DNA from: an uncultured Lachnospiraceae bacterium | Lineage (GTDB): Bacteria; Bacillota; Clostridia; Lachnospirales; Lachnospiraceae | NCBI GenBank assembly: GCA_947382625.1 | Contig: CANDAG010000029.1 | Span: 1 to 47,555, forward strand | DNA: 47,555 nt | Reading direction: 5' to 3' | Shown here: positions 1 through 47,555 of the stretch, piece after piece | How the letters are laid out: every line of letters begins with the position of its first letter | Numbering within the stretch: position 1 is the first letter of the stretch | The notes under the pieces: model-generated | Told to the model about the DNA's origin: nothing | The model's database searches: none | What the model saw: the letters and a program-made list of their open reading frames with translations, nothing else | Translations under genes and position numbers: made by a program

Positions 1-35
1 AGTTATACCTTATTCAGGAGTTTGATACTATAAGC

Positions 36-935
36 TTAACTAACTGACATTGCCTCACATCTGGGGGCAAAAGGACAGCCCTTGGGAGGATTCAAAAGAT
101 CTACCGGAGTTCCCTCAATGGGAACCAGCCTCTCATGCTCCTTGGTATCGATCCGCGGAATGGAGCGGAGCAGCCCTCTGGTGTATTGATGGCGGGGATT
201 ATAAAAAATATCATCTGCCGTACCATACTCCACGATCTTGCCTGCATACATAACGGCAATCCTCTCACACATACTGGCCACCACTCCCAGATCATGGGTG
301 ATCATGATGATCGCCATCCCAAGCTTATCCTTCAGCTCCATCATCAGCTCAAGGATCTGCGCCTGAATGGTCACATCAAGAGCTGTGGTAGGCTCATCGG
401 CGATCAGAAGCTTGGGCTCACAGGCCAGGGCCATCGCGATCATAACTCTCTGCCGCATTCCTCCCGAAAGCTCGTGAGGATATTGCCTGAGCCGCTTGCC
501 CGGCTCATTGATCCCTACCAGCTCAAGAAGCTCCTTGGCACGTTCCTTAGCCTGGGATCTGTTCTTGTCCGTATGGAGCAGGATCGCTTCGGTCAACTGA
601 TTTCCTATGGTATAAACGGGATTTAAGCTGGTCATGGGATCCTGAAAAATAATGGAGATCTCATTTCCCCTTATGGCTCTCATTTCCCGTTCCGTCATCT
701 TCTCTATCTGATGTCCGTTAAACTCCAGGGTGCCGTCCACAAGCCTTCCCGGATGGGCGGTGAGCCCCATCAGGCTGTAGGCTGTCACCGACTTGCCGGA
801 GCCGCTTTCTCCCACGATCCCCAGCACCTCCCCTTCCTTCAGGTGAATGGACACATCATTTAAAGCCTTTACCTCTCCTACCGGAGTAAAAAAGGATAAT
901 CTTTCATTTTTTATATCAACAAGATATTCAGACAT
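36..935 (-). CDS. oppD: Oligopeptide ABC transporter ATP-binding protein OppD, C-terminus shortened
   Basis: This is one of the two ATPases expected to power an oligopeptide importer at the inner face of the membrane. The 299 residues show Walker A GESGSGKS (42-49), Q-loop FQDP (97-100), signature LSGGM (156-160), Walker B LLIADEP (176-182) and H-loop TH (213-214). The Opp/Dpp C-terminal extension begins normally with GCPFAPRC (286-293), whose two cysteines belong to the family's four-cysteine cluster site. The protein then stops after six more residues (EAMSVS), so the remaining two cysteines and the usual tail of about 25-40 residues are missing. It starts 10 bases after oppC with a GGGGG ribosome site. 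The remaining 35 bases to the window edge show no ribosome site or start of oppF. Function is certain; whether the short end is natural, a rearrangement or an assembly join is open. Confidence 0.93.
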
Positions 936-945
936 AGAAACCCCC

Positions 946-1992
946 TTAATTTTTCAGCTTGGGATCAAAAGCGTCCCGCAGCCCATCCCCTAACAAGTTA
1001 AAGCTGAGGATGATAAGGCTGATCAGGATTGCAGGAATGAACAAAAGATACGGATAGGTATTCATTCCGTTGATCGCATCGCTTGCAAGACTTCCCAGAG
1101 AGGGAAGCGGTACCGCCACACCCATTCCGAGGAAGCTTAAGAAGCTTTCCGTAAAAATGGAAGAAGGAATCTGCAGGGTAGTAGTAACGATCAGCGTACC
1201 GATACAGTTGGTAAGTAAGTGTTTTTTAATGATCTTACCATTTCCTACGCCAAGAGCCCTGGCCGCAGTCACATACTCGCTCTCCTTCAGCATCAGGATC
1301 TGGCTTCTGACCATTCTGGCCATACCAACCCAGTATAAAAGGGCAAATACGATGAAAATACTGATCAGATTTTCGCCTACAACACCTACCCAGCCAAATC
1401 CGGGTACATTTCTAAGGTTTCCTAAAGGAGCCTTTAATGCAAAGGATAAAAGTACGATCAGCAGAATATCCGGCACAGTATATATAATATCTACGATACG
1501 CATCATGATCAGATCCACCCAGCCGCCAAAAAAAGCTGCAATGGAACCATAGGTTGAACCGATCACCAGGATAATACCGGTTGCGATAAGCCCTACCAGA
1601 AGGGAAATACGGCTTCCCATCATCACACGGATGGCATAATCCCGCCCCATCTTATCCGTTCCGAAGATATGGGGAAATACCTTTTCTCCCGCATCGATCC
1701 TTGCCTGCTCCTCCTCCGAATACTCCATGGGTGCCAGATTATTTGCTCCCTTCATCTGCTCCTTGTAAGAATACGGATAAAAAGCAGGTACGATAAAGGA
1801 AAAGATCATAACCACGATGATGACAAAAATACTCACCATAGCCACTTTATTTTTGAGAAGGCGGCGCACGCCATCCTTCCAGAAGCTTACGCTTTCCCGC
1901 ATGATCACCTGACTCTGCTTTTCTTCCTCTGTTGCCGGCAGAAAATCCTCAGGATTAAGTTTTAACTGAAAACTGACCGGATTCTGTTTCAT
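946..1992 (-). CDS. oppC: Oligopeptide ABC transporter permease OppC
   Basis: This is the second membrane subunit of the peptide importer. Its 348 residues have the OppC layout: a cytoplasmic N-terminus, a first membrane helix near residues 48-70, a long external loop ending in the FGTDKMGRDYAIRVMMGSR block, and five more helices. The ATPase-docking EAA loop reads EYVTAARALGVGNGKIIKK. The external loop is longer than in many homologues (MEYSEEEQARIDAGEK), a variation common in clostridial OppC. An AGGAG site lies about 9 bases before the ATG. It sits 42 bases after oppB and 10 before oppD, so the three genes are one transcript. Confidence 0.95.
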   Translation of the reverse strand: MKQNPVSFQLKLNPEDFLPATEEEKQSQVIMRESVSFWKDGVRRLLKNKVAMVSIFVIIVVMIFSFIVPAFYPYSYKEQMKGANNLAPMEYSEEEQARIDAGEKVFPHIFGTDKMGRDYAIRVMMGSRISLLVGLIATGIILVIGSTYGSIAAFFGGWVDLIMMRIVDIIYTVPDILLIVLLSFALKAPLGNLRNVPGFGWVGVVGENLISIFIVFALLYWVGMARMVRSQILMLKESEYVTAARALGVGNGKIIKKHLLTNCIGTLIVTTTLQIPSSIFTESFLSFLGMGVAVPLPSLGSLASDAINGMNTYPYLLFIPAILISLIILSFNLLGDGLRDAFDPKLKN

Positions 1993-2034
1993 GCTCTATG
2001 TACTCCTTACTTTAACTCAGTTATTTTAATACAG

Positions 2035-2952
2035 TTATTTTAACTGTATTCTGGGATCTACGATCTTGTAAACGATATCAACCACCACATTCATGATCAC
2101 GATCAGAGTTGCAAGGAAGATCGTGGTCCCCATGATCAGCGTATAGTCACGCCCGTTGATGGCTGTGATAAATTCTCCCCCAAGCCCCGGGATCGTAAAA
2201 ATCTTTTCCACTACGAAGCTTCCCGTCACCGTATAGGCAAGCATAGGCCCTACATAGGTAATGACCGGAAGAACCGCATTCCGGAGCGCATGCTTGAACA
2301 GACTTACAAAGCCGGACAGACCCTTGGCCTTTGCGGTCCGCATATAGTCCTGCCCTAACACATCCAGCATGGAGGAACGCATCAGCCGCATGATATAAGC
2401 CGTAGGATAAAAGGACAGAGCCATCACCGGCATAATATAATGCTTCCATGAGGTAAGCCCCATGGTGGGCAGAAACTTCACCTTTACTCCCAGGAAATAG
2501 AGAAGCAGTGTACAGATCACAAAGCTGGGAACCGCAATCCCGCAGGTAGCAACCACACTGATCAGGCTGTCAAGGAATTTTCCTCTTTTGAGGGCTGCAA
2601 TACATCCTAAGGGAATGCCGATCAAAAGAGCCGTCAGCACCGATACGCCTCCCACTCTGGCAGAAACCGGAAACTTCATCAATATAATAGAAGTAACGGT
2701 ACGTCCCCTCTGCTTTAAGCTGTCACCGAAATCACCGTGCAGGGCGTCTGTTATGTAGGTAAGATATTGCTGGAAAAGGGGCTTGTCTAACCCGTACTTG
2801 GCCTCCAGCGCCGCCGTTGCCTGGGGGCTGATCGCCTTCTCCGAAAGGAAGGGCCCGCCCGGAACCATATTCATCAGAAAAAATGTGATGGTTGCAACCG
2901 CCCATATGGTAACTATTGCCAGTCCGATACGCTTTGCAATATATTTTAACAT
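2035..2952 (-). CDS. oppB: Oligopeptide ABC transporter permease OppB
   Basis: This is the first membrane subunit of the importer, 305 residues with six predicted helices. It opens with the typical OppB sequence (MLKYIAKRIGLAIVTIWAV, then the PGGPF motif) and carries an EAA loop at DYMRTAKAKGLSGFVSLFK. It is the first gene of the operon: AAGGAG lies 8 bases before the ATG, and a sigma-A promoter at 3018-3046 points at it. No substrate-binding protein (oppA) precedes it, so that gene must lie beyond oppD or elsewhere in the genome. Confidence 0.95.
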   Translation of the reverse strand: MLKYIAKRIGLAIVTIWAVATITFFLMNMVPGGPFLSEKAISPQATAALEAKYGLDKPLFQQYLTYITDALHGDFGDSLKQRGRTVTSIILMKFPVSARVGGVSVLTALLIGIPLGCIAALKRGKFLDSLISVVATCGIAVPSFVICTLLLYFLGVKVKFLPTMGLTSWKHYIMPVMALSFYPTAYIMRLMRSSMLDVLGQDYMRTAKAKGLSGFVSLFKHALRNAVLPVITYVGPMLAYTVTGSFVVEKIFTIPGLGGEFITAINGRDYTLIMGTTIFLATLIVIMNVVVDIVYKIVDPRIQLK

Positions 2953-3017
2953 ATCCAGTACTCCTTAATATTAGTATCAAAATATACTTGTATACAATTC
3001 CACTTTATAGCTTCAGT

Positions 3018-3046
3018 ATTTTACTAGATTAAATTATCCTTGTCAA
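3018..3046 (-). promoter_or_regulatory. Sigma-A promoter of the opp operon
   Basis: On the minus strand TTGACA is followed after exactly 17 bases by TAAAAT, in an AT-rich stretch. Transcription would start near 3011, about 60 bases before oppB. It is among the best housekeeping-type promoters in the window and lies just past the sipL terminator. Confidence 0.85.
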
Positions 3047-3120
3047 TTCATTTTATAGATTATGTTTGGTTTTGTTTGTTTTTTGTGCCTTGTATTGCAA
3101 AAAGTGCTATTTTTCATGAT

Positions 3121-3156
3121 AAAAAAAGACTACAACACTGCTGCCATAGTCTTTTT
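3121..3156 (-). terminator. Rho-independent terminator after sipL
   Basis: A perfect 10-bp stem (AAAAAGACTA at 3123-3132 with TAGTCTTTTT at 3147-3156) encloses a 14-base loop. On the minus strand it ends in a run of seven T. It begins 34 bases after the sipL stop codon and insulates sipL from the opp promoter. Confidence 0.85.
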
Positions 3157-3189
3157 CCATTCTCTTTCTTCATGATATCATTTTATCAC

Positions 3190-4761
3190 TTACATATTTT
3201 TGACGATCAGGATCCGGTCCCCCGCCCTCACCTCATCGGAAGTAAGCTCATTGGTCTGCTTGATCACGGATACCGGCACATAGTAACGCTTTCCGATATC
3301 CCACAGGCTGTCACCCTCCTTCACCATATATACGGCGATTCCCGGAAGAGCCTCCATCTTTTCCATATCCGGCTCCGTCACCACGATCTGCTCGATGATC
3401 TTCTCCTGCCACCGCTGATAAACATTTGACCGGAAATAAAGAACACATTTTACATCCACTTCCCCGTTATCAATAATGGCAGCCGTCACCTGATCCACAA
3501 AGGACTGCACGGGATAAATGCAGTTTTCATTGATCCCCTCCGCCTCAAGCACGTACTGGAAGGGAATGGTCCCCTTGATCACGCCGTACCTGTTCTCTTC
3601 ATTACTGCACTCATAAAAGATCTGCAGATTCACCACGCCGGCAAGGGCGATCCCGCCCTCTGTGATACTCTGTCCGGTGAGCTGGAGATTGCTTACCGTA
3701 TGCAGGATCTTATGGAGCATGGTCTTTTCATCCTCACACTTAAAATGCCCGGAAAGCTTGGTCTTTCCGCTGCTCCTTGCCAGAAGCCTTCTAAAATCCC
3801 CGCTTTTTTCCACTGCGGAAACCTCCTTGACCACTCCGTAAACATCCGAAAGAATATCAATCTTTTCTTCCTCGTAAATGCAGATATCCAGATCCAGACA
3901 CTGCTCGAAGGTGATCACCCGCTCCTCTCCGTCAAAGTCCGGCCTCACCTCCACCTCACGCTCCTCGCTCTGAAAGCGAATCTCAGGTATCATTCCCTCC
4001 CGGGCTCCGGGACAGTCCAGACTTCCCGCAAAGGGCAGTGTGGTCTCATAATGACAGACCTCCTCCTCTTCTCCTTCTCCTCTGTAAAGGAAAAAGGCCC
4101 GCAGCTCGCCCTGAACCCCTATCTTATCCTCCAGCACCTTAAACTCCACAGCCTCCGGCTGGATATCCGACCAAATCATGGTAAGAATGTTAGGGAAGCT
4201 TCCCGGGATCTCCACCTCTTCCTTTACCCTGAAAAGATCCTTCTTTTTGATGGCCATGACCGCAATATCCAGGGGCTTTTTTCGAAACTCCACCGGCTCC
4301 TCACTGTACAGGTCCACAGCCGTCTCTTCATCGCTGATCTCCTCACAGGTAAGCATAAGGGTTACCACCGACTGCACACTGAGCTTTCTGGAATTGATCA
4401 GGCCAATGCTTAAGTCCTCCAGCTCCCAGCTTACATTTACGCCGTCTCCCCCTCTGATCCCTTCCATAAAGACCATTTCCTCAAAAGGGATAGCTCCTTC
4501 CATAAATGCCACATCGCTTCCCGCCCGCTCTGCCGTTCCTTTTTCCGTCAGGTAAAGCACATGAAAAGAAAGACGCCCTTTCACGCTGGCGTGATCATCG
4601 GTTACCTTCACCTCTTCGATCACCACATTTCCTCTATCCATGATCAGCCTTGCGGCATCCGGCCTGGAATCGGATATGATCACATCATCCTCAAGCGTCA
4701 TCTGAGTCTGCGCCTTACACCTGATACTGTCCATATGTATATTACGTTTGATCAGTTCCAC
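3190..4761 (-). CDS. sipL: SipL-like spore coat morphogenetic protein (SPOCS/DUF3794 repeats plus LysM)
   Basis: The 523 residues contain repeated SPOCS (DUF3794) beta-rich modules over about residues 20-450 and a C-terminal LysM domain near 478-523 (YMVKEGDSLWDIGKRYYVP). Length and order match C. difficile SipL (about 516 residues), the functional counterpart of Bacillus SpoVID, whose LysM region binds SpoIVA and tethers the coat basement layer to the forespore. The start codon is GTG, 9 bases after GGGAGG. There is no signal peptide, as expected for a protein acting in the mother-cell cytoplasm. It follows pyrD by 81 bases, but a sigma-E-like promoter in that gap and its own terminator suggest separate sporulation expression. 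It marks the host as an endospore former. Other DUF3794-LysM proteins exist, so the exact orthology is likely but not proven. Confidence 0.8.
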   Translation of the reverse strand: MELIKRNIHMDSIRCKAQTQMTLEDDVIISDSRPDAARLIMDRGNVVIEEVKVTDDHASVKGRLSFHVLYLTEKGTAERAGSDVAFMEGAIPFEEMVFMEGIRGGDGVNVSWELEDLSIGLINSRKLSVQSVVTLMLTCEEISDEETAVDLYSEEPVEFRKKPLDIAVMAIKKKDLFRVKEEVEIPGSFPNILTMIWSDIQPEAVEFKVLEDKIGVQGELRAFFLYRGEGEEEEVCHYETTLPFAGSLDCPGAREGMIPEIRFQSEEREVEVRPDFDGEERVITFEQCLDLDICIYEEEKIDILSDVYGVVKEVSAVEKSGDFRRLLARSSGKTKLSGHFKCEDEKTMLHKILHTVSNLQLTGQSITEGGIALAGVVNLQIFYECSNEENRYGVIKGTIPFQYVLEAEGINENCIYPVQSFVDQVTAAIIDNGEVDVKCVLYFRSNVYQRWQEKIIEQIVVTEPDMEKMEALPGIAVYMVKEGDSLWDIGKRYYVPVSVIKQTNELTSDEVRAGDRILIVKNM

Positions 4762-4802
4762 AAAAAAATACCTCCCTTGGTTCCTTATGTCTGCTTACCA
4801 CA

Positions 4803-4831
4803 AATATATGCCCAGGGGAGGAATCTTATGC
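4803..4831 (-). promoter_or_regulatory. Candidate sigma-E promoter of sipL
   Basis: On the minus strand GCATAAGA is followed after 13 bases by CATATATT, resembling the mother-cell sigma-E consensus (roughly KMATATTT, 14 bases, CATACANT). It would start RNA about 35 bases before the GTG of sipL. C. difficile sipL is known to depend on sigma-E; that this site is used here is inference. Confidence 0.45.
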
Positions 4832-4842
4832 GTGGAAGGTCT

Positions 4843-5772
4843 TTATTCCCTCACTCCGCCGATCAGCTCCGCAATATCTTCTATTCCATAGTTCTCCATA
4901 TAGTCTTCAATTCCTTCCACGATTTCCGTGGTGGTATAAGGATTCACAAAATTCATGGCTCCTACGGCCACTGCGCTTGCTCCTGCCAGCAAAAATTCAA
5001 TGGCGTCCCCGGCATTTGCAATACCTCCCATACCGATCACAGGGATCTTCACCGCATGGCTGGCCTGATATACCATCCGCACTGCCACCGGCTTAATGGC
5101 AGGCCCTGAAAGGCCGCCGGTCTTATTGGCCAGCACGAAGGTGCGCCGGTGAACATCGATCTTCATACCGGTAAGGGTATTGATCAGGGAAATGGCGTCT
5201 GCCCCTGCTGCCTCTGCCGCCTTTGCCAGTTCAGTAATATCCGTTACATTGGGACTCAGCTTCATGATCACCGGCTGTCTGGCCTTTGCCTTGATCCGGG
5301 AGGTGATATCATAAAGGCTTTCCGTCCTCTGTCCAAAAGCAATGGCCCCTTCCTTTACATTCGGGCAGGACACATTGATCTCCAGCATATCAACAGGCGC
5401 ATCCCCAAGGCGCTCTACTACCTCCAGATAATCCTCCACGCTTTTTCCGCAGACATTCACGATCACCTTCGTGTCAAATTGAGTAAGAAAAGGAATATCC
5501 CTTTCAAGGAACACGTCAATACCGGGATTTTGCAGTCCGATGGCATTGAGCATGCCGCCATACACCTCCGCCACCCGAGGCGTGGGATTCCCCGGCCAGG
5601 GTACATTGGCAACCCCCTTGGTCACCACTGCTCCAAGCCGGTTTAAGTCTACAAAGTCGCTGTATTCCATTCCGGAGCCAAAGGTTCCCGAAGCCGTCAT
5701 CACAGGATTTTTAAAGGTTACTCCGGCAATCGTTACTTTGGTGTTTATTTTTTGATTCCCTTTACGATCCAT
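4843..5772 (-). CDS. pyrD: Dihydroorotate dehydrogenase B, catalytic subunit PyrD
   Basis: This enzyme oxidises dihydroorotate to orotate in pyrimidine synthesis and passes electrons through PyrK to NAD+. The (beta/alpha)8 FMN-barrel is complete in about 309 residues. The class 1B signature NVSCPNVKEG carries the active-site cysteine, and the phosphate-binding end reads IPVIGMGGIANAGDAIEFLLAGASAVAVG. I chose the ATG at 5772 over an upstream in-frame ATG (5829) because AGGGGAGGTGG lies just before it and the family N-terminus begins here. The start is one base after the pyrK stop, which implies coupled translation of the two subunits. Confidence 0.95.
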   Translation of the reverse strand: MDRKGNQKINTKVTIAGVTFKNPVMTASGTFGSGMEYSDFVDLNRLGAVVTKGVANVPWPGNPTPRVAEVYGGMLNAIGLQNPGIDVFLERDIPFLTQFDTKVIVNVCGKSVEDYLEVVERLGDAPVDMLEINVSCPNVKEGAIAFGQRTESLYDITSRIKAKARQPVIMKLSPNVTDITELAKAAEAAGADAISLINTLTGMKIDVHRRTFVLANKTGGLSGPAIKPVAVRMVYQASHAVKIPVIGMGGIANAGDAIEFLLAGASAVAVGAMNFVNPYTTTEIVEGIEDYMENYGIEDIAELIGGVRE

Positions 5773-5773
5773 A

Positions 5774-6559
5774 TCAGATATCCACCTCCCCTGCCTCAAA
5801 TACCGGGCCTTCCGTACATATTCTGGCATTATTTACATGAGAATGAGCGTCCTTACGGGTGGTTTTGCACACACATCCCAGACAGGCTCCCACGCCGCAG
5901 GCCATCCTCTCTTCCAGAGAGATATACGCCGGGATCCCCCTCTCTCCGGCAAAGGCCTTGATCGCCCGGAGCATGGGCATAGGACCGCAGGCCATGATCA
6001 CCTCTGCCTCTACCTCTTCCGCTTTCATTGCCGTAAGTACATTGCCCCTGGTTCCTGCACTTCCATCCTCAGTGGCAACCAGGACCCTGCCGTACTTCTC
6101 CAGATCCTCCTTCAGAAAAAGCTGATCGTTCTGGTAGCCCACAATAATCGTCACATCTGCTGCATACTCTGCAAGCTCCCTTGCAAGCTCTAACATAGGC
6201 GGAATTCCGATCCCTCCGCCCATCAGAACCACCTTTTTATGCCGGGCTTCCTGTAATGGGAAGCCGTTTCCGAGAACTCCCAGAAGCGCTGCCTTCTGCC
6301 CCGGCTGCCAGGAAGCAAACTCTGCCGTTCCCGCCCCGGCGATCCGGTACACGATCCGAAGAGCGCTCCTTTCGGCGTCAATCTCACAGATACTGATGGG
6401 CCGCGGCAGAAGATGTGCCTGATCCATCGGGTAAACGCCGATGAATTGCCCTGCTTTTGCCACTGCGGCAAGGTCCGAGGCAAGCCACATATCGTAAATT
6501 TCAGGTGCCAGCATCCGCTGGGATAAAACGCTGGCCCACACTTTTCGCTTTTTGCTCAT
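5774..6559 (-). CDS. pyrK: Dihydroorotate dehydrogenase B, electron-transfer subunit PyrK
   Basis: This FAD- and iron-sulfur-containing subunit couples PyrD to NAD+. The 261 residues have an N-terminal FAD-binding barrel (LLPRPISI), an NAD-binding Rossmann half (MGGGIGIPPMLELARELAE) and a C-terminal [2Fe-2S] motif, ERMACGVGACLGCVCKT, supplying the cysteine ligands. It sits directly before pyrD and 18 bases after the AAA-like gene. In most Firmicutes pyrK adjoins other pyr genes directly, so the preceding ATPase is an interruption. Confidence 0.95.
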   Translation of the reverse strand: MSKKRKVWASVLSQRMLAPEIYDMWLASDLAAVAKAGQFIGVYPMDQAHLLPRPISICEIDAERSALRIVYRIAGAGTAEFASWQPGQKAALLGVLGNGFPLQEARHKKVVLMGGGIGIPPMLELARELAEYAADVTIIVGYQNDQLFLKEDLEKYGRVLVATEDGSAGTRGNVLTAMKAEEVEAEVIMACGPMPMLRAIKAFAGERGIPAYISLEERMACGVGACLGCVCKTTRKDAHSHVNNARICTEGPVFEAGEVDI

Positions 6560-6577
6560 TTTGTGTTTATGTCCTTT

Positions 6578-7702
6578 CTATCGCTCTTTTATACAACAGT
6601 CTTTTAATCTTGTCTCAAAAATACGGTTAGCCAGGAATACCTTAGAATTAACTATTTTAATAAAACCAAACATTCTGGCATTTTGAATTGCCTTGTCATC
6701 AGGATTATATGCTATGCTCTGCCCCTGAAACAACAGCTTTGAAATAATATCGTTAAGTTCAGGAAAATCGTTCAATTTACCGATCAGAGACTCAAACAAC
6801 GGATTCTGATCCTCAAGAAGCATTTTTACTGCTTCCAAAAAACCGGCTTTTGTCCATACACTGCCTCGATCAGAGAAAGCTTTGATCTTACTGACCCGTT
6901 CATCCATAAATTTACAAAGGCGTGAAACCAGATAGGGATACCCGGAAGTGTACTCATAAAGAAGCGATGATATTCTCTCGATATCCATTCCAATATGGTG
7001 ATCTGCCTCATATTCCGCCAGCATTCCTGAAATATCTTTTACAGAAAAGCTCATATCCACCAGGAAATCAGCGGCAATATTCCATGGGCTGTTTGTCTTG
7101 TGCTCATTTTCACGACGTATTTTTCTGTTAATATTTCGAATATCATATACTCCCGCAAGAATCACTGACTGAAAAGTCGGCGTTTCGTCACTGTCAAGAT
7201 AATATGCTCTGATCTGTGCCAGGAAATCAAGAAATACCTGATTATTTGAAGCAGTATCAACTTCATCTATGATCAGAACAACAGGTTTTTCTGATTGCTC
7301 ACACCAATTGCTAAGGCACTCAAACATTTCCGCCATACGAACATTCTGATAAGAAATATTTGCCAAAATAGCCAGCTTTTCCTTTATCTCATCGCTGATA
7401 TCATCCCTGCGGCGTATTTTTTTGTTAATTTCCCGTGCTATTGCGTGAACAAATGCACTTCCGTTTGCATACTCGTCTGACTCAATATTTTGAAAATCAA
7501 GGCTGATAACTTCGTAATCATTTTTAAGGAAATCGGCAAGAGCTCTCAATAGAGTAGTTTTTCCATACTGCCTCGCTCTGTTTATGGTGAAATACTGTCC
7601 ATTTTCTATCATGGCCCGGATTTCCTCAAGCCGCTGTCTTAAATCCACCATATAATGCTTATCGGGTCTGCAAACACCGTTCACATTAAACACTCTTCCC
7701 AT
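6578..7702 (-). CDS. AAA-like ATPase of unknown role, inserted in the pyr operon
   Basis: This is a 374-residue single-domain NTPase. It opens MGRVFNVNGVCRPDKHYMV. An atypical Walker A (RARQYGKTT, 42-50) is followed by Walker B VVLIIDE (141-147) and an Arg-rich sensor stretch (RNINRKIRRENEHKTNSP). This matches the standalone AAA-like family (PF14516 type) found in many copies in gut Clostridia; its function is not known. The chosen ATG (7702) has GGGGAG 7 bases upstream, inside the 3' end of pyrC, giving a 17-bp overlap. A longer reading to 7822 would run far into pyrC and is unlikely. The gene is visibly richer in A+T than pyrC and pyrK on either side, which suggests horizontal acquisition. 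Confidence 0.8.
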   Translation of the reverse strand: MGRVFNVNGVCRPDKHYMVDLRQRLEEIRAMIENGQYFTINRARQYGKTTLLRALADFLKNDYEVISLDFQNIESDEYANGSAFVHAIAREINKKIRRRDDISDEIKEKLAILANISYQNVRMAEMFECLSNWCEQSEKPVVLIIDEVDTASNNQVFLDFLAQIRAYYLDSDETPTFQSVILAGVYDIRNINRKIRRENEHKTNSPWNIAADFLVDMSFSVKDISGMLAEYEADHHIGMDIERISSLLYEYTSGYPYLVSRLCKFMDERVSKIKAFSDRGSVWTKAGFLEAVKMLLEDQNPLFESLIGKLNDFPELNDIISKLLFQGQSIAYNPDDKAIQNARMFGFIKIVNSKVFLANRIFETRLKDCCIKER

Positions 7703-9023
7703 ACACAATCTCCCCGTCACAAATCGTATAATATACCACTCCCGGGAGCTCCTCTCCCACAAAGGGAGAATTAGAGGACTTTGACGCAAACTCCTGTACC
7801 ACCCAGCTCTCATCAGGGGCAAACAACACCAGATCCGCCCCGGCCCCTTCCTCTATCCTGCCGCCGGAAAGGCCATAAAGGTCGCGGGGCGACGTACTCA
7901 TCCGCCGGATCAGCTCCGGCCAGGTGAGATGACCCTTTTTTACCAGCTCACGTATCCCTAAAGACAGGGCAGTTTCCAGTCCGATGATGCCGCTGGGCGC
8001 TTCTGTAATGGGTCTTTCCTTTTCTTCCCGGCTGTGAGGCGCATGGTCCGTAGCGATCAGATCGATGGTACCGTCCTTAAGCCCTTCTATGATAGCCTGC
8101 CTGTCCTCCTCCTGCCGGAGGGGCGGGTTCATCTTGGCCAGTGTCCCTTTGCAGATCGCAGCATCCTCTGTCAATGTAAAATGATGAGGGGTGGCTTCTC
8201 CATGAACATGAGCCCCCTTCGCCTTTGCCTGCCTGATAAGCTCTACTGCTTCCTTGGTGCTGATATGCTGGATCACCACTTCCGCACCGGTTTCAAGAGC
8301 AAGAGCCAGATCCCTTTTTACCAGATCGATCTCCGCTTCCCGGGGAGATCCTCCGATGTGATAAAATTCCGATGCCTTTCCCTGATTGACGCCGTTATTT
8401 ATGATCCTGGAAGGATTCTCCTCATGAAAGCTGATGGGCTTTCCGAGACGTTTTGCCTCCAGCATGGCCTCCCTTACAAGCCCTTCCTCCATCAAAGGGA
8501 TCCCGTCATCAGTAAAGCCTGCCGCTCCTTCTTTTGTAAGAAGCTCCATGGGGACAAGCTCTTTTCCCGCCATCCCCAGCGTAACATTGGCGCAGCTGTT
8601 TATGTGGATGCCAGTCTCCCTCCCCTTATCCAGCACATAGGATAAGGTTTCCAGATTGTCCACGGAGGGCTTCGTGTTGGCCATCAGCACGATTTCCGTA
8701 AAGCCGCCCTTCGCCGCCGCCCTGGCCCCGGTATAGATGTCCTCCTTATAGGTAAAGCCCGGATCTCTGAAATGCACATGGGTATCTGCAAGCCCCGGCG
8801 CGATCATAAGCCCCGCTGCGTCTATGACCGCCCCACTCTCAGAGGCGATCTCCCCCTCCAGGGCTGTCCTCTTCCTAAAGGTCATCTCTTCCTGCAAAGC
8901 CTCCGGTTCCTTCATATTTCTTTCGATGATCCTTGCGATCCGTCCGTCCCGGATCTCCAGGTCTGCCCTGCAGAGCCTGTTGTTCACAGGGTCTATCACG
9001 GTTCCATTCTTAATATAGAGCAT
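7686..9023 (-). CDS. pyrC: Dihydroorotase PyrC
   Basis: This zinc amidohydrolase closes carbamoyl-aspartate to dihydroorotate, the step before PyrDK. The 445 residues carry the metal site DTHVHFRDPG (H82, H84), the FTDDGIPL, HEEN and QHIST segments, and the catalytic IATDHAPHSREEK loop. A charged insertion at about residues 38-66 makes the N-terminal region longer than the usual 425-residue enzyme. It starts 21 bases after the desulfidase-like gene and overlaps the AAA-like gene by 17 bases. Confidence 0.95.
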   Translation of the reverse strand: MLYIKNGTVIDPVNNRLCRADLEIRDGRIARIIERNMKEPEALQEEMTFRKRTALEGEIASESGAVIDAAGLMIAPGLADTHVHFRDPGFTYKEDIYTGARAAAKGGFTEIVLMANTKPSVDNLETLSYVLDKGRETGIHINSCANVTLGMAGKELVPMELLTKEGAAGFTDDGIPLMEEGLVREAMLEAKRLGKPISFHEENPSRIINNGVNQGKASEFYHIGGSPREAEIDLVKRDLALALETGAEVVIQHISTKEAVELIRQAKAKGAHVHGEATPHHFTLTEDAAICKGTLAKMNPPLRQEEDRQAIIEGLKDGTIDLIATDHAPHSREEKERPITEAPSGIIGLETALSLGIRELVKKGHLTWPELIRRMSTSPRDLYGLSGGRIEEGAGADLVLFAPDESWVVQEFASKSSNSPFVGEELPGVVYYTICDGEIVYGKSV

Positions 9024-9044
9024 AATTTCTCCTTATCCTTGCGA

Positions 9045-10340
9045 TCACTCTGCCTCATCCATTTCCTTTTCCTTCTCCAGCATCAGATTCAGGATCGTCA
9101 CATCGGTCTCCTTCATTCCTACTCTTCCCACATAACCCATGCTCCGGATGGTGTCCTCCACATCCTCACGCACAAGTCCTTCCCCGGGCAGGAAGCAGTG
9201 ATCTGCGTTTTCCAGGGTAAATGCCATGATCGCCGCATCCACGGAAGATGCGATCTTGGCGGCGCAGGAGGACTTGGCCCCGTCGCAGACCACGCCGCCC
9301 AAATTGGCGATGGTGTTTGTAATGGTTCGGGAAACCGCCTCGTAATCACCTCCGTACAGATAGGTAATGGCAGCCCCAGCGCCGCAGGCGGCGCTCACGG
9401 CTCCGCAGTAAGCGGAAAGGCTTCCGATATACTTTTTCTGATGAATGGCCACCAGATTGCTGACTGCCAACGCCCGGTACATCTTTTCCCCGGATACCTT
9501 CCACTCTCTGGCAAACTCGATCACCGGCAGGGAACAGGTGATCCCCTGGTTACCGCTACCGGAATTGATGATCACGGGAAGAGAGCATCCGTTCATCCGG
9601 GCGTCAGATCCTGCTGCCGCCATGGCCCTTGCTCTGACTCTGACATCACCGCCGTACACCGAAAGCAGAGTTCTTCCCACCTGTGCGCCGTAAGGATTTT
9701 TCAGCCCTTCCTCCGCAATTGCCGTGTTCATCTCCACCTGACGTCCGATCACTTCCCGGATATCTTCCATCCGTACCTCATCGGCAAAGGCAAGGATATC
9801 CCTTACATTGAGAAGCTCTCTTTCATCTCTTTTTTTCTCGCTTACCGCCTCTGCCGTACCCGCCATCAAAACCTTTCCATCCTTTTCCACAAGGTCGATC
9901 TGGGTATGTTTTTTGGAAAGAACCACCTTCACAAGATGGCCTCCTCCGGTCATCTCCACACGGATATAAAGGTTTTCCACCCCTTCCTCCAGATGACAGG
10001 TACAAAAATTCTGCTTAAGAAGCTCCCTGGCCATCTGCCGGTGCTCCCCAGTTATGCCCTCAAGCACCTCCAGCTTTTTTTCGGTGCATCCGCCCACTGC
10101 CCCCAGCACAGCCGCCGCTTCTATCCCCCGCATGCCCTCAGAATTAGGAACCGTTACGCTTTTTACATTTTTAATGATATTTCCGCTGCAAAAAACGTCC
10201 ATATGTTCCGGCAGCCCTCCAAAAGCATCTCTGGCCGCCGCGGCGCCAAGCGCTAAGGCAATGGGCTCCGTACAGCCCAGGGCAGGCACCAGCTCTTCCT
10301 TTAAAATATTCACATAACACTGATAAATCTTTTCGTCCAT
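9045..10340 (-). CDS. L-cysteine desulfidase / UPF0597 family protein
   Basis: The 431 residues match the iron-sulfur L-cysteine desulfidase family (CyuA/CdsB, formerly UPF0597), related to the serine dehydratase alpha fold. Family members split cysteine into pyruvate, ammonia and sulfide. Visible signatures are ELVPALGCTEPIALALG, the NSGSGNQGI loop, and the cysteine-rich VVCDGAKSSCAAKIAS cluster site. I chose the ATG at 10340 (AGGAG 7 bases upstream); the longer frame to 10409 only translates a palindromic repeat. It is the first gene of the operon that continues into pyrC. The link to pyrimidine synthesis is not obvious; substrate assignment rests on the family alone. Confidence 0.82.
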   Translation of the reverse strand: MDEKIYQCYVNILKEELVPALGCTEPIALALGAAAARDAFGGLPEHMDVFCSGNIIKNVKSVTVPNSEGMRGIEAAAVLGAVGGCTEKKLEVLEGITGEHRQMARELLKQNFCTCHLEEGVENLYIRVEMTGGGHLVKVVLSKKHTQIDLVEKDGKVLMAGTAEAVSEKKRDERELLNVRDILAFADEVRMEDIREVIGRQVEMNTAIAEEGLKNPYGAQVGRTLLSVYGGDVRVRARAMAAAGSDARMNGCSLPVIINSGSGNQGITCSLPVIEFAREWKVSGEKMYRALAVSNLVAIHQKKYIGSLSAYCGAVSAACGAGAAITYLYGGDYEAVSRTITNTIANLGGVVCDGAKSSCAAKIASSVDAAIMAFTLENADHCFLPGEGLVREDVEDTIRSMGYVGRVGMKETDVTILNLMLEKEKEMDEAE

Positions 10341-10351
10341 CTGTCTTCTCC

Positions 10352-10414
10352 TTGCGCAGCACAAAATCGGCGCAGTGAACGCCAAAAAACAAAAATTTTT
10401 GTCCTTCACTATAT
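10352..10414 (-). repeat. AGTGAACG palindromic repeat, copy A (leader of the desulfidase-pyr operon)
   Basis: On the minus strand this reads from ATATAGTGAAGGAC to the GCGCAA end and matches the element at 20077-20137 nearly base for base. The core is an inverted repeat (AGTGAAGGACAAAAA against TTTTTTGGCGTTCACT). It lies just after the -10 box at 10421-10426, so it would form a hairpin at the very 5' end of the transcript. Confidence 0.75.
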
Positions 10415-10420
10415 AATTGA

Positions 10421-10450
10421 ATTATAATGTCCTCCGGTATGTCTGGTCAA
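10421..10450 (-). promoter_or_regulatory. Sigma-A promoter of the desulfidase-pyrC-AAA-pyrK-pyrD operon
   Basis: On the minus strand TTGACC is followed after 18 bases by a perfect TATAAT. Transcription would begin near 10414, at the edge of the palindromic repeat. No PyrR-binding anti-terminator is evident in the 74-base leader. Confidence 0.82.
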
Positions 10451-10488
10451 GAAAAATGAACAATACAATATTTTATGTAAACCTATAG

Positions 10489-10530
10489 TCAGGGGGCAAG
10501 TTCCGCCTTTTTGCAGCCCTTGCCCCCTGA
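10489..10530 (-). terminator. Stable stem-loop after the oxidoreductase operon, probable terminator
   Basis: A perfect 12-bp, GC-rich stem (TCAGGGGGCAAG at 10489-10500 with its complement at 10519-10530) encloses an 18-base loop. It lies 36 bases after the stop codon of the gene at 10566 and before the next promoter, which is where a terminator should be. No T-run follows on either strand, so it may act as an mRNA-stabilising 3' end instead. Confidence 0.55.
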
Positions 10531-10565
10531 TCTTATAACCGGCTATCCCCTCTTACCCTTTATCC

Positions 10566-11729
10566 TTATTGATAATTCCCCAGGGTAATCTTCTCCTCCT
10601 GGAAATTCTCTACGGAAGCGCTTTTTTCATAAAAATGTATGGCGTTCTTCAGAATCCCTTCAAAGCGATAGCTTTCATCCTCTTCCTTAATAGGAAGCTT
10701 TACGGTTCTACCGCTAAACCCTGCGGTATAAATGGCAGTGATCACCTCCACCGTTCTTCGTCCGTCTATTCCTGTGATCAACGGGCGTCCCCCGGTTTCG
10801 AGAGCCCTGAGCACATCATCGATCTCCCCGGTATGGCCTTCATAGACAAGATCCGGAATATTCCGGTAAAATTCCTCCAGCTTCCCGATCAGCTCCTTAT
10901 TGCCTCCATCCCTCGGAAATCCATTTCCCTGACTGACCTCTGCCTTTACCTCCCAGGGAGCGGAAATCCGTGCATCTGCGCACTGGAGAACGATTCCCTG
11001 CTCTTCCCCATGGTGTACTACAGAACTGGTTACCTGCGCCATGCTCCCATCCTCGTACCTCAGGCAGGCAACAGAAAGATCCTCCACCTCTGCATTGTCG
11101 TGCATTACGTTAGTAAGCATGGCCATCACGGAATCAGGGAGCCTTCCCTCAAGCCAGTTCAGCATATCGATATGATGGACCGCATGATTTAAGGTAGGGC
11201 CGCCGCCCTCCTTTTCCCAGGTTCCTCTCCACCACAGGTCGTAATAGCAGTGCCCTCTCCACCAGGCAGACTCCACCCGGGCCAGGCATATTTTTCCGGC
11301 AAGTCCGCTCTCCGCCGTCTTTTTCAGCTTATAAATGGAATTACGGAAACGATTTTGGGCAATGCAGGCCATGATCACTCCGTTTCTCCTTTCAGCCTCC
11401 AGCATCGCATCACATTCTGCCAGACAGGTAGCCATGGGCTTTTCCACCACCACATTACACCCCTTATCCATACTGTCAATAGCTATGGACGCGTGTACAT
11501 AGGGCGGCGTACACACATGCACCAGATCGATCTCAAGGCCGGATGAGAGCATGGCATTGTGATCGTCAAAGACCTCACAGTCCAGTCCGTATTTTGCTTT
11601 CATTGCCTCCGCCTTCTCCGGATAGATATCGCAGAGAGCAACCACCTTACATCTTTCAGGGAAGGTCAGAAGACCTTCCATATGGGCGTGGGAAATATTA
11701 CCTGTCCCCACAATTGCTACATTGATCAT
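10566..11729 (-). CDS. Gfo/Idh/MocA family oxidoreductase
   Basis: This is an NAD(P)-dependent sugar or inositol dehydrogenase-type enzyme of 387 residues. The N-terminal Rossmann motif is VAIVGTGNISHAHMEG; the catalytic EKPMA motif (VVVEKPMATCLAE) follows. The C-terminal substrate domain contains GPTLNHAVHHIDMLNWL with the family histidines. GAGGG lies immediately before the ATG. It follows a second Gfo/Idh/MocA gene and a sugar ABC importer, so the two probably process an imported sugar or an epimerisation intermediate. The exact substrate cannot be read from the sequence. Confidence 0.88.
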   Translation of the reverse strand: MINVAIVGTGNISHAHMEGLLTFPERCKVVALCDIYPEKAEAMKAKYGLDCEVFDDHNAMLSSGLEIDLVHVCTPPYVHASIAIDSMDKGCNVVVEKPMATCLAECDAMLEAERRNGVIMACIAQNRFRNSIYKLKKTAESGLAGKICLARVESAWWRGHCYYDLWWRGTWEKEGGGPTLNHAVHHIDMLNWLEGRLPDSVMAMLTNVMHDNAEVEDLSVACLRYEDGSMAQVTSSVVHHGEEQGIVLQCADARISAPWEVKAEVSQGNGFPRDGGNKELIGKLEEFYRNIPDLVYEGHTGEIDDVLRALETGGRPLITGIDGRRTVEVITAIYTAGFSGRTVKLPIKEEDESYRFEGILKNAIHFYEKSASVENFQEEKITLGNYQ

Positions 11730-11795
11730 TTTCCCTCATTTCTGCGCTGCTTTTTGCGCATTTCACATTTTATTTTACCTCTACAGCCTGTGCCT

Positions 11796-11812
11796 CCCGG
11801 CCCAAAGCCGGG
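11796..11812 (-). other. Short GC-rich stem-loop between the two oxidoreductase genes
   Basis: CCCGGC and GCCGGG flank CCAAA, a 6-bp stem 8 bases after the upstream gene's stop. There is no T-run, so it is more likely an RNA-processing or stability element than a terminator. A GTGATC flank resembles that of other intergenic palindromes in the window. Confidence 0.4.
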
Positions 11813-11820
11813 CGATCACG

Positions 11821-12903
11821 TTATTTTACTTTTATTGCCTGCAGTTCGGCCTTCACACAAAGCTCAGCCGCTTTAAATGCATGCTCCTGGGTCATGGCGT
11901 TTTCTGTCCGGTTGATACAGTCTAAGATCAGCTGTCCGAAATAAGGAAATCCCACCTGGCCCGCCACATGAAAATGCTGTTCTCCATCCTTGTTCACCAG
12001 AAAAACATGATCACAGGTTCCGTCATTGGTTCCCACATTCACATATTTTCTCAGCTCAATATACCCTTCTGTTCCCAGGATAAAGGTTCTGCCGTCTCCC
12101 CAAGTGGAAAGTCTCTCCGGCGTAAACCAATCCACCCTGAAATGCTGGGTAGCCCCGTTATCCCCCACCAGAACCGCATCCCCGAAATCCTCCAGCTCCG
12201 GATAATCCGGATGTCCATAATTGCCTACCTGGCTGTACTGTACCTTTGCATCCTTTACGCCGCAATAATACAGGAACTGCTCAATCTGATGGCTTCCGAT
12301 ATCACAAAGAATGCCGCCATACTTGTCCTTTTCAAAAAACCAGGTTGGTCTGCTCTCCGGATTTCCCACCCTGTGGGGGCCGAAGCCATCGATATGGATC
12401 GGGGTTCCGATGGCGCCTTCCTCGATCAGCTGCCCTGCAAAAACAGCTGACTCTACATGGATACGCTCGCTGTAATATACCATGTACTTCTTTCCTGTTT
12501 TCTTCACCATCTCCTTCGCCGCCTCCAGCTGTTCCAGAGAAGTTAAAGGGGCTTTATCCGTAAAATAATCCTTACCGGCCGCCATGGCCCTAAGCCCCAG
12601 GGCGCACCTTTCGCTGGTAACAGCCGCCCCGCACACCAGCTTCACCTCCGGGTCATTTAAAATCTCTTCCTCGCCTGAAGCAGCCCTTGCCTCCGGGAAA
12701 GCCTTGATAAAGCTTTCCACCTTTTTCGGATCCGGATCATAGACCCACTTCACTTTTGCCCCTGCTTCAGTAAGTCCGTTGCACATTCCATAAATATGCC
12801 CGTGATCCAGTGCGATGGCCGCAATGCAGAACTCTCCCGGCTCCACTACCGGCGCAGGCCTGCCTTTCGGCGCATAATTCATTCCGTCCTTATTCTGTGC
12901 CAT
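11821..12903 (-). CDS. Gfo/Idh/MocA family oxidoreductase
   Basis: The 360 residues form a second, divergent member of the family. The N-terminus (FCIAAIALDHGHIYGMCNGLTEAG) lacks the tight GxGxxG, as in the subgroup that reads DHGH. The middle has the TDKAPLTS segment in place of EKP, and the C-terminal domain carries GGILCDIGSHQIEQFLYY. The ATG follows GGAGGG by about 10 bases. Between it and the binding-protein gene upstream is a 12-bp stem-loop. Its pairing with the oxidoreductase at 10566 suggests a two-step conversion such as oxidation and re-reduction of a sugar; that is inference. Confidence 0.85.
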   Translation of the reverse strand: MAQNKDGMNYAPKGRPAPVVEPGEFCIAAIALDHGHIYGMCNGLTEAGAKVKWVYDPDPKKVESFIKAFPEARAASGEEEILNDPEVKLVCGAAVTSERCALGLRAMAAGKDYFTDKAPLTSLEQLEAAKEMVKKTGKKYMVYYSERIHVESAVFAGQLIEEGAIGTPIHIDGFGPHRVGNPESRPTWFFEKDKYGGILCDIGSHQIEQFLYYCGVKDAKVQYSQVGNYGHPDYPELEDFGDAVLVGDNGATQHFRVDWFTPERLSTWGDGRTFILGTEGYIELRKYVNVGTNDGTCDHVFLVNKDGEQHFHVAGQVGFPYFGQLILDCINRTENAMTQEHAFKAAELCVKAELQAIKVK

Positions 12904-12987
12904 TTGAATTTACCCTCCATTTCGTTTCTGTATACCTTTACTCTAACTTTCCGTCAGCGTCTGTGCAACCTTTTTCATGCTGAACTA

Positions 12988-13021
12988 TTACAGGCAGACT
13001 CCTTCGGGGGTCTGCCTGTAA
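12988..13021 (-). other. Stem-loop after the solute-binding protein gene
   Basis: A perfect 12-bp stem (TTACAGGCAGAC with GTCTGCCTGTAA) holds a 10-base loop, 59 bases after the binding-protein stop. No T-run follows on the minus strand. Such elements often protect the transcript of a highly expressed binding protein and reduce read-through into the genes below; here those are the oxidoreductases. Confidence 0.6.
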
Positions 13022-13080
13022 ACCATCAAAAAACCAATCGCATGCCCACGACTTAAGTTTTACCCGGTTTTCTTATAAGC

Positions 13081-14781
13081 TTAATTTCCTTTGTAATATG
13101 CTACACGCTCATCAATAATGGTCTGGATACCTGCTTTTTCCAGCTCGGACATATACTCATCGTACATGGCGTCAAAATCAGCCTCTGAACAGGTGCAGAC
13201 ACTTACCTGATACTCATCCTTGATCAGGTTCAGATCTGTGAGCAGATCCGGTGTGGAAGGAGATGTCCAGTACGGGTCATTGCGGATCGTGCCCACAATA
13301 GAATTTTCGTAGTTGTCGATCACGTGCTGTTCGTATCCGGGAGCCTCTTTTGATGTACATGCATTGAAGTCGTCAACTGTCGAGAAATATCCCTGATTAC
13401 CAACCAAGAAAATATCTGTTCTGATCCAGTCTTTGTCGGTAGTATTGTAGGTTGCATCCTTAACCACAGGAACGCCGCTCTCATCAAAGTCATAGTGTTC
13501 GCCCTCGAAACCATGGTAAAGTACAAAACCACCTTCCTGTGTACACTGCCAATCCAGATAGGTCATGCAGGCTTCTACCTTCTCTTCGCTTGCCGTCTTC
13601 GGACAGAATGCGATCAGTCCACCTAATGCATAGGCTGAGCTGTAAACATTTCCATCATTTACATTCTTTAATGTAGGCAGAGATACCATATCCGCCGTAG
13701 GCACATTTTCCTGAAGGGTCTTGAGCAGAGAGCCTCTTAAAACGTCTACTGCATAGTTTACATTAGATTCAAAATATGCCACCTTGCCGGTAACGAAGTC
13801 GCTCTTTCTGTCATCCTCTGTCAGAGAGTAATAATCTTTACGAAGAAGTCCGTTGTTATACATCTTGTTCATAAAACGCCAGTACTCTCTCATACCCGGA
13901 TCATAATACTCAGCGATAACATCCTGTCCTCTTGAGATATTCCATTCTGTCTCATCAAGAGCGCTCTCGGAAAAAGCAATAGTCAGATTATTGTACATCT
14001 GCTCGTAACCGCCGATCACATCCGTTCTTCCATCAGGATTTTCATTTACCATCTTCTCAATCACATTGTAGAGCTCGTCCGGAGTGGAAGGCATCTCAAG
14101 TCCTAAAGCATCCAGCCAGTCTTTTCTGATGAACTGATTCGTTTTAGCCGTAGTAGCCCGCTTTGCAACGATACCATAAAGGTCTCCGTCTGCATTTCTT
14201 CCGATATCAAGAACATCCGTACCAATGTAAGCTTTCATGTTCTGCGCCTGGTCAGCGCCGTCAATGAACTCATTTAAGTTCCATACTCCGCCGTCATTAT
14301 AGTAATCCTCGGCATAAGAATAAGTATAAGTCAAGGTCAGATCCGGTGCAGTTCCGCCGGCAACCATGGTCTGCATCTTAGGAACCTCGTCATTACGGGG
14401 AACCGGCACAAACTCTACTGTGATACCAACCTTGTTCATCTGCTCATTTACATACTCCGTCCACTTATTCTCTGTGATCGTGGAGCCATTAGGTGCGTTG
14501 CTTCTGTCAAAAAGCTCCACCGTGATCGTCACATTATCGAACTGCTTTGCACCGTAAGTGGTCTGATACTTGCTCTCACCGACAGCCTCCCCGCTGCCCT
14601 CATCGCTTTCCGCACTGCCATCCTGGCTCTCCTTGTCTGCTTCCTGCTTTGTGTCTTCACCTGCCTCGCTCTGTCCTGCTGAACCGGATCCCGAATCTGC
14701 TGAACCGGAATTACCGCATCCGTAAAGTCCGGCTGTCAGCATTGTCAGGGCAAGCGCTACCGCTACCATTTTCCTTTTCAT
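13081..14781 (-). CDS. Extracellular sugar-binding lipoprotein (LplA-type)
   Basis: This is the ligand-capturing lipoprotein of the carbohydrate importer. The 566 residues begin with a lipoprotein signal (MKRKMVAVALALTMLTAG) and a lipobox ending at C22. An acidic Ser/Gly/Glu-rich tether (about 23-75) and a large family 1 binding domain follow. The size (over 500 residues) is typical of LplA/YtcQ proteins that partner the LplB/LplC permeases encoded just upstream; these usually bind oligosaccharides. GGGAG precedes the ATG. No ATPase gene is present, as is common for this class, which shares an MsmK-like ATPase encoded elsewhere. Confidence 0.92.
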   Translation of the reverse strand: MKRKMVAVALALTMLTAGLYGCGNSGSADSGSGSAGQSEAGEDTKQEADKESQDGSAESDEGSGEAVGESKYQTTYGAKQFDNVTITVELFDRSNAPNGSTITENKWTEYVNEQMNKVGITVEFVPVPRNDEVPKMQTMVAGGTAPDLTLTYTYSYAEDYYNDGGVWNLNEFIDGADQAQNMKAYIGTDVLDIGRNADGDLYGIVAKRATTAKTNQFIRKDWLDALGLEMPSTPDELYNVIEKMVNENPDGRTDVIGGYEQMYNNLTIAFSESALDETEWNISRGQDVIAEYYDPGMREYWRFMNKMYNNGLLRKDYYSLTEDDRKSDFVTGKVAYFESNVNYAVDVLRGSLLKTLQENVPTADMVSLPTLKNVNDGNVYSSAYALGGLIAFCPKTASEEKVEACMTYLDWQCTQEGGFVLYHGFEGEHYDFDESGVPVVKDATYNTTDKDWIRTDIFLVGNQGYFSTVDDFNACTSKEAPGYEQHVIDNYENSIVGTIRNDPYWTSPSTPDLLTDLNLIKDEYQVSVCTCSEADFDAMYDEYMSELEKAGIQTIIDERVAYYKGN

Positions 14782-14811
14782 ATGAAACTCCCTTCTTTCT
14801 ATTTTTGTTTT

Positions 14812-14858
14812 TTATTAACATAAGGACAGTCCGCGGAACGTTCTGTCCGTTGTCAATC
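14812..14858 (+). repeat. TTATTAACA-type palindromic element, copy 1
   Basis: TTATTAACATAAGGACAG opens an imperfect palindrome (GGACAG at 14824-14829, CTGTCC at 14843-14848, CCGCGG in the loop) that ends CCGTTGT. Similar elements lie at 24453-24495 and, reversed, at 32795-32840. It sits between the permease and binding-protein genes and could tune their relative expression. Confidence 0.55.
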
Positions 14859-15723
14859 ATCCTTTCACTGATCCCACCATAACGCCCTTCACGAAATACT
14901 TCTGCAGCCATGGATATACCACCAGGATCGGCAATGTGGATACCAGCACCGTTGCCATCTTCAGCGACTGGGTCATTACCTGCATCCCCACGCCTTCTAA
15001 ATTACCGGCGCTGTTCAGTTCTTCACCAAACAACAGGCCCCGCAGGCGCAGCTGCAGTGTATACTTATCCGGATTCTGAATATAAAGCAGGGCGTCAAAG
15101 TAGGTATTCCAGTATCCAACCGCATAAAACAGTCCCATAGTTGCTATGATCGGCAAAGACAGCGGCAGTACGATCTTTACCAGAATCTGCATATAGGAAG
15201 CCCCGTCAATCCTTGCCGCCTCCGAAAGGCTTTCCGGCAGATTTTTAAAGAATGTCCTCATTACAATAAAGTTAAAAACATTCACTGACTGCGGGATAAA
15301 CAATGCCCCCAGAGTATCATACAAGCCTACTCCCTTTACCACCAGGAATGTGGGAATCAGACCGCCGCCAAAATACATGGTAAACAGGATAAACCCTGTA
15401 ATAATCTTTCGTCCCGGAAGATCATCCTGTGAAAGTGCATATGCCGCAAAGGTTGTCAGCACAAGGCTCAGCGCAGTCCCTATCAATGTTACCTGCACCG
15501 TCGTACTCATCGCCCGCCAGATCTGTGTCTTTCCCAGGATCTGCTTATATGCCTCCATGGTAAAATCGATAGGGTAGAACGTCACCCGTCCGGAGAGCAC
15601 CGCGTTATAACCACTCACAGAATATGCCAGCACATTCAGGAACGGATAGAGACACACAAACGCGATCAGCACAAGCAGTATGTAGTTTATGATTTTTCCA
15701 ACTGTAAGCTTTCTATCTATCAT
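14857..15723 (-). CDS. Sugar ABC transporter permease (LplC/YtcP-type)
   Basis: This is one of two membrane subunits of the importer, 288 residues with six predicted helices (first near 12-33). The EAA loop reads LPESLSEAARIDGASYMQILVKI. The C-terminal helix ends LPILVVYPWLQKYFVKGVMVGSVKG, typical of the LplC family. AGGAGG precedes the ATG, and the gene begins 10 bases after the partner permease, consistent with a fixed heterodimer. Confidence 0.94.
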   Translation of the reverse strand: MIDRKLTVGKIINYILLVLIAFVCLYPFLNVLAYSVSGYNAVLSGRVTFYPIDFTMEAYKQILGKTQIWRAMSTTVQVTLIGTALSLVLTTFAAYALSQDDLPGRKIITGFILFTMYFGGGLIPTFLVVKGVGLYDTLGALFIPQSVNVFNFIVMRTFFKNLPESLSEAARIDGASYMQILVKIVLPLSLPIIATMGLFYAVGYWNTYFDALLYIQNPDKYTLQLRLRGLLFGEELNSAGNLEGVGMQVMTQSLKMATVLVSTLPILVVYPWLQKYFVKGVMVGSVKG

Positions 15724-15733
15724 TTGGGTCCTC

Positions 15734-16666
15734 CTATATTATTCCTTCCTCGCCAATCGCCTTCGCAAATTTATCCGCTGCCAACAAAATAATGATGTTG
15801 ATCAGGGACTGGAACAGGCCGATTGCCGTTGAATCACTGTACTTGGCGCTTTCAATACCAAGCCTGTATGTATAAGTACTGATAACCTCGGATACACCCA
15901 TAACTCTCTTATTCCCCAGCAAAAGGGGTGCATCTAGGCCGATCGTCATCATCTTGGATATTTGAAGAATCAGCATGGTTACAACAACAGATTTAATGGA
16001 AGGCAGCGTAACATAAATAATTCTCTGAAACTTTGTTGCTCCGTCGAGATAAGCCGCCTCATACAGCGTCTCATCCACACTGGTCAGCGCCGCCAGATAA
16101 ATGATGGTTCCCCATCCGATCTCCTTCCAGACATTGCAGAGTACATAAGTAAAGATCCACCATCCCTCTTCTCCCAGAAACGGGATCGCTTTAGCCCCCA
16201 GTGACATAAGCATCATATTGACGGTACCGTCCTGTTCGGAAAACAGGTTGGAAGCAATACCTGCAACCACCACCCAGGAAATAAAGTGAGGCAGATACAG
16301 TACAGACTGGATCACCTTCTTAAACCGGACATTGATAACTTCATTCAGCATCAGTGAAACAATGATCGTCAGCGGGAAGCTTACTGCCAGCGTCAAAAGA
16401 TTCAGCAGCAGGGTATTGCGCACCGACAGCCAGAAATTTTTGCTCCCGAATATCTTCCGGAACACGTCAAACCCACACCACTCACTGCCGAAAACACCTT
16501 TGAATACGTTGTAATCCTTAAATGCAATCGTAATGCCGTACATCGGTACATACTTAAAGACAACATAGTACAGGATCACCGGCAACAGCATGATATAAAG
16601 CCACTTGTAATTCCAGGCCTTTACAAGCACTGCTTTTCTCTCCTTTTTTGTCATTTTTACTTTCAT
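15734..16666 (-). CDS. Sugar ABC transporter permease (LplB/YteP-type)
   Basis: This is the partner permease, 310 residues with six helices. The N-terminus after a lysine-rich tail (YKWLYIMLLPVILYYVVFKY) is diagnostic of the LplB family, as is the EAA loop VDETLYEAAYLDGATKFQRII. GGGAGG precedes the ATG. It is the first gene of the operon, 239 bases after the araC-type gene, whose terminator lies in the gap. The order permease, permease, binding protein, oxidoreductases suggests one transcript. Confidence 0.94.
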   Translation of the reverse strand: MKVKMTKKERKAVLVKAWNYKWLYIMLLPVILYYVVFKYVPMYGITIAFKDYNVFKGVFGSEWCGFDVFRKIFGSKNFWLSVRNTLLLNLLTLAVSFPLTIIVSLMLNEVINVRFKKVIQSVLYLPHFISWVVVAGIASNLFSEQDGTVNMMLMSLGAKAIPFLGEEGWWIFTYVLCNVWKEIGWGTIIYLAALTSVDETLYEAAYLDGATKFQRIIYVTLPSIKSVVVTMLILQISKMMTIGLDAPLLLGNKRVMGVSEVISTYTYRLGIESAKYSDSTAIGLFQSLINIIILLAADKFAKAIGEEGII

Positions 16667-16724
16667 TGTCCGCCTCCCATCTTATTTTTTATCGAACCAG
16701 CTCTTTCGTAATTCCGATATTAGC

Positions 16725-16753
16725 AGAATATCACATTATTTTTGTACAAACTA
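16725..16753 (-). promoter_or_regulatory. Candidate activator-dependent promoter of the sugar importer operon
   Basis: On the minus strand TAGTTT is followed after 17 bases by TATTCT, about 60 bases before the permease ATG. The -35 box is poor, as expected if the neighbouring AraC-type protein must activate it. The same -35 hexamer precedes the araC-type gene itself. This is a weak prediction. Confidence 0.35.
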
Positions 16754-16829
16754 CATAATATACGACATATTTTATTGCGTTATATGACTTATCGGATTTT
16801 GTTTTGTATATTTTGCATAAATTTATGAT

Positions 16830-16868
16830 AAAAAAACACATGTATACCTTCTATCAGTATACATGTGT
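16830..16868 (-). terminator. Rho-independent terminator after the araC-type gene
   Basis: A perfect 12-bp stem (ACACATGTATAC at 16836-16847 with GTATACATGTGT at 16857-16868) holds a 9-base loop. On the minus strand a run of at least seven T follows. It separates the regulator from the importer operon. Confidence 0.85.
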
Positions 16869-16905
16869 CTCCTATTACAATTGAAAGCTGACAACACAGC
16901 TATTT

Positions 16906-17789
16906 CTATTGCCCCAATATAAAATCTTTATTCAGCTGGTATTTCTTCGGCGAAACACCGACCTTTTTTGAAAAGGTACGTGAAAAATTAGAGTAATTGC
17001 CGAATCCTGTTTCATAGCATACGTCGCTGGGAGAATGTCCCTCCCTGAGCAGCCTGCAGGCCCTCATGATCTTTCTCGCAATAATATACTGCTGAAGGGA
17101 TATCCCTGTGGTATTCCGAAAGCACCTGCTGATATAGGTTCCATTGTGATAAAGATGGCTCTCCAATACTTTCAGGGTAATCTCCTCTGTCAGATGCTCA
17201 TTCACATAATTGATCGTATCACTCACGATCTCAGGCATGGTTCTCGGATATTTGATCAGTTCCTTTTTGGCCATATTCCTGTTGACCCCTACCATGATCA
17301 GCTTAAAATACGCATCGATCATAACATCATGACCAAACGCATTACCCCCCCCAGAAGTTTTTCAAGCTTAGCCGCCCAACAGTAAAAGCCCTGAATCTCT
17401 TCTTCCGGCAGATGTACAACATTCAGCTGTGTACCCGGAGGCCGAAGGAAGCACTCTTCCAGATTTGTCTGCTCTGTACACCTCGCCGGCAGCTCCGTAT
17501 CAAGAATATTGATCACGATCCGTTCATACTGTCCTTCTGTCAAAAGCTCTGCCCTGTGGAATTCATAGGCCGGAATACAAACCAGATCGCCGGCCTTCAT
17601 ATGTATCCCCCCATATTCTGTATACAGATTAATCTCGCCGCCCAGCAGAAGCAAAACCTCATATCCATTGTGGTTATGGAATTCTCCGGATTGATCAAAG
17701 GGAAAATCACTGTTTTTACAATGACATTCTATTCGGGATTCCATCAAAAAAAGTTTGCCGCAATGCTTCATGTACTCCTGCTGTTCCAT
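16906..17789 (-). pseudogene. AraC-family transcriptional regulator, frame broken at a G8 tract
   Basis: The upstream frame (17789 to 17319) encodes a cupin-type sugar-sensing domain (SGEFHNHNGYEVLLLLGGE, then the metal-site-like IPAYEFHRA). It runs out of frame at a tract of eight G (minus strand; plus 17345-17352). The downstream frame (to 16906) encodes a full double helix-turn-helix (ITLKVLESHLYHNGTYISR; YETGFGNYSNFSRTFSKKVG). One extra G (or two fewer) would restore a protein of about 295 residues, the normal AraC length, reading on as GGNAFGHDVMIDAYFKL. AAAGGAG supports the ATG at 17789. It lies between the importer and the glycosidases and probably controlled both. It may be a true mutation, a phase-variable tract or a sequencing error. 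Confidence 0.85.
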
Positions 17790-17832
17790 CAATATCTCCT
17801 TTAGAACCATCTATCTGCATTATCCGGATTAC

Positions 17833-17861
17833 ATTATATGTCTTTTTTCCACGATAAACTA
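17833..17861 (-). promoter_or_regulatory. Candidate promoter of the araC-type gene
   Basis: On the minus strand a perfect TATAAT (17833-17838) lies 17 bases after TAGTTT. The -10 is strong and the -35 weak. It would start RNA about 40 bases before the gene. The rest of the gap up to 17991 is AT-rich, except for a small GGCC/GGCC hairpin just after the GH127 stop. Confidence 0.5.
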
Positions 17862-17991
17862 AATGATAAAGGAAATAAAAAATATGGCCTACACGATATC
17901 CAACCTTTTCTTTGCGTTTTGCGACTTATTTTTCGATTTGAACTCTGCGGAAAAGGATCAAAAACCTGTCGGGCCGTCGGCCTTCCTCCCC

Positions 17992-20034
17992 TTACTCGGC
18001 CCTGGTCCACACCTGCATCTCATTCTCTCCCCGGTTGGCCCACATGTAATAAGGGATAAATTTCAGAGTAACTCTCTCCGTTTCAGGCTTTGTCCACTCA
18101 TGGTAAAGCCCTCCAGATCCCACTTCCTTCTGCCTAAAGCCCGGTATTGTGATGACCTTCGCGAGATTTCCGCAAATCTCTCCATCTGCTGCCTGCGCAG
18201 CTCCTTCCGTGTCCACCGACAAAAGATGCAGATCCTTTCCGTTATCCGCCTCCTCCAGGCAGTAAACCACCGGGCCGCGCATAACGGCTACCTTACCGAT
18301 ATCCTCACGGACCGCGCCGCTCGCTGTCATCAAACGAACCTCCATGGGGAAGGATAACTCCAGCACATCCTCCTCTCCCCATTCCTTTTTCACATAAAGA
18401 TAACCATTCTTTTCTTCCCGGAGGCAGACTCCTGCCTCGTCTATATCACACCCGGTAAGCTGACAGGTTCCACACCAGTCCGGTATACGGAGGGCAAGCG
18501 TAAGTCCGGTATCCTTTGCTTTTACCCGGATCCGGACCTTGCCGTCCCAGGGGAAACCGGATACAACAGAGATTTCAGCCTTCTTGCCATTGATTTCCTT
18601 TGTCAGGTCTGCTCCCAAATACAGATGCACAAATAAGGTATCCTCATTCTCAGAAAAGGCATAGGAACCCACGGAGCTGATCAATCTTGCCAGATTGGGC
18701 GGGCAGCAGGCACATCCAAACCACTTCTGCCTTACCGCCTTCACATGGAACTTCCGCTCATCCCTTCTGCAGGCCACCGGATCCACTGCCAGCGGATTCA
18801 CATAAAAAAAGCTCTTTCCATCCAGCGCCATACCGCTCAGGATCCCGTTATACAGGGCACGCTCCATAACATTTGCATACTCTGCCTCCGGCGAGATCTC
18901 CAGCATCCTTCTGGCAAAAAATGCAAGTCCGATAGAAGCGCAGGTTTCCGCATAGGCCGTATCATCCGGCAGATCATAGGGGAAGGAAAACGCCTCGCCG
19001 ATGTGAGTTCCGCCGATTCCGGCCGTGATATACATCTTTTCATTTACAATACTCTCCCAAAGCCTCCTGCAGGCCGCATACATACCTTCATCCTCTGTAA
19101 GACGGGCAATATCCGCCATACCGGAATACAGATAAACCGCCCGTACCGCGTGTCCTACCGCTTCCTCCTGCTGCCTTACGGGCAGATGGGCCTGATGGTA
19201 CTGATACCGGATCTGCTTCTCGTCCTTCTTTTTCGCTTCTCCTTCATGCATCTCCTGATCAAAATAATAGGGCTGCTTTCCCCGCTCCTCCACAAAGAAA
19301 CGGCTAAGCTCCAGATATCTTTCCTCTCCTGTGGCCTCATAAAGACGCACAAGTGCCATCTCTGCGATCTCATGTCCCGGATAGCCCTTGCACTTTCCTT
19401 CCTCCGGCCCGAAATACCCGGCAATATGATCGGCAAATCTTCTGGCGGCGTTTAAGAGCCTGTCTTTCCCGGTAGCCTGATAATAAGCCACCGCTCCCTC
19501 CACCAGATGTCCGAAGCAATACAGCTCATGGTGATCCCGGAGATTGGAAAAGGATTTATCTCTTCCGTTAATAATATAGTAAGTATCCAGATACCCGTCC
19601 TCCTGTTGGGCGGCGCATACCAGCTCAATGGCTTCATCCGCTGTTTTTTCCAGCTCCGGATCCGGATGCTGGGCCAGGGAATATCCTACCGCCTCGATCC
19701 ACTTATAAAAATCACTGTCCTGGAATACAAATCCATAAAACTTATCATCCTCCAGATGCTCCGGATCCTCCGGCAAAGCCTCAAATCCCCGGAAGGTATA
19801 CTTAGGCTCCAAAAACGCCTTTCCCTGCTCCCTTCTCTGGCTGTTCAGCTTTCCCGCCGCCTTAAAATTCCTCATGCAAAAACTGGGTGCAGCGCCTTCT
19901 ACCCGGTCATTTAATGCATTCCATTGATAGGGAAGCACCTCCTTACGCACCAGCTCCATCTCATTTTTCCAAAAACTGTCCGTTATCTCTATATTCTGCA
20001 GAGATAAGGGGGTATTAAAATTTCTGTTTTCCAT
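17992..20034 (-). CDS. GH127 beta-L-arabinofuranosidase
   Basis: This is a predicted zinc-dependent retaining glycosidase that removes beta-L-arabinofuranose, known from plant hydroxyproline-linked arabinans and pectin side chains. The 680 residues are the normal GH127 length. The Cys3-Glu zinc site known from Bifidobacterium HypBA1 is visible: the AETCAS segment gives E363 and C365, and GCACCPP gives C443 and C444. GEAFSFPYD contributes E347. No signal peptide is present, so it acts on imported oligosaccharides in the cytoplasm. I chose the ATG at 20034 because GGGAG lies 5 bases before it; an ATG at 20046 is less well placed. It follows the GH27 gene across a 210-base stretch of stacked palindromes. 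Confidence 0.9.
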   Translation of the reverse strand: MENRNFNTPLSLQNIEITDSFWKNEMELVRKEVLPYQWNALNDRVEGAAPSFCMRNFKAAGKLNSQRREQGKAFLEPKYTFRGFEALPEDPEHLEDDKFYGFVFQDSDFYKWIEAVGYSLAQHPDPELEKTADEAIELVCAAQQEDGYLDTYYIINGRDKSFSNLRDHHELYCFGHLVEGAVAYYQATGKDRLLNAARRFADHIAGYFGPEEGKCKGYPGHEIAEMALVRLYEATGEERYLELSRFFVEERGKQPYYFDQEMHEGEAKKKDEKQIRYQYHQAHLPVRQQEEAVGHAVRAVYLYSGMADIARLTEDEGMYAACRRLWESIVNEKMYITAGIGGTHIGEAFSFPYDLPDDTAYAETCASIGLAFFARRMLEISPEAEYANVMERALYNGILSGMALDGKSFFYVNPLAVDPVACRRDERKFHVKAVRQKWFGCACCPPNLARLISSVGSYAFSENEDTLFVHLYLGADLTKEINGKKAEISVVSGFPWDGKVRIRVKAKDTGLTLALRIPDWCGTCQLTGCDIDEAGVCLREEKNGYLYVKKEWGEEDVLELSFPMEVRLMTASGAVREDIGKVAVMRGPVVYCLEEADNGKDLHLLSVDTEGAAQAADGEICGNLAKVITIPGFRQKEVGSGGLYHEWTKPETERVTLKFIPYYMWANRGENEMQVWTRAE

Positions 20035-20046
20035 CGGTACTCCCAT

Positions 20047-20244
20047 CTGCGCTTTTGCGCATCCTCCTTTTTATTGTATAGTGAACGACAAAAATTTTTG
20101 TTTTTGGCGTTCACTGCGCCGATTTTGCGCTGCGCAAAGCGCAGCATTTACCTTTGCAAAATCGTGTGCATCCCCCGGAGGGGCTATAGTGAACGACAAA
20201 TTATTTTGTCGTTCACTATAACTATTCAGCCTTCGGCTTCATAG
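20047..20244. repeat. Stack of palindromic elements between the GH27 and GH127 genes
   Basis: Five stem-loops fill this 198-base gap: GCGC/GCGC near 20050-20060; AGTGAACG repeat copy B at 20077-20137; GCTGCGC-AAA-GCGCAGC at 20129-20145; a perfect 36-base palindrome at 20185-20220 (16-base arms TATAGTGAACGACAAA, loop TTAT); and ACTAT...AGCC-TTC-GGCT...ATAGT at 20221-20245. Copy B is in the opposite orientation to copy A at 10352-10414. Apart from the ribosome site of the GH127 gene I see no other signal here. Confidence 0.8.
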
Positions 20245-21570
20245 TCACAGAGTTACTCTGTAAACCTTCACGCCGTGAGCCGGCACCCTGCTGCAAATTG
20301 TTCCTTCTTTTGTCCTGCTCTCTGTCTTGTCCCACAGCTCTGTTAACCCGGCCTCACCGGCCCTGATATCCTCTTCCAGCTCATCCAGAAAAACCGACAG
20401 CTCCTGCTCCTGGTCTCCCAAATTAAACAGGGCAACTCTCAAAGCGCCGGTATTTTCATCCTTGTTTTTCCAAACAGCCATCTGATCTGTCCGCACGATC
20501 TGGGTTCCCTGGCAGTCATCCTCCTGCATTTCCAGGATTTCACGGTTGGTCAAAAGGGAAAGAGTCTGCTGATCCATTCCGGAAAGCTTTGCCCCGATCA
20601 TCAGCGGCGAGCGGAACATACACCACAGAGTCATCATAGTTTTCTGTTCCTCTTCTGTAAAATTCGTAGTCCGCTCTGCCCCAAAGCCCTGTCCCAGCTT
20701 TCCTAAGGGAAGCATATCACAATCCGGATAACAGCCCTTTCTCACATGATCCTGCCACAATTCACAGCGGAAAAACATTCCCTTAAGGAGACTCCACTGA
20801 TCCCAGAAATCATCCGTGATCCGCCACATATTGGCGTATTTGCAGTATTCCCACGCCCTGTCAATATGGGCAGGGCCAGGAGATAAGCTCAGCACGATAG
20901 GCCTGCCGCACTTGTCAATGGCCCGGTGCAGCATCCTTGTCTCCTCCCATCCGGAAAAAGGAACCGTTCCGAAGGTAGTCTTCACATCCCGGTACAGATA
21001 ATTATCGCAGATATCATCACATTTAATGAAATCAACGCCCCAGTCCGCATACATCCTGATCAAAGAATCATAATAAGCCTGTCCTGCCTCCGTGGGTCTT
21101 ACTCCATACATATCCGAATTCCATCCACAGATAGAAAAAGGATCTGCCACCCGGTCTGCCGTCTCTTCAGACCCAAGAACAGGCAAATGCTTTTCTGCCG
21201 CCCTTCTGGGAATCCCTCTCATAATATGGATCCCGAACTTAAGCCCCAGTCCATGGACATAGTCTGCCAATGGCCCAAAGCCCTTTCCTCCTGCGGAAGA
21301 GGGAAAACGTGCCGGCGCAGGCTGAAAACGCCCCCACTCATCCATTTCCATATCCCCAAAAGGTATGTATTGATATTCTCCCCGTTTCGTCCCGGCATCA
21401 TTGGCATACCACTGGATATCTACCACCACATATTCCCAGCCAAAATCCTTTAAATGCTCTGCCATAAAATCCGCATTTTCCTTTACCTGGGCCTCTGTCA
21501 CCGCAGTATCATAGTAATCGTAGCTGTTCCACCCCATAGGCGGTCTGTTTGTAAAAGTGTTTTTGTCCAT
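20245..21570 (-). CDS. GH27 glycosidase (alpha-galactosidase or beta-L-arabinopyranosidase)
   Basis: The 441 residues form a GH27 barrel plus a beta-sandwich end. The N-terminus has the family's PPMGWNSYDYY. The nucleophile region reads DFIKCDDICDN (D185 by position), where many homologues read YLKYDNC. The acid/base region reads WRITDDFWDQW (D253 or D254). GH27 contains alpha-galactosidases and beta-L-arabinopyranosidases, and the arabinose-oriented neighbours keep both possible. There is no signal peptide. The ATG at 21570 has AGGAG 6 bases upstream and begins just before the conserved start; an ATG 33 bases earlier lacks this support. It lies 78 bases after the GH3 gene. Confidence 0.88.
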   Translation of the reverse strand: MDKNTFTNRPPMGWNSYDYYDTAVTEAQVKENADFMAEHLKDFGWEYVVVDIQWYANDAGTKRGEYQYIPFGDMEMDEWGRFQPAPARFPSSAGGKGFGPLADYVHGLGLKFGIHIMRGIPRRAAEKHLPVLGSEETADRVADPFSICGWNSDMYGVRPTEAGQAYYDSLIRMYADWGVDFIKCDDICDNYLYRDVKTTFGTVPFSGWEETRMLHRAIDKCGRPIVLSLSPGPAHIDRAWEYCKYANMWRITDDFWDQWSLLKGMFFRCELWQDHVRKGCYPDCDMLPLGKLGQGFGAERTTNFTEEEQKTMMTLWCMFRSPLMIGAKLSGMDQQTLSLLTNREILEMQEDDCQGTQIVRTDQMAVWKNKDENTGALRVALFNLGDQEQELSVFLDELEEDIRAGEAGLTELWDKTESRTKEGTICSRVPAHGVKVYRVTL

Positions 21571-21648
21571 TTTATACTCCTTTTCCATCCTGTTTCTTAT
21601 CATTTCAGGCTATTATCGTTCAGACAGACATGCTCCTGCCCTATTTCT

Positions 21649-23778
21649 TTAAAGCCGTATCCTTTCTTCTGCTGTCGCTTTCAGACACGCCGGTTTCTGC
21701 CCCGTAAGAGCGCTGCTTCGGGCATCCGGCTGCTGGGTTCCCACATAAACAGCGTATTCCCCCTTCTCCACGATAAACTCTGCCTCTTCATTGTAGAGCG
21801 CGAAGGCCTGGCTTTTCAGGGTGATCTCCACCTGCTTTTCTTCTCCGGGCTGTAAGTACACCTTCTGCAGACCTTTAAGCTGGGGATTGGGCGTTCCTTC
21901 TCTCAGGGCTTCTACGTAAACCTGAACCGCCTCTCCGCCTGCAATAACACCTGTATTCTTAATATTTGTCCTTATCTTGATCTCACCATCTGCCGAAATC
22001 TTATCCGAATCCATTTCCACCTTATTCACTTCAAAGGTGGTAAAGGACAGTCCGAAACCGAAGGGATAGAGAGCCTCCTGCTCCATATACCGGTAAGTCC
22101 TGTTCTTCATGGCATAGTCCGTAAACTCCGGCAGCTCCTCTGTGGTCCGGTAAAAGGTTACCGGCAGCTTCCCTTCCGGGCTATAGGCGCCAAAGATCAG
22201 CTCCGCCACAGCCCTGCCCCCCGCCGCACCGGGATACCAGGCCTGTATAATAGCCGGGATGTGGGAATCCTCCCAGTTAAGCGCCATGGCAGAGCCTGTC
22301 ATGGACACAAGGATCACCGGTTTGCCGCTTTCATATGCCGTACGCAGAATCTCCGGCTGCAGACCGGGAAACTTCAGATCCAGCTTGTCCCCGCTGGCAA
22401 ACTCGTTTCCGGCATCTCCCTCTTCTCCTTCAATGGTGGCATCCAGACCAAGCACCACCACTACCACATCACTGACACTGCATACTGCCTTTACCTCCGA
22501 GATCCTGTCGTTTGCCTGCGCCAGATTGCTTGTCCTGTCCTGATAAAGAGTACACCCCTCCGAATAATAGACTCTGACCTGATCCCCCACATAGTCCTGG
22601 ATTCCCTCCAGAACTGTGATATAGCGGGAGGCAGTTCCCTCATAGTTCCCCACCAGAGCCTTTCTGGAATCCGCATTGGGTCCGATGACGCCAATAGTCT
22701 TCAGCTTTCCGGGGTCAAGAGGAAGCAGATGATCTTCATTTTTCAGCAGAACAAGGCTTTTCCTGGCAATCTCCAGATTCAGGCTCTTATGCTCCGGGGT
22801 ATCCACCTGATCATATCCGATCCCGTCAAAGGGCACCGTTCCCTCTTCCTCAAACATCCCCAGCTTCATCCGGCATTCCATGAGATTGGTCACTGCCTCG
22901 TCTAAACGCGCTTCCTCCACATAGCCTCCCCGCACAGCATCCCGAAGGTTGGGGAACATGCACCCGCAGTTAACATCACATCCGTTATTCATTGCCATGG
23001 AGGCTGATTCCAGAGGTGTTTTGGTAATCCGGTGATGGGCATGAAAATCATTGATGGCCCAGCAGTCACTCACCACATGGCCTTCAAATCCCCACTCTTT
23101 TCTTAAGATATCAAGGAGCAGCGTTTTGCTCCCGCAGCAGGGCTCTCCATTGGTACGGTTATAGGCTCCCATCACAGCCTCCACCCCTGCCTCCTGAACA
23201 CATGCCTTAAAGGCGGGCAGATAGGTCTCGTACAGATCCTGCCGGGAGACCCGGGCATCAAACTCATGGCGCAGCTTCTCCGGACCGGAATGTACGGCGA
23301 AATGCTTGGCGCAGGCCGCTGCCTTCATAAAGCCGTCTTTTTCCTCCTGAAGTCCTTCCACGAAACGCACGCCCAGTCTTCCACTCAGATAGGGATCCTC
23401 TCCGTAGGTCTCCTGTCCCCGTCCCCAGCGGGGGTCCCTGAATATATTTACATTGGGGGACCAGAAGGTAAGCCCTTTATAAATATCCCGATCCCCTTCC
23501 TTCTTCTGTACATTATATTTAGCCCTGGCTTCAGTGGCGATCACCTCCGCCATCCTTCCTGCCAGCTCCTCATCAAAGGCGGCGGCCACACCGATGGCCT
23601 GTGGAAATACGGTGGCCGTCCCTGCCCTTGCCACTCCGTGCAGCGCCTCGTTCCACCAGTTATAGGCAGGAATACCCAGACGCTCTATGGCCGGCGCGTT
23701 ATATAAGGTCTGGCTGACCTTCTCCTCCAATGTCATCTGCGCCACCAGCTTCGCGGCGCGCTCCCGATATTTGCTCAT
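21649..23778 (-). CDS. GH3 glycosidase, beta-xylosidase/arabinosidase-like
   Basis: The 709 residues have the three-part GH3 layout: an N-terminal barrel with LTFWSPNVNIFRDPRWGRG and AKHFAVHSGPE, the nucleophile motif GHVVSDCWAINDF (D238), then the alpha/beta sandwich with the acid/base candidate region (TIEGEEGD), and a C-terminal fibronectin III-like domain. The pattern fits intracellular beta-xylosidases or bifunctional xylosidase/arabinofuranosidases better than beta-glucosidases, but GH3 specificity is hard to read. There is no signal peptide. GAGAGG precedes the ATG. A good promoter at 23837-23864 makes it the first gene of the GH3-GH27-GH127 set. Confidence 0.9.
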   Translation of the reverse strand: MSKYRERAAKLVAQMTLEEKVSQTLYNAPAIERLGIPAYNWWNEALHGVARAGTATVFPQAIGVAAAFDEELAGRMAEVIATEARAKYNVQKKEGDRDIYKGLTFWSPNVNIFRDPRWGRGQETYGEDPYLSGRLGVRFVEGLQEEKDGFMKAAACAKHFAVHSGPEKLRHEFDARVSRQDLYETYLPAFKACVQEAGVEAVMGAYNRTNGEPCCGSKTLLLDILRKEWGFEGHVVSDCWAINDFHAHHRITKTPLESASMAMNNGCDVNCGCMFPNLRDAVRGGYVEEARLDEAVTNLMECRMKLGMFEEEGTVPFDGIGYDQVDTPEHKSLNLEIARKSLVLLKNEDHLLPLDPGKLKTIGVIGPNADSRKALVGNYEGTASRYITVLEGIQDYVGDQVRVYYSEGCTLYQDRTSNLAQANDRISEVKAVCSVSDVVVVVLGLDATIEGEEGDAGNEFASGDKLDLKFPGLQPEILRTAYESGKPVILVSMTGSAMALNWEDSHIPAIIQAWYPGAAGGRAVAELIFGAYSPEGKLPVTFYRTTEELPEFTDYAMKNRTYRYMEQEALYPFGFGLSFTTFEVNKVEMDSDKISADGEIKIRTNIKNTGVIAGGEAVQVYVEALREGTPNPQLKGLQKVYLQPGEEKQVEITLKSQAFALYNEEAEFIVEKGEYAVYVGTQQPDARSSALTGQKPACLKATAEERIRL

Positions 23779-23836
23779 TTACGTTCCTCTCTTTCTGCGT
23801 TACGATCCGATTTCATCTGTAAAATATACTAACCAA

Positions 23837-23864
23837 ATCATATCATATTTGAGAGGGATTGCAA
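23837..23864 (-). promoter_or_regulatory. Sigma-A promoter of the glycosidase operon
   Basis: On the minus strand TTGCAA is followed after 16 bases by TATGAT, about 58 bases before the GH3 ATG. An overlapping second TATGAT sits five bases upstream of the first. An imperfect ACTGAAA/TTTCAGT hairpin between it and the lipoprotein gene could act as a weak end for the latter. Confidence 0.7.
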
Positions 23865-23915
23865 TTGTTACTTTTGTTGTAGCTGTGAAGGTACTGAAAC
23901 ATCTACCTTTTGTTT

Positions 23916-24353
23916 TCAGTTAAACACCACCGGCTTATCCAAAAACTCCGTCTTTATTACAATATAGGGATAGGAGGGCGTATCCTTCTTTACCACTGTA
24001 TCTCCCGGCTCCGGTCCGAGAAGGGTGGTATCCACATAAACCGCATTCTCTGTAAGATACAGTTCATTCACCGTAATGCTGTAGCCGCCGCTTACCTGCT
24101 CCCCATAGCCGATGCAGATATACATAAAGCCGTTGTCCTGATAAGTAACCTTAAATGAATTGCTCTTCTTTTCTTCTATGACCGCTTTCAGCTCTTCCGG
24201 TATGTTTTCATCTGCCAATACTGTGAACTCCAGATCCTTTATCTTTTCCAGTGTATCTCTTTTTTTTGCAGCACAGCCTGCAAAGACGCATATAAGCGTG
24301 ACCGTCAGCAGGCATATTCCCCATCTGGATAATTTTGTACCGCTTATTTTCAT
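23916..24353 (-). CDS. Small lipoprotein with PrcB C-terminal-type domain
   Basis: The 145 residues start with a lipoprotein signal (hydrophobic 11-24, lipobox FAGC, C27). The second half, GYGEQVSGGYSITVNELYL...GDTVVKKDTPSYPYIVIKT, matches the PrcB C-terminal domain family (PF14343 type), named after a partner of the Treponema PrtP protease complex. A role in stabilising or inhibiting an exported protease is possible, and HtrA is encoded just upstream, but a strong terminator lies between the two. Specific function unknown. Confidence 0.7.
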   Translation of the reverse strand: MKISGTKLSRWGICLLTVTLICVFAGCAAKKRDTLEKIKDLEFTVLADENIPEELKAVIEEKKSNSFKVTYQDNGFMYICIGYGEQVSGGYSITVNELYLTENAVYVDTTLLGPEPGDTVVKKDTPSYPYIVIKTEFLDKPVVFN

Positions 24354-24420
24354 ATTACCACCTGCAGATAAAATCCGTTCTTTATCTCAGTCTATGAGAA
24401 ACCCCAAAAAAGAATACCAA

Positions 24421-24454
24421 AAAAACAGGCAGAATCGATCTTCTGCCTGTTTTT
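24421..24454 (-). terminator. Strong rho-independent terminator after htrA
   Basis: A perfect 14-bp stem (AAAAACAGGCAGAA with TTCTGCCTGTTTTT) holds a 6-base loop TCGATC. T-runs flank both sides, so it could work in either direction. On the minus strand it ends htrA transcription 81 bases past the stop codon. Confidence 0.92.
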
Positions 24455-24495
24455 ATTAACAACGAACAGTTCGCGGAGCGTTCCGTCGTCTGATC
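24453..24495 (+). repeat. TTATTAACA-type palindromic element, copy 2
   Basis: TTATTAACAACGAACAG continues into an imperfect palindrome around TTCGCGGAGCG and ends in a TGATCC tail. It resembles the elements at 14812 and 32795 and lies between the htrA stop and its terminator. Confidence 0.5.
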
Positions 24496-24535
24496 CTGTC
24501 AGCCGGCTCGCCTGGCATTTCGTGCCATCAGCCGT

Positions 24536-26047
24536 TTACTGGGTACTCTTTCCCAGCGTAAGCTGTACCGTCTTGGCCTGATATCCTGTAGGGCTTCCCT
24601 GCATGATCGTCAGCTCCACGGTAGTGCCTGCCGCATAATAGGCAAGCTCCTCCTTAAGCTCTGCCATGGAGGACACCTCTTCCCCATTAATGGCAGTAAT
24701 AATGTCCCCTCTAACAAGGCCTGCAGCCGCTGCGCCCGTACCTTCCGACACACTGGAGACATAAATCCCTCTCGGCAATCCATAAAGCTGCATGGAATCG
24801 GAGTTCACGTCCACTCCGGTGATCCCCAGATAGCCTCTCTCTGATTCCGGTACCTTGAGCCTTGTCTGCTTGGTCATCAGATCCTCGATGATGGGCTTTG
24901 CATCAGAGATCGGGATTGCATACCCCATTCCTTCAATGGCGGAACCGCCGATCTTGCTGGAGTTGATCCCGATCACCTCACCCTTGCTGTTAAGCAGGGC
25001 GCCGCCGGAATTACCGGGATTGATGGCCGCGTCGGTCTGGATGAAGGTATTGATCTCCATATCCTCATTCTGGACAGGACTTTGAACCGAGGTGGTCTGG
25101 ATCGCCCGGTCCAGGGCACTGATCACACCGGTGGTCACGGACTGGCCGTAGCCCAATGCGTTTCCGATGGCCACTACCGGCTCCCCAACCGTAAGATCAT
25201 CAGAGCTTCCCAGCTTTGCAATGGCGATCTGATTCATGGTATCACTCTCAATATCTGTAAGCTGTACCGCGATCACTGCCAGATCCTTATCCGCATCCAT
25301 ACCCTTGATCTGAGCCTCTGACTGGCTGCCGTCAACAAACTGTACCGTCAGCTCCTCTGCCGACTCCACCACATGATAGTTGGTCACCAGCAAAAGCTCC
25401 GTATCGTTCTTGCCTACAATGATGCCCGAGCCTGACCCTCCGGCCTCCTGGCTGTACTCCTGCCCGAAAAAGCTCATTCTCTCGATATACCTGTTATTCA
25501 CCGATACCACAGAAGGCATCACCTGCTTCACCACCTGAGTCACGTCTGTTACCGTGGTCTGCACTGTCTGGTTATTGATCAGAGCCTCTATGGCTTTCAT
25601 TTCCTCCTCGCTGAGACCGCTGTTCAGAAGGGCTGTGCTGTCCCCTGTCATATCCGTACTGCCGCTGCCGATCTCAGTGGTTTCCCCTGCAACTGCACTG
25701 CCGTTCCCGGTCAGTCCTGCTTTATCCTTCAGAAAATCTGTGGCTGAATCCACTGCCTGAAATCCAAGTCCTGCAAAGATACCAAAGCAAAGGCCGCAGC
25801 AGGTGGCTATGACGATCTTTTTGCCTGTCCCTGCTTTATTTCCCTTCCCCTTCTTTCCGGAATTACTGCTCTGAGTACTGTTATAATAGCTCCCCTGGCC
25901 ATAACCGTCATGATAGCCTGCGCCGCTGAAGCTGCCGCTGTTTTCATAATGGTAGGTATTGCTGCTCTGTCCATAACTGTTGTTATTCATATTATTCTGC
26001 TCTCCTTCGGAGTTATTATAGCTGTTTGGATAATTATTTTCATACAT
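24536..26047 (-). CDS. htrA: HtrA/DegP-type membrane-anchored serine protease
   Basis: This is a surface quality-control protease of 503 residues. An Asn/Ser/Tyr-rich cytoplasmic tail (1-65) and a Lys/Gly-rich segment lead to one membrane helix (77-98). The trypsin-like domain has the full triad: H225 (TNYHVV), D255 (DKDLAVI) and S347 (GNSGGALL). One PDZ domain (about 400-495) follows, with the ligand loop RGYLGITG. A single PDZ and an N-terminal anchor are the Gram-positive HtrA pattern. It stands alone between its own terminator and a promoter-like region, consistent with stress control, though I see no clear CssR or WalR box. Confidence 0.94.
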   Translation of the reverse strand: MYENNYPNSYNNSEGEQNNMNNNSYGQSSNTYHYENSGSFSGAGYHDGYGQGSYYNSTQSSNSGKKGKGNKAGTGKKIVIATCCGLCFGIFAGLGFQAVDSATDFLKDKAGLTGNGSAVAGETTEIGSGSTDMTGDSTALLNSGLSEEEMKAIEALINNQTVQTTVTDVTQVVKQVMPSVVSVNNRYIERMSFFGQEYSQEAGGSGSGIIVGKNDTELLLVTNYHVVESAEELTVQFVDGSQSEAQIKGMDADKDLAVIAVQLTDIESDTMNQIAIAKLGSSDDLTVGEPVVAIGNALGYGQSVTTGVISALDRAIQTTSVQSPVQNEDMEINTFIQTDAAINPGNSGGALLNSKGEVIGINSSKIGGSAIEGMGYAIPISDAKPIIEDLMTKQTRLKVPESERGYLGITGVDVNSDSMQLYGLPRGIYVSSVSEGTGAAAAGLVRGDIITAINGEEVSSMAELKEELAYYAAGTTVELTIMQGSPTGYQAKTVQLTLGKSTQ

Positions 26048-26103
26048 GACAATTACCTCTCTTCCTTTCTCAGCCTGCAGCTGTCTGCAGGCGTTTCTTT
26101 TGT

Positions 26104-26130
26104 AGTAAACGATTTGTTATGCCGTTTACT
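26104..26130. repeat. AGTGAACG-type palindrome, divergent copy D (htrA leader)
   Basis: AGTAAACG and CGTTTACT surround ATTTGTTATGC. The sequence is a shortened relative of the elements at 10352 and 20185. It would form a hairpin in the htrA leader, downstream of the predicted -10 box. Confidence 0.5.
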
Positions 26131-26153
26131 GTATCTCCTCGTCTATGAGCTTA

Positions 26154-26159
26154 AGTATA
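26154..26159 (-). promoter_or_regulatory. Candidate -10 box for htrA
   Basis: The minus strand reads TATACT about 107 bases before the htrA ATG. No good -35 lies 16-18 bases upstream, although a TTGACA occurs further away at 26192-26197. An activator would be needed if this is the start site. Confidence 0.3.
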
Positions 26160-26230
26160 GGACCTATTTGTGTTCAATTTGTGATAAAAATTTGTCAATT
26201 TTGTTTCTTTTTTATTTTATTCCAGAACTG

Positions 26231-27157
26231 TTACTTCCAGAAATCCTTATTCATGGAAAAGGCTTTTACGATTCCCATGGGCAGACGTTCATACCGTTTC
26301 CCCAGAAAATAACCCAGATACTTAAATCCGCTCTGCCAGAAAAGCTTGACGATCAGCCATGGCTTTCCCACCCTCAGGGCATAAGCACAGCTCTTTTTCA
26401 CCAGACGGATCCCTTCTGATTCTGCAGGCAGTCCTTCAAATATATGGGGATACATGGCCTGGGAAGCTCCCAGATCAAAATTTCTGTGGAACTGCTGAAA
26501 GGCGTTGTAATTATGGGAATGGGCTACCACAGCCTCTGCTTCATAGGCGATCAGATATCCGGCGTCCAAAAGCCCTCTTGCATAGATCATATCCTCATTA
26601 AATATGGTATGGTCTGTAAAGCCTTTCAATTCATCAAAAATATCCCTTCTGTAGGCCGCACACACATTGGAGGCAAAGAAGGCTTTCAGACCCATATCCT
26701 TCATGTCAGCTGCTGATTTCGTGCAGGAATCCTCCGGATAATTAAATTGGCGGGTATAGCTCTCCAGGGCCCCGCAGCCCTCTGCAGGGATCTGCCTGGC
26801 ATAGCTCATTCCCACCCTTTTATCCTGAAAAGGTGCAAGCAGCTTTTCCACCAATCTTTCATCTGCCGGAACCGCATCATCCGTCATCATGATAAAACAG
26901 GGAGCATCTGACAGCGATACCCCATAATTCCTGGTTTTTCCATGGTCGAATTCTGTTTTGGCTATATGACGGACCAAAAGATTTCCGTATTTCTTCTCAA
27001 GATCCCCATTCTCTGTGAAAGCATCATAATATTTCTTCTCCGTATTCACCAGAATGATACGATGCACCGGCACCGTCTGAGCCTTCAGCATATCAAGCAG
27101 GTGCAGGAACTTTTCCGTAGGTTTGTAAAGGGGAATGATCACATCTACATTCATCAT
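26231..27157 (-). CDS. GT2-family glycosyltransferase, rhamnosyltransferase-like
   Basis: The 308 residues form one GT-A fold. It opens MMNVDVIIPLYKPTEKFLHLL; the donor/metal site reads MMTDDAVPADERL, and the acceptor region reads FNEDMIYARGLLDAGYLIAYEAEAVVAHSHNYN. This resembles RfbF/RgpB-type rhamnosyltransferases. It is the last gene of the polysaccharide cluster, after the LCP gene and a terminator-like hairpin. A short basic C-terminal stretch could associate with the membrane. Linkage and acceptor are unknown. Confidence 0.85.
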   Translation of the reverse strand: MMNVDVIIPLYKPTEKFLHLLDMLKAQTVPVHRIILVNTEKKYYDAFTENGDLEKKYGNLLVRHIAKTEFDHGKTRNYGVSLSDAPCFIMMTDDAVPADERLVEKLLAPFQDKRVGMSYARQIPAEGCGALESYTRQFNYPEDSCTKSAADMKDMGLKAFFASNVCAAYRRDIFDELKGFTDHTIFNEDMIYARGLLDAGYLIAYEAEAVVAHSHNYNAFQQFHRNFDLGASQAMYPHIFEGLPAESEGIRLVKKSCAYALRVGKPWLIVKLFWQSGFKYLGYFLGKRYERLPMGIVKAFSMNKDFWK

Positions 27158-27177
27158 ATTCTTTTCCTTATGTCAAT

Positions 27178-27205
27178 AAAAGGGCCAACCTCAGCTGACC
27201 CTTTT
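27178..27205 (-). terminator. Terminator or attenuator between the LCP and GT2 genes
   Basis: On the minus strand AAAAGGGTCA pairs with TGGCCCTTTT (10 bp, one U-G wobble) around an 8-base loop and is followed by ATTG. It ends just 20 bases before the GT2 start, so leaky read-through rather than full termination would let that gene be expressed. Confidence 0.65.
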
Positions 27206-27247
27206 CACTCAATAAGCCGACTCGCGAAGCGTAGCGGCGTTTGATCC
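27205..27247 (+). repeat. CGCGAAGCG palindromic element, copy 1
   Basis: The stretch from TCACTCAATAAGCCGACTCG to GGCGTTTGATCC contains a TCGCGAAGCG core. A reversed relative lies at 32718-32767, sharing CACGCTTCGCGAG-type and AAACGCCG segments. It is intergenic and non-coding. Confidence 0.6.
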
Positions 27248-27316
27248 TCTTTCCGCCAAATGCGGTGTTTTATCTGATATCAATCAGTTTTCGTCCGAAA
27301 TCTATGGGCGTTTCCC

Positions 27317-28456
27317 CTACTTCACATACTTTGCAGTATCTGCCTTTACCTTCTCGCTGTACTGCTGAACTGCATCGGAAGGGGTATACCCGGTTTCATC
27401 AAACAGGAATTCATGGAGCCACTGTACATTATCCGCCAGAGATACCGGTACCACGCAGCTTCCCTTTTGTCCAATGGTTCCCGTAGTACGCATGCTCTCC
27501 TCCGGGAAGCCTCCCTGGGCTACGATCTCATAGGAGCCAACATCCCCCAGAAGCTCAAGGATTTCTGATATATCCAAGGATGTATAAATCTCGTCATTGT
27601 CAAAAATGGCATTCACAGCAGCAGTCAAGGTAGCCGGTGAAGCGCTCTTGGCCTTGTCCACGATGGCCATCAGCACCTCTCTCTGCCGCTCTGCACGCTT
27701 AAAATCATCTCCCGCTGTGTAACGGATCCGGCAGTAAGCAGTTGCCTGAAGACCGTCTAAGAGCTGGTAGCCGGTGCTGTTTACCGGTGTGTAATCTCTC
27801 TTAAGATCCTTGGCCATGGTCTTCTGGTAGTTATTGATATGCAAAAGCTCTGCATCGTCCACATCGATCATAACACCGCCTAAGGCATCGATGGTATCAC
27901 TTAATCCCGCAAAGCCTACCGTCACAAAATCAGTGATATTCATATCCATATTCATGTTCAGCATGTTGATGGCCTGCATGGGACCGCCCTTGGCGTAAGC
28001 GGAGTTACACTTATTATAAGAATCGTTGCTCAGGTTCAGATACGTATCACGGTAAACACTCACCAGCTTACAGGCACCGGTGTCTAAATTAACGGATGCG
28101 ATCATAATTGTATCACTTCTGGTATTCTTGGTAAGAGCTCCTGAAGTAGAGTCCACACCAAACAGGGCAACATTCCGGTAGCCCTTCAGAACAGTCTCTA
28201 CCTTCTCCTCCACCTCCGGATTGATCACAATCTCCTCTGAGGGCAGGTTTACCTTACCCACCTTTTCTATCTTCAGTACGCTGTAAAGAACCACCACCAT
28301 AAGGAGCAGCACGAAAATTTCCAATATAAAAAGAAGGATCTTGGAGCGCTTCTTCTTTGCTTTCTTTTTGGCCGATACCGGGGCTTTTTTCTTGACATGT
28401 GCATCTCCTGTACTCTTTACAGGTCTTTTCTTAACAGGTTTTTTGCTTGTAGCCAT
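27317..28456 (-). CDS. LytR-CpsA-Psr (LCP) family wall-glycopolymer ligase
   Basis: LCP enzymes transfer lipid-linked glycopolymers to peptidoglycan on the outer membrane face. The 379 residues have a very basic cytoplasmic tail (1-39), one helix (40-61), and an LCP domain with the pyrophosphate-binding arginines and aspartates: TRSDTIMIA (R113, D115), VSVYRDTYL (R136, D137) and the GDDFKRAERQ block. Its place next to the phosphoglycosyl transferase and the export genes points to attachment of this cluster's polysaccharide to the wall. Many Clostridia have several LCP genes, so exclusivity is not implied. Confidence 0.92.
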   Translation of the reverse strand: MATSKKPVKKRPVKSTGDAHVKKKAPVSAKKKAKKKRSKILLFILEIFVLLLMVVVLYSVLKIEKVGKVNLPSEEIVINPEVEEKVETVLKGYRNVALFGVDSTSGALTKNTRSDTIMIASVNLDTGACKLVSVYRDTYLNLSNDSYNKCNSAYAKGGPMQAINMLNMNMDMNITDFVTVGFAGLSDTIDALGGVMIDVDDAELLHINNYQKTMAKDLKRDYTPVNSTGYQLLDGLQATAYCRIRYTAGDDFKRAERQREVLMAIVDKAKSASPATLTAAVNAIFDNDEIYTSLDISEILELLGDVGSYEIVAQGGFPEESMRTTGTIGQKGSCVVPVSLADNVQWLHEFLFDETGYTPSDAVQQYSEKVKADTAKYVK

Positions 28457-28677
28457 AAATCAACTCTCCCTTTTTATGTTAACTTTCTTTTTGGGCTTTA
28501 TCGTCCGTGATTTCTCACAAGATATAATTTTCGCACAAAACCATTATTTAGGCAAGCCCCTGCCATCAAATTTATTTATCCTTAAGATTTGTAAATTTAT
28601 GCGATTCTATGCATTCCAAAAACTGAAAACATATTACTCCGAAAGCAATACGATGGCCCTTTCCATACGCTTTCCGA

Positions 28678-28706
28678 TAACAGTCCGGCCTTCGGCTTAT
28701 CTGTTA
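28678..28706. other. Stem-loop after the sugar transferase gene
   Basis: TAACAG (28678-28683) and CTGTTA (28701-28706) enclose an inner GCC-TTC-GGC stem, 14 bases past the stop codon. A CTGATCC tail follows, as in other intergenic palindromes here. No T-run, so it is a weak terminator at best. The rest of 28457-28719 is AT-rich and shows no gene. Confidence 0.45.
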
Positions 28707-28719
28707 CGCTTTCTGATCC

Positions 28720-30129
28720 TTAATAGGCATTTTTGTTGATAAATCCCTTGAAAAGGGTCAGGAACATGATCTTGATGTCCATTCCCATGGTCCAGTTCTC
28801 AATATAAAAAAGATCGTACTCCACTCTTTTGCGGATAGAGGTATCGCCCCGATAACCGTTGATCTGAGCCCAGCCGGTGAGTCCCGGCCTTACCTGGTGC
28901 TTGATCATGTAACGGGGTATCTCCTCCTTAAACTTTTCTACAAACTGGGGGCGCTCCGGCCTTGGCCCCACCAGAGACATTTCTCCCACAAGGATATTAA
29001 AAAGCTGAGGGAGCTCATCTAAACTGGTACGGCGCAGGAATTTCCCCACGCCGGTCACCCGGGGATCATCCTTGACTGTCCATGCCTTCTGCTCTGCCGT
29101 ATCCTTCTGCATTTCCATGGTTCTGAATTTATACATTTTAAAGGTCTTATTATGAAGGCCTACTCTTTCCTGTTTAAAGATCACGGGCCCCCGGCTGGTA
29201 AGCCGCACGGCGAGAGCCGCCGCCAACATGATGGGAGAGGACAGGATGATCCCCGCCAAAGCCCCCACAATATCCATGGCTCTTTTGGAAACCCAGTTTA
29301 AGGTATTGGTCAAAGGTACATACCTGATATTGATCACCGGAAGCCCCATAAGATCCTCAGTATAAGGATGACTGGGAACCAGAGAATTATAATCCGGGAT
29401 AAACTTGGTATGGACACCGGACTTTTCACACAGATCAACGATAGCCTCCAGACGGTCATAATCCTTAAGAGCCAGGGTAATTGCAATCTCATCCAGGCTG
29501 TTTTCGGGAAGGATATACCTGATATTGGCGATCCGTCCTACCACCCTCACCCCTTTATAAACGGTTCCGCTGGGGATTCTGTCATCTAAGATCCCCCGTA
29601 CCACATACCCCCATTGGGGATTGGCATTGATCCTGGTGATATACTCCTCTGCCGCCCGGGAATAACCGATCAGCAGAATATATTTTAAATTGTAGCCTTT
29701 TTTGCGGAAATAAAGCAGAAGATTGCGGATCAGAGTCCGGTAGACCGCAGCGAACAGAATGTTTATGACAAAAAAAGCCCCCATCATAAACCGGGAGAAA
29801 TCCTGTTGCTTGATCATATAGAGAAATACAATAAAAAAGACTATCCCCACCACATTGGCCTTAAAAAGGCCTTCAAGCTCTAACTTACGTCTGGTGGCAC
29901 GCTTGGGCGCGTACAGATTAAAGAAATAATAAAGGACAATATATTCAGGCACAACAAAATACAGGAAGCTGAAATAGGTTCCCATATCCAACGCGCCTGC
30001 ACCGGGCTCCGTGTCGGCAAATATGGTGCAGAACTTGATATACCATGCAAGCAGATAGGAAATCGCCACTACCACGGCATCCATCAGCAAATGCAATCGA
30101 TTAAAATATTTCTGGTTGTCCTTGATCAT
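28720..30129 (-). CDS. Polyprenyl-phosphate sugar phosphotransferase (WbaP/CpsE-type)
   Basis: This enzyme would start polysaccharide synthesis by moving a hexose-1-phosphate onto undecaprenyl phosphate. From the chosen ATG the protein has 469 residues: several N-terminal helices (about 10-120), a middle Rossmann-like segment (LKYILLIGYSRAAEEYI), and the C-terminal bacterial sugar transferase domain (KRAMDIVGALAGIIL, VIFKQERVGLHNKTFKMYKFRTM, TSLDELPQL, VRPGLTGWAQ). The ATG at 30129 begins at the family N-terminus and has a weak AAGG; an ATG at 30183 has no ribosome site. It lies 161 bases after a GT2 gene, with a GC-rich hairpin (CCGGC/GCCGG) in that gap. Confidence 0.92.
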   Translation of the reverse strand: MIKDNQKYFNRLHLLMDAVVVAISYLLAWYIKFCTIFADTEPGAGALDMGTYFSFLYFVVPEYIVLYYFFNLYAPKRATRRKLELEGLFKANVVGIVFFIVFLYMIKQQDFSRFMMGAFFVINILFAAVYRTLIRNLLLYFRKKGYNLKYILLIGYSRAAEEYITRINANPQWGYVVRGILDDRIPSGTVYKGVRVVGRIANIRYILPENSLDEIAITLALKDYDRLEAIVDLCEKSGVHTKFIPDYNSLVPSHPYTEDLMGLPVINIRYVPLTNTLNWVSKRAMDIVGALAGIILSSPIMLAAALAVRLTSRGPVIFKQERVGLHNKTFKMYKFRTMEMQKDTAEQKAWTVKDDPRVTGVGKFLRRTSLDELPQLFNILVGEMSLVGPRPERPQFVEKFKEEIPRYMIKHQVRPGLTGWAQINGYRGDTSIRKRVEYDLFYIENWTMGMDIKIMFLTLFKGFINKNAY

Positions 30130-30290
30130 ATTCTGCTGCCTTCTGATCACCGGACATTCATAGGCTGCCCGGCAATGCTTCATTGCATAGGATCACACTC
30201 CGGCGGAGCCGGACCGTTACCATATCTTACAATATTATTACAAAAAATACAACTCCAAAGTGATATTGCTGCCTTCTATCATAGCTTTCA

Positions 30291-31253
30291 CTATAGCAGC
30301 CTTCTCACTGTATTGATCCACAGCTGTCCCTGGATCCACATATAATTTCTCATGTGTGAAAAAGAAAACCTCACCTTATGACACCGCCCCCCGGGGCTGG
30401 CTGACAGCTTAAGTCCCTCCATGATCCCTTTTAAATATGCTGCCCCCATTCCTTTCCTGATGAAAAAAAGGGCTTTTACCATAAATCCCGCCAGCAAAAA
30501 GGGCATATTCAGAAGTATCTGCAAAAAAGGCATATTCTTGTAAATCAGGTAAACACTGTTCTGTGCGGACAGCCTTACCTTAAAATCATTGTGACGTGAG
30601 CCGCTGACAGCGCTTCCTGCATGATACACCCTTGCCTCCGGCGTATAAATATTATAATATCCATAAATATCAGCACGATACCCGATATCCGTATCCTCCA
30701 GATAGGCAAAGTGATTTTCATCAAAATAACCAATGTTATCAAACACCTTTTTCCGATAGATCGCAGCGCCTGCACAGGCCGAAAAGATCCGGCAGGGCTT
30801 ATCGTAATTCTGTGAAGGCCTGTCCTTTCCTCTGGCAAACGCCCAGCCCAGGGCGCAATACAGATCTCCTGCGCCGTCTAACAGCTCCGGTGCATCCATC
30901 CGCAGCATCCTGGCTCCTGCGGAAAACGCCCTTGGTTCTTTGGAAAGAGCCTTTTCCAGGTTTTCTACCATTTTCCCATCCGCTTCCGTATCATTGTTGA
31001 GCAGCAGCACATACTCTGTGGAGGCTGCTTTGATCCCCGCATTCACCGCATTGGAAAATCCCGTGTTTCTGTCAAATTCTATGAGCCGTACCTTTTCATA
31101 TTTTTGACTCACCAGCTCCCTGCTTCCATCCTCAGAGCCGTTATCCACAACAATGATCTCCGGTATCCTGGTTCCCCGGTAAAGAGACTGCAGACATCCG
31201 TCAATATATTTCATGCCGTTATAATTTGGTATCACTACCGTTGTTCTTGTCAT
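30291..31253 (-). CDS. GT2-family glycosyltransferase (WbbL-like)
   Basis: The 320-residue protein has an N-terminal GT-A domain: TVVIPNYNGMKYIDGCLQSL, the donor site LLLNNDTEADG, and the acceptor-side base region YFDENHFAYLEDTDIGYRA. A hydrophobic, basic tail (about 235-280) probably attaches it to the membrane. The pattern is that of WbbL-type rhamnosyltransferases. The start ATG overlaps the stop of the preceding gene in ATGA, a sign of translational coupling; an upstream in-frame start at 31310 lies inside that gene and is unlikely. Confidence 0.88.
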   Translation of the reverse strand: MTRTTVVIPNYNGMKYIDGCLQSLYRGTRIPEIIVVDNGSEDGSRELVSQKYEKVRLIEFDRNTGFSNAVNAGIKAASTEYVLLLNNDTEADGKMVENLEKALSKEPRAFSAGARMLRMDAPELLDGAGDLYCALGWAFARGKDRPSQNYDKPCRIFSACAGAAIYRKKVFDNIGYFDENHFAYLEDTDIGYRADIYGYYNIYTPEARVYHAGSAVSGSRHNDFKVRLSAQNSVYLIYKNMPFLQILLNMPFLLAGFMVKALFFIRKGMGAAYLKGIMEGLKLSASPGGRCHKVRFSFSHMRNYMWIQGQLWINTVRRLL

Positions 31254-32695
31254 TTCGGATTCCTCATTCTGCGCCGCTTTGGCTGCTTCTCGGTCATGGC
31301 AGGATCCCATACGATCCGAAAGCCGGCCTTCCTTACCTGCTCACAGAATTTACAGCTCAGCTCCACATAATTCTGTTCCGTCAAGTGTCCCTGTTCCTTC
31401 AGACAATCCCTCCAGTCAAATCTCCCCGTCTCCGGATGCCGAAGATAAGGATGACCGATCAATTCCTCTAAAATAGTCTCCGCCTGGCGGGAGGCCTTCA
31501 TGCAGCGGATATCGATGGCCTCCGCATCCTGCTGGAGCGATGCCCTGTGCATATAGCCGCTGTACTCTCTGTGCAATCCCTGGTAAAGCGCCTTTCCATC
31601 GGCTGTATACAAACCTCCTGTTATTCTGTTTCGGCTATCCAGCAGTTTTCCGCCTACCACCGCCACATCCTCTCTGACTGAAAGCAGATCCGGCTGATAT
31701 TCCACCCGATAAAATCCCAGATGCCTTAAATGAGACACCTCTGCCCTCCATCCCTTAAGGCGCAAAAAATCTTCCACCGCACGTTTTCCGGCATCATAGG
31801 CATACTGCTTGCTGGCAGGGTTCTCGGCCGTAGACTGGGTATGACACCGCCAATGGTAGAGCACTCTGGGAATATGCGCGACGGGGAGTACACCTTCGCC
31901 ATTCCTGTTCCCATTTCCGCCACACTTCTCCTTCCCCGACATTCTGCCAAGACAGCGCAGTACGATATCATAGTCCTGGGCACCGTCACATACACTGCGG
32001 AATCCAAGCTCCTGCATGAGCTGTCTTTTCATTACCGTAAAATGACAGATGTAATTATTTGTCAGTACCAGATCCAGATTAAAATCCGGCTTTTTGTTCA
32101 CCTCAAAATACCTTTCCTCATGCGCATCGCATTTATCCTCATCGGAATACAAAAGCAAAAGCCGGATCCCCTCCTGCCTGTATTTCTCAATACAGGATGC
32201 CATCTCAAAAAGTGCATCAGGCGTCAGCACATCATCATGATCTAAAAGTCCTGCGTAATCTCCTGTAGCGTACATCAGAGCCTGGTTGGTGTTGGCAGAT
32301 ATTCCCGTATTTTGCTTCAGTCTTTTGTATCTGATCCGGGGATCTTTATAGGTCTTTACCACCTTTTCCACCTGATCTCCCTTACTGGCGTCAGCCAGGA
32401 TCAGCTCAAATTTTCCATAGGTTTGCCCAAGGACGGAGTCGATCATTGCCCTCAGATACTCCTCCCTGGTCTCGAAGGCAGGCACAAGAAGACTAAATTT
32501 TATATCCATGGTCTCTGATCTGCGGCGCTGCTTTTGCAAAATGGTCTCCTCCACCGGCTTATAGGTATAATTTTCCTTTCCCTCGGTGTCGATCCTCTCC
32601 CTTATTGCGTAGCAGGCCTGCCGTAATCCGTTTTTTTTCAGATAGTGCAGTGTTTTTTTTAAATTGACGGCCGTTATTATTTTGCCCATTTTCAT
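31250..32695 (-). CDS. GT2-family glycosyltransferase
   Basis: The 481 residues have a basic N-terminal lead (about 1-60) and one GT-A domain (FSLLVPAFETREEYLRAMIDS, GDYAGLLDHDDVLTPDAL, LYSDEDKCD, ICHFTVMKRQLM, DGAQDYDIVLRC). A C-terminal extension follows, with little catalytic signature left of a second module. It resembles the first half of the tandem GT2 proteins encoded at 34663 and 36653. Start is ATG at 32695 (AAGGGG very close) or 32689 (better spacing). It overlaps the next gene by ATGA. Confidence 0.87.
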   Translation of the reverse strand: MKMGKIITAVNLKKTLHYLKKNGLRQACYAIRERIDTEGKENYTYKPVEETILQKQRRRSETMDIKFSLLVPAFETREEYLRAMIDSVLGQTYGKFELILADASKGDQVEKVVKTYKDPRIRYKRLKQNTGISANTNQALMYATGDYAGLLDHDDVLTPDALFEMASCIEKYRQEGIRLLLLYSDEDKCDAHEERYFEVNKKPDFNLDLVLTNNYICHFTVMKRQLMQELGFRSVCDGAQDYDIVLRCLGRMSGKEKCGGNGNRNGEGVLPVAHIPRVLYHWRCHTQSTAENPASKQYAYDAGKRAVEDFLRLKGWRAEVSHLRHLGFYRVEYQPDLLSVREDVAVVGGKLLDSRNRITGGLYTADGKALYQGLHREYSGYMHRASLQQDAEAIDIRCMKASRQAETILEELIGHPYLRHPETGRFDWRDCLKEQGHLTEQNYVELSCKFCEQVRKAGFRIVWDPAMTEKQPKRRRMRNPK

Positions 32696-32717
32696 GTACC
32701 CCTTATGTGTAAGAACA

Positions 32718-32767
32718 GGATTTTAACAAACGCCGTCACGCTTCGCGAGCCAGCTAATTGAATAAGA
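32718..32767 (-). repeat. CGCGAAGCG palindromic element, copy 2
   Basis: Read on the minus strand this is a relative of 27205-27247, sharing a TCGCGAAGCG core and a GGCGTTTG segment. It lies between the phosphomutase terminator hairpin and the GT2 start. Confidence 0.55.
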
Positions 32768-32791
32768 ATCGTCCTGCAAAAGCAGGACGAT
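32768..32791 (-). terminator. Hairpin terminator after the phosphomutase gene
   Basis: ATCGTCCTGC and GCAGGACGAT form a perfect 10-bp stem around AAAA. On the minus strand the following bases are TCTTATTCAATT, a broken T-run. It lies 62 bases after the stop codon. Confidence 0.62.
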
Positions 32792-32794
32792 CCC

Positions 32795-32840
32795 AAACAA
32801 CGGATGTCAGGCTTCGCCAGCCATCCTCATGTTAATAAAT
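32795..32840 (-). repeat. TTATTAACA-type palindromic element, copy 3
   Basis: On the minus strand TTATTAACATGAGGATGG leads into a palindrome (GGATG...CATCC with an inner GGC-GAA-GCC) and ends CCGTTGTTTGGGATC. Start and end match the element at 14812-14858, while the arms differ, so pairing is kept although the sequence changed. Confidence 0.55.
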
Positions 32841-32853
32841 ATCATGCGTATTC

Positions 32854-34575
32854 TTACAGATATGACTTAAGCGCCTCTGTCAGCTTCTCCACCTTATCCT
32901 GAGCGTCCTCAAGACTGCTTCCTTTCACTCCCATATAGAATTTGATCTTGGGCTCTGTCCCGGAAGGACGGGCACAGCACCAGGAGTCATTGGTAAGGTC
33001 AAAATAAAGCACGTTGGATTTCGGCAGTCCTGTAGGCTTCTCTTCTCCTGTGGTCAGATCCCTGGTCACATTTCTGTCATAATCCCTGAATTCCCTTACG
33101 GTAAGCTCACCAAAGCTCTTAGGCGGATCGTTCCGTAATTTATCCATCATTTCCGCGATCTGCTTGGAACCATCGATTCCCTTTAAGGTAATGGCATACT
33201 GGGTTTCCTTGTAATAACCGTATTTTTCGTAGAGTCTGATCATCTGATCCCATACGGTGATACCGTTCTTCTTGCACCAGGCAGCCATCTCGCACAGGCA
33301 CATAACCGCCACAACCGCATCTTTGTCTCTTGCATGGGTACCTGCCAGGCAGCCATAGCTTTCCTCTAAGCCAAACACATAGTTATTTGAATTATTCTGT
33401 TCAAAAAGCTTGATCTGCTCACCGATATATTTGAAGCCGGTGAGAACCTCTATGAATTTCACATTGTAATCCCTTGCAATGGCCCCTGCCATATTGGTGG
33501 TTACGATGGTAGTTACCAGCGCGGGATTTTCCGGCATGGTGTTTGTTGCCGTTCTTTCTCTTAAAATATATTCTGCGATCAACATACCGGACATATTTCC
33601 TGTAAACGGAATGTACTCCCCCGTTTTGGTGTCAAGCGCGTAGATTCCCAGTCTGTCCGCATCCGGATCTGTGGCAAGGACAATATCCGCATTCTTTTCT
33701 TTTGCCAGCTGAAGGGCCAGGGTAAATGCCTTGGGATCCTCCGGATTAGGATATTCCAGTGTGGTGAAATCCGGATCGGGAAGCTCCTGCTCCGGTACTA
33801 CATAAACATTCTTAAATCCAAGCTCGGAGAGGATTCTTCTTACCGGCACATTTCCAGTTCCGTGGAAAGGAGAGTAAACGATCTTGATCTCATCTGCAAC
33901 CTCCTTAATGATCTCCGGATGGATGATCTGCTTTTTCAGTTCCTCCATGTAAGCGTCGTCAATCTCTTTTCCGATCACCTGATAAAGACCTGCCGCAATG
34001 GCTTCTTCCTTGTCCATGGTTTTCACCTGGCCGTAATCGGTAACCTTCTTCACCTCGTCAATGATCTCTTTATCCCTGGGTGCCGCCACCTGGGCGCCGT
34101 CCTCCCAGTAGGCCTTATATCCGTTATATTCCGGCGGATTATGGCTGGCCGTGATCACGATACCCGAAATGCAATGGAGCTTACGGAGAGCAAATGACAA
34201 CTCCGGTGTAGGCCGAAGAGCGTCAAACACATAAGCCTTGATGCCGTTGGCCGCCAGACACAACGCCGCCACATCTGCAAATTCGGGAGACATTCTCCTG
34301 GAATCATAGGCGATGGCCACTCCCTTTTCCTTCCCGCCCTGGCTGATGATATAATTGGCAAGCCCCTGGGTTGCCTTTCTTACCGTATAAATATTCATAC
34401 GATTGGTTCCCGCGCCGATCACGCCGCGAAGGCCTCCCGTACCAAACTCCAGCTCTTTATAAAAACGATCCTCAATTTCCTTCTCGTTTCCTGCGATCCC
34501 CCGGAGCTCCTCCTTGGTGTCCTCATCAAAATACGCGTCCTTAAGCCAAAAATCGTATTCTTCCCTATAGCTCAT
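32854..34575 (-). CDS. Phosphoglucomutase/phosphomannomutase family enzyme (PgcA-type)
   Basis: This enzyme interconverts hexose 6- and 1-phosphates. It would supply glucose-1-phosphate for RfbA or a related precursor. The 573 residues show the active serine loop TASHNPPEYNGYK (S144), the metal loop ATDPDADRLGIY, the sugar-binding GLEESYG loop and the phosphate site RPSGTEPKIKFY. The length matches alpha-phosphoglucomutases of the PgcA type. It has its own promoter (34646-34674) in the end of the upstream GT2 gene and its own hairpin terminator, so it can be expressed apart from the cluster. Confidence 0.93.
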   Translation of the reverse strand: MSYREEYDFWLKDAYFDEDTKEELRGIAGNEKEIEDRFYKELEFGTGGLRGVIGAGTNRMNIYTVRKATQGLANYIISQGGKEKGVAIAYDSRRMSPEFADVAALCLAANGIKAYVFDALRPTPELSFALRKLHCISGIVITASHNPPEYNGYKAYWEDGAQVAAPRDKEIIDEVKKVTDYGQVKTMDKEEAIAAGLYQVIGKEIDDAYMEELKKQIIHPEIIKEVADEIKIVYSPFHGTGNVPVRRILSELGFKNVYVVPEQELPDPDFTTLEYPNPEDPKAFTLALQLAKEKNADIVLATDPDADRLGIYALDTKTGEYIPFTGNMSGMLIAEYILRERTATNTMPENPALVTTIVTTNMAGAIARDYNVKFIEVLTGFKYIGEQIKLFEQNNSNNYVFGLEESYGCLAGTHARDKDAVVAVMCLCEMAAWCKKNGITVWDQMIRLYEKYGYYKETQYAITLKGIDGSKQIAEMMDKLRNDPPKSFGELTVREFRDYDRNVTRDLTTGEEKPTGLPKSNVLYFDLTNDSWCCARPSGTEPKIKFYMGVKGSSLEDAQDKVEKLTEALKSYL

Positions 34576-34601
34576 AACTTAACCCTCCTGATTTTGATAT
34601 A

Positions 34602-34623
34602 GGAAACGACTTTAGCCGTTTCC
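34602..34623. other. Stem-loop in the phosphomutase leader
   Basis: GGAAACG and CGTTTCC surround an 8-base centre, between the promoter and the ribosome site of the phosphomutase gene. There is no T-run after it on the minus strand. It could end read-through from the GT2 genes or protect the leader. Confidence 0.4.
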
Positions 34624-34645
34624 CTTTGCTCTGCCGCACTTCCTT

Positions 34646-34674
34646 ATTGTACCACAGTTTTCCTATATTTTCAA
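34646..34674 (-). promoter_or_regulatory. Sigma-A promoter of the phosphomutase gene
   Basis: On the minus strand TTGAAA is followed after 17 bases by TACAAT. The -35 box lies inside the last codons of the GT2 gene that stops at 34663. Start of RNA would be near 34639, with a leader of about 64 bases. Confidence 0.75.
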
Positions 34675-36687
34675 AGCAAAGTCGCTTCTATCCAGAGAAA
34701 AGTTGGGATTATAATAAGGATCCCCTGCCTCCAGTACTTTTTTCCACTTTTTCCTGAACTGATCCGACTCCCGGTTATAGCGCTCTGCCTTTTCTCCCTG
34801 GTCATCCAGTCCCCGGGATGCAGATTCAAAATGATAAAGCTCCGCAAAAGGAGTAAACACATTTAAATAGCCCTTTTCCCGCAGCTTTAAGCAGAAATCA
34901 ACGTCATTCAAAGAAATGGCAAAGGACTCCTCCAGGCCTCCCACCTCCTCAAACAGCTTCTTTTTCACAAGAAGGCAGGCTCCTGTCACCGCCGACACAT
35001 CCTGAGCATAGCAAAGCCTTCCCATATAACCCATGTTTTCCTGAGGCTGCTTATAATGGCTGTGGCCCGCTGTTCTATGAGCTCCCAGCCCCAACACCAC
35101 TCCTGCGTGCTGTATTCCCTTATCTGCAAAATAAAGCTTGGCGCCCACGGCTCCCACATCCTCCCGCTGGGCATACATCAAAAGCTCCTCCAGCCAGTTT
35201 ACCGTGATCACCTGGGTATCATTGTTCAGGAAAAGCAGATAAGCGCCGTCTGCCTCAGAGGCTCCGAAGTTGTTTACCGCAGAATAATTAAAGGGCTTAT
35301 CCGTCTTATACTCCACTACCCGTATCCTTTTATTTTCTGCAAGCTCCTCATAATAATCGAAGGTTTCTTTATCACAGCTGTTATTTTCCACTACAATGAT
35401 CTCATAATTTTCGTAGGTAGACTTCTCAAGGATCGATGTGATGCACCTTTTCAGATCTGCCGCATGATCCTTGTTAGCAATAACAATTGATATCTTAGGG
35501 CTGCCGATGATCTGATAACGGATCTTAAAGATGGTCTCGAAGGCTCTGGTGGAGGTGATCTGAAAATGTTCAAAGCCATGCCGCCTTAAATGGTCAGCCA
35601 CCGCCCCCTTGGCCGACTCTATGGCATAGGGCTTGGCAGAAATATCTGCCGCAGTGCTTCCCGGATGACTTCTCCAGTAGTACAAAAGCTTAGGCACATG
35701 AACTACATTCCTGGCCCTGTCAGTGAGGCGCAGGATCATATCGTGATCCTGGCTTCCGTCAAATCTGGTGCGGAACAGTTCTGTACCGTCTAACAGCTCT
35801 CTGGCAAAAACACTGAAATGACAGATGTAATTATTGGCCCTCAGATTATCAATGGCATAATCCGGCTTAAAATGCAGGGTGATCATCTTATTAATATCCC
35901 CGCTTTTGAAGGTGGTTTCATCACAATATATGTAGTCCGCCTCTTTTTCATTGATCACCTTCACATATTCATAGAGAGCGCAGGGATGAAGAATATCATC
36001 ATGATCAAAAAGGCCGATATACTCCCCTGTGGCCAGTGTAAGACACTGATTTGTATTCCCGGAAATCCCTTCGTTCTTTACAAGCTTCTTATACCTGATC
36101 CTTGGCCCCCACTCAGGGTCCTCTCCCAGACGATCCTGATACTCCTTTACCACAGCCTCCACATTGGAGTGGGCTTCGTCAGAGCCATCTGCCAGGCAAA
36201 GCTCCCAATTCGGATAGGTCTGGTTCACCACAGAGTCTATCATTTCCCGCAAAAAATCCTCCGGTGTATTATAAAGAGGCACCAGAATACTGATCTTTAC
36301 CATTCTGGGAAAACGCTCTTCCCGCTCTCGGGCGGCCTCCTCCGGGTCAGGAAAGCTTTTGGTTCCATAATTTTCTCTGGCCTTCAGCTCAATTTTTTTA
36401 TAGTTCAGCCGACCGATAAATCCACGCAGATTCCCGCAATTCTTAAGCCTGTCTCTCTGCCTGAGAACAAAATGCATACACCTTCTAAGAGGAGCAGACA
36501 TTTTCCAGAGAGGATTCGTCTTGATCCGGTTCAGCTTAAAGGCGAGCTCCGCGTTTTTTGCCTCGAGATCTGCGATCCGTCCGGCAAGATCCGCATTCTG
36601 CAGATGCTCCTTTTCGTAAGCCGCCCGGTAATCCATCCCGGTTTCTTCTCTGTTATTCCTTTCCTTCTCTGACACTTTGTCTGCCAT
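34663..36687 (-). CDS. Tandem-domain GT2 glycosyltransferase
   Basis: The 674 residues carry a short coiled coil (about 20-62), then two complete GT-A modules. The first has KISILVPLYNTPEDFLREM, TGEYIGLFDHDDILHP, YCDETTF and a DGSQDHDMILRL block. The second begins KISIVIANKDHAADLKRC and has YLLFLNNDTQVITVNWLEE, IQHAGVVLGLGAHRTAGH and SLNDVDFCLKLREKGY. Two active sites on one chain suggest a polymerase adding two alternating residues, as in polymannose or rhamnan synthases; this is inference. GGAGG 9 bases before the ATG supports a start that overlaps the preceding gene by 35 bases. Confidence 0.9.
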   Translation of the reverse strand: MADKVSEKERNNREETGMDYRAAYEKEHLQNADLAGRIADLEAKNAELAFKLNRIKTNPLWKMSAPLRRCMHFVLRQRDRLKNCGNLRGFIGRLNYKKIELKARENYGTKSFPDPEEAAREREERFPRMVKISILVPLYNTPEDFLREMIDSVVNQTYPNWELCLADGSDEAHSNVEAVVKEYQDRLGEDPEWGPRIRYKKLVKNEGISGNTNQCLTLATGEYIGLFDHDDILHPCALYEYVKVINEKEADYIYCDETTFKSGDINKMITLHFKPDYAIDNLRANNYICHFSVFARELLDGTELFRTRFDGSQDHDMILRLTDRARNVVHVPKLLYYWRSHPGSTAADISAKPYAIESAKGAVADHLRRHGFEHFQITSTRAFETIFKIRYQIIGSPKISIVIANKDHAADLKRCITSILEKSTYENYEIIVVENNSCDKETFDYYEELAENKRIRVVEYKTDKPFNYSAVNNFGASEADGAYLLFLNNDTQVITVNWLEELLMYAQREDVGAVGAKLYFADKGIQHAGVVLGLGAHRTAGHSHYKQPQENMGYMGRLCYAQDVSAVTGACLLVKKKLFEEVGGLEESFAISLNDVDFCLKLREKGYLNVFTPFAELYHFESASRGLDDQGEKAERYNRESDQFRKKWKKVLEAGDPYYNPNFSLDRSDFALKI

Positions 36688-39007
36688 CTGCTTCCACCTC
36701 CATCACCCAATTGCTCCAATTGACCAGCTTCTGCCGGGAACATTGATCCTCTGCCAAAATCCCGAACTGATAAATCCCTGCCGGAACCGCCTCCTTGGGC
36801 AGCTTGGCTGCAAAGCCTGTAAGCCCTACATTGACCTGATCCGGCAGGTTATTTTCAATATCCTGGCGATACCTGTTCTCTGCAGCGATCGCCATAACCT
36901 TACCGTTTATTTTGTTTTTCAGCAAAAATTTCTTTTTATAGCATGCGTTATCTGCTCCGATTATGAAAGAATAGCCCTGGAAATAATACCCCATATCCTT
37001 TGGCTGTGCCGCAATCTTTCCTTTTTCGGGGGAGATGCTGTAGAGCCACCTGTAAATATCTCTGGCGCACTCCATCCCCACCACCAGACACTCATCCTCT
37101 CTTGCTTTTTTCAGCTCCTTCTCACAGGGAATCAGCTTAGACCACGCCATATCCAGCGTCACCTGATTGCAATAGCTCATGGAATACTTGGAATCCAGCA
37201 TATCGTTTAAAAGATAAGGATGATAAAAGGGATCCTTTCCGTAAAGAGGCAGATGCCTTTCATACAGCAGATCCTTTTCCTTAAGATGCCGGAGCTGCTT
37301 TTCCTCCGACTCCCCGTCCTTTCCCCGGCTTAAGGACTCATGATGATATAAGATCACATCATTTCTTACTATATTATAGTAGCCCATCTCATAAATACTG
37401 TAGCACAGATCCACATCGTTAAAGGCAACTGCCAGATCCTCACAGAATCCCCCGGCCTCCTCAAATACCTGACGCCGTACCATCAGACAGGCCCCCGTCA
37501 CAGCCAGCATATTGTGGACTCCCCGGTTCATGCCAAAATAATGATCTTCTTTATCACTTAAATACTGCAGCTTATGGGCAGGACCCACCCGAAGGTTCGT
37601 AACTCCTGCATGCTGGATGATATCAGAATCCGGATACAAAAGCTTTGCCCCTACCGCTCCTGCATAAGGCAGCAATGCCTTCTCCATCATCAAATCCATC
37701 CATTTAGGTGCAATGATCTCCATATCATCATTTAAAAACAGCAATACCTCCCCTGCTGCATTTTCGGCCCCTAAATTACACATTTTTGAAAAATTAAAGC
37801 TCATTTGCTCATACAGATATCTGCAACCCCTAAAAAGACTTTCTGCCCGGGGTTCACCTGCCTTTTCGCCTGCCTTATGAGGAAATGTCTGATCCTTCTT
37901 GTTTTTAAACTGATCAAGCGCCTCAATCTTCCGGGAAATCCTCTCCCTGTTTTCGTTACTGCTCCCATTATCGACCACTATGATCTCATACGGGAAGGAA
38001 GAACGGGTTTTCTCAAGCAGGGAGTCTATACAATGAAACAAAACCTCCGGATTATCCTTGGACGGGATGATGATTGATAACATTTGGTTTTTATGTCCAT
38101 CTTCCTTACCTTCCCGCTCATCTTTTTCACTCTCTTTATCAGATATATTTCGGATGTTATTTATGTTTTCCGTTTCCATATCTCTTGAAATTTTCAGGCT
38201 TTTTATCTGTCCATAGCCATCTTCAAAGCCACTATATAACACATGTTTTATATGGCATATCTTTTCTGTGTTTTCTTCCGTTCTTTTTGAAAAGCAGTCC
38301 TGCATTCTGAGCATTTCAAAAAGCACATCATAGAGTCTCTCCTTCTCCCCGCCTTCTGTCGGTTGCTTTTCAAAAATACCTTTATTTTTGCAGTAATCCC
38401 AGGCCCTTTTTAACGCCGCGTATCTGACCGCAATCAATCCTCCAAAATAAAATCCCGACAAAAAACGATCCGGAGACCAATCCGGTTTCAGCCAGGGATC
38501 TCTTCTGAGCCCTGATTCTCCATCCAACACATCCTCATCTCCGTAAGCCAGAACGGTGTGAGTATTTTGAAAGCACTGGCAGATCATTGCAAAGGCGTTT
38601 TCTGTCGGCCTCCCGTTGTAAACAGATATTATAACAAAGTTTACATTTTCCCTCCCAAAAGCATTGATCGTTTTTTCATTTATATTTTTTATGTCAAAAT
38701 GTGCAAAATACGTTTTTTCGTCCGCATGACTCTTTTGGTCAACAAATGACATAATTCTGCAAAACCCGTCTGTATCCGATCTATTTCCTGCATTTTCCGA
38801 TTTTCCTCTGCCGAAATCCTTCGTTATTAAATCATTTGTCAGTTTTTTTTCTTCATTTATCTCAATTGTACAATCATTTTTTAAAGTTTTTTCACATTCA
38901 GCAATCCATTTTTCGTAGGTGATTTTCCTCAGAGAAATTTCATTTTTGTAGGTTTTGTGTTGTTTTTCGATAAGTTTTTGCTTTATTTTTTGCTTCAAAA
39001 GAGTCAT
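36653..39007 (-). CDS. GT2 glycosyltransferase with degenerate first module and C-terminal beta domain
   Basis: The 784 residues resemble the tandem GT2 layout, but only the second module (about 315-610) is intact: MLSIIIPSKDNPEVLFHC, VLLFLNDDMEIIAPKW, IQHAGVTNLRVGPAH, AFNDVDLCYSIYEMGYY. The first (about 100-245) keeps AYGDEDVLDG and LKPDWSPDRFLSGFYFG but lacks the usual start of a GT2 fold. The N-terminal 100 residues are Lys/Glu/Asn-rich and their DNA (about 38560-39000) is visibly richer in A+T than the rest. A C-terminal part (about 690-770) looks like a beta-rich accessory domain. GGAGG lies 6 bases before the ATG, 18 bases after the fusion gene. Confidence 0.85.
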   Translation of the reverse strand: MTLLKQKIKQKLIEKQHKTYKNEISLRKITYEKWIAECEKTLKNDCTIEINEEKKLTNDLITKDFGRGKSENAGNRSDTDGFCRIMSFVDQKSHADEKTYFAHFDIKNINEKTINAFGRENVNFVIISVYNGRPTENAFAMICQCFQNTHTVLAYGDEDVLDGESGLRRDPWLKPDWSPDRFLSGFYFGGLIAVRYAALKRAWDYCKNKGIFEKQPTEGGEKERLYDVLFEMLRMQDCFSKRTEENTEKICHIKHVLYSGFEDGYGQIKSLKISRDMETENINNIRNISDKESEKDEREGKEDGHKNQMLSIIIPSKDNPEVLFHCIDSLLEKTRSSFPYEIIVVDNGSSNENRERISRKIEALDQFKNKKDQTFPHKAGEKAGEPRAESLFRGCRYLYEQMSFNFSKMCNLGAENAAGEVLLFLNDDMEIIAPKWMDLMMEKALLPYAGAVGAKLLYPDSDIIQHAGVTNLRVGPAHKLQYLSDKEDHYFGMNRGVHNMLAVTGACLMVRRQVFEEAGGFCEDLAVAFNDVDLCYSIYEMGYYNIVRNDVILYHHESLSRGKDGESEEKQLRHLKEKDLLYERHLPLYGKDPFYHPYLLNDMLDSKYSMSYCNQVTLDMAWSKLIPCEKELKKAREDECLVVGMECARDIYRWLYSISPEKGKIAAQPKDMGYYFQGYSFIIGADNACYKKKFLLKNKINGKVMAIAAENRYRQDIENNLPDQVNVGLTGFAAKLPKEAVPAGIYQFGILAEDQCSRQKLVNWSNWVMEVEADGRQSVREGKE

Positions 39008-39025
39008 TTTTTCCCTCCGGGTGCC

Positions 39026-42000
39026 CTAAAATGATTTCTTCACCGAATCAAAAACATCTTCTGCCAGGCCAATTGAGACAGATGATATCTCAAGTTTAAT
39101 TTTAAGGGTATTTTGTATGGTCACAGGAAGCTCTGAAAGCTTGATATTGATATTGGGATCCTGGGTGTCAAAAATATAACCTCCTGCTTTCATTTTTTTG
39201 CCGTTTATCTCCACATATTTCTTCTGCACAGGTATGGGAACATCATTCAGCGTCAGCTCCATGATCCTCAGAACACAGCAATGGTTTGAAGGATCGACTC
39301 TCACCGCCTTTACACTGCCATCCAGGGAAATTTCTGCTTCCAAATGGCTCTCATCTGTGTAAACATCCTCTATATAATAGGATTCCTCCTCGTGAAAACC
39401 GTATCCCTTATCGATGTAAATCTGTATCCTGTGTTCTTCCACATCCTTAAGATGCCGCTGTATCAGCTTTTGAGGCTCTGCATGGTAAGAAACCGTCCCG
39501 ATGGTAGCTCTGATCTCGCCCATAGACTCCCTCTTTCCGGTTACCTGCTTTTGAAATTTCGCCTCTCTCTTCCGGTATTCCTCTGCCATATCAGGAGTGA
39601 TATGTAATTTATCCATGATCACATTCCAATCCAGCTTATTTCTCTTTTCTTCAGCGAGTACATAGCAGTAGATTGCACGAAACGCGATTTCCGAAGCCTG
39701 CATCTCCTGTTTCATGGTCCATTCATAATCGATTACCGTCCAATCCTCACCATCCACCAATATATTTCCAAAGATCAGATCATAATCAGTGACTGCCTTA
39801 TCTCCCTTTGCTGTATTTTCTCCATAAGAGATCAGATCATAATACCTGTCAAACAACCGGTAAAAGCCCTCCATATCCTCTTTTGCCAGGCATTCATCCA
39901 GAAGCTCTTCCAATGTAACGCCTTTTTCATAGGCAAATTCCGCATTGCCATCCGCGGAAAGCCTGCAGGAATTAATGGAAAGGCCGCTGCCCTTATACCG
40001 CTCCTTCAAAAACTCGTAAGAACGCTTCATCCCCCTCACATGACCTCTGGATTCTTCATTCAAAGGAATTTTTCTGACCAGCTTTCCTTCCTTTGTATCT
40101 GCAATTTCCGTTCTGAGCGCATATTTTTCCGCCCGGTCATTGGAATATTTCACATAGTCGGTATCCGAATCCTTACCGATCAGTATCAGATAGGAATTAG
40201 AAAATACACCAAATAAGCCGTCCCTGACAATACTGTCAAATACATACTTTTCATTGAAGAGCACCAGTCTGTCCCGATCAAAGTTACGCATGTTATCTGT
40301 TAATTCACCTGTGTTCGGCAATCTTTTATCTGAATAGATCACTGTGGGAAACTTGTAATCTGGATAGGGATAGTAGAAGGAATATTGGCTGATGCCACAG
40401 CTTTTGAAAAGCCTTTCCAGTCCCTGGCGGGTAAAGGTACGAGCACTCCCCCCTTCCGGATATCCTTCCAATCCACTGAAATAGGTTCCCAGATGGTCCT
40501 CACTGCAGCCGGCCCAGTATTTCAGCCCGAACTTATTCTCTATGGCAATCACAATACGCCCGTTATCCTTCATATGCTTTTGAATGATCTTTAAAAAATC
40601 CTCATAGGGCGTCCGGGTATGCATATAAGACTGCCCGTATTCAAATACCCCGATCAGACAAATGAAATCATAGTCCATGGGAAGGGATGGCTCTATATCT
40701 TCAAAATTCCCTACATGGATCTCAATATTATCCCTGTCCTGATTCCTGTATGCATTAATGCGGCTTCTCTTCGCCGAAAGCTCCACACAGGTAACGCTTC
40801 CCGCCTTTTCGGAAAGCTTTTCCGTAATGGCCCCGCATCCGGCGCCGATCTCAAGAACCTTGTCTTCCGGCCCAATGGGCAGCCAGTCCACAATATTCCC
40901 CCGCAACGGAGAGAGATGATACAGAACAGGCCAGCTTTTTCTCTTTTCGATGATAGAGGGATATTCCACACGGGAGGCGTTCCTCACAATAGAGAGGATC
41001 TCATCCTCAATCTCTCCGTCACTGTACAGATCGTTTCCGGAATAACAATCGAAATTTAATTTTACCTTTCCGATCTTATCCGGCGTCAGGTTCACCAGCT
41101 CTTCCTCCTTTAGATGAACAGGTGCCGGGCGCACTGCCGCTTCCCTCAAAACCTGCTTCTTTTCTGTCTTTTCCGGGTCTTCTCCTTTTTCTGTCTCTTC
41201 TGTCTCCTGCATCGCCACTCCCTGCTTTTGCACTTTATTTACGCCTGTCTGTTCCTCTGTATCCAGGATATTCTTTTCCCGATTCCCTTTCCCCTTCTCT
41301 TCCGGTTCGATCCCGGCAACCGTTATACTTGAGTTGGTATCGTAATAGCCTACCGTATCCTTATCCGAGATCACCGTAAGATCCATTACATCATAAAGCC
41401 TGTGATAGACTTTAAAATCCTCATTTTCATAACCGGTCACTCCAAGAGAAAGCAGATACTCGCCCCCCTGCAGATCAAGCCTCTGGGAAAAGGTAATGTG
41501 CTTTACCGTTCCTTTCTCTACAGACTCCAGAAAGGCCTTCTCCACCATGGTATTCGTTCCGGTAATTTCCACACCCTTGATATTTTTGATGGTAAATGCA
41601 AAGATAGGCTCCTGAATGTCCTCTATAAACCGAACCGTCATATGGACCGCACACTTCTGTCCCTTAATGATGGCGCTGCTTTTGCGTCCTGACTCATCCG
41701 TAATATAGTATTCCTCAATGACTGCAGCTTTGGTTCCATACTCCAGCAATTCCGGATTGATGACCACACCGCCTTCCTCCGGATGAGACTTCTCATCTTC
41801 ACCTGAAACAGCTCCGGTCTCTTCCTTCGGATCCTCTGACTGCAGAGACTCTCCTGCAGGATCCGCCCCATCCTCCAGATCCCTCTCTGCCTCCGGGATC
41901 GGATATTGTCCTACAAGAACCTGCTTATAGGCATCGATCATCTCCTTGGGAGAGCCTTCCCCCAGCTTCACTCCCTGATTAAGCAATACTACCCTGTCGC

Positions 42001-42646
42001 AATACTTGCTAATGCTGCTCAGATCGTGGCTTACAAATACGATGGTCTTGCCCATGCTCTTAAACTCTTCAAATTTGTGGTAGCATTTTGCCTGAAAGAA
42101 TACATCCCCTACCGACAAGGCTTCATCCACGATCAGGATCTCCGGATCGATATTGATCGCCACAGCAAAAGCCAGCCGCACAAACATGCCGCTGGAATAG
42201 GTTTTAACAGGCTGATAAACATAATCTCCGATATCTGCAAAGCTTAAAATATCATCCAGCCTTTCATCGATCTCCTTTTCGGAGAAACCGATCATAGTGC
42301 CGTTCAGATAGACATTCTCAATGCCGTTATATTCCATATTGAACCCGGCTCCCAGCTCCAGCAGAGCGGAGATACGACCATTCACCTCCACGCTGCCGCC
42401 TGTAGGATTCAAAACACCTGTTATGATTTTCAGAATGGTAGATTTCCCAGATCCATTGGTTCCGATGATCCCCACGGTTTCTCCCTGGGAGATGGTAAGA
42501 TCAACCCCCTTTAAGGCATAATGCTCCTTATAGCCCTTCTTTCGGGAAAGCCCTAAAGATTCCTTCAGCCGGTCGGAAGGTTTATCATATAGCTTATACG
42601 CTTTTTCCAGGTTCTTCACCTGTATGGCAATTTTTTGTCCATCCAT
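39026..42646 (-). CDS. Wzt-type ABC ATPase fused to methyltransferase and kinase-like domains
   Basis: From the chosen ATG the protein has 1206 residues. Domains in order: a polysaccharide-export ATPase (1-250; Walker A GTNGSGKS 62-69, signature YSSGM 150-154, Walker B LIVDEAL 171-177, SHD 206-208); an acidic linker; a Wzt C-terminal-like beta domain (about 300-447); a charged linker (448-515); a class I SAM methyltransferase (about 530-830; motif I VLEIGAGCG 597-605, acidic VELS 621-624); a kinase-like domain (about 845-1000; D956-x4-N961 and D973 in VIDYEW, spaced as in kinases); a short helical stretch; and a C-terminal beta-rich region (1073-1195). GGGAG 6 bases before the ATG sets the start. 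It lies 42 bases after its permease. Wzt proteins are usually 250-430 residues. I infer export coupled to modification of the chain end. Confidence 0.85.
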   Translation of the reverse strand: MDGQKIAIQVKNLEKAYKLYDKPSDRLKESLGLSRKKGYKEHYALKGVDLTISQGETVGIIGTNGSGKSTILKIITGVLNPTGGSVEVNGRISALLELGAGFNMEYNGIENVYLNGTMIGFSEKEIDERLDDILSFADIGDYVYQPVKTYSSGMFVRLAFAVAINIDPEILIVDEALSVGDVFFQAKCYHKFEEFKSMGKTIVFVSHDLSSISKYCDRVVLLNQGVKLGEGSPKEMIDAYKQVLVGQYPIPEAERDLEDGADPAGESLQSEDPKEETGAVSGEDEKSHPEEGGVVINPELLEYGTKAAVIEEYYITDESGRKSSAIIKGQKCAVHMTVRFIEDIQEPIFAFTIKNIKGVEITGTNTMVEKAFLESVEKGTVKHITFSQRLDLQGGEYLLSLGVTGYENEDFKVYHRLYDVMDLTVISDKDTVGYYDTNSSITVAGIEPEEKGKGNREKNILDTEEQTGVNKVQKQGVAMQETEETEKGEDPEKTEKKQVLREAAVRPAPVHLKEEELVNLTPDKIGKVKLNFDCYSGNDLYSDGEIEDEILSIVRNASRVEYPSIIEKRKSWPVLYHLSPLRGNIVDWLPIGPEDKVLEIGAGCGAITEKLSEKAGSVTCVELSAKRSRINAYRNQDRDNIEIHVGNFEDIEPSLPMDYDFICLIGVFEYGQSYMHTRTPYEDFLKIIQKHMKDNGRIVIAIENKFGLKYWAGCSEDHLGTYFSGLEGYPEGGSARTFTRQGLERLFKSCGISQYSFYYPYPDYKFPTVIYSDKRLPNTGELTDNMRNFDRDRLVLFNEKYVFDSIVRDGLFGVFSNSYLILIGKDSDTDYVKYSNDRAEKYALRTEIADTKEGKLVRKIPLNEESRGHVRGMKRSYEFLKERYKGSGLSINSCRLSADGNAEFAYEKGVTLEELLDECLAKEDMEGFYRLFDRYYDLISYGENTAKGDKAVTDYDLIFGNILVDGEDWTVIDYEWTMKQEMQASEIAFRAIYCYVLAEEKRNKLDWNVIMDKLHITPDMAEEYRKREAKFQKQVTGKRESMGEIRATIGTVSYHAEPQKLIQRHLKDVEEHRIQIYIDKGYGFHEEESYYIEDVYTDESHLEAEISLDGSVKAVRVDPSNHCCVLRIMELTLNDVPIPVQKKYVEINGKKMKAGGYIFDTQDPNINIKLSELPVTIQNTLKIKLEISSVSIGLAEDVFDSVKKSF

Positions 42647-42652
42647 CTCTGG

Positions 42653-42675
42653 CTCCCATCTGCGCACTTTAGTGC
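42653..42675 (-). promoter_or_regulatory. Ribosome-site leader with small hairpin, shared with the GH127 gene
   Basis: On the minus strand a CGCAC-TAAA-GTGCG hairpin runs into GCGCAGATGGGAG, whose GGGAG is the ribosome site of the fusion gene. The same 13 bases, also after a small GCGC hairpin, precede the GH127 gene at 20040-20052. The hairpin could limit or time translation. Confidence 0.5.
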
Positions 42676-42688
42676 GTGTAAAATCATA

Positions 42689-43720
42689 TCAAAGGACATC
42701 TGCAAAATGAACCTTCAATCGCTTAAAGATCAAAGAGCCTATGCAGAACAATGTCACCGTAAAAATCCAAAAATACGTAGAAGAATAAAAATGCTCAAAA
42801 AACCATTCGTCGCCATAAATGGCATTCCGATATCCATTCACAATATAAACAAGAGGATTCAGCTTAAAAAGGGTAATAACCTTATCATTGGAAAGCATAT
42901 TAATATCCCAAAGCACCGGGGTTGCCCACATTCCGACCTGCAGCCCTATGTTGATGATCTGGATCAGATCCCTGAAGAACACGGCAATGGCACAGGTACA
43001 GTAGCTCATAGCCAATACCAGGACAAAAAGGCAAAAGCTGTAATAGAACACCTGCAGGGTATAAACCGTAGGATAATACCCGTAGCAGACAGCTACCACC
43101 AGCAATACCCCCACAAAAAACAGATGGATAAAGGTTGCCGCTATCAGTTTAATGATCGGAAGGATACTGATATTGAATACTACTTTTTTTACCAGATAGC
43201 TGTACTCCAGCAGAGCGCTGGTTCCATTGGTGATCGCTTCCGAAAAATAAAACCAGGGCACAAGACCCGCTGTTAAATACAGAACATAAGGCACCTCCAC
43301 GCCGCTGGCCAGCATCTGTGCCTTCGTATTAAACACTTTATCAAACACCAGCCAATACATAACAACCGTTACCACCGGTTGCACCAACGCCCATACAAAG
43401 CCCAGATAGGAGCCCGCATACCGCTTTTTAAAGTCATTTTTTGACAGCTTCCATATCAGCTTTCTGCTGTGGAAAAGCTCCTTGGGGATAATGAACATTC
43501 TGTCATAATACAGGCCGAAAATAATACAGGCAAGTGCAAGCAGCGCACAGGCGCAATACTTTTTCAGATCCTCTGTATGCTGATCGGGGGCAAGGGGATT
43601 ATTATGCATAAGCACCAGAATGGCAACGATCCCGCAGATCCCGTAAAAGATGCCGATCCCTACTGGCTTTGGCAAGTTTTTCAGGTAAGTCTTCCAGCTT
43701 TTTTCCCTGCTATGCTTCAT
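42689..43720 (-). CDS. ABC-2 type polysaccharide export permease (Wzm/TagG/RgpC-like)
   Basis: This is the membrane channel partner of the fused ATPase. The last 265 residues are a standard ABC-2 permease with six helices and the conserved start SRKLIWKLSKNDFKKRYAGSYLGFVWALV. The distal part reads GMWATPVLWDINML and LNPLVYIVNGYRNAIYGDEW. In front of it is an unusual extension of about 80 residues with two hydrophobic segments (about 20-38 and 53-70), absent from typical 260-residue homologues. It starts 4 bases after rfbC, with only a weak ribosome site, so translation may be coupled. Confidence 0.92.
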   Translation of the reverse strand: MKHSREKSWKTYLKNLPKPVGIGIFYGICGIVAILVLMHNNPLAPDQHTEDLKKYCACALLALACIIFGLYYDRMFIIPKELFHSRKLIWKLSKNDFKKRYAGSYLGFVWALVQPVVTVVMYWLVFDKVFNTKAQMLASGVEVPYVLYLTAGLVPWFYFSEAITNGTSALLEYSYLVKKVVFNISILPIIKLIAATFIHLFFVGVLLVVAVCYGYYPTVYTLQVFYYSFCLFVLVLAMSYCTCAIAVFFRDLIQIINIGLQVGMWATPVLWDINMLSNDKVITLFKLNPLVYIVNGYRNAIYGDEWFFEHFYSSTYFWIFTVTLFCIGSLIFKRLKVHFADVL

Positions 43721-43724
43721 ATTA

Positions 43725-44291
43725 TTATCCGTTCTCTCTGTTTTTGGTGTATTCTCTGATACCGCACCAGTTTTTGTCTCTCTCGGCCATGATCAGCTCT
43801 GTGCCGGGAGCTACAGGCCATTCAATGCCGATATCCGGATCATCGAATCTAAGTCCGCCCTCATCTCCGGGATGATAAAAGTCTGTACATTTATAGGCAA
43901 ATTCCGCATAATCCGAAAGCACCAAAAAACCATGGGCGAAATTTTTCGGAACAAAAAACTGCTTTTTGTTTTCGGCGGAGAGTAAAACTCCTTTCCATTT
44001 TCCGTAGGTTTCAGATCCCGGGCGCAGATCCACCGCCACATCAAATACCTCGCCGGATATCACCCTCACCAGCTTGTCCTGGGGATGATCGATCTGAAAA
44101 TGCAGACCTCTGAGTACATTCTTCACGGAAGAAGACTGGTTGTCCTGAACAAACACCTGATCAATTCCTGCTTCCTTAAAATCGTTATAATTATAGGTTT
44201 CCACAAAATAACCCCGTGCATCCCCGAACACTGTGGGGGTAATGATCTTTAATCCCTCGATCTCACAAGTTTCAACTGTTATTTTTCCCAT
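43725..44291 (-). CDS. rfbC: dTDP-4-dehydrorhamnose 3,5-epimerase
   Basis: This cupin-fold epimerase acts on dTDP-4-keto-6-deoxyglucose on the way to dTDP-L-rhamnose. The 188 residues contain the active-site stretch VLRGLHFQIDHPQDKLVRV with the catalytic histidine, GEVFDVAVDLRPGS and FAHGFLVLSDYAEFAYKCTDFY. It lies 47 bases after rfbA. The last gene of the pathway, rfbD, is not in the window. Confidence 0.95.
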   Translation of the reverse strand: MGKITVETCEIEGLKIITPTVFGDARGYFVETYNYNDFKEAGIDQVFVQDNQSSSVKNVLRGLHFQIDHPQDKLVRVISGEVFDVAVDLRPGSETYGKWKGVLLSAENKKQFFVPKNFAHGFLVLSDYAEFAYKCTDFYHPGDEGGLRFDDPDIGIEWPVAPGTELIMAERDKNWCGIREYTKNRENG

Positions 44292-44338
44292 GACCGTATC
44301 CTGTCCCTTCTAAATTAAATCAGTCCTGTATCCTTATC

Positions 44339-45208
44339 CTACAGTCCGTCCGCAACTTCCTTCATATATTTTCCATAATCCGTCTTCATCAAAGGCTCTG
44401 CCAGCTTTAAGAGCTGCTCTCTGTCTATAAATCCTCTCTTAAAGGCAATCTCCTCAATACAGGAAATGTAGAGTCCCTGGCGCTTCTGCACCGCCGATAC
44501 AAAGTCTGCCGCGGCAAGCAGCGCGTCATGGTTTCCGGTGTCCAGCCACGCAAACCCCCGTCCTAAGGTCTCCACATGAAGCGTTCCCCGTCTTAAATAT
44601 TCATTATTGATGCTGGTGATCTCAATTTCTCCCCTGGCAGAGGGCTTCACATTGGCTGCGATCTCCACAACGTCATTATCATAAAAATACAGCCCGGGCA
44701 CCGCATAATTACTCTTGGGATTCTCCGGCTTTTCTTCAATGGAAAGGGCTTTCCCTGTCTCATCAAACTCCACAACTCCATATTCCTTTGGATCCCGCAC
44801 ATAATATCCGAAAATCGTCGCCCCTTTTTCTCTGGCCACCGCTTCCTTCAGCACTCTCGAAAAGCTCTGCCCGTAAAAAATATTATCTCCCAGCACCAGC
44901 GCCACATGATCCTTCCCGATAAAGTCCGCTCCGATGATAAAAGCGTCTGCAAGTCCCCGGGGTGTCTCCTGAACGGCATAGGCAATTTCCATACCCAGCT
45001 GACTCCCGTCCCCCAAAAGCTCCTCAAACACCGGCAGATCCCTGGGTGTGGAAATGATCAATACTTCCCTGATCCCTGCCAGCATAAGGGTCGACAGAGG
45101 GTAATAGATCATCGGCTTATCATAAACAGGCATGATCTGCTTGCTGATCGCCTTGGTCAAAGGATAAAGTCTGGTCCCAGACCCTCCCGCTAAAATAATT
45201 CCTTTCAT
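44339..45208 (-). CDS. rfbA: Glucose-1-phosphate thymidylyltransferase
   Basis: This enzyme activates glucose-1-phosphate to dTDP-glucose. The 289 residues begin [20 protein letters not shown], with the nucleotide loop and the [20 protein letters not shown] block; VLGDNIFYG supplies the metal-binding aspartate. The chosen ATG (45208) matches the family start; in-frame codons up to 45238 are not conserved. It is separated from rfbB by 100 bases holding a promoter-like site and a hairpin. Confidence 0.95.
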
Positions 45209-45249
45209 CTTAACTACCATACCTTTCCGCAATATCAACTATCTGTTAT

Positions 45250-45279
45250 AGTCTACCACAAAATGGGAATGATTGTAAA
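45250..45279 (-). promoter_or_regulatory. Candidate promoter before rfbA
   Basis: On the minus strand TTTACA is followed after 18 bases by TAGACT. The -35 box lies in the hairpin described at 45261-45291, so the same DNA could serve as promoter or, as RNA, as attenuator. Confidence 0.45.
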
Positions 45280-45291
45280 TCACCCCCATTT
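45261..45291 (-). terminator. Strand-specific hairpin between rfbB and rfbA
   Basis: As minus-strand RNA two 14-base arms (45278-45291 and 45261-45274) pair completely, two of the pairs being G-U, around a 3-base loop. As plus-strand RNA the same two positions would be A-C mismatches, so the fold favours the coding direction. Only four T follow, so it may be a weak terminator or attenuator. Confidence 0.5.
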
Positions 45292-45308
45292 CACAAGATC
45301 TGATGTTT

Positions 45309-46391
45309 TTAACGGTCTTTATACATTTCCTCGTAATATTTCTGATAATCGCCGCTGGTCACATTCCGCATCCACTCTTCATGCTCAAAGAACCATGCAA
45401 TGGTACGTTTGATCCCCTCCTCAAATCTGGTTTCAGGCTCCCATCCAATCTCCGCCTTAATCTTATCAGGAGCAATGGCGTATCTTCTGTCATGCCCTTT
45501 TCTGTCCTCCACATAGGTGATCAGATCCTCGCTGACCAGCTCTCTGCGTGGATCATTCTCAGGAAGCATCTCCTTAAGGGTATCCAGGATGATATGGATA
45601 ATCTCTATATTCTGCTTCTCGTTGTGGCCTCCCACATTGTAGGTCTCAAACAGCCGTCCCTTTTCCTGGACCATATCAATGGCCTTGGCATGATCCTCCA
45701 CATACAGCCAGTCCCGGACATTCTTTCCATCCCCGTAAACCGGCAGCTTTTTGCCTGAAAGGGCGTTGTTGATGATCAAAGGGATCAGCTTCTCCGGGAA
45801 CTGATAAGGGCCGTAGTTGTTGGAGCAGTTGGTGATATTGGCCGGAAACTTGTAGGTATCCATATAAGCCTTAACCAGCATGTCCGATCCCGCCTTGCTG
45901 GCAGAATAGGGGCTGTGAGGCGCATAGGGCGTAGTTTCATAAAAAAAGCCGCCATCCTCACTGAGAGAACCGTACACCTCATCTGTCGACACATGCAGGA
46001 ACTTTTTGTCTGGCTTAAAGGTTCCGTCCGGGTTCTCCCAGGCAGCCTTTGCACAGTTGAGCATTACCGCCGTTCCCAGCACATTGGTCTGCACAAATAC
46101 CTCCGGCGTCACAATGCTTCTGTCCACATGGCTCTCCGCTGCAAAATGCACCACTCTGTCAATGTCATTTTCTGCAAAAACTCTGGCGATGGCCTCCTTA
46201 TCACAGATATCCGCCTTTACAAAGGTATAATTATCTCTGCCCTCCAGGTCCTTCAGATTTTCAAGATTCCCTGCGTAGGTAAGAACATCCACGTTAATGA
46301 TCCTGATGTCCCTGTCATATTTTCTGAACATATAATGAATGTAATTAGACCCGATAAAGCCGGCCCCGCCTGTTACCAGATAAGTTCTCAT
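45309..46391 (-). CDS. rfbB: dTDP-glucose 4,6-dehydratase
   Basis: This NAD-dependent dehydratase makes dTDP-4-keto-6-deoxyglucose. The 360 residues have the Rossmann motif TGGAGFIGSNYIHYM, HFAAESHVDRSI, the STDEVYGSL catalytic loop and YSASKAGSD (Tyr and Lys of the dehydrogenase-like site), and the NNYGPYQFPEKLIPL substrate segment. AGAAGG precedes the ATG. It follows the GH25 gene by 53 bases and may share its transcript. Confidence 0.96.
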   Translation of the reverse strand: MRTYLVTGGAGFIGSNYIHYMFRKYDRDIRIINVDVLTYAGNLENLKDLEGRDNYTFVKADICDKEAIARVFAENDIDRVVHFAAESHVDRSIVTPEVFVQTNVLGTAVMLNCAKAAWENPDGTFKPDKKFLHVSTDEVYGSLSEDGGFFYETTPYAPHSPYSASKAGSDMLVKAYMDTYKFPANITNCSNNYGPYQFPEKLIPLIINNALSGKKLPVYGDGKNVRDWLYVEDHAKAIDMVQEKGRLFETYNVGGHNEKQNIEIIHIILDTLKEMLPENDPRRELVSEDLITYVEDRKGHDRRYAIAPDKIKAEIGWEPETRFEEGIKRTIAWFFEHEEWMRNVTSGDYQKYYEEMYKDR

Positions 46392-46444
46392 CCTTCTTCT
46401 CCATTCTTTTTGGTTTCTTATATTCTGTTTTTTATACTGCCTTT

Positions 46445-47555
46445 CTAGTATCCCATATAACTGATGTTCATGTCAACATCTCCGCTGATCCCGGCAACCT
46501 TTCCCTTGGAGGAATACTGCCACATATCATATTTTGTCCTGCTGTAGGTAGGCGCTGCCGCATACTGGGCCAGCCAGATCTTATATCCGGAAAGGCTCGG
46601 AGCGTCCAGATAGCTGTTCAGCCAGGTCTTGTTCGCATAAATCCCCGCTTTATAGCCTGAATTCTGGATAGTCTGGCAAAAGGCCTTGCACACTGCAGTC
46701 CTTGTGGAAGCATTGATCCCGTCTCCTCGCCCGCCGTTGCTGGACTCCACATCCAAAAATACCGGGTAGGAGATATTATATCCCTTGATCAGGCCTAATA
46801 CCATAGATGCCTCCTCCACTGCTTCCACCTCGTTTACCGCCTGGGTGAAGAAATAGATCCCCACCTTTAGTCCGGCCTTGGAGGCTCCCTGAATGTTACT
46901 CCTGAACTTTGGATCCTCTATGAGCGCGCCGGTAGAAGAGCCACGGTAGCCGCAGCGGATGATCACATAAGAGACTCCGCTGTTTTTCACTGCATTCCAA
47001 TCAATATTCCCGTTCCACTTGGAGACATCGATCCCCAGATGGCCGGAGCCTGTATTCAGGCTGCCATCGCTGTTGAAATTATATTTTGCTCCCTGTATGG
47101 TCTGCTCCCCGGTTACCGCATTGCCGTTCTTGTCAAAGAAGTAGGTCTTGCCGTCGATCTCCTGCCATCCCGTATAACGGTACTTTCCGGTAATCTTGCT
47201 GGTCAGACGGTAAAACTCCTTGATATCCGTATTATAGTAATCCGCAAATTTGGCCTCTCTGAACTTTCCGTCCCCGTCCTTTACATACAAGGTTTCTCCG
47301 TCTTTATTCTTCAGAGTACTGGTGGTATCCTTCCGGGGATCCGCCGCCGTGGCCGTAGGACTGGCGCTGGCAGAAGCCGTGGGGCTGGGAGATACCGTAG
47401 GACTGGCCGTAGCTGTAGGGGTCGGCGTCCCTGTAGGTATCGGCGTAGGAGTCGGAGTGGCTGTAGCCGTCGGTACGGGCGTTGCCGTGGCCGTGGGTAC
47501 GGGAACCTGAGTCGGTGCCGGACTTTGGGTGGGCTCTGCCGAGGGAGTCGGCGTA
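46445..47555 (-). CDS. GH25 lysozyme with wall-binding repeats and Thr/Pro-rich linker, 5' end outside the window
   Basis: The open frame runs through the right edge without a start, so at least 370 residues are present and the N-terminus is missing; a TTG at 47290 is internal. The visible part begins with about 75 residues of Thr/Pro/Ala/Ser-rich linker (SPTATATPTP-like units). A small module (LYVKDGDGKFREAKFADYYN) and choline-binding-like repeats (GWQEIDGKTYFFDKNGNAV; IQGAKYNFNSDGSLN) follow. The GH25 barrel has DVSKWNGNIDW and VFLDVESSNGG with the catalytic acids. GH25 enzymes cut the MurNAc-GlcNAc bond of peptidoglycan. An exported, wall-bound autolysin is likely; the signal peptide would lie beyond the edge. 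Confidence 0.92.
   Translation of the reverse strand, partial: TPTPSAEPTQSPAPTQVPVPTATATPVPTATATPTPTPIPTGTPTPTATASPTVSPSPTASASASPTATAADPRKDTTSTLKNKDGETLYVKDGDGKFREAKFADYYNTDIKEFYRLTSKITGKYRYTGWQEIDGKTYFFDKNGNAVTGEQTIQGAKYNFNSDGSLNTGSGHLGIDVSKWNGNIDWNAVKNSGVSYVIIRCGYRGSSTGALIEDPKFRSNIQGASKAGLKVGIYFFTQAVNEVEAVEEASMVLGLIKGYNISYPVFLDVESSNGGRGDGINASTRTAVCKAFCQTIQNSGYKAGIYANKTWLNSYLDAPSLSGYKIWLAQYAAAPTYSRTKYDMWQYSSKGKVAGISGDVDMNISYMGY

What the first reader, a model, noticed from the sequence alone, without database searches (positions are those of the whole stretch)
39026..42646. One-polypeptide Wzt-WbdD-like machine: export ATPase, cap-binding domain, methyltransferase and kinase in a Gram-positive cluster
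Seen: a 1206-residue chain with a complete ABC ATPase, a Wzt C-terminal-like domain, a SAM methyltransferase with VLEIGAGCG, and a kinase-like domain in which D956, N961 and D973 keep protein-kinase spacing (D-x4-N, then D 12 residues on). Known: in E. coli O9a, WbdD (methyltransferase then kinase) caps polymannose with methyl phosphate and the Wzt C-terminal domain recognises the cap for export. The domain order after the ATPase is the same here. Inference: this bacterium may fuse chain termination, cap recognition and transport, giving length control in a wall polysaccharide. The natural substrate would be the glycan made by the tandem GT2 proteins next door.
Basis: partly seen in the sequence, partly recalled or inferred. 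Interest (0 to 1): 0.85.

Follow-up and report, generated by a model that had tools for sequence, protein, structure and literature searches.

The report
Sugar-chain capping enzyme fused to exporter
A gut bacterium of the Lachnospiraceae makes one long protein that probably caps a growing rhamnose-type surface sugar chain with a methyl-phosphate group, recognises that cap and powers export of the chain; the same parts occur as two neighbouring proteins in many relatives, so the fusion is a rare twist on a widespread and little-studied system.

Summary
The ORF is real: 1206 aa, minus strand (42646..39026): ABC ATPase, Wzt cap-binding domain, SAM methyltransferase (MTase), kinase-like domain, C-terminal beta-domain. 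The Wzt part is 38% identical to E. coli O9 Wzt across both its domains. AlphaFold2 plus Foldseek support the MTase-kinase order (WbdD structures are the top PDB hits; the kinase model matches kinases), but sequence similarity to WbdD is nearly nil. By sequence the half matches Gram-negative proteins on Pseudomonas and Citrobacter plasmids; the Pseudomonas one carries the residues published for K. pneumoniae ORF6-O7, a terminator that puts methyl-phosphate on O3 of a terminal rhamnose. The tandem GT2 protein nearby is 41% identical to the polymerase half of the Pseudomonas protein: same modules, divided differently. The MTase-kinase lies beside Wzt in many Lachnospiraceae. A clean fusion was seen only here and in one sister species; a third apparent case rests on ambiguous bases. 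No coiled-coil ruler was found in the fused chain; a short one starts the polymerase. Best reading: a Gram-positive methyl-phosphate capping system with the terminator tied to the exporter. Cap chemistry, polymer and length control are inferred.

The parts
39026..42646 (-). Fused Wzt-MTase-kinase-beta-domain protein, 1206 aa, ATG start at 42646
   Evidence: open in a sister species too
41897..42646 (-). ABC ATPase (NBD) of Wzt, aa 1-250, with Walker A, signature, Walker B and H-loop motifs
41339..41743 (-). Wzt C-terminal cap-binding domain, aa 302-436; HRLYD motif with R416 and D419 invariant in the 78 related loci aligned
41135..41311 (-). Acidic E/K-rich linker made by the fusion, about aa 446-504; contains a possible internal ATG at aa 479
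40322..41134 (-). MTase module with its conserved leader (RPAPVHLKEEEL, from about aa 506) and SAM motif (aa 597-605), to about aa 775
39617..40192 (-). Kinase-like domain, about aa 819-1010; K859, D956, N961, D973, E975 invariant in 53 relatives
39077..39430 (-). C-terminal beta-domain, about aa 1073-1190, in the place of the Ig-like CBM reported for ORF6-O7; its fold class was not established; only a short helix follows
   Evidence: alignment by eye with the Pseudomonas protein; BLASTP of this domain alone found no match
42689..43720 (-). Wzm, membrane subunit of the exporter
   Evidence: ABC2_membrane 3e-16; homologue in 60 of 60 loci of 21.9 kb or more
34663..36687 (-). Tandem GT2 protein, likely polymerase; 41% identity over 546 columns to the GT half of the Pseudomonas protein
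36517..36624 (-). Short predicted coiled coil at the N-terminus of the tandem GT2, about aa 22-57, conserved in the 25 homologues printed
   Evidence: own crude heptad score
36653..39007 (-). Second GT2 protein, next to the fused gene (784 aa)
43725..46391 (-). rmlC, rmlA, rmlB: dTDP-rhamnose route; no clear rmlD in this assembly, but strong ones in the genus
28720..30183 (-). Polyprenyl-phosphate sugar-1-phosphate transferase (WbaP-like, name recalled), likely initiating enzyme
   Evidence: Bac_transf 7e-73; 31 of 60 long loci, a lower bound because the gene lies at the edge of the 10-kb flank
30291..32695 (-). Two further GT2 proteins of the cluster
32854..34575 (-). Phosphoglucomutase/phosphomannomutase family protein
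   Evidence: 55 of 60 long loci
27317..28456 (-). LytR-CpsA-Psr protein, candidate for attaching the polymer to peptidoglycan; its conservation was not tested, as it lies beyond the 10-kb flank of the related loci
   Evidence: LytR_cpsA_psr 1e-32

Best explanation
This is a Gram-positive chain terminator of the ORF6-O7 type fused to the export ATPase Wzt. A rhamnose-type polymer is built on a lipid carrier in the cytoplasm (WbaP-like starter, tandem GT2 polymerase). The kinase domain phosphorylates the non-reducing end sugar, probably O3 of rhamnose, and the MTase methylates that phosphate, which stops growth. The Wzt cap-binding domain on the same chain binds the capped end, and the NBD with Wzm exports the polymer, which is then attached at the cell surface. 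Since ABC ATPases work as dimers, the fusion would place two terminator units at each exporter. Shown here by computation: domain order, fold match, invariant catalytic residues, homology to Gram-negative proteins of this type, adjacency. Inferred: the activities, the methyl-phosphate cap, the rhamnose substrate, the attachment, and that tethering speeds or gates the hand-off.
For: Wzt half 38% identical to E. coli O9 Wzt, E 1e-90; Wzt_C 1e-38. AF2 model of aa 526-1206, pLDDT 87.5: top three PDB hits are WbdD (4azt, 4ax8, 4azs; E 7e-10 to 6e-9; 537-548 columns, 11-12% identity). Kinase + C-terminal model (pLDDT 84.7): best hits Rio1, Rio2, Bud32/PRPK, then APH(2'') and macrolide phosphotransferases. 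Catalytic residues invariant in 25 and 53 relatives. tblastn of plasmids, 2 records hit: Pseudomonas asturiensis (29%, 2e-43) and Citrobacter braakii (26%, 1e-32) over residues 16-516 of the 681-aa query, both directly after an ABC permease and ATPase pair. The Pseudomonas protein has Y28, Y66, G91, G93, E112, Y158 exactly as published for ORF6-O7, and a D-x4-N Asp at 443 against D441. ORF6-O7 adds methyl-phosphate to O3 of terminal Rha, and D441A abolished its activity (PMC11231755, section 11 part 1). Tandem GT2: 41% over 546 columns to the same Pseudomonas protein. Arg at R416 in 78 of 78 related loci, in O9 Wzt and in both Gram-negative Wzts, where the Aquifex protein (methyl-only cap) has its Trp. 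Wzm, RmlA and RmlC homologues in 60 of 60 long loci.
Against: No activity shown. The ORF6-O7 sequence itself was not held, so the identity of its family with the Pseudomonas type rests on published residue numbers. The kinase segment alone is only weakly similar to the Pseudomonas protein (22%, 6e-6) and not detectably to the Citrobacter one; the beta-domain alone has no match. The Citrobacter protein has Glu where the window has D973. Only 4 of 53 relatives hit Pfam Pkinase, best 1e-5; the window's own sequence does not. Foldseek superpositions have large rmsd and low TM-scores. WbdD's essential His132/His133 are not conserved (FEY instead), though the Gram-negative relatives share the E-Y. 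No coiled coil in the chain. In 8 of the 29 family loci L005-L033 MTase and kinase are separate frames. No clear rmlD in this 88%-complete assembly. The own-genome paralogue breaks the Arg correlation (Asn, beside a kinase-like partner).
Confidence: 0.6

Rival explanations
1. The kinase makes the cap and the MTase does something else, for example a phosphate or cyclic phosphate end, or methylation of a sugar hydroxyl, so the cap is not methyl-phosphate.
For: C. difficile Ox247 S-layer glycan ends in 2,3-cyclophosphoryl-rhamnose and is exported by an ABC transporter (PMC6254364, passages). Geobacillus WsaE puts a plain 2-O-methyl cap on rhamnose (PMC2943079, passages). WbdD's His132/133 are absent. 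In 8 of 29 family loci MTase and kinase are separate frames.
Against: MTase, kinase and C-terminal domain are in one frame in 80 of 80 loci (chosen for similarity to the query), and ORF6-O7 does both steps on one phosphate.
Confidence: 0.2
2. The fused protein is made as two products, full-length plus a shorter MTase-kinase from an internal start, so the fusion has little mechanistic meaning and is near-neutral loss of a stop codon.
For: Of 26 genus loci classified (29 examined), 9 have the two genes in one frame separated by one or two stops. Internal ATGs remain in both fused species. The clean fusion is limited to one sister pair.
Against: The frame has stayed open in two species whose proteins are 74% identical, and the MTase leader is kept inside the fused chain.
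Confidence: 0.25
3. The kinase-like domain is catalytically dead or acts on a protein, and the protein is only an MTase terminator like WsaE.
For: Weak sequence similarity to known kinases; catalytic loop DYDLIFGN instead of the HRD of protein kinases (HRD recalled).
Against: K859, D956, N961, D973 and E975 invariant in 53 relatives; kinase-fold matches; D441 of ORF6-O7, which corresponds to D956 through the Pseudomonas protein, is needed for activity.
Confidence: 0.12
4. The polymer is not a rhamnan but another 6-deoxyhexose or mixed polymer.
For: No clear rmlD in this assembly.
Against: RmlD-family matches at E 1e-20 or better in 35 of 37 genus genomes, including the fused sister G183; GT homology to the ORF6-O7-like Pseudomonas polymerase half.
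Confidence: 0.2

Closest known systems
ORF6-O7 of Klebsiella pneumoniae O7 (MTase-kinase-CBM-coiled coil-GT2-GT2; PMC11231755)
   Same: MTase, unannotated kinase and a beta-domain in the same order; SAM-site and catalytic residues in matching places through a Pseudomonas homologue; homologous tandem GT2; rhamnose genes in the cluster
   Different: The terminator is fused to Wzt instead of the polymerase; no coiled coil in the terminator chain; Gram-positive host; the ORF6-O7 sequence itself was not compared
WbdD of E. coli O9a (4AZS)
   Same: MTase then kinase, next to Wzm-Wzt with cap-binding domain; top Foldseek hit
   Different: No meaningful BLAST similarity; His132/His133 not conserved; no C-terminal coiled coil; mannose rather than rhamnose genes
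WsaE of Geobacillus stearothermophilus (PMC2943079, passages)
   Same: Gram-positive, rml genes, WbaP-like starter, wzm and wzt with the terminator gene directly behind, multidomain terminator
   Different: MTase with two GT domains, no kinase reported; S-layer protein acceptor; not fused to Wzt; sequence not compared here
C. difficile Ox247 S-layer glycan locus (PMC6254364, passages)
   Same: Clostridial rhamnose glycan with a phosphate-modified end, exported by an ABC transporter, rml genes
   Different: Cyclic phosphate cap; capping enzyme not named in the passages seen; not compared by sequence here
Wzt of E. coli O9 and Aquifex aeolicus
   Same: NBD plus cap-binding domain
   Different: Carries no terminator domains

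Membership tests
Wzt with cap-binding domain | ABC ATPase motifs followed by Wzt_C domain | tested here: met
Wzt with cap-binding domain | Adjacent Wzm membrane subunit | tested here: met
   42689-43720; 60 of 60 long loci
Wzt with cap-binding domain | Binds the capped glycan | not testable with these tools
   needs a binding assay
ORF6-O7-type MTase-kinase terminator | MTase, then kinase, then a further folded domain | tested here: met
   AF2 models; fold searches
ORF6-O7-type MTase-kinase terminator | The further domain is Ig-like (CBM) | tested here: inconclusive
   beta-rich in the models, but the 50 fold-search hits shown are kinases and BLASTP of the domain alone found nothing
ORF6-O7-type MTase-kinase terminator | SAM-site residues (Y28, Y66, G91, G93, E112, Y158) and catalytic D441 | tested here: met
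   aligned through the Pseudomonas homologue; indirect, because the ORF6-O7 sequence was not held; at the E112 place relatives have D or E
ORF6-O7-type MTase-kinase terminator | Coiled-coil ruler on the terminator chain | tested here: not met
   only a short helix after the beta-domain in the model; crude heptad score 0.54 against 0.93 in the own-genome paralogue and 0.90 in WbdD, but the Pseudomonas and Citrobacter relatives reach only 0.65-0.66
ORF6-O7-type MTase-kinase terminator | Adds methyl-phosphate to terminal Rha | not testable with these tools
   needs an enzyme assay
WbdD (O9a lineage) | Sequence homology across MTase and kinase | tested here: not met
   BLASTP no meaningful match; hhalign only the MTase core, probability 61%
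WbdD (O9a lineage) | Phosphate-MTase residues His132, His133 | tested here: not met
   FEY at this place; Arg203 not examined
WbdD (O9a lineage) | Bifunctional MTase-kinase fold | tested here: met
   top Foldseek hits; domain arrangement may differ (rmsd 15-20 A)
WbdD (O9a lineage) | C-terminal coiled coil | tested here: not met
WbdD (O9a lineage) | C-terminal membrane and polymerase docking region | not tested
Protein-kinase-like fold | Kinase fold with Lys, catalytic Asp, Asn and metal Asp | tested here: met

The most novel reading that the evidence does not exclude
Many Lachnospiraceae carry a phosphate-based chain-termination and quality-control system for a rhamnose-type surface polymer, related to that of K. 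pneumoniae O7, and in one lineage the terminator has gone from the polymerase to the exporter, so that capping, cap recognition and export happen on one molecule without a ruler on that chain.
Probability: 0.5. Interest if true: 0.72.

Novelty: new variant of a known kind. Interest (0 to 1): 0.58.

Why it matters
Rhamnose-rich surface polymers of gut Lachnospiraceae (such as the R. gnavus glucorhamnans, PMC12413058, passages) act on the immune system; how their chains are ended and released was not described in the passages I saw. This work points to a specific enzyme, a likely cap and an exporter, with catalytic residues to mutate. It also indicates that terminator modules known from O antigens have homologues in Gram-positive bacteria and can be attached to the polymerase, left free, or attached to the exporter, so the question whether the ruler is needed can be tested by comparing fused and split relatives of one genus.

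Tried and rejected
A third apparent fusion (L136) was rejected: its ORF holds 97 Ns, also across the junction, and its near neighbour in the tree, L119, is split. Reading the open frames of 1125-1217 aa as fusions was rejected for nine fetched loci, which are two ORFs in one frame parted by one or two stops; G159, not fetched, has a stop inside. Descent from WbdD is not supported by sequence; the fold similarity is kept. An E. coli genome search with the Citrobacter gene found nothing at megablast sensitivity. The ORF6-O7 sequence was not found in what I searched. The Arg416-versus-Trp correlation is suggestive only: one methyl-only example, a one-residue numbering offset read by eye, and the paralogue has Asn. 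The coiled-coil score is my own crude heptad score, not a published predictor; it scores the Pseudomonas and Citrobacter relatives only slightly above background (0.65-0.66; other window proteins up to 0.57 at 35 residues). I first read the rarity of LCP in the related loci (2 of 80) as absence; that was wrong, since the 10-kb flank would not reach it. The Henke 2019 glucorhamnan paper is not held, so its gene cluster could not be compared. Literature searches whose listings showed no paper on a Gram-positive MTase-kinase terminator or a Wzt-terminator fusion: 20 of 88 listed; 15 of 73 listed; held open-access library only, with passages read from a few hits.
Full report
1. What is there. The finding's ORF is on the minus strand, 42646 to 39026, 1206 aa from ATG. 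Pfam gives ABC_tran (45-177), Wzt_C (302-436, E 1e-38) and methyltransferase families (up to aa 750); nothing further on.

2. The Wzt half. Residues 1-449 align to E. coli HS (O9) Wzt over 440 columns at 38% identity, E 1e-90. In the PDB, aa 291-450 hit 2R5O (1e-9) and Aquifex Wzt (2e-4). In an alignment of this domain from 78 of the 80 loci (two have no Wzt on the contig), R416 and D419 are invariant; E. coli O9 Wzt and two Gram-negative Wzts of the type discussed below share both. In the PDB alignment R416 falls on what I read as Aquifex Trp362, which lids a methyl-only cap (PMC9445017, passages). This suggests a charged cap. The own-genome paralogue has Asn there, which counts against a simple rule.

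3. The MTase-kinase half. AlphaFold2 with 53 sequences gives pLDDT 87.5 for aa 526-1206. Foldseek ranks WbdD structures first to third (E 7e-10 to 6e-9, 11-12% identity, 537-548 columns); rmsd is large, so the domain arrangement may differ. A second model, aa 783-1206 (pLDDT 84.7), matches Rio1, Rio2, Bud32/PRPK, APH(2'') and macrolide phosphotransferases. K859, D956, N961, D973 and E975 are invariant among 53 relatives. A profile of 25 relatives finds methyltransferases first, then protein kinases in the PDB at E 3e-4 to 1e-3; 4 of 53 single sequences hit Pfam Pkinase, best 1e-5, the window's not among the listed hits. So a kinase fold is well supported; activity is not shown.

4. Which known family. 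BLASTP with WbdD finds nothing meaningful and hhalign only the SAM core. In contrast, tblastn of the plasmid collection gives two records: a Pseudomonas asturiensis protein (1457 aa, 29%, 2e-43) and a Citrobacter braakii protein (649 aa, 26%, 1e-32), matched over residues 16-516 of the 681-aa query, each just after an ABC permease and ATPase pair, the Citrobacter one with rml genes upstream. Taken by domain, the MTase is 38% and 36% identical to these; the kinase segment reaches only 22% and 6e-6 with Pseudomonas and no hit with Citrobacter. For K. pneumoniae O7 a terminator, ORF6-O7, is described as MTase, unannotated kinase, Ig-like CBM, coiled coil and two GT2 modules; it adds methyl-phosphate to O3 of a terminal rhamnose, and D441A abolishes activity (PMC11231755, section 11 part 1 of 2, and passages). 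The Pseudomonas protein has Y28, Y66, G91, G93, E112 and Y158 exactly as listed there, and its D-x4-N Asp at 443. These align with the window protein. The window's tandem GT2 (34663-36687) is 41% identical over 546 columns to the GT half of the Pseudomonas protein. The modules of the O7-type machine are thus present here but cut at another place: terminator with exporter, polymerase separate. The paper reports orthologues from alphaproteobacteria, gammaproteobacteria and cyanobacteria, not from Gram-positives.

5. The ruler. In published systems of this kind the terminator sits on a coiled coil that sets chain length. The model of the window protein has only a short helix after the beta-domain, and my crude heptad score (35 residues) finds no coil in the fused chain: 0.54, against 0.93 in the own-genome paralogue and 0.90 in WbdD; the Pseudomonas and Citrobacter relatives reach only 0.65-0.66, so the score is not decisive. 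The tandem GT2 has a short coil at its N-terminus (aa 22-57, 0.72), followed by NPLWKMSAPLR; the start of 25 of 70 homologues was printed and is alike. How length is set here is open.

6. Distribution. With aa 526-1206 as query, 54 of 150 family genomes (own included, each in its own genus) have a match at E 1e-60 or better (my count from the table; 102 of 150 at 1e-3, many only MTase-like; not all of the 54 are full length, and in 8 of the 29 loci L005-L033 the kinase is in a separate frame). In a class sample 25 of 391 genomes match at 1e-20, 14 of them in the same family, own included. Of the best 80 loci kept from 561 confirmed in the named collection, 78 are split; 76 of those have a Wzt on the contig, and in 73 of 76 the two stop-to-stop frames are at most 350 bases apart or overlap (frames, so start codons may lie further in). 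Among the 60 loci of 21.9 kb or more, homologues are found for Wzm 60, RmlC 60, RmlA 60, tandem GT2 59, PGM 55, RmlB 55, second GT2 (36653) 55 and WbaP-like 31. The WbaP-like gene lies at the edge of the 10-kb flank and the LCP gene beyond it, so low counts for them say nothing.

7. The fusion. In the genus 36 of 37 genomes have a match at 1e-100. Fused without a stop: the window genome and G183 only. They pair with SH-aLRT 99 in a quick tree of 76 rows. G183's locus (L034) has the same protein, letter for letter, as the named contig L071. Of 29 genus loci examined by script, 26 were classified: 1 fused, 9 with both genes in one frame, 16 in different frames. In split relatives the MTase starts with a leader like 'RPxPIHLKEEEL', which is kept inside the window's fused chain after an acidic linker of about 59 residues. 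An internal start remains possible.

8. Mechanism and status. Shown by computation: domains, fold, invariant active-site residues, homology, synteny. Inferred: kinase adds phosphate to the end sugar, MTase methylates it, Wzt binds the cap, Wzm-Wzt exports. Rhamnose is inferred from rmlABC in the window, RmlD-family matches at 1e-20 in 35 of 37 genus genomes but not in this 88%-complete assembly, and the ORF6-O7 relation. Gram-positive precedents are WsaE's 2-O-methyl rhamnose cap (PMC2943079, passages) and the cyclophosphoryl-rhamnose end of the C. difficile Ox247 S-layer glycan (PMC6254364, passages).

9. Verdict. Observation confirmed; interpretation partly supported. New variant of a known kind: a Gram-positive branch of MTase-kinase terminators, with a rare terminator-exporter fusion.

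Noticed in passing
L154 4492-10677 (own genome, contig C10): A second exporter locus whose third gene (1350 aa) joins an MTase, a kinase-like stretch (DMTFYN..YDQEW), a strong predicted coiled coil and GT domains (GT2 by Pfam; the last part looks like GT4, recalled) in one chain, close to the K. pneumoniae O7 layout.
   Followed up: partly
L154 5277-6632: The Wzt of that locus has a possible coiled coil between NBD and cap-binding domain (aa 249-284) and Asn instead of Arg at the R416 position.
   Followed up: no
L156 4207-19046: A conjugative Citrobacter braakii plasmid carries rml genes, an ABC exporter, the terminator-like gene and several glycosyltransferase genes, which looks like a surface-polysaccharide cluster.
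   Followed up: partly
L136 8558-12082: An apparent fusion that depends on 97 ambiguous bases in the ORF; such Ns can fake gene fusions.
   Followed up: yes
L041, L043, L046, L050, L051, L055, L056, L059, L062: Wzt and MTase-kinase genes in the same frame, separated by one stop (two in L041); loss or read-through of it would give a fused protein.
   Followed up: partly
window 36653-39007: GT2 protein whose Pfam GT2 matches begin only near aa 310 and whose last part (about aa 680-784) matches no family.
   Followed up: no
window 46445-47554: GH25 family protein with a choline-binding repeat and a long Pro/Thr stretch beside the cluster, cut by the window end.
   Followed up: no
L022, L025, L026, L027, L029, L030, L032, L033: Family loci in which the MTase (about 300-340 aa frame) and most of the kinase are separate neighbouring frames, so the module splits further.
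   Followed up: no
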